A stretch of 53,502 nt of DNA, taken from IMG/VR virus record IMGVR_UViG_3300018432_000016, positions 1 to 53,502 of that record. One strand, 5' to 3'. Under the pieces are notes generated by a model. The model made no database searches, was not told where the DNA came from, and worked only from the letters and a program-made list of their open reading frames with translations. The stretch comes from a virus. The position numbers and the translations under genes are program-made. Below, in pieces: positions 1-53,502 of the stretch; position 1 is the first letter of the stretch; every line of letters starts with the position of its first letter.

Positions 1-567
1 AGGGCGGGCGCGGTCCCGCGCCTCGGCGAGGAGAGACTCCAGACGGAGGCGTTCGGCGTGCTCGCGTTCAGCGCGGGCGGTCTGCTCCTCCACTTCGCGG
101 CGGTACTCGTCGCATTCACGTTCGTTGCGGACGGCGTGCTCGCGGGCTCGGTCCCGCTTCCCCCGCATGGATGCGAATTCGACCTCGGCGCGGTCGGCGC
201 GTTCGGCTTCGCGGGAGGCGTCGTCGAGGAGGGCGTCGGTGCGGGCGATGTGCTCGCGGAGGGCGTCGATCTGCCGTTCGTATGTGGCGACGAGGGCATC
301 CCGGTCCTCCCGCTCCTCCTCCTCCGGGGAGGGGTGGGGGGCGAAAAACGCCTCGGCGCCGAACTCGTCGGGCGCGGCGGTCGCGGTGTGCTCGACGACG
401 GCGCCCTCCAGCCCGGGGCATGCGGCGTGCGCGGCCACAACAGAGCCGTTGCGGTCGACGACGACGAGCCACCCGGAGGTGGCGTCGATCCGATACCCGT
501 CGTCGTACACGCGTTCGTGGAGGACCCGCCCCCCCTTGGGGCTGCGGAGGGTGAGCTGTACGGGCAT
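1..567 (-). CDS. Coiled-coil protein of unknown function, C-terminal part continues at the right end of the window
   Basis: The frame opens with ATG at 567 behind a GAGGAG ribosome binding site and stays open to base 1 (189 codons). The N-terminal third (about residues 1-70) looks like a small globular domain. About 90-185 is rich in E, R and A and predicted coiled coil (repeated AER/REHA patterns). Position 1 ends exactly on a codon boundary, and the frame entering at 53502 continues it for 63 residues to a stop at 53311. If the window is a circle the protein is 252 residues. I do not recognise a family. Its place downstream of the replication genes suggests an early function, which is inference only. 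Confidence 0.75.
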   Translation of the reverse strand, partial: MPVQLTLRSPKGGRVLHERVYDDGYRIDATSGWLVVVDRNGSVVAAHAACPGLEGAVVEHTATAAPDEFGAEAFFAPHPSPEEEEREDRDALVATYERQIDALREHIARTDALLDDASREAERADRAEVEFASMRGKRDRAREHAVRNERECDEYRREVEEQTARAEREHAERLRLESLLAEARDRARP

Positions 568-607
568 GCGGGCTCCTCGGGCGTGGGACCTATCGGGGGG
601 GTTCAGT

Positions 608-796
608 CTAGGGGGTGGTTACCTGGACAGGGCGGCCGACGGGAACGAGGACGATGTGCGGGGGGCGGTCGAGGAGGAGCTGCACGAGGTGGTCGTCGAC
701 CGGGTACAGCCCACGGAGGACACCGTCGACGCCTTCCCCCCGTACGTGCTGCCCGAGGTGCTCGTCGGTGAGGTCTGCCGCCCGGAACGTGTCCAC
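608..796 (-). CDS. Small hypothetical protein (62 aa)
   Basis: A GTG start follows a GGAGG box about nine bases upstream. The product is acidic to neutral, with a hydrophobic LVQLLLD stretch and a PHIVLVPVGRPV tail. It lies between two early genes, about 46 bases after the upstream stop, so it is probably co-transcribed. No family is recognised. Support comes from amino-acid composition unlike the Arg/Pro-rich shadow frames. Confidence 0.55.
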   Translation of the reverse strand: MDTFRAADLTDEHLGQHVRGEGVDGVLRGLYPVDDHLVQLLLDRPPHIVLVPVGRPVQVTTP

Positions 797-841
797 GCCC
801 TCCAGCCTCCCCGAGGTGGGCTCGGGGCGCTGGAGGGGGCA

Positions 842-1210
842 TTACAGGCGGCCGGCGGCCTCGTCCTGTTTCGCCTCGCGATGAATCTTTAGGATCGTCT
901 GTTCGGTGGAGTCGGCGGCCTGCGCGATGTGCCGGAACAGGACGCGGCGGCGGCGTAGGTCGAGGACGAGCCGTTTCCGTTCGGTGGACAGTTCGGCGAC
1001 CCGGTCCTGCGCGTCATGGATCGCCCCGGTCGTCTGCCGCATGAGGGCGAGCTGCTCGTCGGTCTCGTCGTCGCCGGTGAGTGGCAGCGGCGGCAACTCC
1101 CGGACGGATTCGGGTTCGGGCACGGCGGGGGGCTCCTCGATCGCGACGGCGGTCACGACACGCAACCTATCCGGGGGGGCAGGTTCGGCGCGCGGAGTTG
1201 CGGCGGTCAT
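842..1210 (-). CDS. Coiled-coil/helix-turn-helix-like early protein (122 aa)
   Basis: The proline-rich N-terminus (1-45) is followed by a helical region with a heptad-like run (about 60-90). A C-terminal segment (about 90-118: FRHIAQAADSTEQTILKIHR) has the spacing of a helix-turn-helix. Its ATG overlaps the stop of the upstream gene (ATGA), so translation is likely coupled. A DNA-binding accessory of the replication block is plausible, but the family is not identified. Confidence 0.7.
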   Translation of the reverse strand: MTAATPRAEPAPPDRLRVVTAVAIEEPPAVPEPESVRELPPLPLTGDDETDEQLALMRQTTGAIHDAQDRVAELSTERKRLVLDLRRRRVLFRHIAQAADSTEQTILKIHREAKQDEAAGRL

Positions 1211-1650
1211 GTGGGGAGTCCGAGCTGCTCGGCGTACCGGGCGTCGCCGGTTCGCAGGTACCCGTCGAGGTCCCGCCCCCGGATGACGAGGTCCGGGTTC
1301 CCGGCCTTCGTCTGCCAGTACACGGGGGCTCCGTCGTACTCGACGGCGTCGACGACGAGGACACCCGCGTCCCCGGCGAGGACGACCGCGTCCACGTACT
1401 CGACGGGCACGCCGGCGCGGAGGATTCCGCGCGTCGAGTTCTCCCGGTCGACGGCGTCGGCGAACGCCTGCGCGAGGGACTCCAGGAGGCGGGCGTCCTC
1501 GACACCTCGGGCGGCGGTCTCGCCTTCGCGGACGGTCGTGTCGCGGCGAAGGTTGGACAGGCGGTCGGCGAGCAGCCGGTCGAACGCGAGGCGGGCCTGC
1601 GCTCGGGCGGCCGGGGCGGGCCGGGGCTCGGGGGTGGGCATGAGGGGCAC
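1207..1650 (-). CDS. Hypothetical early protein (147 aa)
   Basis: The GTG start follows AGGAG five bases upstream, preceded by the repeated start-associated sequence CCCACGCCTA (plus-strand 1668-1677). The N-terminal half is helical and Arg/Ala-rich. The C-terminal half (VVLAGDAGVLVVDAVEYDG, then DLVIRGRDLDGYL) looks alpha/beta. It is the first gene after a promoter at 1772-1777, and its stop overlaps the next gene. Function unknown. Confidence 0.75.
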   Translation of the reverse strand: MPLMPTPEPRPAPAARAQARLAFDRLLADRLSNLRRDTTVREGETAARGVEDARLLESLAQAFADAVDRENSTRGILRAGVPVEYVDAVVLAGDAGVLVVDAVEYDGAPVYWQTKAGNPDLVIRGRDLDGYLRTGDARYAEQLGLPT

Positions 1651-1728
1651 GGGGTCTCCTGTCGGGTTAGGCGTGGGGTCCCCCGTGGGTGATGCGGCTA
1701 CCGGCCCGCCGTCGAGCGGCTGTCGGGC

Positions 1729-1766
1729 GGGCGTCGGGCGGCCACGGGGGGAGCCACCCGACGCCC
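1729..1766 (-). terminator. Hairpin between the AAA+ loader gene and the next early unit
   Basis: A 10-base perfect inverted repeat (arms GGGCGTCGGG 1729-1738 and CCCGACGCCC 1757-1766) lies just after the stop at 1786. It lacks a U-tract, as is common in high-GC actinobacterial terminators. It also sits at the 5' end of any transcript from the -10 box at 1772-1777, so it could act as a leader structure instead. Confidence 0.5.
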
Positions 1767-1771
1767 CGCGA

Positions 1772-1777
1772 ACTATA
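1772..1777 (-). promoter_or_regulatory. Promoter -10 box TATAGT
   Basis: The minus strand reads TAGGGGGAGGGTATAGT. The same 17 bases occur again before the gene at 51040-51417, where TATAGT sits seven bases from the ATG. Here the leader to the GTG at 1650 is about 115 bases and contains the start-associated sequence. Confidence 0.6.
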
Positions 1778-1785
1778 CCCTCCCC

Positions 1786-2562
1786 CTACCCGGTGAGGGG
1801 GGTTCGGCGGTCCGGCCCGTCGAGGGTGACGACCATTCCCAACCCGTTGAGCCGGGACGCGACCCGCTCCCCGAGGTTGGCGCGGATCAGTTCCCCGGTC
1901 GCGTTCGTGGTGACGATCGTCGGCAGCCGGCGGGCGTACCGGGCGTCGATCACCCGATACAGGACCTCGGCGGTCCAATCGGAGGCGCGTTCGGCGGCGA
2001 GGTCGTCGAGGAGCAGCAGCCGCGCCCCCTCGACGGCGTCCAGGGTCTCGACGGGTGTGCGGCCGGGGCGGAGCCCGTCGAGGAACGCGGGGACGGCGAC
2101 GGCGACCGCCGGCAGCATGGCACGCTCGCCGACGAGGAACCGGAACGCGGCGACCGCCTCGTGTGTCTTGCCGACGCCCACCGGCCCCCGGATGACGAGG
2201 CCGTCGATCTGCCGCCGGTACAGGGCGATCGAGGCGCGGGTGACGGAGGAGTTGGTCGGGCGGGTGGCGTCGAACCGGCCGAACCGGCGGTCGAGCCCGG
2301 CGAGGGTGGCGGCGACGGCCCGCTCGCGGCGGAGGTCGTCGATGCGCTGCTGCCGGGCGGTCCGTTCCTGCGCGGCCTGCTGCCGGACGGGGCGGGACCG
2401 TTCGGCGATCTGCCGAACGCGCTCCTCCCAATCGACGACGGCCGGCTCGGGGCGCTCGCGGGGCTGCTGCTGCCGGCGGCGTTCGACCTCGGCGGCGAGG
2501 CGCTGGAGGTCGGCGTCGGGCGGGTGTTCGGGTTCGGGGCTCGCGGCGTGGGACTCAGTCAT
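1786..2562 (-). CDS. DnaC/IstB-type AAA+ ATPase, probable helicase loader
   Basis: The 258-residue protein has a charged helical N-terminus (1-95). An AAA+ core follows, with Walker A GPVGVGKT (126-133), Walker B LLLLDD (182-187), a sensor-I-like TTN (218-220) and a GERVASRL arginine-finger-like motif (231-238). These are hallmarks of the DnaC/DnaI/IstB group that deliver replicative helicase to DNA. It follows the probable replication initiator by two bases, the usual order in replication modules. No helicase or polymerase is encoded here, so host enzymes are probably recruited. Confidence 0.9.
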   Translation of the reverse strand: MTESHAASPEPEHPPDADLQRLAAEVERRRQQQPRERPEPAVVDWEERVRQIAERSRPVRQQAAQERTARQQRIDDLRRERAVAATLAGLDRRFGRFDATRPTNSSVTRASIALYRRQIDGLVIRGPVGVGKTHEAVAAFRFLVGERAMLPAVAVAVPAFLDGLRPGRTPVETLDAVEGARLLLLDDLAAERASDWTAEVLYRVIDARYARRLPTIVTTNATGELIRANLGERVASRLNGLGMVVTLDGPDRRTPLTG

Positions 2563-2564
2563 GG

Positions 2565-3395
2565 CTAGAACGCTCCTCGGTGTGCGTCAGGGTCGGTCGG
2601 TATGTGTTGCCGTGGACCGTAGGCGCCGGAGGTAACGGTTCGGGGCGTTTCTAGGGCGGCGTGGAGGGTCTGGAGGGTGACGGGTCGACCGGCTCCCCGG
2701 AGGTCGGCGAGCGCCTTCCGGATCCGCTCATCGTCGTACCGGGGAGGCTTGCCCGTCGCGGCGGCCGAGCCCTGCCCGTCGACGGGTACGTCGAGGGCGC
2801 GTTTCACGATGCCGAGGAGGGCGAGGTAGTTCGCCATTCCGCCGCACGCCTCGACGTGCTCGCGGGTGACGGCGGCGGCGACGGAGCCGAGGACCCGTTT
2901 TCGGTCGGCGGCGGTGAGTGGTCCGTCCTCGACGAGGGCGAGTTGCCGCGCCTCTCCGTCCGCCCCGGGTTCCGTAGGAACCCGCTGGTCTTGTTCCGTT
3001 GTCTTTTTACTCGCGGGTGAACCACTGCGGGTTAGCCGCGTCGGGTTTCCCGCACTGGTCGGGTCGCCCGCACGGTTTGGCGTCGATCCGCTCGGGTCGC
3101 CCGGGTCGGTGAGGGTGTAGTCCTCCTCGGTGTACTTCCCGCCTTCCCCGCGCTGCCGACCGGAGCGCACGAGGTACCCGGTCCGCTCCAGCTCGGCGAG
3201 CCCGGACAGGAGGGAATCGCGACCGTCGGTCGCCTGCCGTTGCATGAGGTTCTGACTCACGCGGAACCCGGCGGCGTGCCCAAGGAGGTACGCGAGGAGT
3301 CCTTTCGCCTTCCACGACAGGCGGTCGTCGCGCATCCATCGATTAGGAACCTGCGCGTACCCGTCGCCGGGCAGCTCGGGCCGGATTACACCCAC
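2565..3395 (-). CDS. Probable replication initiation / replisome organiser protein with N-terminal winged helix
   Basis: Residues from the GTG at 3395 begin with a segment typical of phage replisome organisers (QVPNRW then LSWKAKGLLAYLL, QRQATDGRDSLLSGLAELERTGYL), a winged helix. A polar linker and a helical C-terminal domain follow. The frame extends to an ATG at 3458, but the region between looks non-conserved. GTG 3395 has a GAGGGG box upstream and overlaps a 17-codon leader reading frame (3386-3439). It sits directly before the DnaC-like loader, supporting a role in origin recognition or loader recruitment. The start is uncertain; the gene is not. Confidence 0.8.
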   Translation of the reverse strand: MGVIRPELPGDGYAQVPNRWMRDDRLSWKAKGLLAYLLGHAAGFRVSQNLMQRQATDGRDSLLSGLAELERTGYLVRSGRQRGEGGKYTEEDYTLTDPGDPSGSTPNRAGDPTSAGNPTRLTRSGSPASKKTTEQDQRVPTEPGADGEARQLALVEDGPLTAADRKRVLGSVAAAVTREHVEACGGMANYLALLGIVKRALDVPVDGQGSAAATGKPPRYDDERIRKALADLRGAGRPVTLQTLHAALETPRTVTSGAYGPRQHIPTDPDAHRGAF

Positions 3396-3439
3396 GAGGA
3401 ACGCCCCTCGTGTCCGGGAGTGGGTTGTGTCTGTAGCAT
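3386..3439 (-). CDS. Possible 17-codon leader peptide coupled to the replication gene
   Basis: The start-associated sequence (plus-strand 3459-3469) is followed by CGAGGTCCCC and an ATG at 3439, the same layout as at other genes with this leader. The frame encodes MLQTQPTPGHEGRSSWV and stops after overlapping the GTG start at 3395, a geometry suited to translational coupling. The alternative is that the main gene starts at ATG 3458. Confidence 0.3.
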   Translation of the reverse strand: MLQTQPTPGHEGRSSWV

Positions 3440-3478
3440 GGGGACCTCGCGGTTTCATTAGGCGTGGGACAGCGAGCC

Positions 3479-3516
3479 GACGGCCCGGCCCTCCCCTCGG
3501 GGGGGGCCGGGCCGTC
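3479..3516 (-). terminator. Perfect 12-bp hairpin
   Basis: Arms GACGGCCCGGCC (3479-3490) and GGCCGGGCCGTC (3505-3516) lie 20-60 bases after the stop at 3537. It ends the upstream early transcription unit, before the leader of the replication gene. Confidence 0.75.
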
Positions 3517-3536
3517 GGTGTATCCGGTGGGGGACG

Positions 3537-4304
3537 CTACGCCCGCCCCAGGTGCTCCAGCAGCTCCGGGGAACCGGCCGCCCGCTGAGTAAGAACCCAC
3601 ACGGTGTGTTCCCGCCCGTAGTGCTCGCGGGTGACGATGGTCCCGTCGGAGCCGGTGGCGGGCTCCAGCCACCCGCCGTCGACGAGTTCCACCCGGCGCG
3701 GCCGGACGGAGTTGTCGCGGAGCCCGGTGGCCTGCGCGATCTGGAGGTCGGTCAGCCCGACGAGTTTCGGGTCGCGGGCGACTTGCGCGACCGCGTCGAG
3801 GACCCGCCGGCGGTTCGTGCCCGCGTTGGGTGCCGCCCGGAGTGCGGCGTCCTTCGCGGTCGCCCGCCCGTCGTGGCGGGCGAGACCGGCCCCGGAGGCG
3901 CCGGGGGATACCCGAGCCACCCCCCGGCGGGTGGGCGTGCTCCTGGAGGCGTTGAGGGCGTCGACGTGCCGGACGAACCGGCCGCGTTCGGCGAGGAGCG
4001 CCTGCGCGGACCCGTCGAGCCCCCGGCCCTCGATCGCGAGGCGGGCGGCGATCGAGGCGAACCTCGTCGCGGCCTGCCCGGCGTCGAGCCCCGCGTACCC
4101 GTCCTCGGCGTCGAGGTCGACCTCGGGCAGTGCGGCCGACGCCTCGGCGCGGAGGAACTCGACCGCGCGCCCCAGGTTGCGGGCGCTCGTCTGGAGGACC
4201 GACGACCACGCCCTCGCGCGGCGAACCTCGATCGGGGCGGTCGCCGCCCCGAGGTGGCGGGCCACCCCCCGGAGGGCGGCCAGCTCGGCGGCGGTCGTGC
4301 TCAC
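3537..4304 (-). CDS. Helical protein with C-terminal winged-helix domain (255 aa)
   Basis: The GTG start overlaps the upstream stop (GTGA). Residues 1-120 are helical and Ala/Arg-rich. The C-terminal part (about 165-240: RRRVLDAVAQVARDP, LTDLQIAQATGL, then a basic turn and VELVDGGWLEP) has the pattern of a winged helix as in replication or regulatory proteins. It is last in its transcript, before a strong hairpin. A DNA-binding role in replication or recombination is inference. Confidence 0.75.
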   Translation of the reverse strand: MSTTAAELAALRGVARHLGAATAPIEVRRARAWSSVLQTSARNLGRAVEFLRAEASAALPEVDLDAEDGYAGLDAGQAATRFASIAARLAIEGRGLDGSAQALLAERGRFVRHVDALNASRSTPTRRGVARVSPGASGAGLARHDGRATAKDAALRAAPNAGTNRRRVLDAVAQVARDPKLVGLTDLQIAQATGLRDNSVRPRRVELVDGGWLEPATGSDGTIVTREHYGREHTVWVLTQRAAGSPELLEHLGRA

Positions 4305-5128
4305 TTCGTCTCCTCGCGGGTGACCTTGACGCCCCGGTACGTGCGGGTACTGATCGTGCGGATCTGCCGGATGACGGCGGCGTCGGCGTCGCGCTGCTGC
4401 TCGGCGAGGCGTTTCCGCAGCGCCTCGACCTCGCGGGCGGACGGCGCGAACTTGCCGAGCCCGACGAGCCCGTCGAGCCCGATCAGGCGGGCGACGACGT
4501 TCCGGGCGACCTCGCGGGCGTCATCCTCGGACAGGTTGACGGGGACGGTCGTCCCCGCCTGCCGGGCGGCGCGCTGGAGGGCGTCGCCGGCGACGTACGT
4601 CGACAGCTCGTCGTCGACGAGCCACCCGACGAGGGAGGGAACGTCCCACGTCGACGAACCCGAGGCGTAGTCGGGGCGGACGGCGATCCGCTGTCCGACC
4701 CCGTCGGGCACGAACAGGGACGCGGTCAGCATCCCGTCGAGTTCGGCGCCGGACACGGCGAGCGCCTCCTCCTCGGCGATGGCGTCCGCCTCGGCGGCGG
4801 CGGCGGTGAACGCCTCGGCCACGGACCGCAGGGACTCCCCGGCGGACACGACGCGGCGGACGAGGTCGTACGTGTCCTCGGGGACGACGACGGTCCCCCG
4901 GGCCTGCCGCACCATCGTCGCGGCGTGCCGGAGAGCGGCGATCAGGTCGCGGCGGAGAACCGGGGCGAGCGCCCGGAGCGCGTCGGCGTCGAGTTGCCCG
5001 TCCGGCCCGCCGATCGGGGCCGGCAGGTTCGGCGCCTCGGGCTCGGGCTCGGTGGCATCGGCGAAGGTGGCGGCGAACGCGAACGGGTCGACGCGCAATG
5101 CGTCGAGGGCGGGGTCCTTGTCGGTCAC
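4301..5128 (-). CDS. Hypothetical early protein (275 aa)
   Basis: GTG at 5128 follows GAGGAGACCCC and a start-associated sequence variant (plus-strand 5149-5158). The frame is open further upstream, but that part is Arg/Pro-rich shadow. The product is acidic, largely helical, with an Ala/Glu-rich middle (about 75-120) and a C-terminal coiled coil (VEALRKRLAEQQRDADA). It overlaps both neighbours by 4 bases, placing it in one unit with the DUF4192 protein and the winged-helix protein. Family not recognised. Confidence 0.75.
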   Translation of the reverse strand: MTDKDPALDALRVDPFAFAATFADATEPEPEAPNLPAPIGGPDGQLDADALRALAPVLRRDLIAALRHAATMVRQARGTVVVPEDTYDLVRRVVSAGESLRSVAEAFTAAAAEADAIAEEEALAVSGAELDGMLTASLFVPDGVGQRIAVRPDYASGSSTWDVPSLVGWLVDDELSTYVAGDALQRAARQAGTTVPVNLSEDDAREVARNVVARLIGLDGLVGLGKFAPSAREVEALRKRLAEQQRDADAAVIRQIRTISTRTYRGVKVTREETK

Positions 5129-5562
5129 GGGGTCTCCTCGGTTCGGGTGGGCGTGGGAAGGGGGCGGATCGCGGTCGAGCTGTCGTCGCCGAGCTGCCGC
5201 CAGTAGCCGGCGCGGTCGCGCTGCTGCCGGACGACGACGACGAGGACGCCGAGCACGTCCAGCCCGTACCGGGCGGCGGCGGCGGCGAGGAACCGGAGCG
5301 TCGCCTCCAGGAGGGAAGGGGGCGGATCCTCGGAGCCGGTGTACTCGACGATCGCGACCTGCTCGGCGCCGTCGATGACGAGCTGCCGCATAGCGGCGAC
5401 CTCGTCGGTTGCCTCCCGGTTCGGGTCGAGGGCAAGGATCACGAGGTGCTCCTCGTCCATCGGGGACAGCCCGACGAGGATCGTCTCGCCGCAGCGTGGG
5501 GGGCGGCCGAGCCACCGGGGGATGGTGGCGACGATCGTCGACGGGTCGGGGGGGGCGGTCAT
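5125..5562 (-). CDS. DUF4192-like protein (145 aa)
   Basis: ATG at 5562 follows GGAGCAGCC and the start-associated sequence (plus-strand 5577-5588). The layout STIVATIPRWLGRPP, then ETILVGL, VEYTG and a late VLGVLVVVV strand resembles the DUF4192 family of actinobacterial chromosomes (an N-terminal helix plus LLGF-like loop, then alternating strands). Those chromosomal proteins are longer and of unknown role; this is a compact version. First gene of its transcript (-10 TATAAT at 5603-5608). Assignment is by motif memory only. Confidence 0.6.
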   Translation of the reverse strand: MTAPPDPSTIVATIPRWLGRPPRCGETILVGLSPMDEEHLVILALDPNREATDEVAAMRQLVIDGAEQVAIVEYTGSEDPPPSLLEATLRFLAAAAARYGLDVLGVLVVVVRQQRDRAGYWRQLGDDSSTAIRPLPTPTRTEETP

Positions 5563-5602
5563 GGCTGCTCCAGGGGTAGGCGTGGGCCGTACTGTCCCCC
5601 CG

Positions 5603-5608
5603 ATTATA
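5603..5608 (-). promoter_or_regulatory. Promoter -10 box TATAAT
   Basis: The minus strand reads TGTGCGTATAATCGGGGGG about 40 bases before the ATG at 5562, with the start-associated sequence in between. It would drive 5562 down to the hairpin at 3479-3516. Confidence 0.65.
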
Positions 5609-5642
5609 CGCACACCTAACGCGGGTTCGGGTAGACCCGGCA

Positions 5643-5686
5643 CGCCACGAGCCCCCGGCCTCGGGTGAGGGCGGGGGCTCGTGGCG
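5643..5686 (-). terminator. Perfect 15-bp hairpin
   Basis: Arms CGCCACGAGCCCCCG (5643-5657) and CGGGGGCTCGTGGCG (5672-5686) lie just after the stop at 5714 of the HNH gene. It would end the SSB-HNH transcript before the promoter at 5603-5608. Confidence 0.85.
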
Positions 5687-5713
5687 CGGGGTCACGGCGC
5701 GGTACGGGTCACC

Positions 5714-6157
5714 TTACGGGCGATCGATATACCCGGGCAGGTGCTCCAGTCGCCACGCTCGGGAGACCTCGGCGGCGGCCTCGGGGGCGTCGAACGTCCC
5801 GAGGGTCAACAATCGACCCTCGATCTTGACGCGTGCTTGCCAGCGGCTCCCCGAGCGGGTCGGGTAGACGCCTCGATATCCGCTCGCGGCCCGGCCGCGC
5901 ACATTGCCCGAGAATTCGGCGGGTGTGACGACGCGGAGGTTCGCTCGACGGTTGTCGAGCTTGTCTCCGTTGACGTGGTCGCCGAACACGGCGCGGCCGG
6001 CGTCGACGATGCCGAGGAGCCATCGGTGCAGGAGGACGACGGTCGGTCGAACGCCGGTGAGTTGCGCGTACCCGTGACTCCCGATCGAGAGGCGGCCGGG
6101 GAGGGTCACGTCGTCGTCGAGCCGGACGGCGTCGCCACTCGCGGTGAGGTACAGCAT
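5714..6157 (-). CDS. HNH endonuclease with AP2-type DNA-binding domain (147 aa)
   Basis: An HNH core spans about 43-78 (LHRWLLG, then DHVNGDKLDNRRANLRVVT). The C-terminal half (about 92-145: SGYRGVYP, W106 in SRWQARV, GTFDAPEAAAE) matches the AP2/ERF fold often joined to HNH in phage homing-type endonucleases. The start ATG overlaps the SSB stop (TGATG), so it is translated with ssb. It may be a free-standing homing endonuclease or contribute to DNA processing. Confidence 0.88.
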   Translation of the reverse strand: MLYLTASGDAVRLDDDVTLPGRLSIGSHGYAQLTGVRPTVVLLHRWLLGIVDAGRAVFGDHVNGDKLDNRRANLRVVTPAEFSGNVRGRAASGYRGVYPTRSGSRWQARVKIEGRLLTLGTFDAPEAAAEVSRAWRLEHLPGYIDRP

Positions 6158-6684
6158 CAGACGATGCACTCGCCTCGGTGAACGGCGAGGTCGTATCCGG
6201 TTGTATGGGCGAACGGCGGTTCGTCCCCGTACTGCCCGCCGACGGTGGCCGGCGTCGCCCACGGATCCGAGGCGGGCCGCTGCTGCTGCCCCCCGCCGAA
6301 CCCGCCCCCGCCGGTGTTGCCCCGGGTCGTCTTGCGAACGGTGGCCTGCGCGTACCGCAAGCTCGGCCCGACCTCGTCGACCTGGAGTTCGACGACCGTC
6401 CTCTTGTTGCCGTCCTTGTCGTCCCAGGAGCGTTGGACGAGGCGGCCGGTCACGATCACCCGCATTCCCTTGGCGAGGGACTCGGCGGCGTTCTCGGCTG
6501 CCTCCCGCCACACGGAGCAGCGCATCCACAAGGTTTCCCCGTCCTTCCACTCTTGGGACTGCTTGTCGAACGATCGGGGGGTGGAGGCGACCGTCCAGTT
6601 CGCGACGGCGTGACCGGCCGGCGTGAACCGCAGATCGACCTCCCCGGCGATGTTGCCGACGATCGTCGTTACGGGCTCGTTCAT
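6157..6684 (-). CDS. ssb: Single-stranded DNA-binding protein
   Basis: The 175-residue product starts at ATG 6684 behind CAGGAG and a diverged start-associated sequence (plus-strand about 6704-6713). The OB-fold region (1-110) shows the SSB signature: [56 protein letters not shown] Gly/Gln-rich linker (about 125-140) is typical. The tail lacks the acidic DDDIPF-like end that recruits partners, and runs on to AVHRGECIV instead. It protects single strands during replication and partners with the ERF recombinase upstream. Confidence 0.95.
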
Positions 6685-6715
6685 GGGTTGTGCTCCTGTC
6701 TCGCGGTTGCGTGGG

Positions 6716-7072
6716 TCAGAACGGGGGAGGTGGGGTGGGACCTTGCACGGTCCACGGGTCCGGGGTGACGGTGTCCGCGTAGCAGTCGGTGAAGTGCGGC
6801 CCCTCCTGCTGTCCGCATGAGGGCTCCGGGTCCTCGGCGGGCTCGGTGTCCGGAACCGGGGCGTAGTCGAGCTGCCGGCGGTCGGGTCCGAGGCACACCT
6901 CCTCGGCGTCCTCCCCGGTGTTCCCGACGGCGAACACGGCGCGGTGTTGCTCGCCCTCGGCGGGGACGAGCCCACACAGACCGCACGGGGCGTCCTCGGC
7001 GGGCTCGGCGTCCCACTCGGGCGGGTAGTCCGGCCCGGGGCGCTCCGGGCCGGGACCCTCGCGGCCGGTCAC
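6716..7072 (-). CDS. Acidic Cys-containing hypothetical protein (118 aa)
   Basis: The GTG at 7072 overlaps the upstream stop by 4 bases. The product is Pro/Glu/Asp-rich with CGLCG, a single mid-chain Cys and late cysteines (SCG, DCY), a possible small metal-binding or disordered protein. It lies between a secreted protein and SSB in one transcript. Unknown function. Confidence 0.65.
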
Positions 7073-7464
7073 GATGCGCGCCCGTTGCTGCACGAGACAG
7101 TGGGGGTGACGATCATTTCCTGCCCGATGCCCCGGTTCGACGGGTAGATGAATTGGCCGGGGTCCATGCAGAACGGTGCGCTGCCGTCGCCGCGCCGCAC
7201 GAAGAACGGGTGATCCTCAACGGTCAGTTTCCACACGCCGGAGGTTCCGCTCCCGCACGGGAGGTCCTCGATGGTGACGCCGCCGGTGTGCTGCCCGGGA
7301 ACTCGCGGGACCTGCTTCCACACCTGGACGGGGGCGATGACGGCGCACGAGTTGGCGACCGAGCCGACGGCGAGCGCCGGCGTCGCGGTGGCGGTGACAA
7401 TCCCGGCGGTCGAGGCGGCGACGAGCCCGGTCGTTGCGGCGGCGGTAACGAGTCTGCGGATCAC
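7069..7464 (-). CDS. Secreted small protein with four cysteines (131 aa)
   Basis: GTG at 7464 follows TAGGAGCAACC and the start-associated sequence (plus-strand about 7478-7488). The N-terminus is a classical signal peptide: VIRRL, an Ala/Thr/Val hydrophobic core, and a likely cleavage at ALA (about residue 33). The mature chain has four Cys, so two disulfides are likely. It ends in a beta-rich WKLTVEDHPFFVRR/MDPGQF region. A phage protein exported from the infected cell could alter the envelope or neighbouring phages; this is inference. Confidence 0.8.
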   Translation of the reverse strand: MIRRLVTAAATTGLVAASTAGIVTATATPALAVGSVANSCAVIAPVQVWKQVPRVPGQHTGGVTIEDLPCGSGTSGVWKLTVEDHPFFVRRGDGSAPFCMDPGQFIYPSNRGIGQEMIVTPTVSCSNGRAS

Positions 7465-7520
7465 GGTTGCTCCTATGAGGCGTGGGACGGGGGTGGGGTA
7501 GTGCTGGAGGGCGGTTCGGG

Positions 7521-8165
7521 TCACCGGGCGCCCCGCAACGCGTCGGACGCGGAGCGGAGGACGGACTGCAACCCGGACAGCTTCGACCGGAGGTTATGCA
7601 TGCCCTCGCGGGCGGTGCGGCAGGTCAGGTCGAGGAGCTTGACCCGCTCGTACAGCTCCTCGCAGGCGAGCATCGCCTCGGCGTTGCGCTGCTCCGCCGA
7701 CCGGGCGGTCGAGGCGATGAGGGCGCGGGCGTACCCGAGGTCGTAGGCGAGCTGCGCGGCGCCCCGCTCCTCCTCTTTCGTGGTGAGGAACCCGGCGCCC
7801 CGCTCGATGCGGTCCAGGGTGTCGACGATTTCCCGTTCCACCTCCTCGGGCGTGTACGGGCGGGAGGAGGCGTCGGGGTTCGTGGTGATGTGCCGCAGCC
7901 CGCCCGTTGTGCGGGCGTCGCCCTCGCGGGCGGTGGGGTCGACGGCGCCGGGCCGGTCGCGGGGGACGATGGCCTGCGGAACGGACACGACCTCCCAACA
8001 GGAGGAGCACACCTGCTCGCCGTCGACGAGGCGGCGGTCCGGCGCCGGGTGCGTACAGCCGGGGGCGCCGGCGTTCGGATCCTCGTCGAGGAGTCCGACG
8101 GTTCCCTCGACGATGGTCGAGGCGGGTCCGTCGAGGTCGCCGTACGCCTCGTCGTCGGCGCTCAC
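7521..8165 (-). CDS. Hypothetical protein with CxxC pair and C-terminal coiled coil (214 aa)
   Basis: The start GTG overlaps the ERF gene stop... the gene begins at 8165 where its GTGA overlaps position 8162. The first 60 residues contain a Cys and VCSSCWE, which could bind zinc. Residues about 105-210 are long helices (EEVEREIVDTLDRIE, ERGAAQLAYDLGYARAL, then NLRSKLSGLQSVL) with coiled-coil spacing. It is in the recombination transcript directly after ERF. Family not recognised. Confidence 0.7.
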   Translation of the reverse strand: MSADDEAYGDLDGPASTIVEGTVGLLDEDPNAGAPGCTHPAPDRRLVDGEQVCSSCWEVVSVPQAIVPRDRPGAVDPTAREGDARTTGGLRHITTNPDASSRPYTPEEVEREIVDTLDRIERGAGFLTTKEEERGAAQLAYDLGYARALIASTARSAEQRNAEAMLACEELYERVKLLDLTCRTAREGMHNLRSKLSGLQSVLRSASDALRGAR

Positions 8166-9085
8166 GAGCCGGCCTCGATGCGGCGCCGCTGCTCGTCGAT
8201 CAGATAGCCGAGGGGCGCCGTGTGCCCCTGCGGAGACCGGACGGGCACGTCGAGGAGGGGGAGGGCGCGGTGCCGGACGCCGGCCAGGTCCTCGACGGTC
8301 GTCGTCCCGACGGCGGCGGTCAGCGCCCGCGCGGCACGGTCGACCTCCTCGGGAGTGAATGGGCGGGACGGCTCGATGTTCGTGCGGTCCGGGTCGTCGG
8401 CGGCGCTCGCCTCCGTGGGGATCAGGAACGCGGCCAACAGGGCGGACTTGATGGCCTGCGAGTACGCCTTGCCGGTGGACTTGTCGCCGGTGTCAGCGCC
8501 CTCCCCCCACCCGTCCAGTTCCTCGGAGGAGCCGTCGGCGGCGAGGAACCGCAGGCGGACGTGGACGTGTGTCACGTAGTTGTACCCGGTGCCGGAAGAG
8601 CGGGGCCGCTGCTCTCGTTCCCGGTCCAGAGTGGAGGGGAGGACGACGAGCCCCACCTCGGCGAACAGGTCGTGCAGGGCGGCGTACACGTCGTCGATGC
8701 CCCGGAACGAGTAGCCGCCGGCTTTCTGTTCGGCCTGCCTGCCCTTGGCGATGGGCTGGACGCGGCGGAACACCTCGGCGAGCGCCTCGGCGGCGGTCAG
8801 CGGGTAGGACTCGCGGAGCGGCTCGGAGTCCGGCGAATACGCGGACTCGTCAATCTCGGGCAGCCGGCCGAACACGGGCACGCCGGAGAATGTCTCGACG
8901 GACACCGGTATCGCCCCCTGCGGCGTGAGGTGGAACGCGCCGATCGGGGGCAGCGCGTCGGACTCCGGCTCCGGCGTGGGCTGCTCGGGGGCGGGTAGGT
9001 CCTCGACGGGTGTCGGGGACGGGTCGACCGTGGTGGGCGCGGGTTCGCCGGCCGGCTCGGGTCGGGTGCGGGCGGCGGGCATCAT
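8162..9085 (-). CDS. ERF-family single-strand annealing recombinase
   Basis: The 307-residue product begins with an ATGATG doublet after CCTGGAGGC and a CCCACGCC leader. The ERF core lies about 100-230: YPLTAAEALAEVFRRVQPIAKGRQ, YSFRGIDDVYAALHDLF, VTHVHVRLRF, and GEGADTGDKSTGKAYSQAIK (194-213), which is highly diagnostic. It follows an RHH protein in the same transcript. ERF proteins anneal complementary strands, typically with SSB, for recombination-dependent replication or circularisation. The first 60 residues are a Pro-rich extension. Confidence 0.93.
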   Translation of the reverse strand: MMPAARTRPEPAGEPAPTTVDPSPTPVEDLPAPEQPTPEPESDALPPIGAFHLTPQGAIPVSVETFSGVPVFGRLPEIDESAYSPDSEPLRESYPLTAAEALAEVFRRVQPIAKGRQAEQKAGGYSFRGIDDVYAALHDLFAEVGLVVLPSTLDREREQRPRSSGTGYNYVTHVHVRLRFLAADGSSEELDGWGEGADTGDKSTGKAYSQAIKSALLAAFLIPTEASAADDPDRTNIEPSRPFTPEEVDRAARALTAAVGTTTVEDLAGVRHRALPLLDVPVRSPQGHTAPLGYLIDEQRRRIEAGS

Positions 9086-9294
9086 GCCTCCAGGCGTGGG
9101 GTCGAGGGGATCGTGCCGGCGGCGTACGCGTCGAGGTAGGCGCGGAGCACGTCGGGAAGGTCGACGCCCTCGCGGGCGGCGCGTTCCTCGGCGGCGGCGC
9201 GGCGGTCGGCGTTCACGTACAGCCACCATCGGGACGACCCGCCCTCGATCTTCGGCGGGCGTCCGGCCCGTCGAGGTCGGGCGGTTGTGGTCAC
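9082..9294 (-). CDS. Ribbon-helix-helix type DNA-binding protein (70 aa)
   Basis: A basic N-terminus (RPRRAGRPPK) leads to WWLYVNADRRAAAEERAAREGVDLPDVLRAYLDAYA: one strand followed by two helices, as in CopG/Arc proteins. GTG at 9294 has GAGGAGG upstream and the CCCACGCC leader. It is the first gene of the leftward early transcript, so it may regulate the adjacent bidirectional promoter region. Confidence 0.7.
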   Translation of the reverse strand: MTTTARPRRAGRPPKIEGGSSRWWLYVNADRRAAAEERAAREGVDLPDVLRAYLDAYAAGTIPSTPRLEA

Positions 9295-9335
9295 GGGTAG
9301 GACCTCCTCTGTCGGCGTGGGATGCTTACCCCCCG

Positions 9336-9341
9336 ATTATA
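9336..9341 (-). promoter_or_regulatory. Early promoter -10 box TATAAT in the divergent region
   Basis: The minus strand reads TGTGCCTATAATCGGGGGGT, with the CCCACGCC leader then leading to GTG 9294. The spacer to the divergent HNH gene (9368, plus) is only about 25 bases, so both starts share this region. Confidence 0.65.
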
Positions 9342-9367
9342 GGCACAGGAAACGGCGGGTGGGGATC

Positions 9368-9748
9368 ATGCGGGCGGGAGAATTGCGGCGGGTCGCCTAC
9401 GAACGGCAGGGCGGCCGGTGCGCGGTCACCGGCGCCCCCCTCGGCAACCTCGACGGCGGGTGGCATCTACACCACAGGCGGCCGGGCAGCATGGGCGGCA
9501 CGGAGCGGGCGAACCAGCAGCGGCCCGGGAACGTGCTCGGGCTGCTCGCCCGCGTCCACAATTTCGGGGCGGCCGGGCTGCTCCTCGACGGACGGGTGCG
9601 GTCAGTACACGGCAACCCGGAGTGGTCGAAACCGTTGGGGCTGCTGCTGTCGGCGTCCGTCGACGACCCGGGCTCGGTGCCGGTGCGGCTCGCCGGCCTC
9701 GGATTCGTGTTCCTCCTCGACGACGGCGGGGTGCTGCCGGTCGGTTAG
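9368..9748 (+). CDS. HNH endonuclease (126 aa), plus strand
   Basis: The motif set [29 protein letters not shown] and [14 protein letters not shown] is a canonical HNH fold (His pair, Cys, Asn/His). In-frame GTG at 9359 with AGGAA upstream is an alternative start. It is transcribed against both neighbours and its stop overlaps the last codon of the convergent collagen-like fibre gene. It could be a homing endonuclease or packaging-associated nuclease; the isolated, reversed position favours a mobile gene. Confidence 0.85.
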
Positions 9749-10560
9749 GCGGTGACGGTCGGACCCGGGTACCGGCCGTTGATCGCGATATACGTCGCCG
9801 CCACGGGGACGGCGCCCCGCAGGAACACGCCGGACGCCTGAATGTTCACAGACCGGATGGCGTCATTGTTCATCGCCGGCAGAATGTGCCGGGTGCCGTT
9901 GCGGGGCGCGTAGCTGCCGGACAGGGCGCATATCTGCGTCGTCGCCCCGGCCCCGCCGTTGTACTTGGCGAGCCCGGAGACGGTGACCCACCCGTCCCGG
10001 TCGATCCAGAACCGCAGGTCCTCGTACACGCCGTCACCCCACGCCCCCCACCCGGTAGACCAGGGGGCGGCGGCCTCGGAGCGGATCGTCTCGACGAAGT
10101 CGCGGCGGGTGAGCGATTCGGACGCCGACGGCTGCGGCGACAGGGACCGGGGCTCGGTGAGGAACAAGGCGTTCGCGGTGCCGTCGGCGTTGCGGGACCA
10201 CACCTCGTTTCCGTCGGCGATGAGGTGCTGCCCGGTGGACGGCCCAATCTGGAGCCCATGCCCGGTGGACACGTCGGAGGCGTCGGTCGTGGAGGTGATG
10301 CGCAGGCGGGCGACGGTGACCTCGGACGCCGGGTCGATGGTGCCGGCCGGCCCGGTCGGGCCGGTGTCGCCCGTGTCGCCTTTCGGCCCGGCCGGGCCGG
10401 TGAGCCCGGTCGGTCCGGCCGGGCCGGTTTCGCCTTGCGGGCCGGCCGGCCCCTCGGGTCCCTCGGGTCCCTGCGGTCCGGGTGTCCCGGAGCCGGTGAG
10501 GCGGCGGCGGAGGAGGCGGTCGTGCCGGTTGAGCATCTGCCCGGGTGTCTCGCGGGCCAT
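9745..10560 (-). CDS. Collagen-like tail fibre / receptor-binding protein (271 aa)
   Basis: Residues about 24-74 are Gly-X-Y repeats ([13 protein letters not shown] and similar), a collagen-like trimerising stalk. Residues 85-135 hold a module ([29 protein letters not shown]) also found twice in the 527-residue protein at 12845-14428. The C-terminal 130 residues are beta-rich and probably the tip domain. The ATG overlaps the stop of the upstream minor tail gene (TGATG). As the last late gene it probably makes a distal tail fibre. Confidence 0.85.
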
Positions 10561-11711
10561 CAGGCGAGTCCTAACGTCATCGTGACGGTTTCCGAGGTGC
10601 CCTGCCCGGCCGGCCGGATGCGGCGGCCGACGATGCGGGCGGACAGCTCGTGCGGCCGGCCGTCCGGCGGGTCGGGCCACAGCCGGTCGGCGGCCTGGAG
10701 GGTGACGGTGTCGCCGAGCCCGTAGGAGGCGAGGTCGGGTCCCCGGTCGCCGCGCACCGTGAGCCCGGTGAGCTGGACCTCCTCGGCGACGAGGGCGGCG
10801 AGTTCGGCGGCGGTGGCCCGGTCGAGGCGGGCCTGCGTGACAGGCTCCCCCGGTTTGCCGGCGGCGGTGCCCTCCAGCAGGGCGAACCCGGCCTCGACTT
10901 CGCCGGTGGTCTGCACGGAGCGGAGGAGCGTGTCGTCGTCGTCGGTGCCGACGCCGAGGAGGTCCGTGGGGATACCGGTGCCGTCCTCGGTCACGTCGTA
11001 GCCGAGGACCTCGTTCGACTGCCGCGACCCGGGGCTGCTCGTCCACACGAGGGCGCGGGAGGAGCTGGAGCCGAGGCGGGCAGCCTGGACGAGGGTGAGG
11101 GTGAACGCGCCGGACGCCTCGTCGTATCCGGGGGCGATGCGCCACTCCAGGGGGGCGGCGTCGGCGACGGCGGTCAGCTCCTCCAGGATCGTCGAGTCGT
11201 CGGCGAGGCGCACCGCGTAATCGCTCGTGGTGCCGACGGTCGTGTCGGGAAGGATCAGCCCGCCCATGCTGCCGCCGGGGACAGCGAGGGCGTCGGCGAG
11301 GATCGCCCGCTGTATGGCGGCGTCATCGTCGCCGGTGAACGTGCGGTCCTGCACGACTTTCCGGGCGCCGAGGTAGGACTCGGGGGTCGCCATCGTGAGT
11401 TTCATGCCGGTACCGGAGCGGACCCGTTTCCATACGACCCCCGCCCACAACGCCGGCCGGGACACCTCGCGGCCGGCGGCGGTGGTCACCCGCTGCGCGA
11501 ACATGATGGTCCGGCGTTGCCGGGTGGCGGTCCACGGATCGGAGGCGCGGACCTCCTCGTCGAGGAGGGGCACGGTGCCGTTACCGGTGGCCGGCCCGCC
11601 GATGACCTCCTGCAAGTCGACGGCGAGGAGGGGGAGCTGCGCGAGCGGCCGGCGGGTGGCGAGGTCGCAGAACGTGTAGCGCCAGTGGATGCGCCGGTCG
11701 GGTTCGGTCAC
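10560..11711 (-). CDS. Minor tail protein (383 aa)
   Basis: GTG at 11711 overlaps the endolysin stop (GTGA). The beta-rich protein is reminiscent of actinophage minor tail proteins of the ReqiPepy6 Gp37-like type ([18 protein letters not shown] near the N-terminus, [11 protein letters not shown], and a C-terminal domain with LGLGDTV-like VTLQA and [13 protein letters not shown]). Those sit near the tail tip and are encoded between distal tail protein and fibres, as here. Family assignment is moderate; tail location is firm from context. Confidence 0.7.
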
Positions 11712-12457
11712 CCGCGCCAGCCCCGCGACCAGAACGCGCGGTGTGTGCGCGGCCCGACGACGGTCCCGTCGGCGTCGGCGCCGGCGACGCCGACCTGCTG
11801 CTGCGCACGACGGATGACGTGCTGCGTCTGCCCCAGGTAGTTGCCGGTGACGGGCAGCAGCGGCAGTGCCGGGGACCACGGTTCGGCGTTGAGGAACCGT
11901 TGCAGCCGGCGGACCGGCTCGGAGTTCTTCGCCCCGTAGGCGATGGGCGGCAGGTGTGAGCCGTCCAGCGCGGCCGGTGTGGGCGCCGTGGGCGGGCTCG
12001 TGGCGTACGCCGGGTGCCCGTAGCCGACGACGGCCGACGTGGACCGCCTGCGGCGCCACACGCCCCCGCCCCGGTCCTGCGAGCCGGTGACGCCGGACGT
12101 GGTGTTGCCCTCGATCGTGGTGATCGTGCCGTCCGGGTTGACGGCCTCGACGATGCCGACGTGTTGGATGCGGGCGAGGGCGTCACCGGGGAAGTCGTAG
12201 AACACGAGGTCCCCGACGCGCGGCGCCCGGTCGGCGCGGCCCTGCCTGCGATACCAGTCGTACAGGGTGGGCGTGTAGGCGGTTTTCGCGATGAGCCCGG
12301 CGGCGTCGGCCTGCCCGAACACCCACCAGCAGAACTGAGCGCACCACGCCACCCGATCCGCCCCGTACGCCCGCCCGTACGGGTTGGACCCGCCGGCGGC
12401 CTCGACGGTGCCGATCTGCGCGCGGGCCACGTCGAGGACCCGTCCGGCAGTGGTCAC
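11708..12457 (-). CDS. Endolysin: CHAP amidase/peptidase plus C-terminal peptidoglycan-binding region (249 aa)
   Basis: A CHAP domain spans about 1-150: AWCAQFCWWVF supplies the catalytic Cys (C39), GDLVFYDF and QHVGIVEAV the His (H99), and TIEGNT the third residue (N118). After a Pro/Thr linker, residues about 170-245 (SEPVRRLQRFLNAEP, YLGQTQHVIRRAQQQVG, VVGPRTHRAFW) match a PG_binding_1-type repeat. It lies between tail genes, so it might also act as a virion-associated lysin. No other lysin was recognised. Confidence 0.9.
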   Translation of the reverse strand: MTTAGRVLDVARAQIGTVEAAGGSNPYGRAYGADRVAWCAQFCWWVFGQADAAGLIAKTAYTPTLYDWYRRQGRADRAPRVGDLVFYDFPGDALARIQHVGIVEAVNPDGTITTIEGNTTSGVTGSQDRGGGVWRRRRSTSAVVGYGHPAYATSPPTAPTPAALDGSHLPPIAYGAKNSEPVRRLQRFLNAEPWSPALPLLPVTGNYLGQTQHVIRRAQQQVGVAGADADGTVVGPRTHRAFWSRGWRG

Positions 12458-12600
12458 GGCTGCTCCGTCTCGGTGCCGGCGGGCAGGTGCTCGGGGTCCT
12501 GCGGGGGCTGCTCGGCGGGGTCGTCGGGGCGTAGCCCGTTGTCGGTGCGCCGCGCGTACTCGTCGTCGGCGGTGAGGTCCTCGGACTGCGGTCCGGTCAC
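12454..12600 (-). CDS. Small acidic protein (48 aa)
   Basis: GTG at 12600 overlaps the upstream stop and its own stop overlaps the endolysin start. The product is Asp/Glu/Pro-rich and probably disordered. It is supported only by tight overlap on both sides and by composition. Function unknown. Confidence 0.55.
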   Translation of the reverse strand: MTGPQSEDLTADDEYARRTDNGLRPDDPAEQPPQDPEHLPAGTETEQP

Positions 12601-12830
12601 TGCTGCTCCTCGGTGTCGGGGCGGAGAACCCATACCTCCAGGGCGCACGACACGTCGCGGGTGTCCTGCCCCTGCGAGTCGGGTTCGGTGAAAGTGACGG
12701 GCACGACGTGCCCCTCGACCTCGTCGGGAACGGGGTCGGCGACGGCGGCGACGGTGGGGCCGTCGGTGGACAGGTCGGGGATACGGTCGCCCGGCCGCAA
12801 GTCGCGCGGATCGAGGGTCAGGTATGGCAC
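12597..12830 (-). CDS. Small hypothetical protein (77 aa)
   Basis: GTG at 12830 follows GAGGAGAACCC, 15 bases after the stop of the fibre gene. The protein (LRPGDRIPDLS, VEGHVVPVTFTEP, EVWVLRPD) looks like a small beta-barrel. It sits between fibre and endolysin genes; a structural or chaperone-like role for the fibre is possible but unproven. Confidence 0.65.
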   Translation of the reverse strand: MPYLTLDPRDLRPGDRIPDLSTDGPTVAAVADPVPDEVEGHVVPVTFTEPDSQGQDTRDVSCALEVWVLRPDTEEQQ

Positions 12831-12844
12831 GGGTTCTCCTCGGG

Positions 12845-14428
12845 TCAGGTGTCGGCGCCGCGTTGCCACAGCATGTGCAGGGTGCATCGCGCGAAATCTG
12901 AGGTTCCGACGGACTGCGTCGAACCGGAGTTCTGGAACACCTGCACGGTGACCACGTCATCGACGGACAGCCACAGCACCCCCGACGCCTCGACGCCGGC
13001 GTCGGAGGCGGACCCGAACTCGCCGGTCCCCCGGCCGATGGGCTGGACGGCGCCGTTGCGGTGGACGCGGATGCATCGGCGGCCGGCGGCGGCGGCGGCG
13101 ACGGAGAACCCGGTCGTCACCCAGTAGTAGCCGGCACGCTTGCATACGACGTTGGCGCCGGACCCCCACATGCCGTGCGAGTCGTACGCCTCGGCGTCCC
13201 AGGAGATGGGCACCCACGCATTGTTGGTGAGCCCCCCGGAGGCGTCGCGGGCGAGGCGGAGGACGGGGCCGGTGATGGTGTCGAGGCGGGCCGGGTTGCT
13301 GGCCCCGGTGGGGGCGTTGACGACGAGCCCGTGCCAGAGGAACGGAACGACCTTCGCCCCGGTGGCGCCGGTGGCGGAGCGGGCCATGCCCTCGTTCGTG
13401 TCGATGATGACGTGTTGTGCGTCGTCCGGCCCAATCTGCACCGGGTGCAGGGTGGACGGTGTGCCGGAGTTGTCTGCCTCCCGCTCCTGCGCGTCGTTCG
13501 TGGCGGTGATCCGCAGGCGGGGGACTTCCAGGGCTTGCGCGTTGCCGCCGGTGGCGTCGCCGTGGACGGTGGCCGGGCCGAGGGCAACGTCCCCGTACAC
13601 GCCGTCGTCGGGTTCGGTGTTGATGCCGAGCCACGCCACGCCGCCGGCGCCGTCGCGGGTCTGAATCTGGTTCGCGTCGAGGACGAGGTTCGCCGCGTTG
13701 TCGGCGCCGACCTGGAAGGGGTGCCCGGTCGAGGACAGGGACACGTCGGTCGTGTTGGCGAACCGGAGCCGGTCGACGAGCAGCGGCCCCCACGCGGCGG
13801 CGGCGGCGGACCAGCGGCGGAGTCCCCACGTCGGGTGGTCGAGGAGCTGCCCGTCGTACGCGCCGTTCTGGGCGGTCTCCCCGGCGCGGAGCGGCTGGAC
13901 CCCGCCCACGGCGACCTGTTGGGGGACGATCGTCGGCGTGAACGTCACCGTCCCCGAGCCGGGGGGGACGGTGATCGTGCCGAGGGTGAGCGAGTTCGGG
14001 GGGGCGTCCGGCAGCACGGCGCCGGCGAGGACGGGTGTGCCGGGGACGACCCGAACGTCGGCGTCGTCCTCGTCCTCGTTCGGTTCGTACGCGGTGTCGC
14101 GGACGGAGACGACGAGCCGGTCCAGGCGGGACAGGGTGGCGTCGCGGGCGCCGATCGCGCGTTCGACGGCGGCGTCGTTCACGACGACGTAGTCGCCCTG
14201 CGACCCGCCCTGCGTGCCGGCGATGACCCACCGGCACGGGTTGACGGTGAGCGCCTCCGGCCCGAGGAGGGTCACCTCGCCGACGTGCCCGGCCGCGTTG
14301 GGCAGGACCCCGGAGTACGCGTGGAGCCCGCCGGCGGAGGCGGGCTGGAAGTGCACGCGGATGAGGCGGTGATCCTCGGCGGGCAGACCTTCGGGCGCGT
14401 TCTGGAGGTTGGTTGCGCGGACGGTCAT
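12845..14428 (-). CDS. Minor tail / receptor-binding protein with C1q/TNF-like C-terminal domain (527 aa)
   Basis: Residues 1-210 form a baseplate-attachment-like domain (conserved-looking ARDATLSRLDRLVVSV and LGTITVPPG). Two copies of a fibre module lie at about 218-268 and 304-364. The C-terminus (about 365-520) has the C1q/TNF jelly-roll pattern: AGYYWVTTGFSV, RCIRVHRNG, GVLWLSVDDVVTVQVFQNSG. Such tips bind host surface sugars or proteins. It lies directly after the distal tail protein. A good candidate for the main host-recognition protein. Confidence 0.82.
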   Translation of the reverse strand: MTVRATNLQNAPEGLPAEDHRLIRVHFQPASAGGLHAYSGVLPNAAGHVGEVTLLGPEALTVNPCRWVIAGTQGGSQGDYVVVNDAAVERAIGARDATLSRLDRLVVSVRDTAYEPNEDEDDADVRVVPGTPVLAGAVLPDAPPNSLTLGTITVPPGSGTVTFTPTIVPQQVAVGGVQPLRAGETAQNGAYDGQLLDHPTWGLRRWSAAAAAWGPLLVDRLRFANTTDVSLSSTGHPFQVGADNAANLVLDANQIQTRDGAGGVAWLGINTEPDDGVYGDVALGPATVHGDATGGNAQALEVPRLRITATNDAQEREADNSGTPSTLHPVQIGPDDAQHVIIDTNEGMARSATGATGAKVVPFLWHGLVVNAPTGASNPARLDTITGPVLRLARDASGGLTNNAWVPISWDAEAYDSHGMWGSGANVVCKRAGYYWVTTGFSVAAAAAGRRCIRVHRNGAVQPIGRGTGEFGSASDAGVEASGVLWLSVDDVVTVQVFQNSGSTQSVGTSDFARCTLHMLWQRGADT

Positions 14429-14432
14429 AGGT

Positions 14433-15359
14433 TCACTTCCACGTCGAGGAGGCGGAGACGGACAGGGTCGAGGCGTCGCCGTCGGGCGCCACGTACGGCC
14501 CCTCGTGGGACAGGCGGAGCGTGTTCTCGCCGGGCACGATCAGGGGGAACGAGCCGACGAAGTCGACGAAGATCGACACGCCATTGAGCCGGACCGTCGC
14601 CGACCGGGTGTCGACGACGAGCACGTCCCCGGCGCCGAGGTCGCGGGCGATGGTGAACCGGATCCCGGTCGTGTTGTTGATGACGGAGGGGCGCTGGAGC
14701 GGCCCCCGCAGCGTGTACGTCGCCTGCGCGTCCTCGTCGCCACGGTTGTCGACGACGAGGGTCCCCTGCGAGGAGGAGTGCGTGCCGTAGGTGAACGGGT
14801 AAACGATCGGGTAGGTGAGCCCCCCGGCGGGCTCCGGTAGGCCGGTGGACAGCAGCTCGGCGGCCTGCGCGGCGTCGAACTTCCACGGGTCGGCGGCAAC
14901 CATGACGAACGACCACTCGAACGACCGGTCGTCGACCCACCGGGGGCCTTTGGGTTGCCCGGTGGCGCGCAACCACAGGGACAGCTCCCCGGGCTCGTCG
15001 GGCGCCGTGTAGAGCACCGGATGCCGGGAGGAGGCGACGGCCAGCAGACGGCGCCACGCGCGGAGCGCGGCCGGCCGGTCGGGGCAGGCGGTGAACCCAG
15101 GGTCCGACGCCCCGAACGACAGGACGCGGGGGCCGTACGAGGTGTCCCCGTCGTACCCGCCGTCCCCGTACGGCCGCTCGTCGATCGGCGTCGACGCGGT
15201 CGGCGCATACCAGCCCTCCGGCTCGTCGACCCACCACTGGCAGCCCTCCTCGTCGACGGCGTTGAGGACGAGCAGCGGGTTGTCGGCCGGCCCGAACCGG
15301 GCTCGCCACTGCTCGTCGGTGAGCAGCCACGACCGTTCGGCGACGTGAAGTTCGGTCAC
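14433..15359 (-). CDS. Distal tail protein (Dit-like, 308 aa)
   Basis: GTG at 15359 overlaps the tape-measure stop (GTGA). The order tape measure then this gene then fibres, the length, and the two-part build fit siphovirus Dit proteins. The N-terminal ring domain is about 1-160 with WSFVMVAADPWKF. The C-terminal galectin-like part has IVYPFTYGTHSSSQG and a closing GENTLRLSHEG. Dit forms the hub between tail tube and tip. Confidence 0.85.
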   Translation of the reverse strand: MTELHVAERSWLLTDEQWRARFGPADNPLLVLNAVDEEGCQWWVDEPEGWYAPTASTPIDERPYGDGGYDGDTSYGPRVLSFGASDPGFTACPDRPAALRAWRRLLAVASSRHPVLYTAPDEPGELSLWLRATGQPKGPRWVDDRSFEWSFVMVAADPWKFDAAQAAELLSTGLPEPAGGLTYPIVYPFTYGTHSSSQGTLVVDNRGDEDAQATYTLRGPLQRPSVINNTTGIRFTIARDLGAGDVLVVDTRSATVRLNGVSIFVDFVGSFPLIVPGENTLRLSHEGPYVAPDGDASTLSVSASSTWK

Positions 15360-17890
15360 GCGGTGCCCCCGAGGAGTGCGACGGGCCGGGTCGCCCCGGA
15401 GGAGAGCTGCCACCCGAGGTCGTTCCCGACGTGCGCGGCGAGGATCCGCTCGTCCATGCCGGGCGCCGGGTGTACGTCGATCTGCACGTTCGCCCCGCCG
15501 ACGGAGGTGGAGGCGGTGCCGGTGACGCCGGGCAGGTTGCCGGAGAGGAGCCCCCGGAGCAGGTCGTCGGCGACGCGTCGCTGCTCGGGGGTGGCGACGA
15601 GTTCGTCGTCGCGGAGGAGGGCGAGACCTTCCCCGCCGTCGGCGGTGAACACGCCGCCGGAGTGGAGGCGAGGAATGTCCGGCGGGTTGACCGTCACCCC
15701 CATGATCGTGAACTCTAGGAACCCGTTCAGTCGGTCGATGACCTGTTCGTTGATGAATCCCCGGACGGCCCGGAAGATCGACCCGGCCACGTCGCCCACG
15801 AACGAGGCGGCCTTACTGATCCCGTTAACGAGTCCCCGGATCAGGTCGCCGCCGGCGTTGAGCAGCAGGGACCCGAGGTTGCCGAGGGCGGAGAGGATCT
15901 TCCCCGGCAGACCTTTCACGAAGTCGACGACTGTACCGATACCGCTTTTCACCTTGTCGACGACGGCATTAAAGGCGCCGACGACCTTATCTTTGATGGC
16001 ATTAAAGGCGTCGACGGTGAATTTCTTTACCTTATCCCAATTGGCGATAATCAATGCGACGAGCCCGACGACGAGTGCGATGACCCACCCGATCGGGCCT
16101 AGGGCGATGAACCAGGCGAGGGCCATGCGGGCGGCGGCGAGGAGCGCCTGCGCGCCCATGAGCACCCATCCGGCGACGACGCGGGCCACGGTGCCGGCCA
16201 TCGACGCGGCCATGATGGCGCCCTGCACCACGAACCCGGCGGCCATGACGGCGAGGGATGCGACGGTGCGGATCTGCGCGCCCAACCAGGCGGCGGCGAC
16301 GACGGCGGCGTTGATGACGGCGGAGATTCCCATGCCGATCCACGCGCCGACCGTGAGCCCGGCGGACAGGATGGCGGCGAAGCTCATAGCGGCCCACCGG
16401 GCGACGATGAGCGCCGACTGTGCGACGTAGACGATGCCGGTGCCGATCGCGCCGGCGGCGGCCATTCCCCACCCGATGAGGGTCATCGTGCCGGAGGCGA
16501 TGGCGGCGAACCCGAGGCGGGCGAGGGCCGGGATCAGGACGATCGTGATACCGGTCGCTATGTCCTCGATGGTGCCCTTGTGCTCCGTCAACCAGTCGGA
16601 GAATTTCGTCAGGGCGGGCATCACGTTGTCCTCGACATACCCCCGGATGGTGTCTAGGGCGGGGGCGAGGTTGTCCTCCAGCCATGTTGCGACGGCCTCG
16701 ATGGCCGGGCGGAGGTTGTCGCCGATCCACGTCGCGGCGCCCTGGATAGCGGGGATGAAAGTCGACGTGAGGACGGAGGCGATCGTCTCGATGATCGGGA
16801 CGACGACCCCGCCGATGATGTCGACGAACGCGGTCTGTGCGGTCCTCCAGAACGTCGTGAGGTTCGTCGAGGCGTTGTCGTTGAGGGTGGTCCCCAGGTT
16901 GCCAACGGCGCCCTCGACCTGCCCGAGCCCCTCGACGGCGGTCGACGGGTCCATCTGGAGGATCGCGTCGCCGAGGTCCTCGTACTGCGTGCCGACGAGT
17001 TCGGCGGCGGCGGCGGAGCGGAGCGCCGGGTCCTCGGTGTTGCGGAGCGCGTCGAGGACGCTGTCGAGGGCGGCGGACGCGGCCGGCCCACCCTCCTGCA
17101 TGGCGGCGAAGTAGTTGTCGGCGTTGAGCCCGAGGGAGCCGAGCGCCTCGGCGGCGCCCTCCCCCGCCTCCCGGCCGATGATGCCCATCTCCCGCAGCGC
17201 GTCGGCCGCAAAATCCGCGTTGGGGATGCCGGCGGCAAGCGCCTGATTGATGAGCCCCACCGACTGCGAGCCGTTGAGTCCTAGCTCGGAGAATGTGGAG
17301 CCGTACTCGCCGACCACGTCGAGGAGGTCCCCGCCCCGGTCGGCGCCCTCTTGGAATCCTCGGGTGAGTACGTCGAGCGCCTCCTCGGCGTTCGCGGCGA
17401 GCCCGGTTTGGATCATGCGGCCGACGGCGGCGGAGGTGGCACCTACATCCTGTTCCATCGCCGTGGACAGGTCGAGGACGGAGCCGGTGACGGCCTGGAG
17501 GTCGGCGGAGGAGGCGTCGGCCATGCCGCCGACGTTCTGCACGACGGAGCGGAGGGCGTCGTTCACGGCGCCGAGGGAATCCCCGTAGGCGTTGGCGTAC
17601 AGGTCGCCGGCGACCTGCCCGTACCGCTCGGATTCGGCGCCGGACGCTCCGAGCTGCGCGGCGAGTTTGTCGCCGAGGGCGGCCTCCTCCAGGGCGGCGG
17701 CGAACCCGCCGGCGACGACCGCCCCGGCGGCGGCGATCCCGGCCGCCATCTTCGTCGAGAACGCGTCGGCGCCGGACTCCCCGGCTGCTTCCATCGCCGC
17801 CGAGACCTTGGGTTCGATTTCCCGCTGTATCTCGGCCTTGTCGGCGTCGCCCCGGATACGGACCGCTGCCTCGCCGATGACGACCGCCAC
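15356..17890 (-). CDS. Tape measure protein (844 aa)
   Basis: The second-longest chain here. It has an Ala/Gly-rich helical N-terminus and a TMP-core-like section (about 110-260: SVVQNVGGMADASSADLQAVTG, LTRGFQEGADRGGDLLDVVGEY, FSELGLNGSQSVGLINQALAAG, then LREMGI). Several hydrophobic helices span about 450-620, and a Gly-rich end follows. It comes right after the chaperone frameshift unit and before Dit, the canonical position. It sets tail length and is ejected with the DNA. The stretch encoding about 590-720 (15.7-16.1 kb) is locally less GC-rich. Confidence 0.95.
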   Translation of the reverse strand: MAVVIGEAAVRIRGDADKAEIQREIEPKVSAAMEAAGESGADAFSTKMAAGIAAAGAVVAGGFAAALEEAALGDKLAAQLGASGAESERYGQVAGDLYANAYGDSLGAVNDALRSVVQNVGGMADASSADLQAVTGSVLDLSTAMEQDVGATSAAVGRMIQTGLAANAEEALDVLTRGFQEGADRGGDLLDVVGEYGSTFSELGLNGSQSVGLINQALAAGIPNADFAADALREMGIIGREAGEGAAEALGSLGLNADNYFAAMQEGGPAASAALDSVLDALRNTEDPALRSAAAAELVGTQYEDLGDAILQMDPSTAVEGLGQVEGAVGNLGTTLNDNASTNLTTFWRTAQTAFVDIIGGVVVPIIETIASVLTSTFIPAIQGAATWIGDNLRPAIEAVATWLEDNLAPALDTIRGYVEDNVMPALTKFSDWLTEHKGTIEDIATGITIVLIPALARLGFAAIASGTMTLIGWGMAAAGAIGTGIVYVAQSALIVARWAAMSFAAILSAGLTVGAWIGMGISAVINAAVVAAAWLGAQIRTVASLAVMAAGFVVQGAIMAASMAGTVARVVAGWVLMGAQALLAAARMALAWFIALGPIGWVIALVVGLVALIIANWDKVKKFTVDAFNAIKDKVVGAFNAVVDKVKSGIGTVVDFVKGLPGKILSALGNLGSLLLNAGGDLIRGLVNGISKAASFVGDVAGSIFRAVRGFINEQVIDRLNGFLEFTIMGVTVNPPDIPRLHSGGVFTADGGEGLALLRDDELVATPEQRRVADDLLRGLLSGNLPGVTGTASTSVGGANVQIDVHPAPGMDERILAAHVGNDLGWQLSSGATRPVALLGGTA

Positions 17891-17893
17891 GCG

Positions 17894-18870
17894 CTACCCC
17901 CCTGATCGTCCGGCCGGCCCCCCGGCCTCCTGCGCCCGGCGCATCGCCCGTTGCTGCGCCGGTGTCCTGCCCCACGTCGCGGCGCGGGCATCCCGGTCGG
18001 ACCGGTCGGCGCGGCCGGCCCGGGTGGGGAACGTGAACGAGGCGAGTTGCTCGTCCAGCTCCCCGCGCCGTTCGGTGTTGTCCTCGTCTTCCTCCAGTAG
18101 GAGGCAGTACAGCAGGTCGAACGCCAGAGTTGCGGGCAGCTCCAGGAACGACCGGGCGCCGGCGGTGAGGGTCAGCGGCGCGAGCTTCCCTTCGACGTAC
18201 GACCGGTTCGTGACTGCCCACGCCGCGAGGACGTGGGCTTCCGGGTAGGGCGCTTGACCGCATCCCCGGTGATCCACTCCGACAGTTCGGTGAGGGCGGC
18301 GAGCTGGACGCGGTGCCGGGGCGAGTTCATGACGAACTCGAACCGGCGGCGGGAGGAGCCGTCGTCGAACACGTCGAACTCGCCGATCGCCTGCCGCAGC
18401 TCGGTCGCGGTGAGCAACGTCCCGTCGTGCCACTCGTAGCGGGGCTCGGCGTCCTCGGGGGGCTCGGGTGCGACCTCGCCCTGCTCCTCGTCCTCGCTCG
18501 GCATCCACTCGACCGGCTCGCCGTCGGAATCCTCGACGAACAGGACGACCTCGCCGTCGTCGTCGGTGACAGGTCCGTCGGGGAACCTCCAGTCCGCCGA
18601 TACCCCGTCGTCGTCGCGGAGGCTCGTCCGCAGGAGGACGGCGGTCGCGTTCGCCTGCTGGACCTCGGTGCGGGCGTTCATCATGCCGAGGATGGCGCCG
18701 GCGTCGGCGTCGAAGTAAGCATCGAACTCCTCGACGAACCGGTCGGAGTCGGTCTCAACCTCGATCCCGAACCGGCGGAATCGGCGGTCGGCGAGCGCGG
18801 CCGGGCGTTGCCCGAACACGGGGAGACCGGGAGGGGCCTCGGGGGACGCGGGGGTGTCGGTGTCTGCCAC
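17894..18870 (-). CDS. Tail assembly chaperone G-T fusion made by -1 frameshift
   Basis: The downstream frame (stop 17894) has no credible start of its own. Its sensible sequence begins around GQAPYPEAHVLAAWAVTNRSYVEGK, while the upstream frame stops making sense after EWITGDAV. The frames cross at 18255-18290. The most likely slip is at the G-run in ACC GGG GAT (18270-18262), re-read as CGG GGA. Programmed -1 slippage between G and T chaperones immediately before the tape measure gene is nearly universal in siphoviruses. The fusion would be about 324 residues. The exact slippery site is not proven. Confidence 0.8.
18172..18870 (-). CDS. Tail assembly chaperone G (232 aa, unshifted product)
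   Basis: GTG at 18870 with a near-leaderless promoter (TACTAA at 18881-18886). The acidic protein (FRRFGIEVETDSDRFVEEF, EDSDGEPVEWMPSEDEEQG, FEFVMNSPRHRVQLAALTELSEWI) has the size and acidity of G chaperones. The last 25 residues are Arg/Ser-rich read-through of the T frame, as expected for a non-shifting ribosome. It helps tape-measure folding and tube assembly. Confidence 0.85.
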   Translation of the reverse strand: MADTDTPASPEAPPGLPVFGQRPAALADRRFRRFGIEVETDSDRFVEEFDAYFDADAGAILGMMNARTEVQQANATAVLLRTSLRDDDGVSADWRFPDGPVTDDDGEVVLFVEDSDGEPVEWMPSEDEEQGEVAPEPPEDAEPRYEWHDGTLLTATELRQAIGEFDVFDDGSSRRRFEFVMNSPRHRVQLAALTELSEWITGDAVKRPTRKPTSSRRGQSRTGRTSKGSSRR

Positions 18871-18880
18871 ACCGGGGAGG

Positions 18881-18886
18881 TTAGTA
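18881..18886 (-). promoter_or_regulatory. Late-type -10 box TACTAA close to the chaperone GTG
   Basis: The minus strand reads GGGGGGTACTAACCTCCCC and the GTG at 18870 follows ten bases after the box, with no ribosome binding site. It restarts late transcription after the plus-strand island. Confidence 0.5.
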
Positions 18887-18911
18887 CCCCCCCGGTGATG
18901 AGTTGCGGCGA

Positions 18912-18929
18912 CCGCTCGGTTCCGAGCGG
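18912..18929. promoter_or_regulatory. Palindrome CCGCTCGGTTCCGAGCGG
   Basis: An 8-bp perfect inverted repeat lies between the divergent chaperone and plus-strand island promoters. The same core CTCGGNNCCGAG occurs at about 35020-35038 and 45908-45929. Candidate regulator binding site. Confidence 0.4.
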
Positions 18930-18970
18930 TTCACCCGTTCGGGGGACGCGACACGACACGCGGCGCGGCG

Positions 18971-19004
18971 GTACTTGCCCCTCCCTCAATACCCGTGTAC
19001 AAAT
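18971..19004 (+). promoter_or_regulatory. Leaderless-type promoter (module copy, plus strand)
   Basis: It reads GTACTTGCCCC at 18971, then AATACCCGTG and TACAAAT at 18998-19004, five bases before the ATG at 19010. It shares the GTACTT-C-run, ACCCGTG and -10 order with five minus-strand copies, and CGACACGACACGCG lies upstream as in some of them. Confidence 0.75.
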
Positions 19005-19009
19005 CTCTT

Positions 19010-19213
19010 ATGCGCATCGCGACCCCCACCGCCCGCCGTTCCCTGACCCACGCCCTCCAGCCCGCCGGCACCCGCGCCGCATGCGGCCGGAACCTTCCGA
19101 CCGCTACCGTCCGGGAGACCGACGGCACCCGCGCCGACCTCTGCCTCTATGTCACCTGCGGTGCCTGCCGCGACCGCCTCAACCTCGACACGACGGGTAA
19201 GGGTCAGCGGTAA
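19010..19213 (+). CDS. Small Cys-containing protein (67 aa), leaderless
   Basis: The ATG lies five bases after the -10 box and has no ribosome binding site. The basic N-terminus is followed by RAACGRN and, near the end, CLYVTCGACRDRL. That gives a CG...CxxC arrangement resembling a zinc ribbon and the 82-residue protein at 44506-44754 (SCGAVR...VTCTKCRK). Probably a paralogous accessory protein. First gene of the plus-strand island. Confidence 0.7.
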   Translation: MRIATPTARRSLTHALQPAGTRAACGRNLPTATVRETDGTRADLCLYVTCGACRDRLNLDTTGKGQR

Positions 19214-19261
19214 CCGAACCCGCCCGGCCGCTCCGGGCGTAACAAATCGAGCGGGGGGACT

Positions 19262-19284
19262 GGCCGCCCCCGAGACTAGCGGCC
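19262..19284 (+). terminator. Short hairpin after the leaderless gene
   Basis: Arms GGCCGC (19262-19267) and GCGGCC (19279-19284) lie about 50 bases after the stop at 19213. Modest in strength, but it fits the promoter-gene-hairpin pattern. Confidence 0.4.
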
Positions 19285-19294
19285 CTCACTCTTA

Positions 19295-19316
19295 CGGGGG
19301 GGCATAGTGCCCCCCG
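19295..19316 (+). promoter_or_regulatory. Palindromic promoter region with CATAGT
   Basis: GGGGGGCA-TAG-TGCCCCCC is a perfect 8-bp inverted repeat enclosing a CATAGT -10-like box. GGGTAAAGTTCCCACGCCTAGGAG follows, so a transcript from it would carry the start-associated leader to the gene at 19345. An operator overlapping the promoter is likely. Confidence 0.45.
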
Positions 19317-19344
19317 GGTAAAGTTCCCACGCCTAGGAGCCGAT

Positions 19345-19641
19345 GTGTCATTCATGAGCAACCGCCCCCGTATCACTGCCGCCGCGATCCGCGACGCCGC
19401 GACCCGCCTCGCCGGGACGGTCGTCCTCGACCTCGCCGACCTGTCCGTCGGGCCGGCCCTGTACCTGCCCCGCCTGGAGGCGTTCGCGTCGATCGACGGC
19501 GAGGACCTCGGCGTCGACGACGGGACCCTCGTCGTCCTCGTGTTCCCCGGCGAGGCGCGGGACCTGATCGAGGAGCACGGCACGCCCGGCCGGGCGGCCG
19601 AGGTCCGTACCCGCGAGCTTCGCGCGGCCGGTGTGCTGTGA
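19345..19641 (+). CDS. Hypothetical protein of the plus-strand island (98 aa)
   Basis: It is preceded by the start-associated sequence TCCCACGCCTAGGAG in plus orientation, the only plus-strand copy. The start is a GTG just after the ribosome binding site; an internal ATG three codons later is possible. The alpha/beta-looking protein (GTVVLDLADLSVGPALYLPRL, TLVVLVFPGEARDLIEEHG) overlaps the next gene by 4 bases. No family recognised. Confidence 0.7.
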   Translation: MSFMSNRPRITAAAIRDAATRLAGTVVLDLADLSVGPALYLPRLEAFASIDGEDLGVDDGTLVVLVFPGEARDLIEEHGTPGRAAEVRTRELRAAGVL

Positions 19642-20342
19642 GCGTCCTCGCCGAGGTCGTGGACCTCGCCGCCGTCCGGGGCGCGCACGCCCGCGCCATC
19701 CCCGTCGAGCAGTACGTCGCCCCCCTCACGCTCGACGAGATTGACGCCGAGGTCGAGGCGATCCGCGCCGAACTCGTCCGCCCGTTGCAGCGCCTCGCCC
19801 GGTTGCGGGCGGCCGGCGCGCATCTCACGGCCGGATTCTCGACGTGGCATGAGGCGGTCGAGGCGTGGCTCGGGGACCTCCAGTCGCTCCGCCTCCAGGG
19901 CTCCCCGGAGGCGGTCGCCGAACGTGAGGCGCTCGTGTGGTCGATCCGGGAGACCGGGGCGGCGACGCGGGCGATCCGGGAGCGGCTCGGCGTGTCCGCG
20001 TACGCGGTGAACGAGGCGCTGCGGAAGCTCGACCCGGCGCCGGAGCGAGTGGAGGGCGCCGACGGCCGGTCCCGGTCGTCGAGGACGGGCCGGCAGCAGC
20101 CGGTCGAGGTGCTGCCGGCGCCGACGGGCCGCGTGTGGCAGGTGGCGGCGGAGTGGCTGCGTCGCCACCCGGGCGGGTTGACGCTCGTGGAGTTGGCGCG
20201 GGTAGCGGGCTGGACGGAGGGCAAGGCGTCCGGCGCCCTGTCCGACCTTGTGCGGGTGCGCGGGTTGGCGGTCCGCACGGAGGAGCGGCGGGACGGGCAG
20301 CGTGTCCACGTTCACGCGGTCGCCGGGGAGGTGACGGCGTGA
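19638..20342 (+). CDS. Protein with two helix-turn-helix-like segments (234 aa)
   Basis: GTG overlaps the upstream stop. Residues about 20-85 are helical (IDAEVEAIRAELVRPLQRLARL). About 95-135 (ATRAIRERLGVSAYAVNEALRKL) reads as a helix-turn-helix. The C-terminal 75 residues (VWQVAAEWLRRHPGGLTLVELARVAGWTEGKASGALSDLVRVRGLA) read as a winged helix. A DNA-binding regulator of the island or phage is likely. Confidence 0.7.
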   Translation: MSVLAEVVDLAAVRGAHARAIPVEQYVAPLTLDEIDAEVEAIRAELVRPLQRLARLRAAGAHLTAGFSTWHEAVEAWLGDLQSLRLQGSPEAVAEREALVWSIRETGAATRAIRERLGVSAYAVNEALRKLDPAPERVEGADGRSRSSRTGRQQPVEVLPAPTGRVWQVAAEWLRRHPGGLTLVELARVAGWTEGKASGALSDLVRVRGLAVRTEERRDGQRVHVHAVAGEVTA

Positions 20343-20539
20343 CCGTGGAGCAGCCCCGGGACGCCCTCGGGCAGTTCGCGTCGCGGGAGTGCCCGACGAC
20401 GTACCGGCTCCTCGCCTCCGTGCGGCCCGTGGACGAGCCCCGGGCGCGTCCGGGCGGCGGGTGGTCGGTGGAGGCGCCGAGGTGCCCTCACGGGCATTTC
20501 GCGCGGTGGGCGGCGGTGAACTGCCGGCCGTGCCGTTAG
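20339..20539 (+). CDS. Small protein with CPHGHFARW motif (66 aa)
   Basis: GTG overlaps the upstream stop (GTGA). It contains ALGQFASRECPTTY and RCPHGHFARWAAVNCRPCR, with His/Cys spacing that could bind a metal. Last gene of the three-gene operon, followed by a strong hairpin. Confidence 0.6.
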   Translation: MTVEQPRDALGQFASRECPTTYRLLASVRPVDEPRARPGGGWSVEAPRCPHGHFARWAAVNCRPCR

Positions 20540-20623
20540 GGTCGTCGGCGGCGAGCCGGACGCGGCCGGGGGTGGCCCACTACTGCCCGAACGATGCGAC
20601 CGGGGGACCGCGCCCGATGCGGC

Positions 20624-20662
20624 CGAGGACCCGAGCCCGGGAGGAAGGGGCTCGGGTCCTCG
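20624..20662 (+). terminator. Perfect 15-bp hairpin ending the plus-strand operon
   Basis: Arms CGAGGACCCGAGCCC (20624-20638) and GGGCTCGGGTCCTCG (20648-20662). It is followed closely by a separate promoter for the membrane protein gene. Confidence 0.85.
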
Positions 20663-20682
20663 CGCGTCACCGGTCGATCACC

Positions 20683-20688
20683 TACAGT
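20683..20688 (+). promoter_or_regulatory. -10 box TACAGT, leaderless
   Basis: The spacing of 8 bases to ATG 20697 with no GGAG box indicates a (near-)leaderless transcript. Confidence 0.5.
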
Positions 20689-20696
20689 GACGCCCT

Positions 20697-20894
20697 ATGT
20701 CCTCGCGTCCCCCGCTGCCCGAGACCGTCCTCGTCCCCCGCATCGAAATGCCCCCGACAGCCCGTCCAGACGCCCGGAGGCGGCCTCGCGGCCCGTGGTG
20801 GCTACCCACGGCGGGGGAGGCGGCGGTCGGGCTGTTGTACGTCGCGTGCGGGTTCGTGATGGTGCTCGTGTTCGTGGCGATGCTCGGCAACTAG
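20697..20894 (+). CDS. Small membrane protein (65 aa)
   Basis: A Pro/Arg-rich N-terminal half (about 1-37) precedes one transmembrane helix (AVGLLYVACGFVMVLVFVAML). It has its own promoter and overlaps the last bases of the convergent gene at 20891. Possible holin-like, superinfection-exclusion or envelope-modifying protein; cannot be resolved. Confidence 0.6.
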   Translation: MSSRPPLPETVLVPRIEMPPTARPDARRRPRGPWWLPTAGEAAVGLLYVACGFVMVLVFVAMLGN

Positions 20895-21232
20895 CGGCCG
20901 GCTAGGCGGAGGTTGTCGGTCAGGAACGGGTTACCGCGCCACGTCGGCGTGCCGTCATGGTGGAACAGGGCGTACCGGACGCCCTCCGTCACAACGTCCA
21001 CGTACGGCCCGCGAGCGTCCACGCCGGGCCGTTTTACAATACTGCGCTCCAGGCGGCGGGTTTTCTTGCCGACCTGCCGGCGGGCGCCGGCCTGCACGTT
21101 GCCGGCCCGTCGGGTCAGGTCGGCGACGACCGGCCCCCCGCCGGAGCGCACGTACTTACGGAGGGCGTCGGGGTCGACGACGGCGTACGTGTCGGCGGAT
21201 ACCCGCACGCCGACACCACTTTTGCGGGCCAC
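20891..21232 (-). CDS. Head-tail connector / tail completion protein, HK97 gp10-like (113 aa)
   Basis: GTG at 21232 follows AGGAGCCCCCTC. RKSGVGVRVSADTYAVV, QAGARRQVGKKTRRLERSIVKRPG, YVDVVTEGVRYALFHHDGT and NPFLTDNLRLAGR match the gp10-like minor capsid/completion pattern (YA...H.GT, then FL...). It sits in the joining-gene cluster between adaptor and tail chaperones. Confidence 0.8.
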   Translation of the reverse strand: MARKSGVGVRVSADTYAVVDPDALRKYVRSGGGPVVADLTRRAGNVQAGARRQVGKKTRRLERSIVKRPGVDARGPYVDVVTEGVRYALFHHDGTPTWRGNPFLTDNLRLAGR

Positions 21233-21245
21233 GAGGGGGCTCCTG

Positions 21246-21818
21246 TCACATGAGGGGGACGACGACGCCGACGGCGACGCCGGCCACGTTCCCCGACGGC
21301 CCGAGGGTGACCGCGTCCGCGAGGTCGACCCGCGCCTCCCCCACGTTCTCGCGGGTCAGATACCCGCCGGTGGCGGCCTCGGCGACGGCGCGGGTCAGGT
21401 GGTCGAGGTCGAGCCCGATCGCGTACCCGTGCCGGTCCAGGTCGTCGCGGGAGGGCAGGGTGCGGAGCTGCCCGAGCCCCGGCGCGGGGCGGACGACCTG
21501 TACCTCCAGGATGACGGAGCGGATCTTCTGGCCCCGGTTGACGCCGTTCGTGCGCGGAACCCGCACGGGCGGGGACGGTGCGGCCGGGTCGAGGGCGCGG
21601 ATGGTGCGTTCGTAGGCGACGTGCACCTGCCCGGCGTCCACGTCCCATGCGATGACGCGCGGCTCCCCACCGGCCACGAACCGGCGGGCCGGCAGGGGAA
21701 CGGGCGCGTCGAGGTCATCGGGGTCGGCGTGCTCGGCGTAGTAGGCGGCGACCCGGTCGAGCAGGGCACGCGCGACGGCGGCAGGCGTCGGCGGCCCGTG
21801 CCCGACCGGGAGCGCCAC
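21246..21818 (-). CDS. Tail terminator / tail completion protein (190 aa)
   Basis: GTG at 21818 lies just after the preceding stop. The size and alpha/beta composition fit a neck or tail terminator protein: PAAVARALLDRVAAYYAEHAD at the start, beta strands VHVAYERTI and SVILEVQVVRPAPG, DHLTRAVAEAA in a helix. So does its place after the adaptor and next to the gp10-like gene. Assignment is mainly positional. Confidence 0.55.
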   Translation of the reverse strand: MALPVGHGPPTPAAVARALLDRVAAYYAEHADPDDLDAPVPLPARRFVAGGEPRVIAWDVDAGQVHVAYERTIRALDPAAPSPPVRVPRTNGVNRGQKIRSVILEVQVVRPAPGLGQLRTLPSRDDLDRHGYAIGLDLDHLTRAVAEAATGGYLTRENVGEARVDLADAVTLGPSGNVAGVAVGVVVPLM

Positions 21819-21820
21819 GG

Positions 21821-22012
21821 TCAGGACTCCGAGGAGCCCGAGGACTGCTGCTCGTCGACCTGCCGGACGGCGGTGGAGGAGCGGAACAGTGCGACGGCCC
21901 CGTCCTTCGTGGTGCCACCCTCGGTGGGGTTGTCGCCGGAGGTGGGGCCGGTGAGGTAGTCGGCGGGGTCGCTGGACAGTTCGGTCCGGTTCGGTTCGGT
22001 GGGCATCGTCAC
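21821..22012 (-). CDS. Small polar protein of the head-tail cluster (63 aa)
   Basis: GTG overlaps the upstream stop. It is Thr/Ser/Asp-rich and probably disordered, with a short hydrophobic-basic patch (GAVALFRSSTAVRQV). Unknown role. Confidence 0.55.
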   Translation of the reverse strand: MTMPTEPNRTELSSDPADYLTGPTSGDNPTEGGTTKDGAVALFRSSTAVRQVDEQQSSGSSES

Positions 22013-22608
22013 TCCTGGGTCGTGGTCGTGGTGTCACCGGCGCCGGCGGCGTCGGTGGTCTGCGCGCCCTCAGCGCCGATCTCGACGGTGCCGGCGGGGG
22101 GCGTGAACGCGGCGGGGGCGCCCTCGGGGGACCCGTCCGTCGCCGTCGCGGTGGGGGCGGTGGGGAGCTGCCGGTCGGCGACCGCCGCGACCGGGGCGGC
22201 CGGCGGGGTCTCCTCGGGCTGCTCCCCGTAGGCGTCGAGGAGGCGGCCGATCTTCTCGCCCTTGCGGCCGGCGATGGTGAGGTGCTGCTCCGGGTGGTCG
22301 TCGTTCCACTCGCGGAGCAGGTCGTCGAGTTCGTCGACGGTAAGCGCGTTCAGCTCGTCGTACGTGGTGGCCTTGCCGGCGGCGGGCCGTTCGGCGTCGA
22401 CGGAGCCCTCGGCGAACCGCTCGCGGATCACGTCGTCGGAGTTGGCGGACACGAACCGGCCGAACTCTGTCCGGCCGGCCGCGTCGGCGGAGTTGTACTC
22501 GTCGGCGAGGCGGTCGACGGTGTCCTCGTCGAGCCCGGTGCGGGTGAGGCGTTCGCGGGGGAACGCGGGTGTCCGGGCGGCGGGGAACGGTGCGTACGGG
22601 TCGGTCAC
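22009..22608 (-). CDS. Hypothetical structural-cluster protein with SAP-like segment (199 aa)
   Basis: GTG overlaps the adaptor stop. Residues 1-75 are helical and acidic. About 80-125 (ELNALTVDELDDLLREWN, TIAGRKGEKIGRLLDAYGE) resemble a SAP/HeH-type helix-extended-loop-helix motif. The last 70 residues are Ala/Thr/Pro-rich and disordered. It could be a decoration or scaffold-like protein; no function is claimed. Confidence 0.65.
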   Translation of the reverse strand: MTDPYAPFPAARTPAFPRERLTRTGLDEDTVDRLADEYNSADAAGRTEFGRFVSANSDDVIRERFAEGSVDAERPAAGKATTYDELNALTVDELDDLLREWNDDHPEQHLTIAGRKGEKIGRLLDAYGEQPEETPPAAPVAAVADRQLPTAPTATATDGSPEGAPAAFTPPAGTVEIGAEGAQTTDAAGAGDTTTTTQE

Positions 22609-23294
22609 GGGACCTCCTCGGTCGGGAGCGGGTAGTACTTGGCGTCGGTGTCAGGAGACCACGACGAGGAGGGCCGGCGGGATCCGAACGGGTTGGTCGA
22701 GGCGATCCACAGGTCCACGGGTGCGAGGCCGGTGTGCCCGGCGGCGATGAGCGTCGACGCGGCCTGCTGCGTGAACGTGACGCCCTGCCGGACGATCTGC
22801 GTCACCGTGCCCGGCAGGGTGGACGTGTCGGGGTCGAGGCGGGCTCGGGCGAGGGCGTCGGCGAGGTGTGCGGCGTGCAGCCGGCCGGCGTCGCCCGCGT
22901 CCCGCCCGAACCGGTACCGCAGGCGGAGGGGGCTGGACGCGGTCGGCAGGCGGGCGGCGGTGCCGGGCGCGGCCTCCAGGTACCCGCCCCGGGCGATGCG
23001 GTAGTCGGCCGGGTCGAGCGGGTCACCGGCGGCGGTGCGGACGGCGAGCAGCTCGGCGACGGGCCGGTTCGGGAGGCGGACGGCGCGCGGCCCCCGGCAC
23101 GGGTCGCCCCCGCAGGAGGGGGCCGCGTATAGCTCGACGGCCCGCTCGCGGAGCCCCGCGTACCGGCGGCCGGTGAGCGCATACAGGACTCCGGTCGCGG
23201 CGTCGAGGTAGGTCTGCCACTCGTCGTCGCCGCCGGGGAGGGTGGGGCGGTCGGCGGGCAGGTCGTCGACGGCCGCCCACGCTGCGAGGGCCAC
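22605..23294 (-). CDS. Head-tail adaptor protein (229 aa)
   Basis: The helical N-terminus (EWQTYLDAATGVLYALTGRRYAG) followed by AVRLPNRPVAELLAVRTAAGDPLDPADYRIARGGYLE and a YRFGRDAG strand is the standard layout of gp6-like/head-to-tail adaptors. Adaptors dock under the portal. Unusually, the probable major tail gene precedes it here. Confidence 0.8.
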   Translation of the reverse strand: MALAAWAAVDDLPADRPTLPGGDDEWQTYLDAATGVLYALTGRRYAGLRERAVELYAAPSCGGDPCRGPRAVRLPNRPVAELLAVRTAAGDPLDPADYRIARGGYLEAAPGTAARLPTASSPLRLRYRFGRDAGDAGRLHAAHLADALARARLDPDTSTLPGTVTQIVRQGVTFTQQAASTLIAAGHTGLAPVDLWIASTNPFGSRRPSSSWSPDTDAKYYPLPTEEVP

Positions 23295-23297
23295 CGG

Positions 23298-23957
23298 TTA
23301 CGGCGCCGGGACAGCGACGAGCCCGTTCGTGGAGAGGTCGGGCATGGTGGCGACCCGGATCCACTGGAACACGCGGGACGACTCATACTCCCAATCGTCG
23401 AACGCGCCGGTCCCGTAGTTGGGGTTCTGCTGCCCGGTGCCCTCATAGGACACGGCGACCGGGTCGCCGCCGATCGAACGGGTTCCGGTCTCCCGCAGCT
23501 TTTCGCGGGGCAGCAGCCACCGGACGTAGGGGAACGCGTCGTCGACGCCGTCGTCGTGGACGGCGGAGGACCACAATTCGATGGCGACCCCGTTCCCGGA
23601 GACGACGGAGCCGACCTCGGGGGCGGCGTAGCCGAGGGCGTCCCCGTCGGCGTCGACGAGGACCGTCCCTGAGTTGAGGAACTCTTCTAGTTCCGGGTCG
23701 GGGTAGCACAGCTCTAGGGCGTCGATGGTGAGCCCCCGCACGGTGTCGGGCGCCTTGTAGTACAGGCACGCGCGGCCGGCGCCGTTGAGTCGCTCCTTCT
23801 CCTCGCCTTCCCTGTAATTCATCGTGAAATCAAGCTTGACGAGGTTGTCGGTGACGTACGCGTTGTCGGCGCCGACGAGGGCGGCGCCGGTCGGCCCGAG
23901 GCGGACGACGCGCATTCCGAGGGCGAACACGGAGCCGGTCTTTGTGCGGGTTGCCAC
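23298..23957 (-). CDS. Probable major tail protein (219 aa)
   Basis: GTG at 23957 follows GAGGAGTTCCCACC. The motif run resembles actinophage major tail proteins: DFTMNYREGEEKERLNGAGRACLYYK, LELCYPDPELEEFLNSG, GNGVAIELWSSA, DAFPYVRWLLPREKL and SYEGTGQQNPNYGTGAFDDW. Position before the adaptor genes is atypical, so a head decoration role is the alternative. Confidence 0.7.
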   Translation of the reverse strand: MATRTKTGSVFALGMRVVRLGPTGAALVGADNAYVTDNLVKLDFTMNYREGEEKERLNGAGRACLYYKAPDTVRGLTIDALELCYPDPELEEFLNSGTVLVDADGDALGYAAPEVGSVVSGNGVAIELWSSAVHDDGVDDAFPYVRWLLPREKLRETGTRSIGGDPVAVSYEGTGQQNPNYGTGAFDDWEYESSRVFQWIRVATMPDLSTNGLVAVPAP

Positions 23958-23974
23958 GGTGGGAACTCCTCGGG

Positions 23975-24808
23975 TCAGGCGGTGAGGTCGACGGGGATGG
24001 CGAAGTGCGCGGAGCGGTCGAAGGTGGCGGCGACGACCTTCGTCCCGCGTAGGTTGAGCGTGTTCGTGCGGGTGTCGACGGCGCCCTGTCCGACGCCGAC
24101 CCGGTCCAGAGGGGAACGGCGGACGACGACGGGTCCGGTGGCGTACAGCCATCCGACGCCGGCGGCGGCGTCCTCCCCGTCGGGTGGGGTGCCCGGGTAT
24201 CCGGCGTCGGCGACGACGAGGTTCCCGACACGGGTCGTGAGCAGATTCCCGTCGCGGGTCAGGTCGGGGAGGAACGGCTCCAGGGTGCGGGAGGCGTGGA
24301 GGTACACCTGCTGCCCGTGCAGGGCTTCCCCGGCGGCCTGCTGGAGCAGCCCGAGCGCCAGTTTCGGTGCGGCCGGCGTGCCGGCGTTGAGGATGGTCGG
24401 GCCGTCGACGAGGGACAGGTTCGCGGCGTCCACGTCGCCGGCGTCGTAGGCGGCGCGGGTCAGGTCCCCGTTCCACAATTCACGGGCGATGGCGTAGGAC
24501 TCGACGGCCTCGACGGCCCGGTCGAGTTCGGCGGCGAGCTGGACCTCGTCGAGCCCGAACGTGGAGTGACACGGGTGGACGATCTGGAGGTCCCACGGCC
24601 GGTAGGTGACGACCGGCGTCGGGCCGTCGGCGCCGAGGTCCTCGTACTCCTCGTCGGTGCAGGCGGCGAACGCCCGGTACCCGCCCGGCGATTCGGGTGC
24701 GTACGTGAGACCCCGCTCCCACCCGGGCTCGTCGAGGGTGGTCACGGCGGCGCGGATCAGGGAGTGGACGGGGATGGTCGCCCTCGGGGCGGCGACGACG
24801 GTCAGCAC
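23975..24808 (-). CDS. Virion-cluster protein of unknown role (277 aa)
   Basis: It lies between a terminator after the capsid gene and the major tail gene. The beta-rich protein (ATIPVHSLIRAAVTTLDEPGWERGLTYAPES, TYRPWDLQIVHPCHSTFG, NTLNLRGTKVVAATFDRSAHFAIPVDL) has the look of a virion protein, perhaps a minor capsid, cement or encapsidated protein. I do not recognise the family with confidence. Confidence 0.7.
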   Translation of the reverse strand: MLTVVAAPRATIPVHSLIRAAVTTLDEPGWERGLTYAPESPGGYRAFAACTDEEYEDLGADGPTPVVTYRPWDLQIVHPCHSTFGLDEVQLAAELDRAVEAVESYAIARELWNGDLTRAAYDAGDVDAANLSLVDGPTILNAGTPAAPKLALGLLQQAAGEALHGQQVYLHASRTLEPFLPDLTRDGNLLTTRVGNLVVADAGYPGTPPDGEDAAAGVGWLYATGPVVVRRSPLDRVGVGQGAVDTRTNTLNLRGTKVVAATFDRSAHFAIPVDLTA

Positions 24809-24842
24809 AGCGGCTCCTCGCGGTCAGGGTGGGGACCGGTCA

Positions 24843-24877
24843 CCCCTCCCCGCCCGGGTCGGTCGGGCGGGGAGGGG
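24843..24877 (-). terminator. Perfect 14-bp hairpin after the capsid gene
   Basis: Arms CCCCTCCCCGCCCG (24843-24856) and CGGGCGGGGAGGGG (24864-24877) start 9 bases after the stop at 24886. It probably isolates or modulates capsid expression relative to tail genes. Confidence 0.85.
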
Positions 24878-24885
24878 GGATCAGG

Positions 24886-26844
24886 TCAGGCGGCGAGGAG
24901 TGCGGCGGTGTCGCGGGTGCCGGACACCATGCCGAGCGGCCGGGTCGTGATGACGCCCCGGATGGCCTCGACGCCCCGGTGTGCCACGCCCTCCCACGAC
25001 TCGGAGAACGTCTTGTACTCGTTGCGCTGGTTCAGCGTGGAGTCGCGGACGACGCCGAGGTCGAGGGTTCCGCCGTCGAGGTGCAGCATGTCGCCCTCGA
25101 CCCACAGGTTGGCCTCGATCTTGGCGGGGAACGCGGCCACGGCGCCGGCGGGGGTGAACGCCCCGTACGCCTGCGCGGGGATACCGCCGGTGGGGATGAC
25201 GCCGGCGGCGGCGGCGCGGGCCGGCAGCCCGTCCAGGTGCCATGTGATGTTGACGCCCCGGCGCTGGAACCACCCGTTGATGGTGGCGTCGGCGACGTTG
25301 AGCGCCTCCAGCTCCCCGGCCATGCCCCGCGTGAGGTCGGCGCGGAGCAGGTCGCGGACCCACTGCGGCAGCACCATGCGGAGGGCGACGGCGTCGTCGA
25401 GGCGGTAGAACGACCGGTACTGCGCGAGCAGGTGGTCGAGGAATGTCAGCAGGTCGCGGGTCGCCCCGAGGACCTCCCCGCCGGTGACGGTGGTCGACAG
25501 TGCGCCGAGCTGCGCGAGCAGCCGGTTCTCGGCGATGCGGGCGTGCGCGATCTGCGCGGCGGTGATGTTGGCGGCGGTGCCTTCCGGGTCGAACCGGGCG
25601 GAGGCGTTGCGGAACAGCAGGCACAAGGTGATGGCCTCGACGTACGCCTCGACCTCGCCGGGGCACAGCACCTCTAGGCATGGCTTCGTCGGCCCGGAGT
25701 ACACGCCGTCGACGGTGTTCGCCGGGTCGCCGGCCTCCTCGTCGTCGGCGAGGGTCCAGAATCCGACGGCGCCGGCGAGGTCACCGAACGACAGGTGCTC
25801 GCGCCAGCGGACGCCGCCACGCTCGGCGCCGAAGTTCGCGAGCGCGTCCCGGATGGGCCGGGCGGTGGAGCCGAGGACGGGCACGTCGTACAGGGACTCG
25901 ATGGGTCCGCACAGCCCGCCGGCGGCGACGATGGCGCCGTTCGACGCGGCGTACTCGCCGGCGGCGCGGAGCGCGTCCCGGGAGGTGGCGGCGGCCACGA
26001 TGGGCGTGTTCCGGTCGACGGAGTTCTCGCGGAGCATGCGCTCCTCGGGGAACGAGGTCCGGATGGTGGCGACGGGGACGTGCTCCCCGTCGGCGCCGGT
26101 GCCGTGTCCTCGGCGGATCGAGTCGATGCGCAGACCGAACGCGTCGCCGAGCTGCCGGGCGGATTCGATCACCCCACCGGAGTCGAGGCCGACGGCCTGG
26201 AGTCCGGCGGCGGCGACGAGTGCGTTCGACGCGCGGGGCGCCGTGTAGGCGGGTGCCTGCCCGGTACGGGAGGCGGGGGCGGTGCCGGAGCCCATGCCGC
26301 CGGAGGCGCCGGGGCGGGGGAGGGTGGTCGCGCGGCGGCGGGTGCCGGAGGCGGCGACCGGTTCGGGCTGCTGCTGCTGCGCGGGCTCGGCGGGTTCCTC
26401 GTCGGTGTTGCTGTCGCCGGTGTTGTCGCCGTCCTCGTCGTTCTCCTCGTCCTCCGGGCCGTCGGCGGGCCGCTGGAGGCGCTGGAGGGCGGCGGAGGCG
26501 GCGTCGCGGCGGGCGGTCTCCTCCTCCTCGATCTGCTGGAGCCGGCCCTCGGCGACCTCGACGGCGTCGCCGAGGGAGGTGATCCGCTCGATCGTCTCGG
26601 AGGTGACGGTGGCAACGTCGATGCCCTCGGCCTCGGCGCGGGCGGCCTCGACGACGGCGTCGAGGGCCTCGGCGTCGAGGGTGCCGAGGTACTCCTCGAT
26701 CTGCTGCCGGGTGAGGGGCTCGGCGCCGTCGGGCACGTCGAGGAAGGCGAGTGGCGACTCGGGGGCGTCGGCGACGAGCGCCAGCAGCAGACCGGAGTCG
26801 CTCCAGCGGGCGCGGGCGTTCGGGCGGTTCGGGCGGTGTGACAC
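24886..26844 (-). CDS. Major capsid protein with N-terminal scaffold-like domain (652 aa)
   Basis: GTG at 26844 follows CTGGAGGGGGCAACCC. Residues about 45-115 are a long coiled coil (EQYL-like QQIEEYLGTLDAEALDAVVEAA, VEVAEGRLQQIEEEE). About 115-205 are an acidic, Gln/Pro-rich linker, together like a fused delta/scaffold domain. The HK97-fold part follows: SFPEERMLRENSVDRNTPIV, GGLCGPIESLYDVPVLGS, RGGVRWREHLSF, LDDAVALRMVLPQWV, VNITWHLDG, RNEYKTFSESWEGVAHRGVEA. A protease gene lies upstream to remove the scaffold. It stands alone between two hairpins. Confidence 0.93.
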   Translation of the reverse strand: MSHRPNRPNARARWSDSGLLLALVADAPESPLAFLDVPDGAEPLTRQQIEEYLGTLDAEALDAVVEAARAEAEGIDVATVTSETIERITSLGDAVEVAEGRLQQIEEEETARRDAASAALQRLQRPADGPEDEENDEDGDNTGDSNTDEEPAEPAQQQQPEPVAASGTRRRATTLPRPGASGGMGSGTAPASRTGQAPAYTAPRASNALVAAAGLQAVGLDSGGVIESARQLGDAFGLRIDSIRRGHGTGADGEHVPVATIRTSFPEERMLRENSVDRNTPIVAAATSRDALRAAGEYAASNGAIVAAGGLCGPIESLYDVPVLGSTARPIRDALANFGAERGGVRWREHLSFGDLAGAVGFWTLADDEEAGDPANTVDGVYSGPTKPCLEVLCPGEVEAYVEAITLCLLFRNASARFDPEGTAANITAAQIAHARIAENRLLAQLGALSTTVTGGEVLGATRDLLTFLDHLLAQYRSFYRLDDAVALRMVLPQWVRDLLRADLTRGMAGELEALNVADATINGWFQRRGVNITWHLDGLPARAAAAGVIPTGGIPAQAYGAFTPAGAVAAFPAKIEANLWVEGDMLHLDGGTLDLGVVRDSTLNQRNEYKTFSESWEGVAHRGVEAIRGVITTRPLGMVSGTRDTAALLAA

Positions 26845-26895
26845 GGGTTGCCCCCTCCAGGGGATCGCGGACAGGACGGACGGTGCGTCGTCTCT

Positions 26896-26907
26896 GCGAG
26901 CGGTACC
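26896..26907 (-). promoter_or_regulatory. Possible late promoter before the capsid gene
   Basis: The minus strand reads GGTACCGCTCGC, close to the GGTANCGTC boxes found right before other late genes, but here about 50 bases from the GTG, which has a normal ribosome binding site. Weak call. Confidence 0.3.
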
Positions 26908-26958
26908 CCTCGCGCCCTATGGGCGGGGGGCGGGGGAGCGGGCCACTAGGTAGCGCGA

Positions 26959-27000
26959 CGCCCCCCTGCTCGTACGGACGGACCGTAGAACAGGGGGGCG
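26959..27000 (-). terminator. Hairpin after the accessory cluster
   Basis: Arms CGCCCCCCTG (26959-26968) and CAGGGGGGCG (26991-27000) lie just downstream of the stop at 27026. The loop carries a second small inverted repeat (TACGG/CCGTA). Confidence 0.6.
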
Positions 27001-27025
27001 GGTGCGCGTGCGGAGTTGCGGCGGA

Positions 27026-27220
27026 TCAGCGGCGGGGCGGTCCCCACGAGCGGGCGTCGACGAGTTGCTCGCGGACTTTCCGGACCGCCCGGTCGAGGGC
27101 GGCGCGTTCGCGGCCGGTGCGCTCGCCGTGCCCCTCGGCGCGGTCGTCGAGGTTCTCTCGGCGCTCGGCGATCGCGGAGGCGAGGGCGTGCCACTCGTTC
27201 GCCGTGAGCGATGCGCTCAC
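27026..27220 (-). CDS. Small helical protein (64 aa)
   Basis: GTG overlaps the preceding stop. LTANEWHALASAIAERRENLDDRAEG and RERAALDRAVRKVREQLV are amphipathic helices. Last gene of a four-gene accessory operon. Unknown. Confidence 0.6.
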   Translation of the reverse strand: MSASLTANEWHALASAIAERRENLDDRAEGHGERTGRERAALDRAVRKVREQLVDARSWGPPRR

Positions 27221-27471
27221 CGGTCGGCCCATGCGTCGGCGTCCTCGTCGAGGGCACGCTCGACCTCGCACGTCGAGCAGTCGCAGTCGTCCTCGCAGTC
27301 GTCGCCCTCGACCGCGCCGCACTCGTCACACCGGTCGGGGCCGGCGACGGCGGAGTCGTCGGGTGTCGCCCGGTGCGAGTGACTCGTGCCGGTCATGTGC
27401 CACCATCCGGTGCCCTCACAGCGCTTAATGGTGGCGGCGCACACGCCGCAGGTGGACAGGCGGGCGGTCAT
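27217..27471 (-). CDS. Cys-rich zinc-ribbon-like protein (84 aa)
   Basis: ATG overlaps the upstream stop (TGATG). Cysteines in CGVCAA, RCDECG and EDDCDCSTCE suggest two metal sites, with two His near MTGTSHSH. Acidic C-terminus. Similar small Cys proteins recur in this genome's accessory zones. Confidence 0.65.
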   Translation of the reverse strand: MTARLSTCGVCAATIKRCEGTGWWHMTGTSHSHRATPDDSAVAGPDRCDECGAVEGDDCEDDCDCSTCEVERALDEDADAWADR

Positions 27472-27683
27472 CAGTACCCCCGGAAGGCGTTGGGCGGGCG
27501 GTGGCTGCTCGGGCGCTTGACGACGGTCTCCCGGGCGAGGCGAAGCTCCTCGACGTAGTGCCCGTGGAGGGCGGCGGCGACGTGGTGCCGAACGTCGTCG
27601 CGGACGCGGGCCGGGTCGACGCCGTATTCGGCGGCCCACGCCTCCTCGTCAATATCGAGGGACAGGGTCAGGGCGACGCGCAT
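27471..27683 (-). CDS. Small hypothetical protein (70 aa)
   Basis: It reads as one strand (RVALTLSLDID) then helices (ARVRDDVRHHVAAALHGHYVEELRLARETVV). That is a fold reminiscent of small antitoxin- or ferredoxin-like domains, though no family is named. Starts three bases after the preceding 55-residue gene. Confidence 0.6.
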   Translation of the reverse strand: MRVALTLSLDIDEEAWAAEYGVDPARVRDDVRHHVAAALHGHYVEELRLARETVVKRPSSHRPPNAFRGY

Positions 27684-27686
27684 CAG

Positions 27687-27854
27687 TCAGACCTCCAGGG
27701 CGAGGGGGGCGACGGTGATCGAGTCGACGCGGAGCAGTTCGACGCCGTACTCGGCGACGAGGTCGAGCTGCTGCCCGTCCTCCTCGACCGAGGTCGGGAT
27801 AAGGGCGAGCTGCTGCCCGTCGGCGAGGCGGCGGGGGCGGGTGGAGCGGGACAC
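27687..27854 (-). CDS. Small protein with start-associated leader (55 aa)
   Basis: GTG at 27854 follows TGGAGGTCCCC and the start-associated sequence (plus-strand about 27864-27873). The product has an internal repeat: DGQQLALIPTSVEE and DGQQLDLVAEYGVELL. First gene of the accessory operon 27854-27026. Confidence 0.6.
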   Translation of the reverse strand: MSRSTRPRRLADGQQLALIPTSVEEDGQQLDLVAEYGVELLRVDSITVAPLALEV

Positions 27855-27880
27855 GGGGACCTCCAGGCGTGGGAACGGGG

Positions 27881-27908
27881 CGGGGGCGCCGGGTCAGGGG
27901 CGCCCCCG
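27881..27908 (-). terminator. Perfect 10-bp hairpin
   Basis: Arms CGGGGGCGCC (27881-27890) and GGCGCCCCCG (27899-27908), loop 8, immediately after the stop at 27915. Confidence 0.75.
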
Positions 27909-27914
27909 GGGGGA

Positions 27915-28118
27915 TCAGACGAAGTCAGGGTGTCCGGCGGCGTGCTTGGCGCCCTCGGCCTGCGCCTTGCCCTTGGCGACCTTGACGGCGGCGGGGAGGT
28001 AGGCGAACCGGACGCCGAGGTAACCGCAGGAGCAGACGGCCCGCATGGCCTTGCCTCCGCCGTTGCAGACGACGATGGTGCGGACGGTGTGGGCGGCGGG
28101 GGTGCTCGTCGTGTTCAT
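27915..28118 (-). CDS. Small Cys-containing protein (67 aa), leaderless
   Basis: The ATG lies six bases after TATATT and no ribosome binding site is present. VVCNGGGKAMRAVCSCGYLG suggests a metal-binding turn, then a Lys/Ala-rich helix (LPAAVKVAKGKAQAEGAKHA). Single-gene cassette with promoter and hairpin. Confidence 0.7.
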   Translation of the reverse strand: MNTTSTPAAHTVRTIVVCNGGGKAMRAVCSCGYLGVRFAYLPAAVKVAKGKAQAEGAKHAAGHPDFV

Positions 28119-28160
28119 GGGATGAATATATACACGGGTATTACCCGGGGGGAAGTACCT
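28119..28160 (-). promoter_or_regulatory. Leaderless-type promoter (module copy)
   Basis: The minus strand reads GTACTTCCCCC, then GGGTAATACCCGTG and TATATT, six bases to the ATG. CGGGTAATACCCG is a near-palindrome and a possible operator overlapping the promoter. Confidence 0.75.
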
Positions 28161-28181
28161 CGGGGGCGTGTCGTGTTTTTC

Positions 28182-28694
28182 TCACCCGAACGGGTCGCCC
28201 GGCCGGGTGAGGAGCCGGGCCTCCAGCTCCGGCCGGCACACCGGGCAGGCGCGACGATGCCCCCGCGCCTTTAGTTGCCTCTCCCGGGTGCGGTCACCGG
28301 TCCAGGTGCGGGCCAGGCGCCACCCGATACCGGCTTTCGCAACATGCCGGGGCAGGTTCGCGCCGGTGCCGGCCGCGTGGTGCGCGAGCCGGTTCCCGAG
28401 GTTGCCGGGGCTGGCCCACCCGAGGTAGTGGAGGGCGTGCCCGAACGGCTCGTCGAAGTGGAGCAGGTAGATCGTGCCGGGCCACCCGCGTTCGACGACG
28501 AGCGGGTTCTCGATGACCTGCCCCGGTATGTCGGGCCGGAGGTCCGGGCCGGGTTGCCCGAGGGGCGGGTGACCGGCGCCGTTGCAGCGGAGCCCGTGCC
28601 ACTCCCCGCCCGTGCGGACGCCGTGGTGCCACACGAGCCCGCGCCGGGTCTGCGCGCACGAGCGGCGGCAGACCCGGCAGCGGACCCGGGTCAC
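28182..28694 (-). CDS. GIY-YIG-type endonuclease-like protein with zinc-ribbon ends (170 aa)
   Basis: GTG overlaps the upstream stop. The N-terminus has CRVCRRSC and a later Cys (LRCNGAGH). About 65-150 (GTIYLLHFDEPFGHALHYLGWASPG, LGNRLAHHAAGTGANL, IGWRLARTWTGDRTRERQLKARG) is the pattern of actinobacterial GIY-YIG-like proteins, ending in RACPVCRP. In place of strict GIY...YIG it has TIYLLHF...YLGW, typical of this subgroup. Could cut host DNA or act in DNA processing next to the translocase gene. Catalysis is not established. Confidence 0.7.
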   Translation of the reverse strand: MTRVRCRVCRRSCAQTRRGLVWHHGVRTGGEWHGLRCNGAGHPPLGQPGPDLRPDIPGQVIENPLVVERGWPGTIYLLHFDEPFGHALHYLGWASPGNLGNRLAHHAAGTGANLPRHVAKAGIGWRLARTWTGDRTRERQLKARGHRRACPVCRPELEARLLTRPGDPFG

Positions 28695-29002
28695 GGCCGG
28701 CGGACCGGGTGCAGAGTCCACCCGGCGTCGTCGAGCAGCTCGACGAGGAGGTGCGCCTCGCCGGCGATCTTCCCCTGCCGCTCGTCGACCTCGACGAGCA
28801 CGTCGTCGAGCGCCTCGATCCGTTCGGCGCGGTCGACCTCGGACTCCTCGACGATGCCGGCGGCGACGCGGAGCCGCTGGACCTCCTCGACGAGCTGCCG
28901 GACGAGGTCCTCGTCGGAGACGAGGCAGCGGGGCTCGTCGCCGTCGTCGTGGGCGAGGGTGAGACAGGCGAGTTCCCGGGTCGTCCCGGAGATGACGCTC
29001 AC
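28691..29002 (-). CDS. Acidic coiled-coil protein (103 aa)
   Basis: GTG overlaps the upstream stop. Helical: EDLVRQLVEEVQRLRVAAGIVEES and ERIEALDDVLVEVDERQGKI. Translated with the GIY-YIG-like gene. Unknown. Confidence 0.65.
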   Translation of the reverse strand: MSVISGTTRELACLTLAHDDGDEPRCLVSDEDLVRQLVEEVQRLRVAAGIVEESEVDRAERIEALDDVLVEVDERQGKIAGEAHLLVELLDDAGWTLHPVRRP

Positions 29003-29286
29003 AGCTCGACAACCTGTTCGGTCACGGTCGCGAGGTACCCGTGCTCGCGCATGCGGCGGAGGAGGCGGGCGTCGTCGGGCCACTCCGAGGAGGGGCCGAG
29101 CCCGTACCGGAGCCCGTCCTCGGCGTCCCACGCGTCGCGGGCGGCGGCGGCGAGGTGCTCGTCGGCCTTGCGCCGGTTCGCGAACAGGGCGAACACGAGG
29201 GGGGCGGCCGGGTGCGGCTGCCCGTCGACGGTGAGGGCGGCGCCGTTGCGGTTCGCGAGGGTCACGGCGTAGACGGTGGCGATCAC
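28999..29286 (-). CDS. Hypothetical protein (95 aa)
   Basis: The beta-start IATVYAVTLANRNGAALTVDGQ and FALFANRRKADEHLAAAARD suggest a small alpha/beta domain. GTG overlaps the 47-residue gene upstream, and it overlaps the next gene too (all GTGA). Unknown. Confidence 0.65.
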   Translation of the reverse strand: MIATVYAVTLANRNGAALTVDGQPHPAAPLVFALFANRRKADEHLAAAARDAWDAEDGLRYGLGPSSEWPDDARLLRRMREHGYLATVTEQVVEL

Positions 29287-29426
29287 GCGTCGAGCCCGGC
29301 GAGGTCGCGCCACGCGGCGGCGTTGGCGCGGAGGGTGGCGGCGTAGGCGGGTTCGGTGCGGTCGGCGGCGCGGGCCTGCCGGTCGCATCGGGTCGCGGCG
29401 AGCGCGGCCCGTTGGGTGCGGGTCAT
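29283..29426 (-). CDS. Small basic helical protein (47 aa)
   Basis: ATG at 29426 is preceded by the full start-associated sequence and ACAGGAGGACCC. MTRTQRAALAATRCDRQARAA is helical with one Cys. First gene of the GIY-YIG operon; promoter TATAAA at 29461-29466. Confidence 0.6.
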   Translation of the reverse strand: MTRTQRAALAATRCDRQARAADRTEPAYAATLRANAAAWRDLAGLDA

Positions 29427-29460
29427 GGGTCCTCCTGTAGGCGTGGGAGTGTGCCCCCCC

Positions 29461-29466
29461 TTTATA
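29461..29466 (-). promoter_or_regulatory. Promoter -10 box TATAAA
   Basis: The minus strand reads CCCCGTGTATAAAGGGGGG, then the start-associated leader to the ATG at 29426. Confidence 0.6.
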
Positions 29467-29477
29467 CACGGGGAACT

Positions 29478-29768
29478 CTAGTCGTGGGGGATGACATTCC
29501 GGGGAGAGGCAGGCGACGCGGGTCGAGGGGTGAGGCTCGACCCGCGTCGCCACCGGGGCGGGGCGCCTGCACTGGCCTGCGGCAGCTCCCGGGCCGGGTA
29601 CTTGTGCGACACGTCGTACGGGTCGCCGTGCCGGATGGTAGCGCCGAGCATGAGCGCGGCCGGCAACCCGACGACGAGCAGCGGGGCGGCGGCGAGGACC
29701 GGGTGCGCGCCCCACAGCAGGGCGGCCAGCAGCCCGGCGGCGAGGAGTGCGGCGGCGTTGCCTCTCAC
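29478..29768 (-). CDS. Small membrane protein following the translocase (96 aa)
   Basis: GTG overlaps the translocase stop by 4 bases. Two hydrophobic segments (AAALLAAGLLAALLWG and VLAAAPLLVVGLPAALML) precede a polar tail. Co-translation with the FtsK/TraSA-like gene resembles the small membrane partners of plasmid transfer genes, but that link is inference. The last 25 codons overlap a strong hairpin. Confidence 0.65.
   Translation of the reverse strand: MRGNAAALLAAGLLAALLWGAHPVLAAAPLLVVGLPAALMLGATIRHGDPYDVSHKYPARELPQASAGAPPRWRRGSSLTPRPASPASPRNVIPHD
29512..29551 (-). terminator. Perfect 16-bp hairpin
   Basis: Arms GGCGACGCGGGTCGAG (29512-29527) and CTCGACCCGCGTCGCC (29536-29551), inside the 3' end of the membrane protein frame. 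It probably ends the translocase transcript; the frame may be functional only upstream of it. Confidence 0.8.
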
Positions 29769-31258
29769 GCCGGGATCCGCGTCGACGGGGCGTACAGCGG
29801 CCCGGCGATGACGGGGGCGGGCGCGTACCGGTCGGCGAGGACGGCGAGGGCGTCGTCGTCGACGTACGCGAACCGGCAACGCACCGGCTCCGACCCGCCC
29901 TCGGCGAGCACGTAGCCGACGCCGGGCAGCTCGGGGGCGATCTGCTCCGTGCGGGCGCCCCGGGCTCGGGCGCCGGCGCCGAGGATGAGGTCGCCGACGG
30001 GTTCGACGGTGCGCAGCCCGACCCGGTAGGAGATGAGGTCGCGGACGCCGAGGGTCTCTTTGCGGGGGTCCTGGGTGGCGACGACGACGGACACGGCGGC
30101 GGCCCGCCCTTGGGACAGGAGCAGGGACAGGGCGTTCTCGACGCGGGTGCGGATGGCGGGCGGGGCGTACGCGGTGATCGCCGACACCTCGTCGACGATG
30201 ACGAGGACCAGGGGTTCGGCGGCGGTCGGCGTGTGTGTGCGGACCGGGCCGCCGGGGCGGCGCGGGTTCCGCATGGCGAGGAGGCGGGTTTGCATGGCGG
30301 CGACGGCCTCGTCGAGGAGGTCGGCGATCGAGGTCTGCCACGGTGCCCCGCCGGCGGCCTGCCCCCCATACACGAACCGGTCGAACAGTGGCGCCCCGCC
30401 GGACAGTTCGGCCCCGCCCTTGGGGTCGACGGCCCACACGGACACGAGCCCGGCGCGGATGGCCGGCCCGAGCCCGGCGAGGAGGGACCAGACGACGGAG
30501 CCTTTTCCGGCGCCGGTGACGCCGGCGACGAGGAGGTGTGAGCCGAGGACGGGGAGGGTCAACGCGTGCCCGTCCTCCCGGACACCGACGGGCACTGCGC
30601 GGAGGTCGACCTCCTCGGACACCGGGGGGACGGGCACGGGTTGGTCGAGGGGGTCGCGGACGAGGCACAGCAGGTCCACCTCGTGGGGGCGGCCGGGCAC
30701 GGCGCGGGCTCGCGCGTCGAGGACGCCGAACGACTGCGCGAGCCGGTCCCCGGCTTGGCTCCAGTCGACGACGGTCTGCCCCGGCAGCATGCGGACCCGG
30801 ACCCGGTCGACCTCGCGGGTCGAGGTGACGGCGAGCAGGTCGGGCAGGTGCTCGCGTTTGCCTCGGATGGTGAGCCCGGCGGTCGAGGTGGCGGGCTGCC
30901 AGCGGCGCCGGTAGACGAGCGCCCGGCGGGTGCGTGCGCGGCAGCGTTGCCACACCCACCGGTCGAACCCGGGCGGGGAGGTCACTCTCCAGGCGACGAG
31001 AATCGTCACGACCGTTATTGCGCCTGCGGCGAACGGTGTCCACCCGTACCGGACGTGCGTCCAGGCGACGGCGGCGTGCCCGCCGAGGACGGCCACCCGG
31101 CGTGGCCGGCGGAGCAGCCACCCGAGCAGCCGCAGCAGCCACCCGAGCACCCACGCGAGGAGGAACAGCCCGGCGAACCGGCGGGCGAACCGCTGGAGAC
31201 TCCAGTCGACGACCCGCTGCCCGAGGGATGGGCGGAGCGAGTCGCCGAGGAGCCTCAC
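29765..31258 (-). CDS. FtsK/SpoIIIE-family DNA translocase of the TraSA/AICE type (497 aa)
   Basis: N-terminal hydrophobic helices at about 26-50 and 75-91 anchor it in the membrane. The RecA-type motor has Walker A GVTGAGKGS (246-254), a VDPKGG motif (277-282), Walker B LVLVIVDE (350-357) and SQGRAAAV...ATQDPRKE (382-401). LPGVGYV follows near 445. This string of motifs is what TraSA/TraB-like FtsK proteins of actinobacterial integrative conjugative elements and plasmids show. Those move double-stranded DNA between cells at hyphal tips. No DNA-reading gamma domain is obvious. It has a private leaderless GTG promoter and a terminator, so it behaves as an acquired cassette within head genes. 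A role in DNA transfer, segregation or packaging is open. Confidence 0.9.
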   Translation of the reverse strand: MRLLGDSLRPSLGQRVVDWSLQRFARRFAGLFLLAWVLGWLLRLLGWLLRRPRRVAVLGGHAAVAWTHVRYGWTPFAAGAITVVTILVAWRVTSPPGFDRWVWQRCRARTRRALVYRRRWQPATSTAGLTIRGKREHLPDLLAVTSTREVDRVRVRMLPGQTVVDWSQAGDRLAQSFGVLDARARAVPGRPHEVDLLCLVRDPLDQPVPVPPVSEEVDLRAVPVGVREDGHALTLPVLGSHLLVAGVTGAGKGSVVWSLLAGLGPAIRAGLVSVWAVDPKGGAELSGGAPLFDRFVYGGQAAGGAPWQTSIADLLDEAVAAMQTRLLAMRNPRRPGGPVRTHTPTAAEPLVLVIVDEVSAITAYAPPAIRTRVENALSLLLSQGRAAAVSVVVATQDPRKETLGVRDLISYRVGLRTVEPVGDLILGAGARARGARTEQIAPELPGVGYVLAEGGSEPVRCRFAYVDDDALAVLADRYAPAPVIAGPLYAPSTRIPA

Positions 31259-31265
31259 GGGGGGG

Positions 31266-31271
31266 ACAGTA
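31266..31271 (-). promoter_or_regulatory. Late-type -10 box TACTGT, leaderless start of the translocase
   Basis: TACTGT is followed by seven C and the GTG at 31258; a G-run just upstream pairs with the C-run. No ribosome binding site. Confidence 0.55.
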
Positions 31272-31288
31272 GCCCCCCGCCCTAGAGG

Positions 31289-32131
31289 TCAGGCGGTGAG
31301 TTCGACGGTTGCCGGCTGGACGGTCGACCCGTTCCACACCCCGTCGAGGGTGAGCGGCTGCTCGGTCGTCCCGTTCCACAGTGACCACGCCTCGGTGGGC
31401 GGCGTGTAGTCGGCGACGGTGATGGCGTAGCGGTCCTGCACGTAGGAATGCCAGACGGCCCGTTCGGCGACGGTGAGCGGGTGATCCCAGATGCAGAACT
31501 CCCACATGCGCGCGGGTAGACAGTTGCTGCTGCCTGAGTTGGACAGGAACAGCCGGAAAGTGGCGGCGGCGCCCGTGTTCGGGGGCAGGTCGGTGGTCGC
31601 GGCGGTCGCACCGTCGCTGGTGCCGTTGTGGAACACCTCCGTCGTGAACCTGTCGGCGGCGGCGGTGATGACGTTGGGGACACCTGTGCTGATCGCGTCG
31701 CGGGTGTCGCTCCCGGCGGCGGCGCCGCCTTCCCGGTAGTTGGTGAGGCTGACGCTGGTCGTCGTGGGCACGTTCAGGATGAATCGGCGCGCCGCGACGG
31801 TGGCGCTGTAGACGGATGCGATGCCGCGCGGCGTGGTGCCGCTGGTGCGCTTCCACACGACGCCGACCGTGTAGTCGTCGGGCATGTCGAGGGAACCGGC
31901 CAGGGACACCCCCGACGTGGCGGTCGTGCTGACACAGGGGATGCCGTTGCCCTCACCGGCCGTGGTGGTGCGGACCGGTGCGCTCGCGGCGGGGGACGAG
32001 GGGGCGAGCGACTGTCCGGCCACCCGGTCGACCCACGTCGGGATGGTGTCCCCGTCGGCCTTGCCCGCCGTGGGGTCGTCGGACCGCCACCAGCGGAACA
32101 GGCCCGGAACGTCGGCGGGGGTGCGGGTCAT
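31289..32131 (-). CDS. LamG/concanavalin-like structural protein (280 aa)
   Basis: The beta-rich chain shows the LamG-type layout: GLFRWWRSDDP, IPTWVDRVAGQSL, DYTVGVVWKR, FHNGTSDG, MWEFCIWDHPLTVAERAVWHSYVQDRYAI. This is a jelly-roll lectin fold often found on phage fibres. Overlaps the repeat-rich fibre gene by 4 bases. The C-terminal 35 residues carry a short repeat (WNGTTEQPLTLDG/WNGSTVQPATVE). Probable sugar-binding decoration or side fibre. Confidence 0.75.
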   Translation of the reverse strand: MTRTPADVPGLFRWWRSDDPTAGKADGDTIPTWVDRVAGQSLAPSSPAASAPVRTTTAGEGNGIPCVSTTATSGVSLAGSLDMPDDYTVGVVWKRTSGTTPRGIASVYSATVAARRFILNVPTTTSVSLTNYREGGAAAGSDTRDAISTGVPNVITAAADRFTTEVFHNGTSDGATAATTDLPPNTGAAATFRLFLSNSGSSNCLPARMWEFCIWDHPLTVAERAVWHSYVQDRYAITVADYTPPTEAWSLWNGTTEQPLTLDGVWNGSTVQPATVELTA

Positions 32132-33477
32132 GCCGTGCGCAGGATGACGGTGCCGGCGGGGGTGCCGCCCGGCACGGCCGCCCCGGCGGCGAGGACGAGG
32201 AGCGGTTTCCCGGTCAGGTCGGCGTAGGCGCCGGTCGTGGCGACCGTGGCAAGTCCGGTGACCGTGGAGGCGGCCTGGGTGCCGGTGTGGTTGGCGCGGG
32301 CCTTCGCCGCCGTGTCCCCGGTGTCGACGTAGTCCTTGCGGGTGAGTTCGGATGCCTGTGCGGGCGGAGTTGCCGTAACAGTCATCCGTTGAGCGGCGAT
32401 TGCCGCGCCTCCTGCGGACCGGCGGACGAGGGTGTCGCTCGTTGCGCTGCTGGTTGCCCCGTCGAGGAGGGTGCGTAGGGCGGCGGGCAGCGTCTTGTTC
32501 GTGGTGCCGTCGGTGATGGTGTCCGCGTCCTGGGTGCCGGTGTGCGTGGCCCGGTCCCGCAGGGCGGCGTCGGTGGCGTTGGCGGTGGCCGAGGTCGTGA
32601 TGGTGATGGTGTCGGCAGCGTCGTTGACGAGTACCGAGATGTTGCCGAGGCCGACCATCGCCGCGCCGATGGTGTCCCGGATGGTTTCCGGGTCGATCGT
32701 CTGCCCGGTCCAGTCGATGGTGAGCGTGCCGGCCGCGTCGTCGTAAGAAATGTCGAGGTCGGCGCCGACGGCCTGCAACATGCCGCCGACGGTGTCCTCG
32801 ATGTACTCGCGGAGGTCGGTGATGCTCGCCGTCGTCTGTACGCCGGTGTGCGTCTCCCGGTCGCGGAGGGCGGCGTCGGTGGCGTTGGCGGTGGCCCCGG
32901 CGGCGACCCCGGCGAGCTTGGTGCGCTCCTCCGGGGTGATGTAGCCGGGGGTGAGGGCGTCGAGGGCGTCGGCGAGTTCGTCGTCGTCGACGTAGCCGGA
33001 CAGGTCGACGGGCGGTATGGCGGCGATCGCCGCGTCGAGTTGCTCGTCGGTCACATGCCCGGACAGGTCGACGCCGGGTATGGCGGCGATCGCGGCGGCG
33101 AGCTCCTCGTCGGTCACGTACTCGTCGTGCGCGTGCCCCTCGGGGGCGGCGGGGGCGCCGCCGGTCGCCGGCTCCAGGGTGTCGAAGTCGACCTCGTCCG
33201 GGTCTTCGTCGGCGACGAGGAACGTCCGGTCCCGGGGGCCGCCCGGGACGCGGTCCGTCCAGCGCATCCGGTACAGACCTCGGACGAGCCCGTCGACGCG
33301 GGCGGTCCCGTCGGAGCCGATGCGGACCCGCTCCGACCCGCCGACGACGCCGCCTGCCGTGTCGATGGGGCGGTCGAGGGTCAGGGCGCCGACGAGCCCG
33401 ACGGCGGCCGGCCGGCCGGTCGGGGACCGGTACGGCCCGAACGTGAGGGCGAACACGCCCGGGGCGGGTTCGGTCAC
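32128..33477 (-). CDS. Repeat-rich fibre protein (449 aa)
   Basis: GTG overlaps the protease stop. Residues 1-95 resemble a particle-binding domain. Three about 21-residue repeats of YVTDEELAAAIAAIPGVDLSG type occupy 120-176. The block ATANATDAALRDR-THTG-Q occurs at 195-214 and 297-316, with a third HTGTQ at 397-401. Such HTGTQ repeats are common in fibres of unrelated phages. Lies between protease and capsid, so may be a head fibre or a displaced tail fibre. Confidence 0.8.
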   Translation of the reverse strand: MTEPAPGVFALTFGPYRSPTGRPAAVGLVGALTLDRPIDTAGGVVGGSERVRIGSDGTARVDGLVRGLYRMRWTDRVPGGPRDRTFLVADEDPDEVDFDTLEPATGGAPAAPEGHAHDEYVTDEELAAAIAAIPGVDLSGHVTDEQLDAAIAAIPPVDLSGYVDDDELADALDALTPGYITPEERTKLAGVAAGATANATDAALRDRETHTGVQTTASITDLREYIEDTVGGMLQAVGADLDISYDDAAGTLTIDWTGQTIDPETIRDTIGAAMVGLGNISVLVNDAADTITITTSATANATDAALRDRATHTGTQDADTITDGTTNKTLPAALRTLLDGATSSATSDTLVRRSAGGAAIAAQRMTVTATPPAQASELTRKDYVDTGDTAAKARANHTGTQAASTVTGLATVATTGAYADLTGKPLLVLAAGAAVPGGTPAGTVILRTA

Positions 33478-35051
33478 GGCCGGCGGAGGCGGGCGAGACC
33501 GGCGCGGGCGGCGGCGGCCAGGACGGGGCGCATGCGGTCGTCGACGACGCGGCGGACCGCGTCCTCGTCGTGCCCGTGCCCCCGAGCCCGGCGGGTGAGG
33601 GGGGCGGACCCGGCGGCGAGGAGGACCCGCGCCCCGGATGCGGTGATGTGCGCGCGGCCCCGGATCGGGAAACCGGGCGTATTCACGCACAGGGCGGCGA
33701 CGAGCCGGACGTTCACGTCGCCCGGGTTGGCCCGCCAGTCCCCGGAGATTGGGTGTCGGCCGAACTCCTCGATCTGCTGCCGGGTCAGGTGGGGTCGCAT
33801 CGCCCCGGCGAACCACACGCCGAAATCGTCCTCGCCGACGATCACGTCCGCGTACGCCGACGAGGTCGAGTCGTAGTGCGCGAGCGCGGGCATGACGCCG
33901 TGATCCATGTTCATATCGTGGCCGCCCCCGAACGACAGGACACCGGTCGGCACCTCCTCGCCCTCCTCCGTGAACGTGGAGCCCTGCGAGGTGAACGTCC
34001 GGTACCCGGCCTCCCCGAGGCGGGGGGCGTACACCTCACGGTCGAGGATGCCGGCGTGCGGGACGCCCCACTGTGCGATGTACCCCCACACTTGCCCGGT
34101 GGGGACACCGTTCGGGCGGCGGCCGAGGTAGACGTGCCGGCCAGGATCGGGAACGTCGACGCGGGCGAACCATGCGCGCGGCGGCAGGACGGGGGCGATC
34201 GTTTCCGTGTCGGCGGCGACGGAGGCGAGGAGCGCCTGCCGGCCCCGGGCGGGCTCCAGGATGCGCAACGCGGAGGAGGCGACGACGGGCAGCGCCTCGG
34301 CGGGCTGCTCGGCGGGGGCGATCCCGGCCTCCTCGGCGCCGAGCCCGTCGTCGAGGACGATGTACGCGGACGGGAACGCGGCGAACGGGGTAACGGTGCA
34401 CTGTGCGATCGACCCTTGGGTTACGCGCATCCGGACCCGCTCCGGGAACCCGTCCTCGTCCTCCTCCAGCACGTCGATTTCGGCGGCGACCTCGCCGAGG
34501 TCGACGGACACGCCCCGGAGGACCTGCTCGCGCACGTAGTCGAGGGTCGCTCGGGAGCCGGGCTGGTCATCGTTGGGGACGAACCATCCGGTCGCACGCC
34601 ACCCCCACACGCCCTCCCCGAACGGCTGCCCGGTCTCCCGGTTGATTTCGGCGGCGAAGTCGAGGCGTTCCATCGTGTCCAGGCGACCGCACACGATCGC
34701 GGCGGAGTGACCTTCGAACCCGCCGTCCGGGTTGCGGAGCATCGCCATAAGCGACTGAGGCAGGTCACGGCGGCCGAGGCTGCCGGGCTCGATGTACCGG
34801 TCGTCGGAGGTCGTCCAGCCCTCCAGCACGACGGCGGGGATGGTGAACGGGACCCCGTTCTCCGGTGGGGCGAGCTGCTGGTCGAGGGGGGTGCGTTCGG
34901 CGGGCGGGGGGGCCTGCTCCTCGACCTCGACGACGGCCGGCGCCTCGTCCTCGACCGGGGGGGCGGTGGCGACGAGCGCGGCCAGCTCGCCGCCGGTCGT
35001 CCAGCGGGCGAGCGACTGCTCGGTTCCGAGCGGTCGGCGGGTGGCGGGCAT
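33474..35051 (-). CDS. Capsid maturation protease (525 aa)
   Basis: ATG at 35051 follows CAGGAGACACG. Central segments resemble actinophage capsid maturation proteases: VVLEGWTTSDDRYIEPGSL, GGFEGHSAAIVCGRLDTMERLDFAAEINRETGQPFG and SVDLGEVAAEID. The C-terminal half (GRHVYLGRRPNG, SYRTFTSQGS, HDMNMDHGVM, YADVIVGEDDFGVWFAGAMRPHL) may be a minor head part. Order portal-protease-capsid is canonical, though fibre and translocase genes intervene. It would cleave the scaffold domain of the capsid protein. Catalytic residues could not be picked out with confidence. Confidence 0.8.
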   Translation of the reverse strand: MPATRRPLGTEQSLARWTTGGELAALVATAPPVEDEAPAVVEVEEQAPPPAERTPLDQQLAPPENGVPFTIPAVVLEGWTTSDDRYIEPGSLGRRDLPQSLMAMLRNPDGGFEGHSAAIVCGRLDTMERLDFAAEINRETGQPFGEGVWGWRATGWFVPNDDQPGSRATLDYVREQVLRGVSVDLGEVAAEIDVLEEDEDGFPERVRMRVTQGSIAQCTVTPFAAFPSAYIVLDDGLGAEEAGIAPAEQPAEALPVVASSALRILEPARGRQALLASVAADTETIAPVLPPRAWFARVDVPDPGRHVYLGRRPNGVPTGQVWGYIAQWGVPHAGILDREVYAPRLGEAGYRTFTSQGSTFTEEGEEVPTGVLSFGGGHDMNMDHGVMPALAHYDSTSSAYADVIVGEDDFGVWFAGAMRPHLTRQQIEEFGRHPISGDWRANPGDVNVRLVAALCVNTPGFPIRGRAHITASGARVLLAAGSAPLTRRARGHGHDEDAVRRVVDDRMRPVLAAAARAGLARLRRP

Positions 35052-35062
35052 CGTGTCTCCTG

Positions 35063-35317
35063 TCATCGGACGGGGCCGTACTGGTCGTCGCGGCGGGCGA
35101 GGACGTAGCCCCGCAACCACAGCGTTCCAAGCTCGGAGCGGGGGTCGTGCGGGCAGGCGGTCGAGTCGTCGCCAGCACCGTAGGCGGCGCGGCCGGCGTC
35201 GTACGCCTCGACTTGCTCCTCCGACGGTTCGGGTACGGGCGCGGAGGCGACAAGGACGGCTAGGCGCCCGGCGCCGTCGAGCCGGTATATCTGCTGGTAT
35301 GCGGTCGGACGGTTCAC
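35063..35317 (-). CDS. Rmf/CrpP-like small protein (84 aa)
   Basis: The segment AYDAGRAAYGAGDDSTACPHDPRSELGTLWLRGYVLARRDD follows the A..G..A...G....CP......W..G pattern of the ribosome modulation factor/CrpP superfamily. RMF binds and silences ribosomes; CrpP-type proteins are described in phages and plasmids with debated functions. GTG overlaps the upstream stop. Role here unknown. Confidence 0.6.
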   Translation of the reverse strand: MNRPTAYQQIYRLDGAGRLAVLVASAPVPEPSEEQVEAYDAGRAAYGAGDDSTACPHDPRSELGTLWLRGYVLARRDDQYGPVR

Positions 35318-35538
35318 GTTCCGTCCCTCGGCATCCCGTCGCGTTCGGCGCCGCACTGGCAGCAGAACCACGCGATCATGGCGTCGGCCGGGTGCCACCA
35401 GTGCCCCCCGCCTCGGCGGCAGGCTCGGCGGGTTCTCCACCGGTGCCACGGGCTCGTGTCGACGAGGGGGCGGACGGGAAACTCGTACCCGCCGACGACG
35501 GGTGGTCGCACGGTGGCGTGGTGCGTCGGGTGGGTCAT
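35314..35538 (-). CDS. Small Cys/His-rich protein (74 aa)
   Basis: ATG overlaps the portal stop (ATGA). HWWHPADAMIAWFCCQCGAERDG suggests a zinc-binding knuckle. Located between portal and protease genes. Unknown. Confidence 0.65.
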   Translation of the reverse strand: MTHPTHHATVRPPVVGGYEFPVRPLVDTSPWHRWRTRRACRRGGGHWWHPADAMIAWFCCQCGAERDGMPRDGT

Positions 35539-38500
35539 CGGCGGGTACTCCTGCCCGTGCGGTCACGGTTGATGCCTGCGTTTTCGGCGGCGTGCTTGGC
35601 GGCGAGGGCGGCGTTCCCCTTGCCGGTGCGCGCGAAGTAGTACTCCGTCCAGGAGATGCGCCGGTTCCCCTCCAGGAACTCCAGCAGCTCCGGGGAGGCG
35701 TACCGGTAGACGAGCCGGATATCGCCGGCGAGGAGGTCCCGCACGTCGATGCCGCGCGCCTGCCCGGCGGCGTTGACGCCGTGCGTTTTCACGACCTCCA
35801 GGGCGGCGACGTACTGCTGCTCGACGTGGAGCGCGTACTCCTCCTGCACCTCGGCGCGGGTGGGCATCCCGTCGCGGGACCCGTGCCCGCCGACCCGGGG
35901 GTGTGTGACGCCGGGCCGGCCGAGGGTGGCGTCGAGATGTTCGTACGCCTCCTGCCACTCCCCGTCGGATGCCATGCGTTCGGCGAGGTCGTCGGCGATG
36001 CGCTTGTTCTCGTCGGTGTAGGTGAGGAACGCGTCGAGGTCATCCCAACGCTGCCCCTCGCGCGGGTCGAGGGAGTCCATGCGGGCGGTGAGGTGGACGG
36101 CGAGGTCGTCGAGCTGCTCGTCGGTCAGCGCCGACAAGTACGTGTAGTCGAGGCGCATCGGAATTCCGGCCTCGTCGGTGGCGGCCTGCCGGGTCCGGCC
36201 CCGCGCCTGCTGCCGGCGGGGCCGGACCGGCTCGGTCGGGGGGGAGACGACGGGCGGGCCGTTGCGAACGGCCGGGCGGGCAGCGGGGGCGGGCGTCGAA
36301 CGCTGCTCGATCCGGTCGGGTATGCGGTTGATGATCGAATTGAGGTTACGAAGTTTGCGGCGAGCCGCCTCCCGCTCCTCTTTGCCCATCTCGGAGGCGT
36401 ACCGAAGTTCGTCCTCCAGGATGCCGGTCCGCTCGCGGAGAGTGCGGCGGGCGGCGTCCGGGTCGCTGACATAGATCCGACCCTCGTCCAGGTCCACCCG
36501 CAGACCGGGCGCCTCCCCTTCGTCCTCCAGCAGTTCCACGCCGTAGCGCACCTCGTCGAGGGTCTCCTGCGAGGGGGCTCGGCCGGGTAGGCGTTCCTCC
36601 GTCACCTCCGGTGCGCCGTTGCGGGCGGCGCGGGCGGCCTCGACGGCGGACGTGGGGCGCTGCTCGGGGCGGCCGGTGTCGGGCAGGTACACCCGCTCGT
36701 CGACGGTGGCGTCCCGGGTGGGGATCGGGCGGCCCGGGTTCTGCTCCTCGTAGGCGCGGCGGCCGATGGTCTCCAGTTCGGCGCGGGTGTCCCGGCCGTC
36801 GGTGTAGACGGGCACGTAGTCGCAGTGACAGCCCTTGTGGTCGCCGGGGGCGAACGATCCGCCGATCCACTCGCCGCCGGTGCCGGACGTGTCGAGGGCG
36901 TCATCGTCGAACGAGGCGAACACGACCCCGTCGAGGTTGGCGTGCGGCCGGAACGGGCGGGCACTGATCCCGTAGGACCACTCGTATTCGACGACCTCCT
37001 GCCCGTGGTCGCGGAGGAACCCGTCGAGCAGCTCCCCGGAGGTGAGCCCGTTCCGGACGCCGGTGCCGGAGTCGTCGCCGGGGACGCCGCCGACAACGGC
37101 GAGGGCGTCGCGGACGAGCCCCGGCGGGACGATCGAGGACGGCAGTTCGCCGACCGGGTCGACGGTGGGATCCGGGTCGTACAGGCGGTCGGCGGCCAGG
37201 TCGCGGAGCCCGCCCTCCAGGACGGGCCACGACGCGTCGGCGTTGTCGGCGAACCGGTCGCGGAGGGCGCCGATCTGCCGGGCCACGTCCGGGTCGGTGC
37301 GGTCGAGGTCGGCGATGCCGACGGCGGCGTCGAGCGCCTCCTCGGCGGCGGTCGCCGTCCACTCCGTGTACTGCTCGCGGAGCCGGCCGAACGCCTCGGC
37401 GAGGAGCTGCTGCTCCTCCAGCCCCAGGGCGGCGACGAGGGGCCGGCCGAGGGAGGCGAGGACCTGCTCGGGTGGCTGCCCGGCGACGGCGTCGCGGGCG
37501 GCTGGTTCCCGCTGCGCGGCGGCGCGGGCACGGTTGCCGGCCCGTTCCAGGGCGCGGAGGAGGGCGGCGTCGGCGGCGGCGGCGATCCGCTCGCGGAGGG
37601 TGCGTTCGATGTTGGCGAGCCGGCGGGATAGGCGCCGCTGCCTGTCGGTGGGTGCGGCGGCGGCGGCGAGCGCGAGGGGGGCGGCGGAGGCGGCCGGCAG
37701 GGCGGGCGCCTCCGGTGTTGTCGGCTCCTCCGCCGGGGCGTCACCGGCGGGCAGGGCGGCCGGCCCGGACGGGGGGACGCCGGGGATTGCGCCGGTGTGT
37801 GCCACTGAGAGGCCGAGGACCCGGTTCACGTCGTCCGGTTCGTAGCCGGCGCGGAGCAGTCGGTCGGCGATGGTGGCGACCTGGAGGAGCCGCTCGACGG
37901 CGAGCCCGGTCTCCCCGACGGCGTCGTCGCCGGTCTCCACTTCCTCCGGCGGGGCGTGCGACTCGTCGATGCCCCGCAGTTCCCGGTACGCCCGGCCGTC
38001 GATCAATCCACGGTCGTAGGCGTCGTTCGCGGCCGACGACATATCGGCGGGGGCGACGAGTCCGGACGGGTCGAACCAGACGACGACCCGGCGGATCAGG
38101 TTCTCCGGCCACGCCCCGACGGAGCGGAGCCGGTGCCGCATGTAGCCGAGGGTGAGCCCCTCGACGGCGGCGATGGTGATGGGCTCTTGATGGTGCCGGA
38201 ACGTGTCGGAGCTGATCTGCCACGCGTTCCAGTGGTTCACGTCCGACAGCCCGGTAATCACCTCGGGCGGCACGTCGAGGCCGATGCCGAGGCGGGTCAG
38301 CAGCCGCGCCTCCCGCTCGTTCGTGAGCGGGTCGAGGGGCCGGCCGAACGTGAGGTGTCGGACCCGGTCGAGGTACTGGTAGGCGCCCCGCTTGATCATG
38401 GGGACGACCTGCGCGGCGGAGCCGTCGAGGGTGAGCGGGGTCGTTAGCTGTGTAACGAAGTCCCGGTCGAACTCGTCCTCCTCGTCGTCTTCGTCGGGGA

Positions 38501-39374
38501 GCGCGTCCAGCTCCTCCGGCCATAGGAGGACACCGTTCCCGGAGGCGCGGGACCGGAGGGCGGCGTCGTCGCCCTTTTCGATGAGGAGCAGCCGCTCACA
38601 TACGCCGATGAGGGAGCGCATGGGGGAGTCGGGTTCGGAGGACCATTCGGCGTCGGCGGTCCATAGGCGGACGACGGTGGTCGTCGCCGGGTCCAGGTCG
38701 ACGGCCTCGGAGTCCCGGCCCTCGCCGGTGACGAGCCGGAAGTAGCCGGGCGGCAGTTCGGGGTTCATGCCCCGGAACCGGCCGTCCTGGAAGGTCAGCT
38801 CCGATATGGAGCGGATCGCCCACTCCTCCCGGCCCTGCCCGTTGTCGGCCTCCGGGTAGTAGCGGCCGACGAGGTAGCACTCGCCGGCCTGTTCGTAGTT
38901 GCGGGTGAGGGGGGACAGGATCGCGGCGCCCCCGCCGGACGGCGAGTACCCGGTCAGTTCGTTGAGGGCGGAGCGGGCGGCCTGGACGAGGTCGTCGGGG
39001 AGGGCGTCGGTGTCGTACACGGCGGTCGTGCCGTCGCCGGATTCGATCCACCCGTATTCGTCGGTGAGTTCGGCGACCTCGTCGGCGCCGTCGGGCCGGT
39101 CCCCGGCGTACAGCCGGATATGGGCGGCGTTGTTGGCAAGGAACCGCATTGCGTACCCGACCTCGGGCAGGGCGCGGGCGTACCCGAACGAGGCGCGCTG
39201 CCACTCGCGGCGCTTGGATGCTTTGGCGAGGCGGGCGCCTTCCTGCGCGGTGATGACGGCGGCGGAGGCGACGAGGGAACCACGCGCCCGGGGGCGGCCG
39301 GTCAACACCTCAGCGAACGGGGAGGACCTCCGGGCGGGGCGGACCCAGTCGAGCCAGGCGGGCAGAGTTGCCAC
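35535..39374 (-). CDS. Portal-MuF fusion with long C-terminal extension (1279 aa)
   Basis: GTG at 39374 follows GGGAGTGACCC. Residues about 1-540 are portal-like (NNAAHIRLY, LTRNYEQAGECYLVGRY, QISSDTFRHHQEPITIAAVEGLT, RGLIDGRAYRELRGI). After an Ala/Pro linker (540-575), about 580-880 look like a MuF head morphogenesis domain with GDHKGCHCDYVPVYTDG (844-860). About 890-1279 match nothing I recognise: helical, basic Arg/Gln-rich centre, ending YYFARTGKGNAALAAKHAAENAG. Portals are usually 450-550 residues. MuF C-terminal extensions in other phages can carry enzymatic or toxin domains delivered with DNA, so this tail is a candidate ejected effector (inference). Confidence 0.85.
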   Translation of the reverse strand: MATLPAWLDWVRPARRSSPFAEVLTGRPRARGSLVASAAVITAQEGARLAKASKRREWQRASFGYARALPEVGYAMRFLANNAAHIRLYAGDRPDGADEVAELTDEYGWIESGDGTTAVYDTDALPDDLVQAARSALNELTGYSPSGGGAAILSPLTRNYEQAGECYLVGRYYPEADNGQGREEWAIRSISELTFQDGRFRGMNPELPPGYFRLVTGEGRDSEAVDLDPATTTVVRLWTADAEWSSEPDSPMRSLIGVCERLLLIEKGDDAALRSRASGNGVLLWPEELDALPDEDDEEDEFDRDFVTQLTTPLTLDGSAAQVVPMIKRGAYQYLDRVRHLTFGRPLDPLTNEREARLLTRLGIGLDVPPEVITGLSDVNHWNAWQISSDTFRHHQEPITIAAVEGLTLGYMRHRLRSVGAWPENLIRRVVVWFDPSGLVAPADMSSAANDAYDRGLIDGRAYRELRGIDESHAPPEEVETGDDAVGETGLAVERLLQVATIADRLLRAGYEPDDVNRVLGLSVAHTGAIPGVPPSGPAALPAGDAPAEEPTTPEAPALPAASAAPLALAAAAAPTDRQRRLSRRLANIERTLRERIAAAADAALLRALERAGNRARAAAQREPAARDAVAGQPPEQVLASLGRPLVAALGLEEQQLLAEAFGRLREQYTEWTATAAEEALDAAVGIADLDRTDPDVARQIGALRDRFADNADASWPVLEGGLRDLAADRLYDPDPTVDPVGELPSSIVPPGLVRDALAVVGGVPGDDSGTGVRNGLTSGELLDGFLRDHGQEVVEYEWSYGISARPFRPHANLDGVVFASFDDDALDTSGTGGEWIGGSFAPGDHKGCHCDYVPVYTDGRDTRAELETIGRRAYEEQNPGRPIPTRDATVDERVYLPDTGRPEQRPTSAVEAARAARNGAPEVTEERLPGRAPSQETLDEVRYGVELLEDEGEAPGLRVDLDEGRIYVSDPDAARRTLRERTGILEDELRYASEMGKEEREAARRKLRNLNSIINRIPDRIEQRSTPAPAARPAVRNGPPVVSPPTEPVRPRRQQARGRTRQAATDEAGIPMRLDYTYLSALTDEQLDDLAVHLTARMDSLDPREGQRWDDLDAFLTYTDENKRIADDLAERMASDGEWQEAYEHLDATLGRPGVTHPRVGGHGSRDGMPTRAEVQEEYALHVEQQYVAALEVVKTHGVNAAGQARGIDVRDLLAGDIRLVYRYASPELLEFLEGNRRISWTEYYFARTGKGNAALAAKHAAENAGINRDRTGRSTRR

Positions 39375-39377
39375 GGG

Positions 39378-39671
39378 TCACTCCCACGAGGACAGGAGCC
39401 CGGAGACGGCGCTCCAGGCGAGGACGGCGCCGGCCGGTGCGGCGACGGCCGGGACGGCGGCGACGAGCCCGGCCCACCCGGCGGCGACCCACACGGACAC
39501 GCACCACGGGCAGGTGACGAAGTAAGCGAGGCGGCCCTCGGCGTCGTCGGCGAGCTGCTCGCGGACGGGCCGGGTTATCTCGTCCTCGACGAGGAGTCGG
39601 GTCAGCCGGAATGTTGCGAGGGCACCGACGGCGAGCACGACCGGATCACGGAGCACGCTCGGGTTCCCCAC
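39378..39671 (-). CDS. DUF1360-like membrane protein (97 aa)
   Basis: LATFRLTRLLVEDEITRPVRE, YFVTCPWCVSVWVAAGW and two hydrophobic stretches are the DUF1360 signature (a TFRLT start, CPWCxS near the second helix). GTG start is leaderless: TAACGT then eight bases. Four bases before the portal gene. Function of the family is unknown; a membrane role near packaging or lysis is possible. Confidence 0.8.
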   Translation of the reverse strand: MGNPSVLRDPVVLAVGALATFRLTRLLVEDEITRPVREQLADDAEGRLAYFVTCPWCVSVWVAAGWAGLVAAVPAVAAPAGAVLAWSAVSGLLSSWE

Positions 39672-39679
39672 GCGGGGGG

Positions 39680-39685
39680 ACGTTA
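39680..39685 (-). promoter_or_regulatory. Late-type box TAACGT, leaderless start
   Basis: The minus strand reads CTCGGTAACGTCCCCCCGC then GTG. The same GGTAACGTC occurs before the holin-like gene at 48499. Confidence 0.6.
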
Positions 39686-39728
39686 CCGAGGGGGCACCGG
39701 GGGGCGTGCGGAGTTGCGGCGGATACGG

Positions 39729-39763
39729 CGGAGCCCCCGGCCTCGTCGAGGGCGGGGGCTCCG
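39729..39763 (-). terminator. Perfect 11-bp hairpin
   Basis: Arms CGGAGCCCCCG (39729-39739) and CGGGGGCTCCG (39753-39763), just after the stop at 39776. Confidence 0.75.
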
Positions 39764-39775
39764 GGGCCGAGCGGG

Positions 39776-40003
39776 TCAGGCGGTGAATGGGTCCGCCTGC
39801 ACTGCGGCGCCGAGGTCGGCGGCGGCGCGGGAGAGATTGCGCTCCGCCTCGGCCATGTCGCGGCGGATACGCGCGACGCTGCGAGCGTGGGTGGTACGGG
39901 CCAGCTCGTGGGGCAGGCTCACCTCGATGAGCCACGTCAGGTAGCGAATACTCTCGCGGGCTTCGTCGGCGGTGGGGGCGGCGTGGGCGTTCGTCGTGTT
40001 CAT
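39776..40003 (-). CDS. Small helical protein (75 aa), leaderless
   Basis: The ATG at 40003 is six bases after TATAAT. ADEARESIRYLTWLIEVSLPHELARTTHARSVARIRRDMAEAERNLSRAAADLGAAV is amphipathic helix throughout. Single-gene cassette with promoter module and hairpin. Unknown. Confidence 0.7.
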   Translation of the reverse strand: MNTTNAHAAPTADEARESIRYLTWLIEVSLPHELARTTHARSVARIRRDMAEAERNLSRAAADLGAAVQADPFTA

Positions 40004-40045
40004 GCCATGATTATATGCACGGGTATTGCCGGGGGGGGGTACCCG
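40004..40045 (-). promoter_or_regulatory. Leaderless-type promoter (module copy)
   Basis: The minus strand reads GGGTACCCCCCCCCGG, then CAATACCCGTGCATATAAT ending 6 bases before the ATG. The GTACTT element is changed to GTACCC. Confidence 0.7.
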
Positions 40046-40070
40046 GCATGCGACGCGCCGGCGTGTCGCC

Positions 40071-40421
40071 CTATCGGGGGGGAGGGCGCGACCTCGACAG
40101 GCGGAGAGGCTCCGTGTCGGGGGGCTGGAGGGGCCGGCCCTCCCGAGCCCGACGGAGCTGCTCCCGCAACCACCCGACCTCGGCCTCCAGTTCGGCGACC
40201 CGGAAGTCACGGCCGGCCCGCTCCCGGGCGCGGCGCTCGTCCTCGACGGCCCGCTCGCGGCGGAGCCTGCGGAGTTCCCGCTCCTGCCACGCCCGGACAC
40301 CTCGGGTCAGCGGTCCGTTGGCGCCGGACAGGCGTTCGGCGGCCCACACGAGGAACCCGCCGACGACGAGGACGGCGAGGAGGACCGGCTCTTTCGCGGC
40401 GGACAGGAGGAGGTCGATCAT
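40071..40421 (-). CDS. Membrane-anchored coiled-coil protein (116 aa)
   Basis: An N-terminal helix (PVLLAVLVVGGFLVWAA) anchors a long Arg/Glu coiled coil (RELRRLRRERAVEDERRARERAG, AELEAEVGWLREQLRRA). Spanin-like or holin-accessory layout, but these hosts lack an outer membrane. Overlaps the upstream membrane gene by 4 bases. Confidence 0.7.
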   Translation of the reverse strand: MIDLLLSAAKEPVLLAVLVVGGFLVWAAERLSGANGPLTRGVRAWQERELRRLRRERAVEDERRARERAGRDFRVAELEAEVGWLREQLRRAREGRPLQPPDTEPLRLSRSRPPPR

Positions 40422-40987
40422 GCGGGTTCGTGTTCGACGACGCGCCGGAGCCGGTCACGCTGCCAGAGGATGAACGTGCCGACGGCGAGGACGGCGTGTT
40501 GCGCGCCGCCGGCGACGAGGCCGGTCCCGGCCCGGTAGTCGACGCCGAGCCCGACGACGATGACGGCCTGCCCGGCGAGCATGGCGGCGACGCCGGCGAG
40601 CCGGAGGGGGGTGCGGAACCGGTCGGACAGAAGGACGCCGGTGCCGAGCCCCCCGAACGCGAGCCCGAGGAGAACCCTCCAGTCGGCGGCGATGCCGAGC
40701 CCGCCGAGGGCGGTCACGCCGAGCCCCGCGTACCAGGAGGCGAGGAGGGCGTGCCCGAGGATGACGGGTCCGCCGCGACGGATGGCGAGGCCGAGGAGGA
40801 CGAGGGTCGCCGACCCGTACAGCAGCCACCCATACGCGGGTTCGGCCGCCCGGGAGTCGAGCCCGGCGTCGACCCCGCCGATGTAGTCCAGCCCCCGGAG
40901 GGCGGCCTGCCACAGGGTGACGAGCTGGAGGGCGACGAGGACGGGGTGCGTGCGGCGGGGCTGCCAGTCGCCCCGGAGGCGCCTCAC
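40418..40987 (-). CDS. Polytopic membrane protein (189 aa)
   Basis: About five hydrophobic helices (VLVALQLVTLW, WLLYGSATLVLLGLAI, VILGHALLASWYAGLGVTAL, VLLGLAFGGLGTGVLL, LAGVAAMLAGQAVIVVGLG). GTG overlaps the upstream stop. Possibly a holin-like or envelope protein of the late region. Confidence 0.7.
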   Translation of the reverse strand: MRRLRGDWQPRRTHPVLVALQLVTLWQAALRGLDYIGGVDAGLDSRAAEPAYGWLLYGSATLVLLGLAIRRGGPVILGHALLASWYAGLGVTALGGLGIAADWRVLLGLAFGGLGTGVLLSDRFRTPLRLAGVAAMLAGQAVIVVGLGVDYRAGTGLVAGGAQHAVLAVGTFILWQRDRLRRVVEHEPA

Positions 40988-41322
40988 GAGGAGGCGACCC
41001 GGTACGGCTGCCAGGGGCGCCAGCCCCGGAGGCTGGAGGAGCAGCCGCAGCCGCGTTGCCGGCGGACGACCGCGTCGACACCCCCGTCGAGGACGAGGCG
41101 GGCGTCCTGCCGGGGTGGGGCGTTGTACCGGGGGACGAGGGACGGTGCCGGGTCGTACGGGCGGTCGACGCGGAGAATCCGGTCGCGGCCCTCCGCCTGC
41201 CACACGTACAGGCGTTCGCGGGTGATGACGGCGAACGCGGTCCGGTACACGAGCCCGCCGACCTGGACCTCGGCGGGGAACATATCGCGGACGACGACCG
41301 GCGACTCCTCGGAGGCGGTCAT
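40984..41322 (-). CDS. Hypothetical protein (112 aa)
   Basis: It reads as a beta-rich domain (VVVRDMFPAEVQVGGLVYRTAFAVITRERLYVWQAEG) followed by a Cys pair (RGCGCSSSLRGW). Overlaps the SGNH hydrolase stop by 4 bases. Unknown; the first part resembles small phosphoinositide-binding-like barrels. Confidence 0.65.
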   Translation of the reverse strand: MTASEESPVVVRDMFPAEVQVGGLVYRTAFAVITRERLYVWQAEGRDRILRVDRPYDPAPSLVPRYNAPPRQDARLVLDGGVDAVVRRQRGCGCSSSLRGWRPWQPYRVASS

Positions 41323-42362
41323 CGGGTGACGCCTCGGGAGTAGTCGTACCCGGCGAGGAGCCCGCACAGGGCGTCGGCGATGTGCGCGTGCCCTCGGGGG
41401 GACGGGTGCAGCCCGTCGGCGCCGATCATGGTCGCCGGGTTCCACCCGGGGGACGGGTCGACGATGACGACGTTCACACCCTGCGCTCGGGCGGTCGCGG
41501 CCTCCTGGAATTGCACGTCGGCGTACGCCTCGACGGCGGCGGCGTCGGCCAGTAGGTACCCGTCGCCGGGCAACGGCAGGGGGCGGACGAGGACGATCAG
41601 GGGCGGCGTTTTCGACAGGGTGCCCACGTAATCGAGGTACGGCCCCTTGCCGGTGGCGGCGGTCCCGCGTGGGCGGACGGCGATCGAGTGCGGCCCGTCG
41701 GCGAGGGTGGGTTGCACGGTGACCGGGCAGTACGGGCGGCCGGTCGCGGAGGTGCGGCACACGTTGTCGGTGTCGATGCCGGCGACGACCTGCCCGTCGG
41801 CGAGCACGTCGAACTCGCCGCCGTCGGAGTCGTCGAGCCCCCCGAACCCGATAACCATGTTCGACCCGGTCGTCGTGAACGACCACGATGCGACGCCGTA
41901 CTGCCCGGCGGTCATGCGCCAGTTGTGCCCGCCTGTGAAGTCCGCGACGGCGATCCGTTCCCCGTCGCCGGTGGGGGTGATCGAACCGGAGTCCTCGGGG
42001 ATCGCCGAGGACAGGGACAGGTACCGCAGGGCGGCCCGCAGGGACCACCGGTAGCCGCGCAACGCCTGCGCGTCGGTGCCGTGGTTCTTCGTGTCGTTGA
42101 TGGTGGCGTCGAGGACGACGACCCCGGAGGTGCCGACCGTCCAGGCGCGCGGCCCGTTGAGCAGGTCGAGGGCGGCGTCTTGCATCTGATAGCCGGACAC
42201 GGCGCGCGGCACGTAGGCCATGCCGAGCCGGCGGGCTGTGCGTTCCATGTACCGCTGCCCGGGGGCGATGCCGTTGTGCAGCCCGGCGAGGTAGGAGTGC
42301 CCGTACCCGTAGAGGGGGACGCCCTCCAGGGCCGGGCTCGGGATCCAGGGGGAGGCGGTCAC
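41319..42362 (-). CDS. SGNH/GDSL-type hydrolase (347 aa)
   Basis: Motifs: YGYGHSYLAG with nucleophile Ser23 (block I), VVLDATIND (81-90, block III with Asn89), and DGLHPSPRGHAHIADAL with Asp316 and His319 (block V). Between them is a beta-sandwich insert (about 120-230: VASWSFTTTGSNMVIGF, PYCPVTVQPTLADGPHSIAV) that may bind sugars. Such enzymes deacetylate or cleave esters on cell-wall or capsule glycans. A leaderless GTG with TACCGT suggests late expression. Likely a virion or lysis-associated esterase. Confidence 0.88.
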   Translation of the reverse strand: MTASPWIPSPALEGVPLYGYGHSYLAGLHNGIAPGQRYMERTARRLGMAYVPRAVSGYQMQDAALDLLNGPRAWTVGTSGVVVLDATINDTKNHGTDAQALRGYRWSLRAALRYLSLSSAIPEDSGSITPTGDGERIAVADFTGGHNWRMTAGQYGVASWSFTTTGSNMVIGFGGLDDSDGGEFDVLADGQVVAGIDTDNVCRTSATGRPYCPVTVQPTLADGPHSIAVRPRGTAATGKGPYLDYVGTLSKTPPLIVLVRPLPLPGDGYLLADAAAVEAYADVQFQEAATARAQGVNVVIVDPSPGWNPATMIGADGLHPSPRGHAHIADALCGLLAGYDYSRGVTR

Positions 42363-42586
42363 GTCGGGGACGGTACCGGGGGGGAGGGGGCAGTCGCGGC
42401 GGCCTCCTCGACTCCGGGGATCGGCTCGACCTTCCACACGATGACGGTGCAACCGGCGGCCTCGTGCAGGGCGACAAACCGGTCGAGCCCGGCGCGGGTC
42501 GCCCGGTAGCAGCGGCCGACGACGACGGGCCGCAGCCCGGGGGTGAGCCGGTAGGAGGAGACCGCCCGCCACGGCCGGCGGGTCAC
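42359..42586 (-). CDS. Small hypothetical protein (75 aa)
   Basis: VVVGRCYRATRAGLDRFVALHEAAGCTVIVWKVEPIPG is a beta-alpha-beta unit; the C-terminus is Ala/Pro. Overlaps both neighbours by 4 bases and its 3' end contains the promoter of the SGNH gene. Unknown. Confidence 0.6.
   Translation of the reverse strand: MTRRPWRAVSSYRLTPGLRPVVVGRCYRATRAGLDRFVALHEAAGCTVIVWKVEPIPGVEEAAATAPSPPVPSPT
42370..42375 (-). promoter_or_regulatory. Late-type box TACCGT, leaderless start
   Basis: The minus strand reads CCCCGGTACCGTCCCCGAC then GTG 42362 (7-base spacer). Confidence 0.5.
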
Positions 42587-42801
42587 GAGTTGGCTCCGGA
42601 GTTGCGGCCGGCGGCGTACGCGGCGCGGGACACCCGCTCGACCTCGGCGGAACAGTCGCGGCCCGGAGTCTCGCGGAGATGCTGCTCGACGCGGGCGACG
42701 GCGTCGTCGAGGCGTTGCGGCGCGTGTTCACCTCGGATCGGCCCGAGCATCCCTCGGGCGGCGCCAAGTAAGTCGAGGAGAATCTCGCGGTCGGTGGTCA
42801 C
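42583..42801 (-). CDS. Small hypothetical protein (72 aa)
   Basis: Helical: REILLDLLGAARGMLGPIRG, RLDDAVARVEQHLRETPG. Overlaps both neighbours by 4 bases. Unknown. Confidence 0.6.
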   Translation of the reverse strand: MTTDREILLDLLGAARGMLGPIRGEHAPQRLDDAVARVEQHLRETPGRDCSAEVERVSRAAYAAGRNSGANS

Positions 42802-43118
42802 CGGTCGCGGCCGATCGCGCCGGGCGGGGGCAGCGGCGGCGGCGGACGCCGGTACGCGCCGGTCGGCGCCGGGTGCTCGGCGGTCTCCAGGTCCTCCGGT
42901 CGCGGGTCGACGCGGGCGAGCTGCTCCGTCGACGGGCCGGGTTCGGCGCGGTGCCGGCGGAACCCGGTCGCCTCCAGCCCTTGCCGGTGCTCCTGCTGGT
43001 GCCGGATGGTGCGGGACTCGGCGTCGATGGCCCGGCCTCGCGCGGTCAAGGCGACGAACAGCGCGAACGCGGCCAGCCCGAGGGCGACGGCGGCGACGAT
43101 GACGGCGGCGTAGGTCAT
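42798..43118 (-). CDS. Small single-span membrane protein (106 aa)
   Basis: ATG at 43118 follows CCAGGAGCCCGC. An N-terminal helix AAVIVAAVALGLAAFALFVAL is followed by a charged, then Pro-rich, tail. Unknown. Confidence 0.65.
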   Translation of the reverse strand: MTYAAVIVAAVALGLAAFALFVALTARGRAIDAESRTIRHQQEHRQGLEATGFRRHRAEPGPSTEQLARVDPRPEDLETAEHPAPTGAYRRPPPPLPPPGAIGRDR

Positions 43119-43447
43119 GCGGGCTCCTGGAGGCGGACGAGCGGGTCGGCGTGTAACGCGGGCTCCCCGGGTTCGACGAACGCCCGGTGACGGTCGCCGG
43201 CCGGGTGCCCGGCGAGGATGCGGCGTTGCCGGCGGTCGGCGGACGCCTTCGCGGCGGCGTGCTGTACGTCGAGGTCGTACTCGACGGCGGCCCGGTGTAG
43301 TTGCATGCCGAACCACCGGAGGTCGGTGGGGTCGTCGAACACGACGACCTCGGTGCGGCCGGTGAGGACGAGGCGGCCCCGGTCGACGGTGACGAGCCAC
43401 GGGAACCCGGCGTCGTCGCGGAGGGTGCGTTCCTGCGGTAGGGGCAC
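43115..43447 (-). CDS. Hypothetical protein (110 aa)
   Basis: GTG follows TGGAGGACCCC. GFPWLVTVDRGRLVLTGRTEVVVFDDPTDLRWFGMQLHRAAVEYDL reads as beta strands then a helix; the tail is basic and polar. First gene of the unit running to 40071. Unknown. Confidence 0.65.
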   Translation of the reverse strand: MPLPQERTLRDDAGFPWLVTVDRGRLVLTGRTEVVVFDDPTDLRWFGMQLHRAAVEYDLDVQHAAAKASADRRQRRILAGHPAGDRHRAFVEPGEPALHADPLVRLQEPA

Positions 43448-43481
43448 GGGGTCCTCCAGGGACGCGGCCGGAACGGCAGGA

Positions 43482-43512
43482 TCCCCGCCCCGGGGGGAAA
43501 CCGGGGCGGGGA
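43482..43512 (-). terminator. Perfect 12-bp hairpin
   Basis: Arms TCCCCGCCCCGG (43482-43493) and CCGGGGCGGGGA (43501-43512), short loop, after the DUF732-like gene. Confidence 0.8.
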
Positions 43513-43540
43513 CCCTCGTCCCGACGGTACGGGGGCGCGG

Positions 43541-43571
43541 GTACTTGCCCCCCTAATATGTCACGGGTTAT
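43541..43571 (+). promoter_or_regulatory. Orphan promoter-module remnant, plus orientation
   Basis: It reads GTACTTGCCCCCCTAATATG, then TCACGGGTT and an ATG that opens only 13 codons. It matches the start of the leaderless module but has no gene behind it; perhaps the scar of a lost cassette. Confidence 0.35.
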
Positions 43572-43576
43572 GGCGG

Positions 43577-43930
43577 TTAGGCGACACAGCGGGTCGTGGC
43601 GGCGAGGTTGACGAGGTGCCGGGCCTCCTCGCCGGTGATGCCGAGGTCCCGCATCGTGACAGTCGACATTTCGGCGACGGACACTCCGGCGGTGACGCCC
43701 TCGCACACCCGGTCGGCGGCGAGGAGCAGCTCGTCGGCGTTGGCGGGGATGCCGGCGTCGCCGAGGAGGTCGCGGAGGAACGGGTCCACCTCGACGGGGG
43801 CGAGGGCCTCGACGGCGGGCGGGGCGGCCTGGAGGGCGACGGCGGGTGTGCCGGAGGTGAGGATCGAGGCGAGGACGGCGAACGCGGCGACGACGAGGGC
43901 GAATGCGGCGAGGGTGCGGGCGTGGGTCAT
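43577..43930 (-). CDS. Secreted DUF732-like protein (117 aa)
   Basis: A signal peptide (LAAFALVVAAFAVLASILTSG) precedes a helical domain with FLRDLLGDAGIP, LLLAADRVCEGVTAGVS, and HLVNLAATTRCVA. The FL..L..AGI ... VC ... C layout is that of DUF732, common in secreted mycobacterial proteins. Two Cys may form a disulfide. Start-associated leader TCCCACGCCTACAGGAG directly before ATG 43930. Confidence 0.75.
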   Translation of the reverse strand: MTHARTLAAFALVVAAFAVLASILTSGTPAVALQAAPPAVEALAPVEVDPFLRDLLGDAGIPANADELLLAADRVCEGVTAGVSVAEMSTVTMRDLGITGEEARHLVNLAATTRCVA

Positions 43931-44001
43931 GGGAACTCCTGTAGGCGTGGGACGGGCGGATCATGCGGGCGTGGGACGGGTGGGGCGGTTCGTTACCGGG
44001 T

Positions 44002-44036
44002 CGCGGCCGGCCCGAGGTCTCCCCGGGCCGGCCGCG
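44002..44036 (-). terminator. Perfect 13-bp hairpin
   Basis: Arms CGCGGCCGGCCCG (44002-44014) and CGGGCCGGCCGCG (44024-44036), six bases after the stop at 44042. Confidence 0.8.
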
Positions 44037-44041
44037 CGGGA

Positions 44042-44296
44042 TCAGAGGTGGACGGGGGCCGGGGGGAGGTCGGCGTCGGCGACGTGCGGCCCGTAGGCGG
44101 CGACGACCTCCGGGTGACGCTCGGCCGTCCAGGCGGCGAACTCCTCGTCGGTCGAGCAGTCGAGGGGGCGGAGGGCGACGCGGTAGGCGTCGAGGTCCAT
44201 TGCGGCGAGGCGCCGCATATCGGCGATGAACTCTGCGATCCGGGCGGCCTTGACTTCGCGGCGCTTGGCGGCGGTGTAGCGGACGTTGTTTGCCAT
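44042..44296 (-). CDS. Small hypothetical protein (84 aa), leaderless
   Basis: ATG lies six bases after CATAAT. The basic N-terminus (RYTAAKRREVKAARIAEFIADMRRLAAMDLDAY) is helical; DEEFAAWTAERHPEVVAAYG follows. Single-gene cassette. Unknown. Confidence 0.7.
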   Translation of the reverse strand: MANNVRYTAAKRREVKAARIAEFIADMRRLAAMDLDAYRVALRPLDCSTDEEFAAWTAERHPEVVAAYGPHVADADLPPAPVHL

Positions 44297-44338
44297 GCGT
44301 CTATTATGCACACGGGTAATGGGAGGGGGAAGTACCGA
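44297..44338 (-). promoter_or_regulatory. Leaderless-type promoter (module copy)
   Basis: The minus strand reads GTACTTCCCCCTCCC, ATTACCCGTG, then CATAAT six bases before ATG 44296. Confidence 0.7.
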
Positions 44339-44359
44339 CACGCCGCGTGTCGCGTCGGA

Positions 44360-44527
44360 TCACCCGTCCGAGGGGACGCGGCACCCGCACTCCGGGCACT
44401 CCCCCTCGTCGAGGTCGTCCTCGACCCACGCCGAGCAGCAGGGGCAGCAACGGCCGGCGGGCCGGTCCCGGGGATCCCGGGCCGGCCCGTCCGGGCTGGA
44501 GGCGTTCAGCGGGTGTACCCGGCCCAC
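44360..44527 (-). CDS. Possible zinc-ribbon protein overlapping a hairpin (55 aa)
   Basis: The C-terminal half has CCPCC, a 13-residue spacer, then ECPECGC: a convincing zinc-ribbon-like layout. The only usable start is GTG 44527, inside the end of the 82-residue gene and without a ribosome binding site. The hairpin at 44458-44489 lies within it. Either a translationally coupled gene or chance. Confidence 0.4.
   Translation of the reverse strand: MGRVHPLNASSPDGPARDPRDRPAGRCCPCCSAWVEDDLDEGECPECGCRVPSDG
44458..44489 (-). terminator. GC hairpin after the 82-residue gene
   Basis: CGGGCCGG, a bulged T, then CCCGGG pair with CCCGGG and CCGGCCCG around a GAT loop, 17 bases after the stop at 44506. 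Confidence 0.6.
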
Positions 44528-44754
44528 CGGTGACCGGCCGGCGTGTTGATCGGCTTGCCGTAGAACTCAGGGCGGGTCGGGGCGGTGGCCTTGCGGCACT
44601 TCGTGCAGGTGACCTCGGCGTCGGTGAGCTTGACGGTCGAGCGGGCGGTCGAGCGGTAGCGGACGGCGCCGCAGGAGACGGAGGGCCGGCCGTCGATGAT
44701 GCGGGCGGCGTGGACGGTGGCGGAGGAGCCGATGCGGGCTGCGGTCGTTGTCAT
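44506..44754 (-). CDS. Small zinc-ribbon-like protein (82 aa), leaderless
   Basis: ATG is six bases after a perfect TATAAT. SVSCGAVRYR, then AEVTCTKCRKA gives a C...CxxC arrangement as in the plus-strand protein at 19010. Arg/Thr-rich and basic, so may bind nucleic acid. Cassette with promoter and hairpin. Confidence 0.7.
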   Translation of the reverse strand: MTTTAARIGSSATVHAARIIDGRPSVSCGAVRYRSTARSTVKLTDAEVTCTKCRKATAPTRPEFYGKPINTPAGHRWAGYTR

Positions 44755-44796
44755 GGGATGATTATATGCACGGATATTACCCGGGGGGAAGTACCG
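44755..44796 (-). promoter_or_regulatory. Leaderless-type promoter (best module copy)
   Basis: The minus strand reads GGTACTTCCCCCCGGG, TAATATCCGTG, CATATAAT, six bases to ATG 44754. This copy has the consensus -10 hexamer. Confidence 0.8.
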
Positions 44797-44834
44797 GCGC
44801 GCGTGTCGCGTGTCGTGTCCCCTTATCGGGTGAC

Positions 44835-44945
44835 CTACCGGACCGGTGGCGTCACCGACAGGCGCTCGTGGAGGATGCGGTCCCGGATCACCCGAGGCAA
44901 CGGGCGCGGCGCCGACGGGGGCGGGCAGGCGGGAAACGACGGCAC
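44835..44945 (-). CDS. Possible short protein (36 aa)
   Basis: CCCGCCTACCCCTGGAGCCC, a variant of the start-associated leader, precedes a GTG at 44945. The frame gives a Pro-rich start then RVIRDRILHERLSVTPPVR. An overlapping GTG two bases earlier opens an even shorter frame. Weak but supported by the leader. Confidence 0.3.
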   Translation of the reverse strand: MPSFPACPPPSAPRPLPRVIRDRILHERLSVTPPVR

Positions 44946-44988
44946 ACGGGCTCCAGGGGTAGGCGGGGGGTCCAGTCATGGTGACGCA

Positions 44989-45026
44989 CGGAACCGCCCC
45001 GAGGGAACAGACCCGGGGCGGTTCCG
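44989..45026 (-). terminator. Perfect 13-bp hairpin
   Basis: Arms CGGAACCGCCCCG (44989-45001) and CGGGGCGGTTCCG (45014-45026), ten bases after the stop at 45036. Confidence 0.85.
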
Positions 45027-45035
45027 CGTGAACGG

Positions 45036-45815
45036 TCAGGAGCCGGCGACCTCGGACCACTCCAGCGGCCGGGGCTGCTCGCGCGGGTCGTCGTCGACGG
45101 CGGGCTCGGGGCAACGGTGCTCCCGCGCGTCGCGCTCGGCGAGTCCGCGACCCTCGATGGTCCGGTTTGAGTGCCATCCGAGGGAACGCCACCCGCACGC
45201 GGCGTGGACGGCGCGGAACCGGTCCTCGTCGCGATTACCCGACGGGGCGCGGTACCGCTCGACCGTGGCGGGCTCGGCGCACACGCACGCGTCGACGGGG
45301 GCGGAGCAGTTGTCGCAGTGGACGACGGTCGCGCCGGCCGGCGCGTCGGGGGTGATACCGGGGGCTGCGGCGTCGAGGGCGGCAGCGGCGTCGCTGGCGA
45401 TGGGGAATCCACCGGTGCGGCGGGCGCCGGTCAGGTCGTACCCCCACCAGTGGGCGGACTGGTAGGAAACGCGGCCGGCGGCGACCCCGGCGCGGACAAC
45501 CTCGGCGAGGCCGCGACCGATGTTGCGCAGCTCGACGACCGGGGCGACCTCGGCGGACTCCTCGGGCTCGTCGTCGGTGGGGAGGGCGTCGAGGGCGGCG
45601 GCGCGCTCGCGCATGATGCGCTCGCCGGCGGCGCGGAGGGTGTCCTCGTCGACGCCGGTCTCGGCGGCCACCTCGGCGACGGTGTCGAGCGCCTCGACTT
45701 CGATCGCGCGGCCGATGTGGAGGCGGGCGGCGATGTTGCCGGAGCGGGTGCGGCAGGGGAAGCCGGCGGGGGTGTGGCAGCGGGGGCAGCGGTTCGCGGT
45801 GCGAGGCGTGGTCAT
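45036..45815 (-). CDS. Zinc-binding protein of unknown function (259 aa), leaderless
   Basis: ATG at 45815 follows TAGAAT by six bases. The N-terminus NRCPRCHTPAGFPCRTRSGNIAARLHIGR is a compact four-Cys/His motif seen in small actinophage proteins. About 40-75 are helical (VAEVAAETGVDEDTLRAAGERIM). A second Cys cluster lies at about 165-180 (VHCDNCSAPVDACVC), then ACGWRSLGWHSNRTIEGRG. The largest of the leaderless cassettes. A nucleic-acid-binding role is plausible. Confidence 0.75.
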   Translation of the reverse strand: MTTPRTANRCPRCHTPAGFPCRTRSGNIAARLHIGRAIEVEALDTVAEVAAETGVDEDTLRAAGERIMRERAAALDALPTDDEPEESAEVAPVVELRNIGRGLAEVVRAGVAAGRVSYQSAHWWGYDLTGARRTGGFPIASDAAAALDAAAPGITPDAPAGATVVHCDNCSAPVDACVCAEPATVERYRAPSGNRDEDRFRAVHAACGWRSLGWHSNRTIEGRGLAERDAREHRCPEPAVDDDPREQPRPLEWSEVAGS

Positions 45816-45858
45816 GGGAAGATTCTATACACGGGTAATCCCCGGGGGGAAGTACCCG
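45816..45858 (-). promoter_or_regulatory. Leaderless-type promoter (module copy)
   Basis: The minus strand reads GGTACTTCCCCCCGGG, GATTACCCGTG, then TAGAAT six bases before the ATG. CGACACGACACGCG lies about 20 bases upstream. Confidence 0.75.
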
Positions 45859-45889
45859 GGGAGGCGATCTTCGCGCGTGTCGTGTCGGA

Positions 45890-46021
45890 TCACCCGAACG
45901 GGTGCCCGTCCGCTCGGAACCGAGCGGACGCCCGCCGGTCCGCTATCCGGATCGCCCTGCCGATCCCCAACGCGACCGCCACCGACGCCGCGACCCACGC
46001 GAGGCAGCCGGCGGTGATCAC
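45890..46021 (-). CDS. Small membrane protein (43 aa)
   Basis: GTG overlaps the upstream stop (GTGA). One hydrophobic helix (CLAWVAASVAVALGIG) is followed by a basic tail. The palindrome at 45908-45929 is within its 3' end. Confidence 0.5.
   Translation of the reverse strand: MITAGCLAWVAASVAVALGIGRAIRIADRRASARFRADGHPFG
45908..45929. promoter_or_regulatory. Perfect 10-bp palindrome GTCCGCTCGG-AA-CCGAGCGGAC
   Basis: Inverted repeat about 70 bases upstream of the promoter of the 259-residue gene. Shares the core CTCGGNNCCGAG with 18912-18929. Could be a regulator site or the terminator of the upstream terminase operon. Confidence 0.5.
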
Positions 46022-46473
46022 CGGGCGAGGCGGGCTCGGACGGAGGCCACGACCGCCGTCGACGACGCATACCGGCGGCCCGTCGGAGACCGCCAGTAGC
46101 CGGACCCAAGCTCGACCCACTGCTCCGGGGGGTGCGTGCGGGGATGCTTGACGCGGCGCCGTTTCGTCACCTCATCTTCGCGGGCCGGCTCCGGCTCCCG
46201 GGGATGCCGGGAACCTCGCGGGTGCGCGCCGGCGGGCACGTCGTCCTCCGTCTCCGCCAGGTCGTACAGCACGCCCCGCAGCCGGGCGTACGCGGCGACG
46301 GTGGCCTCGGTGTACGCCCTCGCGATGGCCTCCCCGATCTGCTGCGGCCGGCGGGCGACGAACGCCCACCCGGGGCAGGTGGGGGTCGCGAACCGGAGCG
46401 ACCCGTCGTCGAGGCGGCGGACGTGGAGGGTCAGCTCGGCGGGCTCGTGCGGCCGGCGGCCGGAGGTGGACAC
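46018..46473 (-). CDS. HicB-like fold plus basic C-terminal domain (151 aa)
   Basis: GTG at 46473 follows GAGGAGCTGAAC. ELTLHVRRLDDGSLRFATPTCPGWAFVARRPQQIGEAIARAYTEATVAAYARL has the strand-strand-helix order of HicB/UPF0150 proteins. The C-terminus (EQWVELGSGYWRSPTGRRYAS) looks like a small separate domain. Lies directly after terminase. A DNA-binding or antitoxin-like role is inference; no HicA toxin was seen. Confidence 0.65.
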   Translation of the reverse strand: MSTSGRRPHEPAELTLHVRRLDDGSLRFATPTCPGWAFVARRPQQIGEAIARAYTEATVAAYARLRGVLYDLAETEDDVPAGAHPRGSRHPREPEPAREDEVTKRRRVKHPRTHPPEQWVELGSGYWRSPTGRRYASSTAVVASVRARLAR

Positions 46474-46475
46474 GT

Positions 46476-48326
46476 TCAGCTCCTCGGGGCGGTCGGTAGT
46501 TGCTGGTTGGCGACGGTCGTGGAACCGCCCCGGCGGACGCCGAGGAGCCGGGTCACGAGCCACACGTACGCGTCGAGGCGGCCCGGTGACTGCTGCCCCT
46601 CCGTCCAGGTCGTCAGTTCCAGCTCCAGGAGGGGCAGGGTGCCGACGTGCGAGACCTTGTTCGTTTCGACGGCGACGGCGACCGGCGTCGCCCGCAGCCG
46701 CTTGCCGACGGTGGCGGTCACGCCGTGCAGGCGGGCCGGGGGTGCGCTCGTCGCCGAGTCGAGGAGTCCCCGTTCGATGCGGTCGAGGACCTCGGCGAGC
46801 TGCCGCAGGTCGCCGGCGTCGGCGGTGACCTCCTCGGCGGGGAGGCGCTGCTCGACTGCCGCCCACCGGAGGGCGGCGCGCTGGAGGAGTTCGTCGCGGC
46901 CGACGGGGCGGCCGGTGGGGCGGCGGGTGAACGGGTCGACCTCGCCGGCGTCGGTGACCTCGTCGAGGGTGCGTGCCTGCCGGACGAGCCGTTCCCACGC
47001 CTGGACGAGTTCGTTCCGGAAGGTCTGCGGGACGAGGTTCTGTTCCCACACGACCTCGTCGGCTTGGGTGTCGACGGCGAGGAGCCACGCGGCGCGGGTC
47101 CACTCCGCCGAGGTCATGCGGCGCGAGCGGTCGTGGGTGACGTAGGCGCGGCCATCTTTGCCCCGGTAGCCGGCGACGAGCCCGGCCTCGTCCTGCCCGC
47201 CGGAGGAGGGGTCGACGGCGACGACTCGCAGCGTCGACGCGCCGACGTAGTCCGACGGCCGGCGGTTGCGGGCGATGGGCGCCTCGGCGAACACGGCGCC
47301 CTCCGGGGGGGTGGGGTGCTGCTGGTACAGGGAGCCCCACGCGGTTTCCCCGACCTCCAGGCGGCGGAGCTGCCAGTCCTCGGGGGTGCGGCCTCGGGCG
47401 GATTCCAGCCACTCGCCGGGGGGGCGGCCCAGCGAGTCGGGGAGCCACCCGGGGGCGAGGTTGCCGTCGTCGTCGAGGCGCGGGGCCTCCGCCTGCGCGG
47501 GGATCGACACGAACTCCCATCGGCGTAGCTCGTCGGGGAGGGCGCGTTCGTGCCCCAACACGTAGCCGTACAGGTCGTCGGGGTGCCACCGGGTTTGGGT
47601 GAGGATGACGAGGGCGGCCGACGGCAGTCGGGGGACGGCGACGTTCTGCCACCAGGCGAGGACCTTCGCCCGGTGCTCGGGGGAGTCGGCCTGCTCCCGG
47701 TCTTTGTACGGGTCGTCGACGAACAGGGCGTCGAGCGGTTTCCCCGTCCACCCGCCGCGCATGCCGTAGGCGATGAGCCCGCCCCGGTGCCCGGCGATCG
47801 AGAACCGGGACACGCTCGTCGAGTCGCCCCGGAGACTGATCCCGAGGAGATCCTGCGCGAGGGGGCGCGGGTTGAGCACCGTCCCCGACCCGTAATCGGC
47901 GATCCAGTTGCGGACCTCCCGGGAGAATGTGGTCGCCACGTCCGCCTCGAAACTCGCGATCCCGATGCGGAGGTCGGGGTTACGGACGAGCAGCCATAGG
48001 GGGGTGGCGATGGTGAGCCGGCGCGATTTGCCCTCCTGCGGTGGGGCGGCGACGGCGAGGCGGGCGGAGTGCCCGGCTTCCATGCGTTCGACGGCGCGGA
48101 GGACGGCGGCGTCGATGAGGGCGAGCGCCGGCGTTTCGACGGTGGCGAGCGGGTCGATCGCGTGCGCGAGGGCGCCGGGTGACGGGTAGCGGGTGCGGCG
48201 ACGGCGCCGCGCGAGTTCGCGGGCCACGCGTTCGGCGACGGCGACCCGCTCGTGTGCGGGCAGGTCGCGGGTCGCGGCCTCCAGGGCGAGGCGGAGCCGC
48301 TCGCGGTCGACGACACCCGCCGTCAT
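46476..48326 (-). CDS. terL: Terminase large subunit
   Basis: The 616-residue protein has a helical N-terminus. Its ATPase has Walker-A-like APPQEGKS, FSIAGHRGGLIAYGMRGGWTGKPLDALFVDDPYKD (Walker B FVDDP), and ILTQTRWHPDDLYGYVL (coupling motif). The C-terminal nuclease half has VVAVDPSSGGQDEAGLVAG (acidic residue), a THDRSRRMT loop, and RLDAYVWLVTRLLG. It translocates DNA into the prohead through the portal and cuts it. Overlaps the holin-like gene by 4 bases. Long for TerL: an extra 90 residues precede the ATPase. Confidence 0.95.
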   Translation of the reverse strand: MTAGVVDRERLRLALEAATRDLPAHERVAVAERVARELARRRRRTRYPSPGALAHAIDPLATVETPALALIDAAVLRAVERMEAGHSARLAVAAPPQEGKSRRLTIATPLWLLVRNPDLRIGIASFEADVATTFSREVRNWIADYGSGTVLNPRPLAQDLLGISLRGDSTSVSRFSIAGHRGGLIAYGMRGGWTGKPLDALFVDDPYKDREQADSPEHRAKVLAWWQNVAVPRLPSAALVILTQTRWHPDDLYGYVLGHERALPDELRRWEFVSIPAQAEAPRLDDDGNLAPGWLPDSLGRPPGEWLESARGRTPEDWQLRRLEVGETAWGSLYQQHPTPPEGAVFAEAPIARNRRPSDYVGASTLRVVAVDPSSGGQDEAGLVAGYRGKDGRAYVTHDRSRRMTSAEWTRAAWLLAVDTQADEVVWEQNLVPQTFRNELVQAWERLVRQARTLDEVTDAGEVDPFTRRPTGRPVGRDELLQRAALRWAAVEQRLPAEEVTADAGDLRQLAEVLDRIERGLLDSATSAPPARLHGVTATVGKRLRATPVAVAVETNKVSHVGTLPLLELELTTWTEGQQSPGRLDAYVWLVTRLLGVRRGGSTTVANQQLPTAPRS

Positions 48327-48499
48327 TCGATGACCGCCCCGGCGACGATCGAGGCGGCGATGGCGGCGTACACGTCGGAGGCGGTCACGTAGGACCCGGC
48401 CCGGTCGAGGGCGTACAGCGTGAGCAGCAGCAGGAGGAGGGCGATCAGTCCGGCGACGAGGGGGCGGAGCCACCTGTCACGGTGCCCGTTCCATCCCAC
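48323..48499 (-). CDS. Holin-like single-span membrane protein (58 aa), leaderless
   Basis: GTG at 48499 is eight bases after TAACGT. RPLVAGLIALLLLLLTLYAL is one strong transmembrane helix; the rest (ASDVYAAIAASIVAGAVIE) is mildly hydrophobic. Located next to terminase, not the endolysin. Possible holin. Confidence 0.6.
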   Translation of the reverse strand: MGWNGHRDRWLRPLVAGLIALLLLLLTLYALDRAGSYVTASDVYAAIAASIVAGAVIE

Positions 48500-48507
48500 G
48501 GAGAGTG

Positions 48508-48513
48508 ACGTTA
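48508..48513 (-). promoter_or_regulatory. Late-type box TAACGT, overlapping a stop codon
   Basis: The minus strand reads CCCCCGGTAACGTCACTCTCC then GTG 48499. The TAA of the box is the stop of the upstream gene. Confidence 0.55.
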
Positions 48514-48693
48514 CCGGGGGGGACGGGTGAGCGCCCGCGCGGCTGCCCTCGTCCGGTCCTCGGCGGTGCGGGCGGCGAGCCAGCAGGCGAGGCAGGTCGT
48601 CGGCGCGTACGTCCAGCAGCCGCACCCGCCGAGGCATGGGTACCGGCCGAGGGTGCCCTGTTCGGGTTCGCCGTACGGGCAGTCAGTCGCCAC
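48511..48693 (-). CDS. Small Cys-rich protein (60 aa)
   Basis: Cysteines in TDCPYG, YPCLGGCGCW and TTCLACW suggest a zinc ribbon. Overlaps the upstream gene by 11 bases. Unknown. Confidence 0.65.
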   Translation of the reverse strand: MATDCPYGEPEQGTLGRYPCLGGCGCWTYAPTTCLACWLAARTAEDRTRAAARALTRPPR

Positions 48694-48874
48694 GGGCCGC
48701 CTCCTCGTCGTGGACGTGCCGGGCGTGGTCGCGGCCGGCGTATGCGGCGGAGGAGGGGCCGGTGGCGACGGCTTCCCACCGGCCGCAGGCGCACGTCCAG
48801 GCGACGCCCCACGGGTATTCGGTCTGCGCGATCGCGTGCGGGTCGGCGTCGGCGGGGGTGGGGGCGAGCGTCAC
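48683..48874 (-). CDS. Small protein with CxC motif (63 aa), leaderless
   Basis: GTG is six bases after TACCCT. GVAWTCACGRWEAVATGP, then AGRDHARHVHDEEAARGD suggests a His/Cys metal site, as in small actinophage zinc-finger-like proteins. Confidence 0.65.
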   Translation of the reverse strand: MTLAPTPADADPHAIAQTEYPWGVAWTCACGRWEAVATGPSSAAYAGRDHARHVHDEEAARGD

Positions 48875-48899
48875 GCCCGGAGGGTAGCCCGGGGGGTAG

Positions 48900-49124
48900 C
48901 TACAGGTGGGTTCCGCCGCGCGCCCGGGTGGCGAGCCCCCGCAGCCACTCCTCGACCTCCGGCAGGGCGACGACGCGGACGACCGTCCCGTCGGGCAGGG
49001 GCAGGTCGGCGAGGTCCAGCTCGCAGCGGGCGAGGTCGGCGATCCGGTCGAGCAGCTCCGCCTCCGGGCGTGAGACCGCCCGGGGTTCCGTGGCGGAACT
49101 CCGGGCGGTCTGCTCGTCGGGCAT
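48900..49124 (-). CDS. Hypothetical protein (74 aa), leaderless
   Basis: ATG is seven bases after TAGCCT. EAELLDRIADLARCELDLADLPLPDGTVVRVVALPEVEEWLRGL reads as helix then strands. Unknown. Confidence 0.6.
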   Translation of the reverse strand: MPDEQTARSSATEPRAVSRPEAELLDRIADLARCELDLADLPLPDGTVVRVVALPEVEEWLRGLATRARGGTHL

Positions 49125-49131
49125 GGGGCGG

Positions 49132-49137
49132 AGGCTA
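49132..49137 (-). promoter_or_regulatory. Late-type box TAGCCT, overlapping a stop codon
   Basis: The minus strand reads GCCGGTAGCCTCCGCCCC then ATG 49124. The TAG of the box is the upstream gene's stop. Confidence 0.45.
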
Positions 49138-49311
49138 CCGGCGCGCGGGCTCGGCGGCCGGTTCATCGGCAGGCGGGAGGGGGTGGTCGTTGCGGGCGGT
49201 GAGCGCCGTTCCGATGGCGAGGACGACGGCGAGCCCACCCAACCCGAGGGCGAGCAGCTCCAGGGGGGTGACGCCGGCGGCGATAGCCGTCGCGGCGGCG
49301 ACGGTCAGCAC
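49135..49311 (-). CDS. Small membrane protein, holin-like (58 aa)
   Basis: Hydrophobic from the start (VAAATAIAAGVTPLELLALGLGGLAVVLAIGTALTA), so one or two spans, then a polar tail. GTG overlaps the nuclease-like gene by seven bases. Candidate holin partner. Confidence 0.6.
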   Translation of the reverse strand: MLTVAAATAIAAGVTPLELLALGLGGLAVVLAIGTALTARNDHPLPPADEPAAEPARR

Positions 49312-49715
49312 AGGACCACCTCCCCGCGCGGCCACGGGATGCGGGGCTGCTTCCCGGCACCGTCCCACGGCATGGCCCACCCGTCGGCGACGAGGACCTC
49401 GGCGAGGTCCTGCGGCCCGGCGCCGAGGTCGACGACGACGGTTCCGAGGTCCCGGCCGCCGTACTTGTCGTCCTCCAGGTCGACGAGGACGACACGGGTC
49501 CCGGTGGGGACGAGCCCGGCGACGTGGACGTACGTCTCCGGGCCGCCGGGCTCGGCGAGTTCGCGGGTTGCGGCGCCCCGTACGCGGACCTTGCGGCGCC
49601 GGTATTCGCCGCGCCCCCGGTCGACCCACACGTACACGGTGTCCCCGTCGCGCCAGCCCTCGACGACCCCGTTTTCGTACAGGGGGGCGGGCACCGGCGG
49701 CAGTGCGGCGGTCAC
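49305..49715 (-). CDS. SNase-fold (thermonuclease-like) protein (136 aa)
   Basis: VVEGWRDGDTVYVWVDRGRGEYRRRKVRVRGAATRELAE matches the first half of staphylococcal-nuclease-fold proteins (GDT turn, R.RG, then acidic). RVVLVDLEDDKYGGRDLGTVVVD and LAEVLVADGWAMPW match the second. Usual catalytic Arg/Asp/Glu positions appear partly kept (R and E around RGAATRELAE, R in GGRD). It may cut nucleic acids or be a non-catalytic relative. Confidence 0.7.
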   Translation of the reverse strand: MTAALPPVPAPLYENGVVEGWRDGDTVYVWVDRGRGEYRRRKVRVRGAATRELAEPGGPETYVHVAGLVPTGTRVVLVDLEDDKYGGRDLGTVVVDLGAGPQDLAEVLVADGWAMPWDGAGKQPRIPWPRGEVVLC

Positions 49716-50293
49716 GCGGCGACCTGCTCGGGGATGGCGACGACCTCGACGAGGGGCCGGCGGACGAGTCGGCAGGCGACCCGGTTGACGAGGGCGTCGA
49801 CGGTGAGGGCGGCGGCGTTGACGGCGGCGACGGGCAGGAGGAGGGGTGCGACGAGGACGGCGGCGAGGAGGACGCGGAGGAGGTCCTCGCGGGCTCCGTC
49901 CCGGCGGGCGGGGGACACCCACGCCCCGAGGCGGACACCCAACCAGTATCCGAGGTTGCGGAGCGGGTGGTCGGGGTCGAGTTGCCGCAGCCCGTCGAGG
50001 AATTCGCGGTCGGCCTGGACGGAGGTCAGTTCGGGGAGGAGCCGGTCGGGGCGGCCGGCGCGGTGCCACGCGTTGAGGTCGTCGCAGCGCTTGTCGTGCC
50101 GGATGGCGGCGGGCGTGATCTTCCCGGAGGTGGGGAGGAGGACGCGGAAGGGGCGGGGGACGGAGGCAAGGTCGGTCACGTACCCGGCCTCGACGACGAC
50201 GCCGTTCTCGTCGAGGAGGTCGGCGGTCAGTTCGTAGCATTCCCCCTCGTCGTGCTGGAGGGGGCGGATCGGGGGGAGGGGGAGGAGGAACAC
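49712..50293 (-). CDS. DUF1353-family protein (193 aa)
   Basis: YVTDLASVPRPFRVLLPTSGKITPAAIRHDKRCD is the DUF1353 signature; FLDGLRQLDPDHPLRN and GYWLGVRLGAW follow, then a hydrophobic C-terminal helix. GTG 50293 has CCGGAG seven bases upstream; a TTG far upstream (50374) is less likely. DUF1353 proteins are found in phage lysis or tail regions. Exact role unknown. Confidence 0.8.
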   Translation of the reverse strand: MFLLPLPPIRPLQHDEGECYELTADLLDENGVVVEAGYVTDLASVPRPFRVLLPTSGKITPAAIRHDKRCDDLNAWHRAGRPDRLLPELTSVQADREFLDGLRQLDPDHPLRNLGYWLGVRLGAWVSPARRDGAREDLLRVLLAAVLVAPLLLPVAAVNAAALTVDALVNRVACRLVRRPLVEVVAIPEQVAA

Positions 50294-50396
50294 AGCGAAC
50301 TCCGGGGGGTAACGGATCGTGACCCGGTGATTACAGCACGACCCCGCCCCGACTACCGGGACACAACCTGACAACGTCCCCCGACAATCCCCGCAA

Positions 50397-50723
50397 CTAC
50401 TGCCGACCGCCGTCCGGTGGACGGAGGAACTCCTCGACCGCGAGGCGGGCGAGCCGGCGGGCCGCAGCCTCCGTCAACCGCAGCACCGAACCCGGCAGCA
50501 AGTCGAGCCCCGCGAACGCGTGCGCGACCCGATCCTCCAGGTCTGCGAGGTCAATCAGGCGGGCGGTCATCGCCTCCCCGCACGCGTTGCACTCGACCCA
50601 CGTCCGCCCACCGTCCGCCCGCTCATACCAGTCGTGCGGGTGGTCGGGGCAGCAGCAGCCGGCGGCGGGTAGCCCGAGCCGGTCCCGTTCGGTGTCGTCG
50701 AGCTGCCGGTCGTACGCGGTCAC
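50397..50723 (-). CDS. Zinc-ribbon-containing hypothetical protein (108 aa)
   Basis: CCCPDHPHDWYERADGGRTWVECNACGEAMTAR is a probable Cys/His zinc site (about 24-56). A helical C-terminus follows (EDRVAHAFAGL, AAARRLARLAVEEFL). GTG overlaps the upstream stop. The 103-base gap to the next gene holds a TGTAAT -10-like box but no clear hairpin. Confidence 0.65.
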   Translation of the reverse strand: MTAYDRQLDDTERDRLGLPAAGCCCPDHPHDWYERADGGRTWVECNACGEAMTARLIDLADLEDRVAHAFAGLDLLPGSVLRLTEAAARRLARLAVEEFLRPPDGGRQ

Positions 50724-51043
50724 GACTGCTCGCCTGCCTCGTCGAACGCGGCCCGGAGGTCGTCGAGCGGAACCTCGACACACTCCGTTGTGACGGTGTC
50801 CCGACCGCCATATCCGCCCTCCCGGCGCCACGCGGTGCGGCAGGACGTGTCGGGTCCGCCGGAGAACAGGTCCCGGAACGGGCGGACGCCCCGCTCCCGG
50901 CCGCGCTCCTCGGCGTGTGCGATCTGCGCGGCGAGGTGTCGGGCGAGGTCGTCGAGGACGAACTCGGGCAGGTCCCGGCCGTCCTTCCATGCGACGAGGG
51001 CGCCGTCCGCCTCGGCGCGGTGCTGCCGGGTCGGCTCGGTCAC
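50720..51043 (-). CDS. Hypothetical protein (107 aa)
   Basis: Helical N-terminal half (LDDLARHLAAQIAHAEERGRERG), polar middle, then VEVPLDDLRAAFDEAGEQ. GTG overlaps the upstream stop. Unknown. Confidence 0.6.
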   Translation of the reverse strand: MTEPTRQHRAEADGALVAWKDGRDLPEFVLDDLARHLAAQIAHAEERGRERGVRPFRDLFSGGPDTSCRTAWRREGGYGGRDTVTTECVEVPLDDLRAAFDEAGEQS

Positions 51044-51417
51044 TGCCCCTCCCCTGCCGGTCCGACGAGGAGGAGGCGGAGGGATCCGAGCTGCTCGTCG
51101 AGGGCGGACGCCCACCGGAGTTCGGACGCGGCCGGCTGAAGGTTGCCCTCCCGGAGGCGGGCATGCGCGACGAGCACGCGCTCGTCGCGGAGCTGCTCCC
51201 GCTGCTCGATCAGGGCGCGGACGCGGGCGAGGATCCGCTCTTCCCCGATCCGCTCGTGATGCGCCAGGGTCTCGGCGACGAGGGCGGAGAGGGTGGGGGA
51301 GTCCGGGTCGTACCGGTCGCGGTCGGCCCACGTCGAGGCGACGGTGGAGCCGGCGTCGAGGAGCCGGTCGGCGAGGCGGCGGCGGGGCTCGGGTGCTGGA
51401 GGCGTGGGAGTCATCAT
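51040..51417 (-). CDS. Helical hypothetical protein (125 aa), leaderless
   Basis: ATG at 51417 is seven bases after TATAGT; a start-associated-like TCCCACGCCT lies inside the first codons. The chain is helical (LADRLLDAGSTVAS, LVAETLAHHERIGEERILARVRALIEQREQLRDERVLVAHARL). First gene of the unit down to 50397. Confidence 0.7.
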   Translation of the reverse strand: MMTPTPPAPEPRRRLADRLLDAGSTVASTWADRDRYDPDSPTLSALVAETLAHHERIGEERILARVRALIEQREQLRDERVLVAHARLREGNLQPAASELRWASALDEQLGSLRLLLVGPAGEGQ

Positions 51418-51424
51418 GCCCGGC

Positions 51425-51430
51425 ACTATA
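51425..51430 (-). promoter_or_regulatory. Promoter -10 box TATAGT, leaderless
   Basis: The minus strand reads TAGGGGGAGGGTATAGT, identical over 17 bases to the copy at 1772-1777, then seven bases to ATG 51417. Confidence 0.7.
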
Positions 51431-51438
51431 CCCTCCCC

Positions 51439-51726
51439 CTAGTGTCTTGGGGTGGGGGTGTCGACGGAGTGTCCCCGAGGTCGCACGTCCGGCAGACGAG
51501 CCCCGCCCCCCTCGGGCGGAGGACCCGCATCCGGCAACACGAACACACGGGCAGTGGCGGGGGCTCCGTGCTCACGCCCCCCGATCCTGCCGTGTCCGGG
51601 CCGGGAGTCGCGGCGCCGGTCCCGCTCGTCGAGGACCTCGGCGGCCAGCCACCCGGCGACGGCGCCGGCGAACAGGAGGCAGGCGACCGTCCCGGCGAGG
51701 ACGGCGAGCGCGACCGGCAGGGTCAA
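51439..51726 (-). CDS. Single-span membrane protein (95 aa)
   Basis: The most likely start is TTG 51726, overlapping the RHH gene stop (TTGA). VALAVLAGTVACLLFAGAVAGWLAAEV is a transmembrane helix; the remainder is polar and Pro/Arg-rich. The start codon is uncertain. Confidence 0.45.
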   Translation of the reverse strand: MTLPVALAVLAGTVACLLFAGAVAGWLAAEVLDERDRRRDSRPGHGRIGGREHGAPATARVFVLPDAGPPPEGGGARLPDVRPRGHSVDTPTPRH

Positions 51727-51884
51727 CGCTGGCCCCGGTCCCACGCGGCGAGCCCGAGGCGGAGGAGGTTCCGGATCACCTGCGAGCGGGTCCACTCGTG
51801 CTCGGCGGCGATCCGGTCGACCCGGGCGAGGGCGGCCGGGGCGATGCGGAGCCCGATCGGTTCACGTCTAACACTGTCTGACAC
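51723..51884 (-). CDS. Ribbon-helix-helix regulator (53 aa)
   Basis: REPIGLRIAPAALARVDRIAAEHEWTRSQVIRNLLRLGLAAW is a textbook CopG/Arc fold: strand, helix, turn, helix. GTG at 51884 sits inside an inverted repeat (51871-51896), so the protein probably represses its own operon. It overlaps the upstream small membrane gene by 17 bases. Confidence 0.8.
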   Translation of the reverse strand: MSDSVRREPIGLRIAPAALARVDRIAAEHEWTRSQVIRNLLRLGLAAWDRGQR

Positions 51885-51990
51885 GTTCGACAGTGTCGCA
51901 CGCCCGCCTCGCCTCGCGGGCCTCCAGCCACACGCCGCCGGCGAGGCATGCCACGCCGGCCAGCATGCCGAGGAGGAGCCACACGATCAC
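51868..51990 (-). CDS. Very small membrane protein (40 aa)
   Basis: GTG overlaps the 27-residue gene stop. IVWLLLGMLAGVACLAGGVWL is one transmembrane helix, then a charged tail ending VERVRQC. Frame is consistent and ends within the RHH gene. Confidence 0.5.
   Translation of the reverse strand: MIVWLLLGMLAGVACLAGGVWLEAREARRACDTVERVRQC
51871..51896. promoter_or_regulatory. Operator-like inverted repeat at the RHH gene start
   Basis: ACACTGTC, ten bases, GACAGTGT, with an inner TGTC-T-GACA. Repeated TGTC/GACA half-sites suit binding by two RHH dimers. Confidence 0.6.
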
Positions 51991-52070
51991 CGGAGCAGGA
52001 TCGCGGCGACGACGGCGGCCACGACGAGGACGACGCCGAGGAGAGCGAGCCGGACCTCGTCGCCGGTCAC
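51987..52070 (-). CDS. Tiny membrane protein (27 aa)
   Basis: GTG overlaps the terminase small subunit stop (GTGA). VTGDEVRLALLGVVLVVAAVVAAILLR is essentially one transmembrane helix. Real by overlap on both ends; very short. Confidence 0.4.
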   Translation of the reverse strand: MTGDEVRLALLGVVLVVAAVVAAILLR

Positions 52071-52588
52071 GGCTCGATTCCTTCGTCGAGGGCGTCGTCG
52101 AGGGGGTCGGCGTAGTCGACGCCGAGGGACAGGAGCGCCTCGTTGACGGCGTCGTCGATGCGGCGTTCCGCGTCCTCCGTGGTCATCTGCACGCGGGTCA
52201 CACCGGCCCACCGTTCGGGGGCTGTGCGCGCCAGGTAGTCGCGGGCTGCGCGCCAGTCGTCGGAGAACGCGGTCCGCCAGGCGGCGACGGCGGCGACCTC
52301 GGCGACGGCCTGCGCGCGTGTGACGGATTCCAGTAAAAGGAGGTACGGGGCGTCGGCGTCGGAGGGTTCGGCGCCGGCGTCGCGGGCGGACGCTGCTTCG
52401 CGGCCTCGGGCGAGCCACCCGGCGAGGGTGGACTGTGAGATGCCGGCGGCTTGGGCGGCGACTTTGAGGTATGAGCCGGCTTCGACGGCGGTGACGATGG
52501 CGTCGTGGGTTTCCTGGGTGAGCCGGGTCGGTCGGCCGCGCCCCATGCGTTCGACGAACGCGGTCGGCAGGTTGGGGTGTTCGGTCAC
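52067..52588 (-). CDS. Terminase small subunit-like DNA-binding protein (173 aa)
   Basis: GRPTRLTQETHDAIVTAVEAGSYLKVAAQAAGISQSTLAGWLARGRE is a helix-turn-helix of the type at the N-terminus of small terminases. A helical oligomerisation part (LLLLESVTRAQAVAEVAAVAAWRTAF) and an acidic C-terminus follow. GTG 52588 has AGG eight bases upstream; GTG 52597 is an alternative. It lies about 3.7 kb from terL, with small genes between. Confidence 0.75.
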   Translation of the reverse strand: MTEHPNLPTAFVERMGRGRPTRLTQETHDAIVTAVEAGSYLKVAAQAAGISQSTLAGWLARGREAASARDAGAEPSDADAPYLLLLESVTRAQAVAEVAAVAAWRTAFSDDWRAARDYLARTAPERWAGVTRVQMTTEDAERRIDDAVNEALLSLGVDYADPLDDALDEGIEP

Positions 52589-52590
52589 GG

Positions 52591-52776
52591 TCAGCACCTG
52601 CCCTTGTCGGTGACTTCCCGGATGGCCTCGGCGAGGTGTGGGTGCCGGGCGAGGAGGGACGGGTGCGGCCCCCGCCGGGCCAGATCGGAGCCCCGGGCGA
52701 GGGCGAGGATGCGGGGCGGGGGCTCCAGGCGGTCGGCGGCGGCGCGGAGGAGTGCGGCGACGCGGGCGCGGATCAT
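52591..52776 (-). CDS. Small basic protein (61 aa)
   Basis: ATG overlaps the upstream stop (AGATGA). IRARVAALLRAAADRLEPPPRILALARG is helical and basic; ends HLAEAIREVTDKGRC. Unknown. Confidence 0.55.
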   Translation of the reverse strand: MIRARVAALLRAAADRLEPPPRILALARGSDLARRGPHPSLLARHPHLAEAIREVTDKGRC

Positions 52777-53042
52777 CTGGTGGCCTTCGTGATCGTGCTG
52801 TCGGTGACGGTGCCCGCTTGTTCGGCGGCGTCCCGGGCGATGGCGTCGTCGAGGAGCCACTGCCGGGCGGCGTCGACGAGTCCGAGGACGGTGGGGCGGT
52901 CGAGGTCGGCGAGGATGGCGCCGTCGGGGTCTTCGGCGACGACCGATATGCGGCCGAGGGCGGCGGCCCGTATGCGGACCTTCGTGCGCCTAGTGGTGTC
53001 CTCGGCGGCCCACCGGTCGACCGGGTCGGGTGTGGTGGTCAC
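52773..53042 (-). CDS. Hypothetical protein (89 aa)
   Basis: GTG 53042 follows ACAGGAGCACCC with a CCACGCC leader-like stretch upstream. TKVRIRAAALGRISVVAEDPDGAILADLDRPTVLGLVDAARQWLLDDAIARD reads as strands then helices. Unknown. Confidence 0.65.
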   Translation of the reverse strand: MTTTPDPVDRWAAEDTTRRTKVRIRAAALGRISVVAEDPDGAILADLDRPTVLGLVDAARQWLLDDAIARDAAEQAGTVTDSTITKATR

Positions 53043-53095
53043 GGGTGCTCCTGTCGTCGGGGGCGGCGTGGCCGGCGTGGCGCGTGCCTTGCCTG

Positions 53096-53314
53096 TCACG
53101 ATGCCCCACCGGGGCCGTTGTCGTGCCCGGGGGAGGGGCAGGTGTCGATGTAGGCGTGCCCCCCGTCGGGCAGGTCGACGAGGGTGGAGGTCCACCCGTA
53201 CGCGGCGGCCTCGTCGCGCCCGTGAACGCTGGTTCGCGACCGGGTGTGGAACGCGCCCCGGCACGGCTGCCCGCTGCGGAGGCGGTCACACGTCAAGGTG
53301 ACGAGGGCGGTCAC
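53096..53314 (-). CDS. Small hypothetical protein (72 aa)
   Basis: GTG overlaps the stop of the boundary-spanning gene (GTGA). TALVTLTCDRLRSGQPCRGAFHTRSRTSVHGRDEAAAYGW, then YIDTCPSPGH has three Cys and looks like a small beta-type zinc fold. Unknown. Confidence 0.65.
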   Translation of the reverse strand: MTALVTLTCDRLRSGQPCRGAFHTRSRTSVHGRDEAAAYGWTSTLVDLPDGGHAYIDTCPSPGHDNGPGGAS

Positions 53315-53502
53315 GACAGGACCTCGGCGAGGCGCAGACCGGACTCCCCGTCGAGCATGGCGCGGGCGAGGTGCGGCTGCCCCGAGCAGGTCTCCAGGTG
53401 CAGGGCGAGGAGCCGGCGAACCTCCCGGTAGGTGAGGAGGATCGCGTCCTCCGGGAAGTGGTCGAGGTGCGGGCGGCGAGGGTCCTCGTCGATGGGGTGC
53501 GG
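53311..53502 (-). CDS. C-terminal part of the boundary-spanning coiled-coil protein
   Basis: The frame entering at 53502 (PHPIDEDPRRPHLDHFPEDAI, YREVRRLLALHLETCSGQPHLARAML, ending AEVLS) continues the frame that leaves at base 1. No start codon or ribosome binding site precedes the open part here. Confidence 0.7.
   Translation of the reverse strand, partial: PHPIDEDPRRPHLDHFPEDAILLTYREVRRLLALHLETCSGQPHLARAMLDGESGLRLAEVLS

Follow-up and report, generated by a model that had tools for sequence, protein, structure and literature searches.

An AICE-type Tra translocase in the virion-gene region of a lineage of circularly permuted actinophages

The window, by which we mean the whole stretch of DNA that was analysed, comes from IMG/VR, where it is filed as a viral contig; it is 53,502 bases long with a GC content of 74%, and the minus strand is the coding strand for nearly all of its genes. 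Read along that strand, the terminase large subunit is followed by a portal-related protein, gene 51, a decoration/fibre-like gene, a LamG-like gene, the FtsK-like gene that is the subject of this study, several small ORFs in succession and the major capsid gene, and then by tail genes, a tape measure, an endolysin, an Erf recombinase, an SSB and a DnaC-like loader. The earlier note had placed the FtsK-like gene among phage late genes, and it does lie among the virion genes, in the interval bounded by gene 51 and the capsid gene. No match was found when 25 kb of the window were compared with phage records by megablast, and of the cultured phages, those of Arthrobacter match the capsid protein best (44% identity over 59% of its length). 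Three genes at 19010-20342 run on the plus strand, against the minus-strand majority, and the third of them (19638-20342), which is conserved in related contigs L097 and L153, has a MarR-like winged helix at the C-terminus of its product, a candidate regulator. The features of the locus are as follows, with related contigs given by their L numbers.

46476..48326, minus strand: terminase large subunit (TerL; phrog_38, E 2e-70), the phage's own packaging motor
35535-39374, minus strand: portal-related protein
33474..35051, minus strand: gene 51, a portal/virion/protease-related head protein (PHROG matches, synteny) lying ahead of the FtsK slot in every relative
32128..33477, minus strand: decoration/fibre-like protein, absent from the slot of L003, L004, L005, L097 and L153, with a partial relative in L152
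31289..32131, minus strand: LamG/concanavalin-like protein, present in the window and absent from the slot of the same five relatives
31266..31271, minus strand: −10 element TACTGT, 7 nt upstream of the GTG
29765..31258, minus strand: FtsK/SpoIIIE-type membrane-anchored DNA translocase of the AICE Tra (pMR2) type, 497 aa, GTG start (PF01580, trees, AlphaFold2 and Foldseek, dN/dS)
29478..29768, minus strand: small membrane-protein ORF, 96 aa, overlapping the FtsK stop
29512..29551, minus strand: perfect 16-bp hairpin with an 8-nt loop, terminator-like, without a U-run (fold energy)
24886..26844, minus strand: major capsid protein (phrog_777, E 2.7e-73), the downstream boundary of the accessory region holding the FtsK-like gene

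The translocase frame reads from a GTG at 31258 to a stop at 29765, and all of the motor motifs that had been picked out in its 497-residue product (GVTGAGKGS, VDPKGG, LVLVIVDE, SQGR...ATQDPRKE and LPGVGYV) are found there and are conserved among its relatives. A profile search, proposed in the earlier note, gave a match to PF01580 (FtsK_SpoIIIE) of 35.1 bits, above the curated cut-off of 24. Modelling with AlphaFold2 and 24 relatives produced a mean pLDDT of 88.5, and the model begins with three N-terminal helices (residues 12-49, 52-71 and 74-93) and one long helix, followed by a small alpha/beta domain (about 130-200) and the RecA motor. Hydropathy and the model together predict an N-terminal membrane anchor, and with three helices in the model an earlier description of two hydrophobic helices was nearly right. 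The model ends with a helix at 468-478 and a disordered tail of 15-19 residues, leaving no residues after the motor for the gamma/winged-helix domain of FtsK and TraB, which is absent. In the Foldseek ranking the FtsK motors of E. coli and Pseudomonas (2ius/6t8b) came first, then the pCW3 coupling protein TcpA, then EccC and HerA, while A32-like ATPases ranked low.

Beyond its own phage lineage, the nearest relatives of the protein are Tra translocases of AICEs (actinomycete integrative conjugative elements; pMR2 and similar elements), which conjugate by means of this one protein, at about 35-45% identity. The best plasmid matches were pMR2 (41% over 80% of the query), a Mycobacterium avium plasmid, and sequences from Gordonia, Nocardia and Nonomuraea, with TraB of pSVH1 matching far more weakly than the pMR2 group. 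Among 84,980 prokaryote genomes searched, the best matches (40-44%) came from Kribbella, Nocardioides, Marinitenerispora, Nonomuraea and others, and tblastn against phage records returned only Gilgamesh (28%) and unannotated Listeria 'phage' pieces. pMR2, from Micromonospora rosaria, gives its name to a Tra clade that is paired with RepSA-type replication proteins (Ghinet et al. 2011, PMC3218068), and the AICE module order is tra-rep-xis-int (PMC3218068). The loci that we fetched agree with this, as a Rep protein of the RepSA/AICE type lies in the neighbourhood of 18/18 AICE tra loci (L006-L010, L017-L029), immediately downstream of tra wherever it was located, and often with an integrase also present. 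One further contig filed as viral, L098 (IMGVR_UViG_2873330523_000001), carries an FtsK-like tra together with RepSA and a tyrosine integrase, and is an AICE misfiled as viral.

In the motor tree, the proteins of the window's phage lineage form one clade (support 100/99), and in two trees this clade is nested within the AICE clade (99/98, and 100/99 once long branches were removed), with chromosomal FtsK, EccC and the TraB proteins of pSVH1 and pFP11 falling apart from it in both. These trees, the homologues and the Foldseek result bear out the proposal that this is a conjugative translocase of the type found on actinobacterial mobile elements. As to the TraSA/TraB likeness suggested for it, pSVH1 TraB belongs to a separate clade; pSAM2 TraSA was not in the tree and search collections, and the clade that can be named is the one containing pMR2. 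An origin from host FtsK, which would place the protein inside the chromosomal group with its gamma domain, is ruled out by the trees and by the missing C-terminal domain. We therefore regard the assignment to the AICE-type Tra translocases as well supported. Since support for placing the L153 copy in the phage clade is weak (94/34), a single capture by a phage ancestor is likely rather than proven. Our literature search found nothing on AICE-type Tra in phages.

Related contigs were gathered with both the translocase protein and gene 51 as queries. A scan of viral contigs with the major capsid protein returned only the L097 contig, and the survey of presence and absence therefore rests on the gene-51 scan. 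In L003, L004, L005, L097 and L153 the FtsK-like gene comes directly after gene 51, the two fibre/LamG-like genes that separate them in the window being absent from these five, and where the contig extends far enough (L005, L097, L153) the capsid gene comes next, past small ORFs. With the window included, 6/6 contigs covering the slot have the FtsK-like gene; L152 and L154 end too soon to be informative and were left out of this count. One gene order, circularly permuted, is shared by the window, the L097 contig (54,860) and the L153 contig (55,735), whose lengths span 53.5-55.7 kb, and each of the three is probably a near-complete genome. Such maps are consistent with headful packaging or with a circular genome. 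Identities between the window and L153 are 48% for the FtsK-like protein, 52% for the capsid protein, 47% for the DnaC-like protein and 61% for TerL, and by these values the translocase has diverged at about the pace of the core genes. Purifying selection is seen in the comparison with L003, where dN/dS is 0.30 for the translocase and 0.12 for gene 51. Judged from synteny and divergence, the translocase gene is a long-resident, fixed part of this phage lineage and not a recent passenger.

The promoter predicted for the gene is likewise of a phage type. A leaderless start had been claimed for it, and we found this to be supported well beyond chance, as in 6/6 orthologues a TACTGT stops exactly 7 nt short of the start codon despite differing flanking G/C tracts, and a TANNNT box 3-10 nt before the start precedes 11/83 called genes in the window compared with 2/383 in-frame internal controls. 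By this enrichment, leaderless starts are habitual for this phage. The FtsK box belongs to a TANCNTCC-like class that also precedes genes 26, 59, 70, 71 and 72, which argues for a phage-type promoter rather than a clearly imported one. Separately, a near-identical box of ~45 nt (GGTACTTCCCCCCGGGTAATACCCGTGYATATAATCATCCC-ATG) is found before four leaderless small genes with minus-strand starts at 28118, 40003, 44754 and 45815, with CCCGTGTATA occurring additionally at 29463, a pattern that looks like a phage regulon with a repeated promoter/operator.

The location from gene 51 to the capsid gene, in the virion region, and its retention over long divergence could indicate that the motor aids the virion life cycle, placing or pulling phage DNA at the membrane in late infection, during packaging or injection. 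However, the phage encodes its own TerL, making a packaging role unlikely, the protein is FtsK-like with membrane helices and its own promoter, and its nearest folds are FtsK and TcpA, not terminases. We consider such an aid to the virion quite improbable, and identity of the protein as a packaging ATPase is ruled out by the separate TerL gene and by the best fold matches.

There is a 4-nt overlap between the FtsK stop and the small ORF (29768-29478), whose product shows two hydrophobic peaks, in keeping with the small membrane protein reported at this position. The conserved part spans about residues 1-58, and tblastn found relatives in phage contigs only (L003, L005 and L097), with none in L153 and none in the AICE loci inspected. 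The protein encoded after tra in pMR2 is soluble and of another kind. On both counts, import of an AICE cassette of two genes is ruled out, and by its homologues the overlapping ORF is a phage gene, not AICE-derived. The predicted 16-bp hairpin is real and terminator-like, with exact arms at 29512-29527 and 29536-29551, a fold energy of −40 kcal/mol and z = −6.7, and it sits in the poorly conserved 3′ part of the 96-aa ORF. With the gene fixed in the lineage, diverging as core genes do, and using a promoter class shared with other phage genes, and with a small ORF that is not an AICE neighbour, the idea of a recently imported cassette did not hold up.

Other parts of a mobile element were looked for in the window. 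Scanning for clustered repeats of the plasmid clt/TRS kind, as had been suggested, returned coding-repeat clusters only, the best being CTCGACGA x5 at 28728-28854 inside coding gene 44, while the same scan recovered the TRS of pSVH1 at 8158-8256. With no C-terminal winged helix in the protein and no clt-like cluster found in the window, there is no support for sequence-specific DNA loading. By phmmer and Pfam, neither RepSA nor an integrase was found in the window, which contains phage head, tail and terminase genes instead; two AICE Rep proteins used with phmmer found all of the AICE loci and nothing in the window, and the Pfam RepSA model, which matched L098, gave no match in 14 control genomes. 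No Spd proteins were identified in the phage. The circular gene map of three contigs and the lack of tyrosine/serine integrase matches in the window leave room for an extrachromosomal life, in which the motor would sort or resolve circles of a plasmid-like prophage at division. Against such a segregation role, no AICE-type Rep and no partition gene were recognised among the window genes scanned, circular permutation is equally expected from headful packaging, and the protein has no gamma-like domain for reading polar sequences, and we think it very unlikely.

The translocase is also found in shortened forms. Those of L005 and L097 retain both membrane helices and motor, and lack about 100 residues in between, which correspond to the alpha-like domain. 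These two proteins are 83% identical while the gene-51 proteins are only 77% identical, and between the window and L005 gene 51 is 84% and FtsK 64% identical, a discordance suggesting that translocase alleles have been exchanged between phages. A second group of siphophage contigs (L100, L102, L103) carries a 310-aa, membrane-plus-motor AICE-like Tra after DnaB/primase genes, with a terminase a few kb on (TerL phrog_9 and portal phrog_113 downstream), and this protein type has therefore either entered phages repeatedly or moved between them. Viral contigs L106, L115 and L118 have FtsK-like proteins of about 745-770 aa that join pSVH1-type TraB (91-100% support, long branches), and L115 encodes a tape-measure relative too.

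As L005 and L097 have kept the motor but not the linker/alpha-like region, the ancestral pumping geometry would seem dispensable, and it is possible that DNA transfer is not the point of the gene. A membrane-anchored Tra-like motor could instead act on host FtsK, on resident AICEs or on the DNA of superinfecting phages, blocking them or taking them over, and so serve exclusion or host takeover. In line with interference of this kind, the gene is moron-like in having its own promoter, a terminator-like hairpin and a small membrane partner, and phage FtsK-like proteins are classed under moron/host takeover in PHROGs. On the other hand, Walker motifs and motor residues are retained under purifying selection in all orthologues, and PADLOC gave only weak cross-matches to mad8, SspH and HerA, with no partner genes noticed; identity as a defence protein was set aside. 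We regard interference as rather unlikely, and it is the strongest rival to a role in moving DNA.

Comparison with known systems helps to place the protein. A single protein, Tra in AICEs and TraB in Streptomyces, suffices to move dsDNA between mycelia (PMC3218068, PMC4170104). Like the Tra proteins of the pMR2 clade, the phage translocase combines membrane helices, an alpha-like domain and a motor in one protein of ~450-550 aa with an ATQDPRKE-type signature. Where AICEs have a RepSA-type rep and int/xis after tra, however, the phage has kept tra alone, in its virion-gene region and behind a phage-type leaderless promoter, with clt not found. TraB of pSVH1 (Streptomyces venezuelae) likewise has an FtsK-like motor and conjugates dsDNA as a single protein, but at 772 aa it has about 100 residues past the motor, and a C-terminal winged helix reading the clustered 8-bp TRS repeats that adjoin its gene; the phage model is without such a domain. 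Chromosomal FtsK of actinobacteria and E. coli shares the motor fold (2ius, 6t8b), whereas it forms a separate clade (100/99), and its long N-terminus and about 100 post-motor residues are absent in the phage. FtsK/SpoIIIE-domain proteins also occur in cultured phages (Mycobacterium cluster J phages such as Courthouse, Streptomyces phages Gilgamesh and Geonosis, and Thermobifida phage P1312), but by tblastn these have at most about 28% identity to the window protein, that of Gilgamesh lies outside the AICE Tra clade, and none of the genes inspected is located between portal/protease genes and the capsid gene. FtsK-like genes are often annotated in phages, and to our knowledge no role has been assigned to them.

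The reading that we tentatively put first, and that seems possible rather than probable, is that a captured AICE Tra gene, now resident, moves dsDNA across host membranes or septa. Phylogeny, synteny and promoter conservation show that a Tra gene of the pMR2-containing AICE clade was captured by an ancestor of these circularly permuted actinophages of ~54-56 kb and became resident under a phage-type leaderless promoter. Going by its fold and family, the translocase should be a hexamer that pumps dsDNA and is anchored in the host membrane through the N-terminal helices. This pump would move intracellular dsDNA, mostly that of the phage, through septa or from one cell to a touching neighbour, or, if the host is mycelial, from one hyphal compartment to the next, and phage DNA might thereby spread, or clear closing septa, without a virion. 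With neither a winged helix nor clt, DNA would be loaded without strong sequence choice or through a separate phage adaptor. In favour of a pump we count the AICE/plasmid Tra homologues, the nested trees, the Rep-linked AICE loci, the FtsK-like fold with membrane helices, the fixed slot and purifying selection described above, and the 310-aa version in at least one other phage group. Counted against it are the lack of a clt cluster, of a DNA-recognition domain and of Rep, Spd or integrase genes, and the ~100-residue loss in L005 and L097. The further step, that a tailed-phage lineage also spreads its naked ds genome between actinobacterial cells or hyphal compartments using a captured conjugation pump, we consider doubtful, although if true it would be a second, virion-free transmission route for a virus.

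These results trace a phage FtsK-like gene to one particular source, namely the single-protein pumps by which actinomycete elements conjugate, and show it retained over long divergence in one virion-region slot, also in shortened forms. It offers a testable case of viruses that may borrow conjugation, or interfere with it, in bacteria with septate mycelium.
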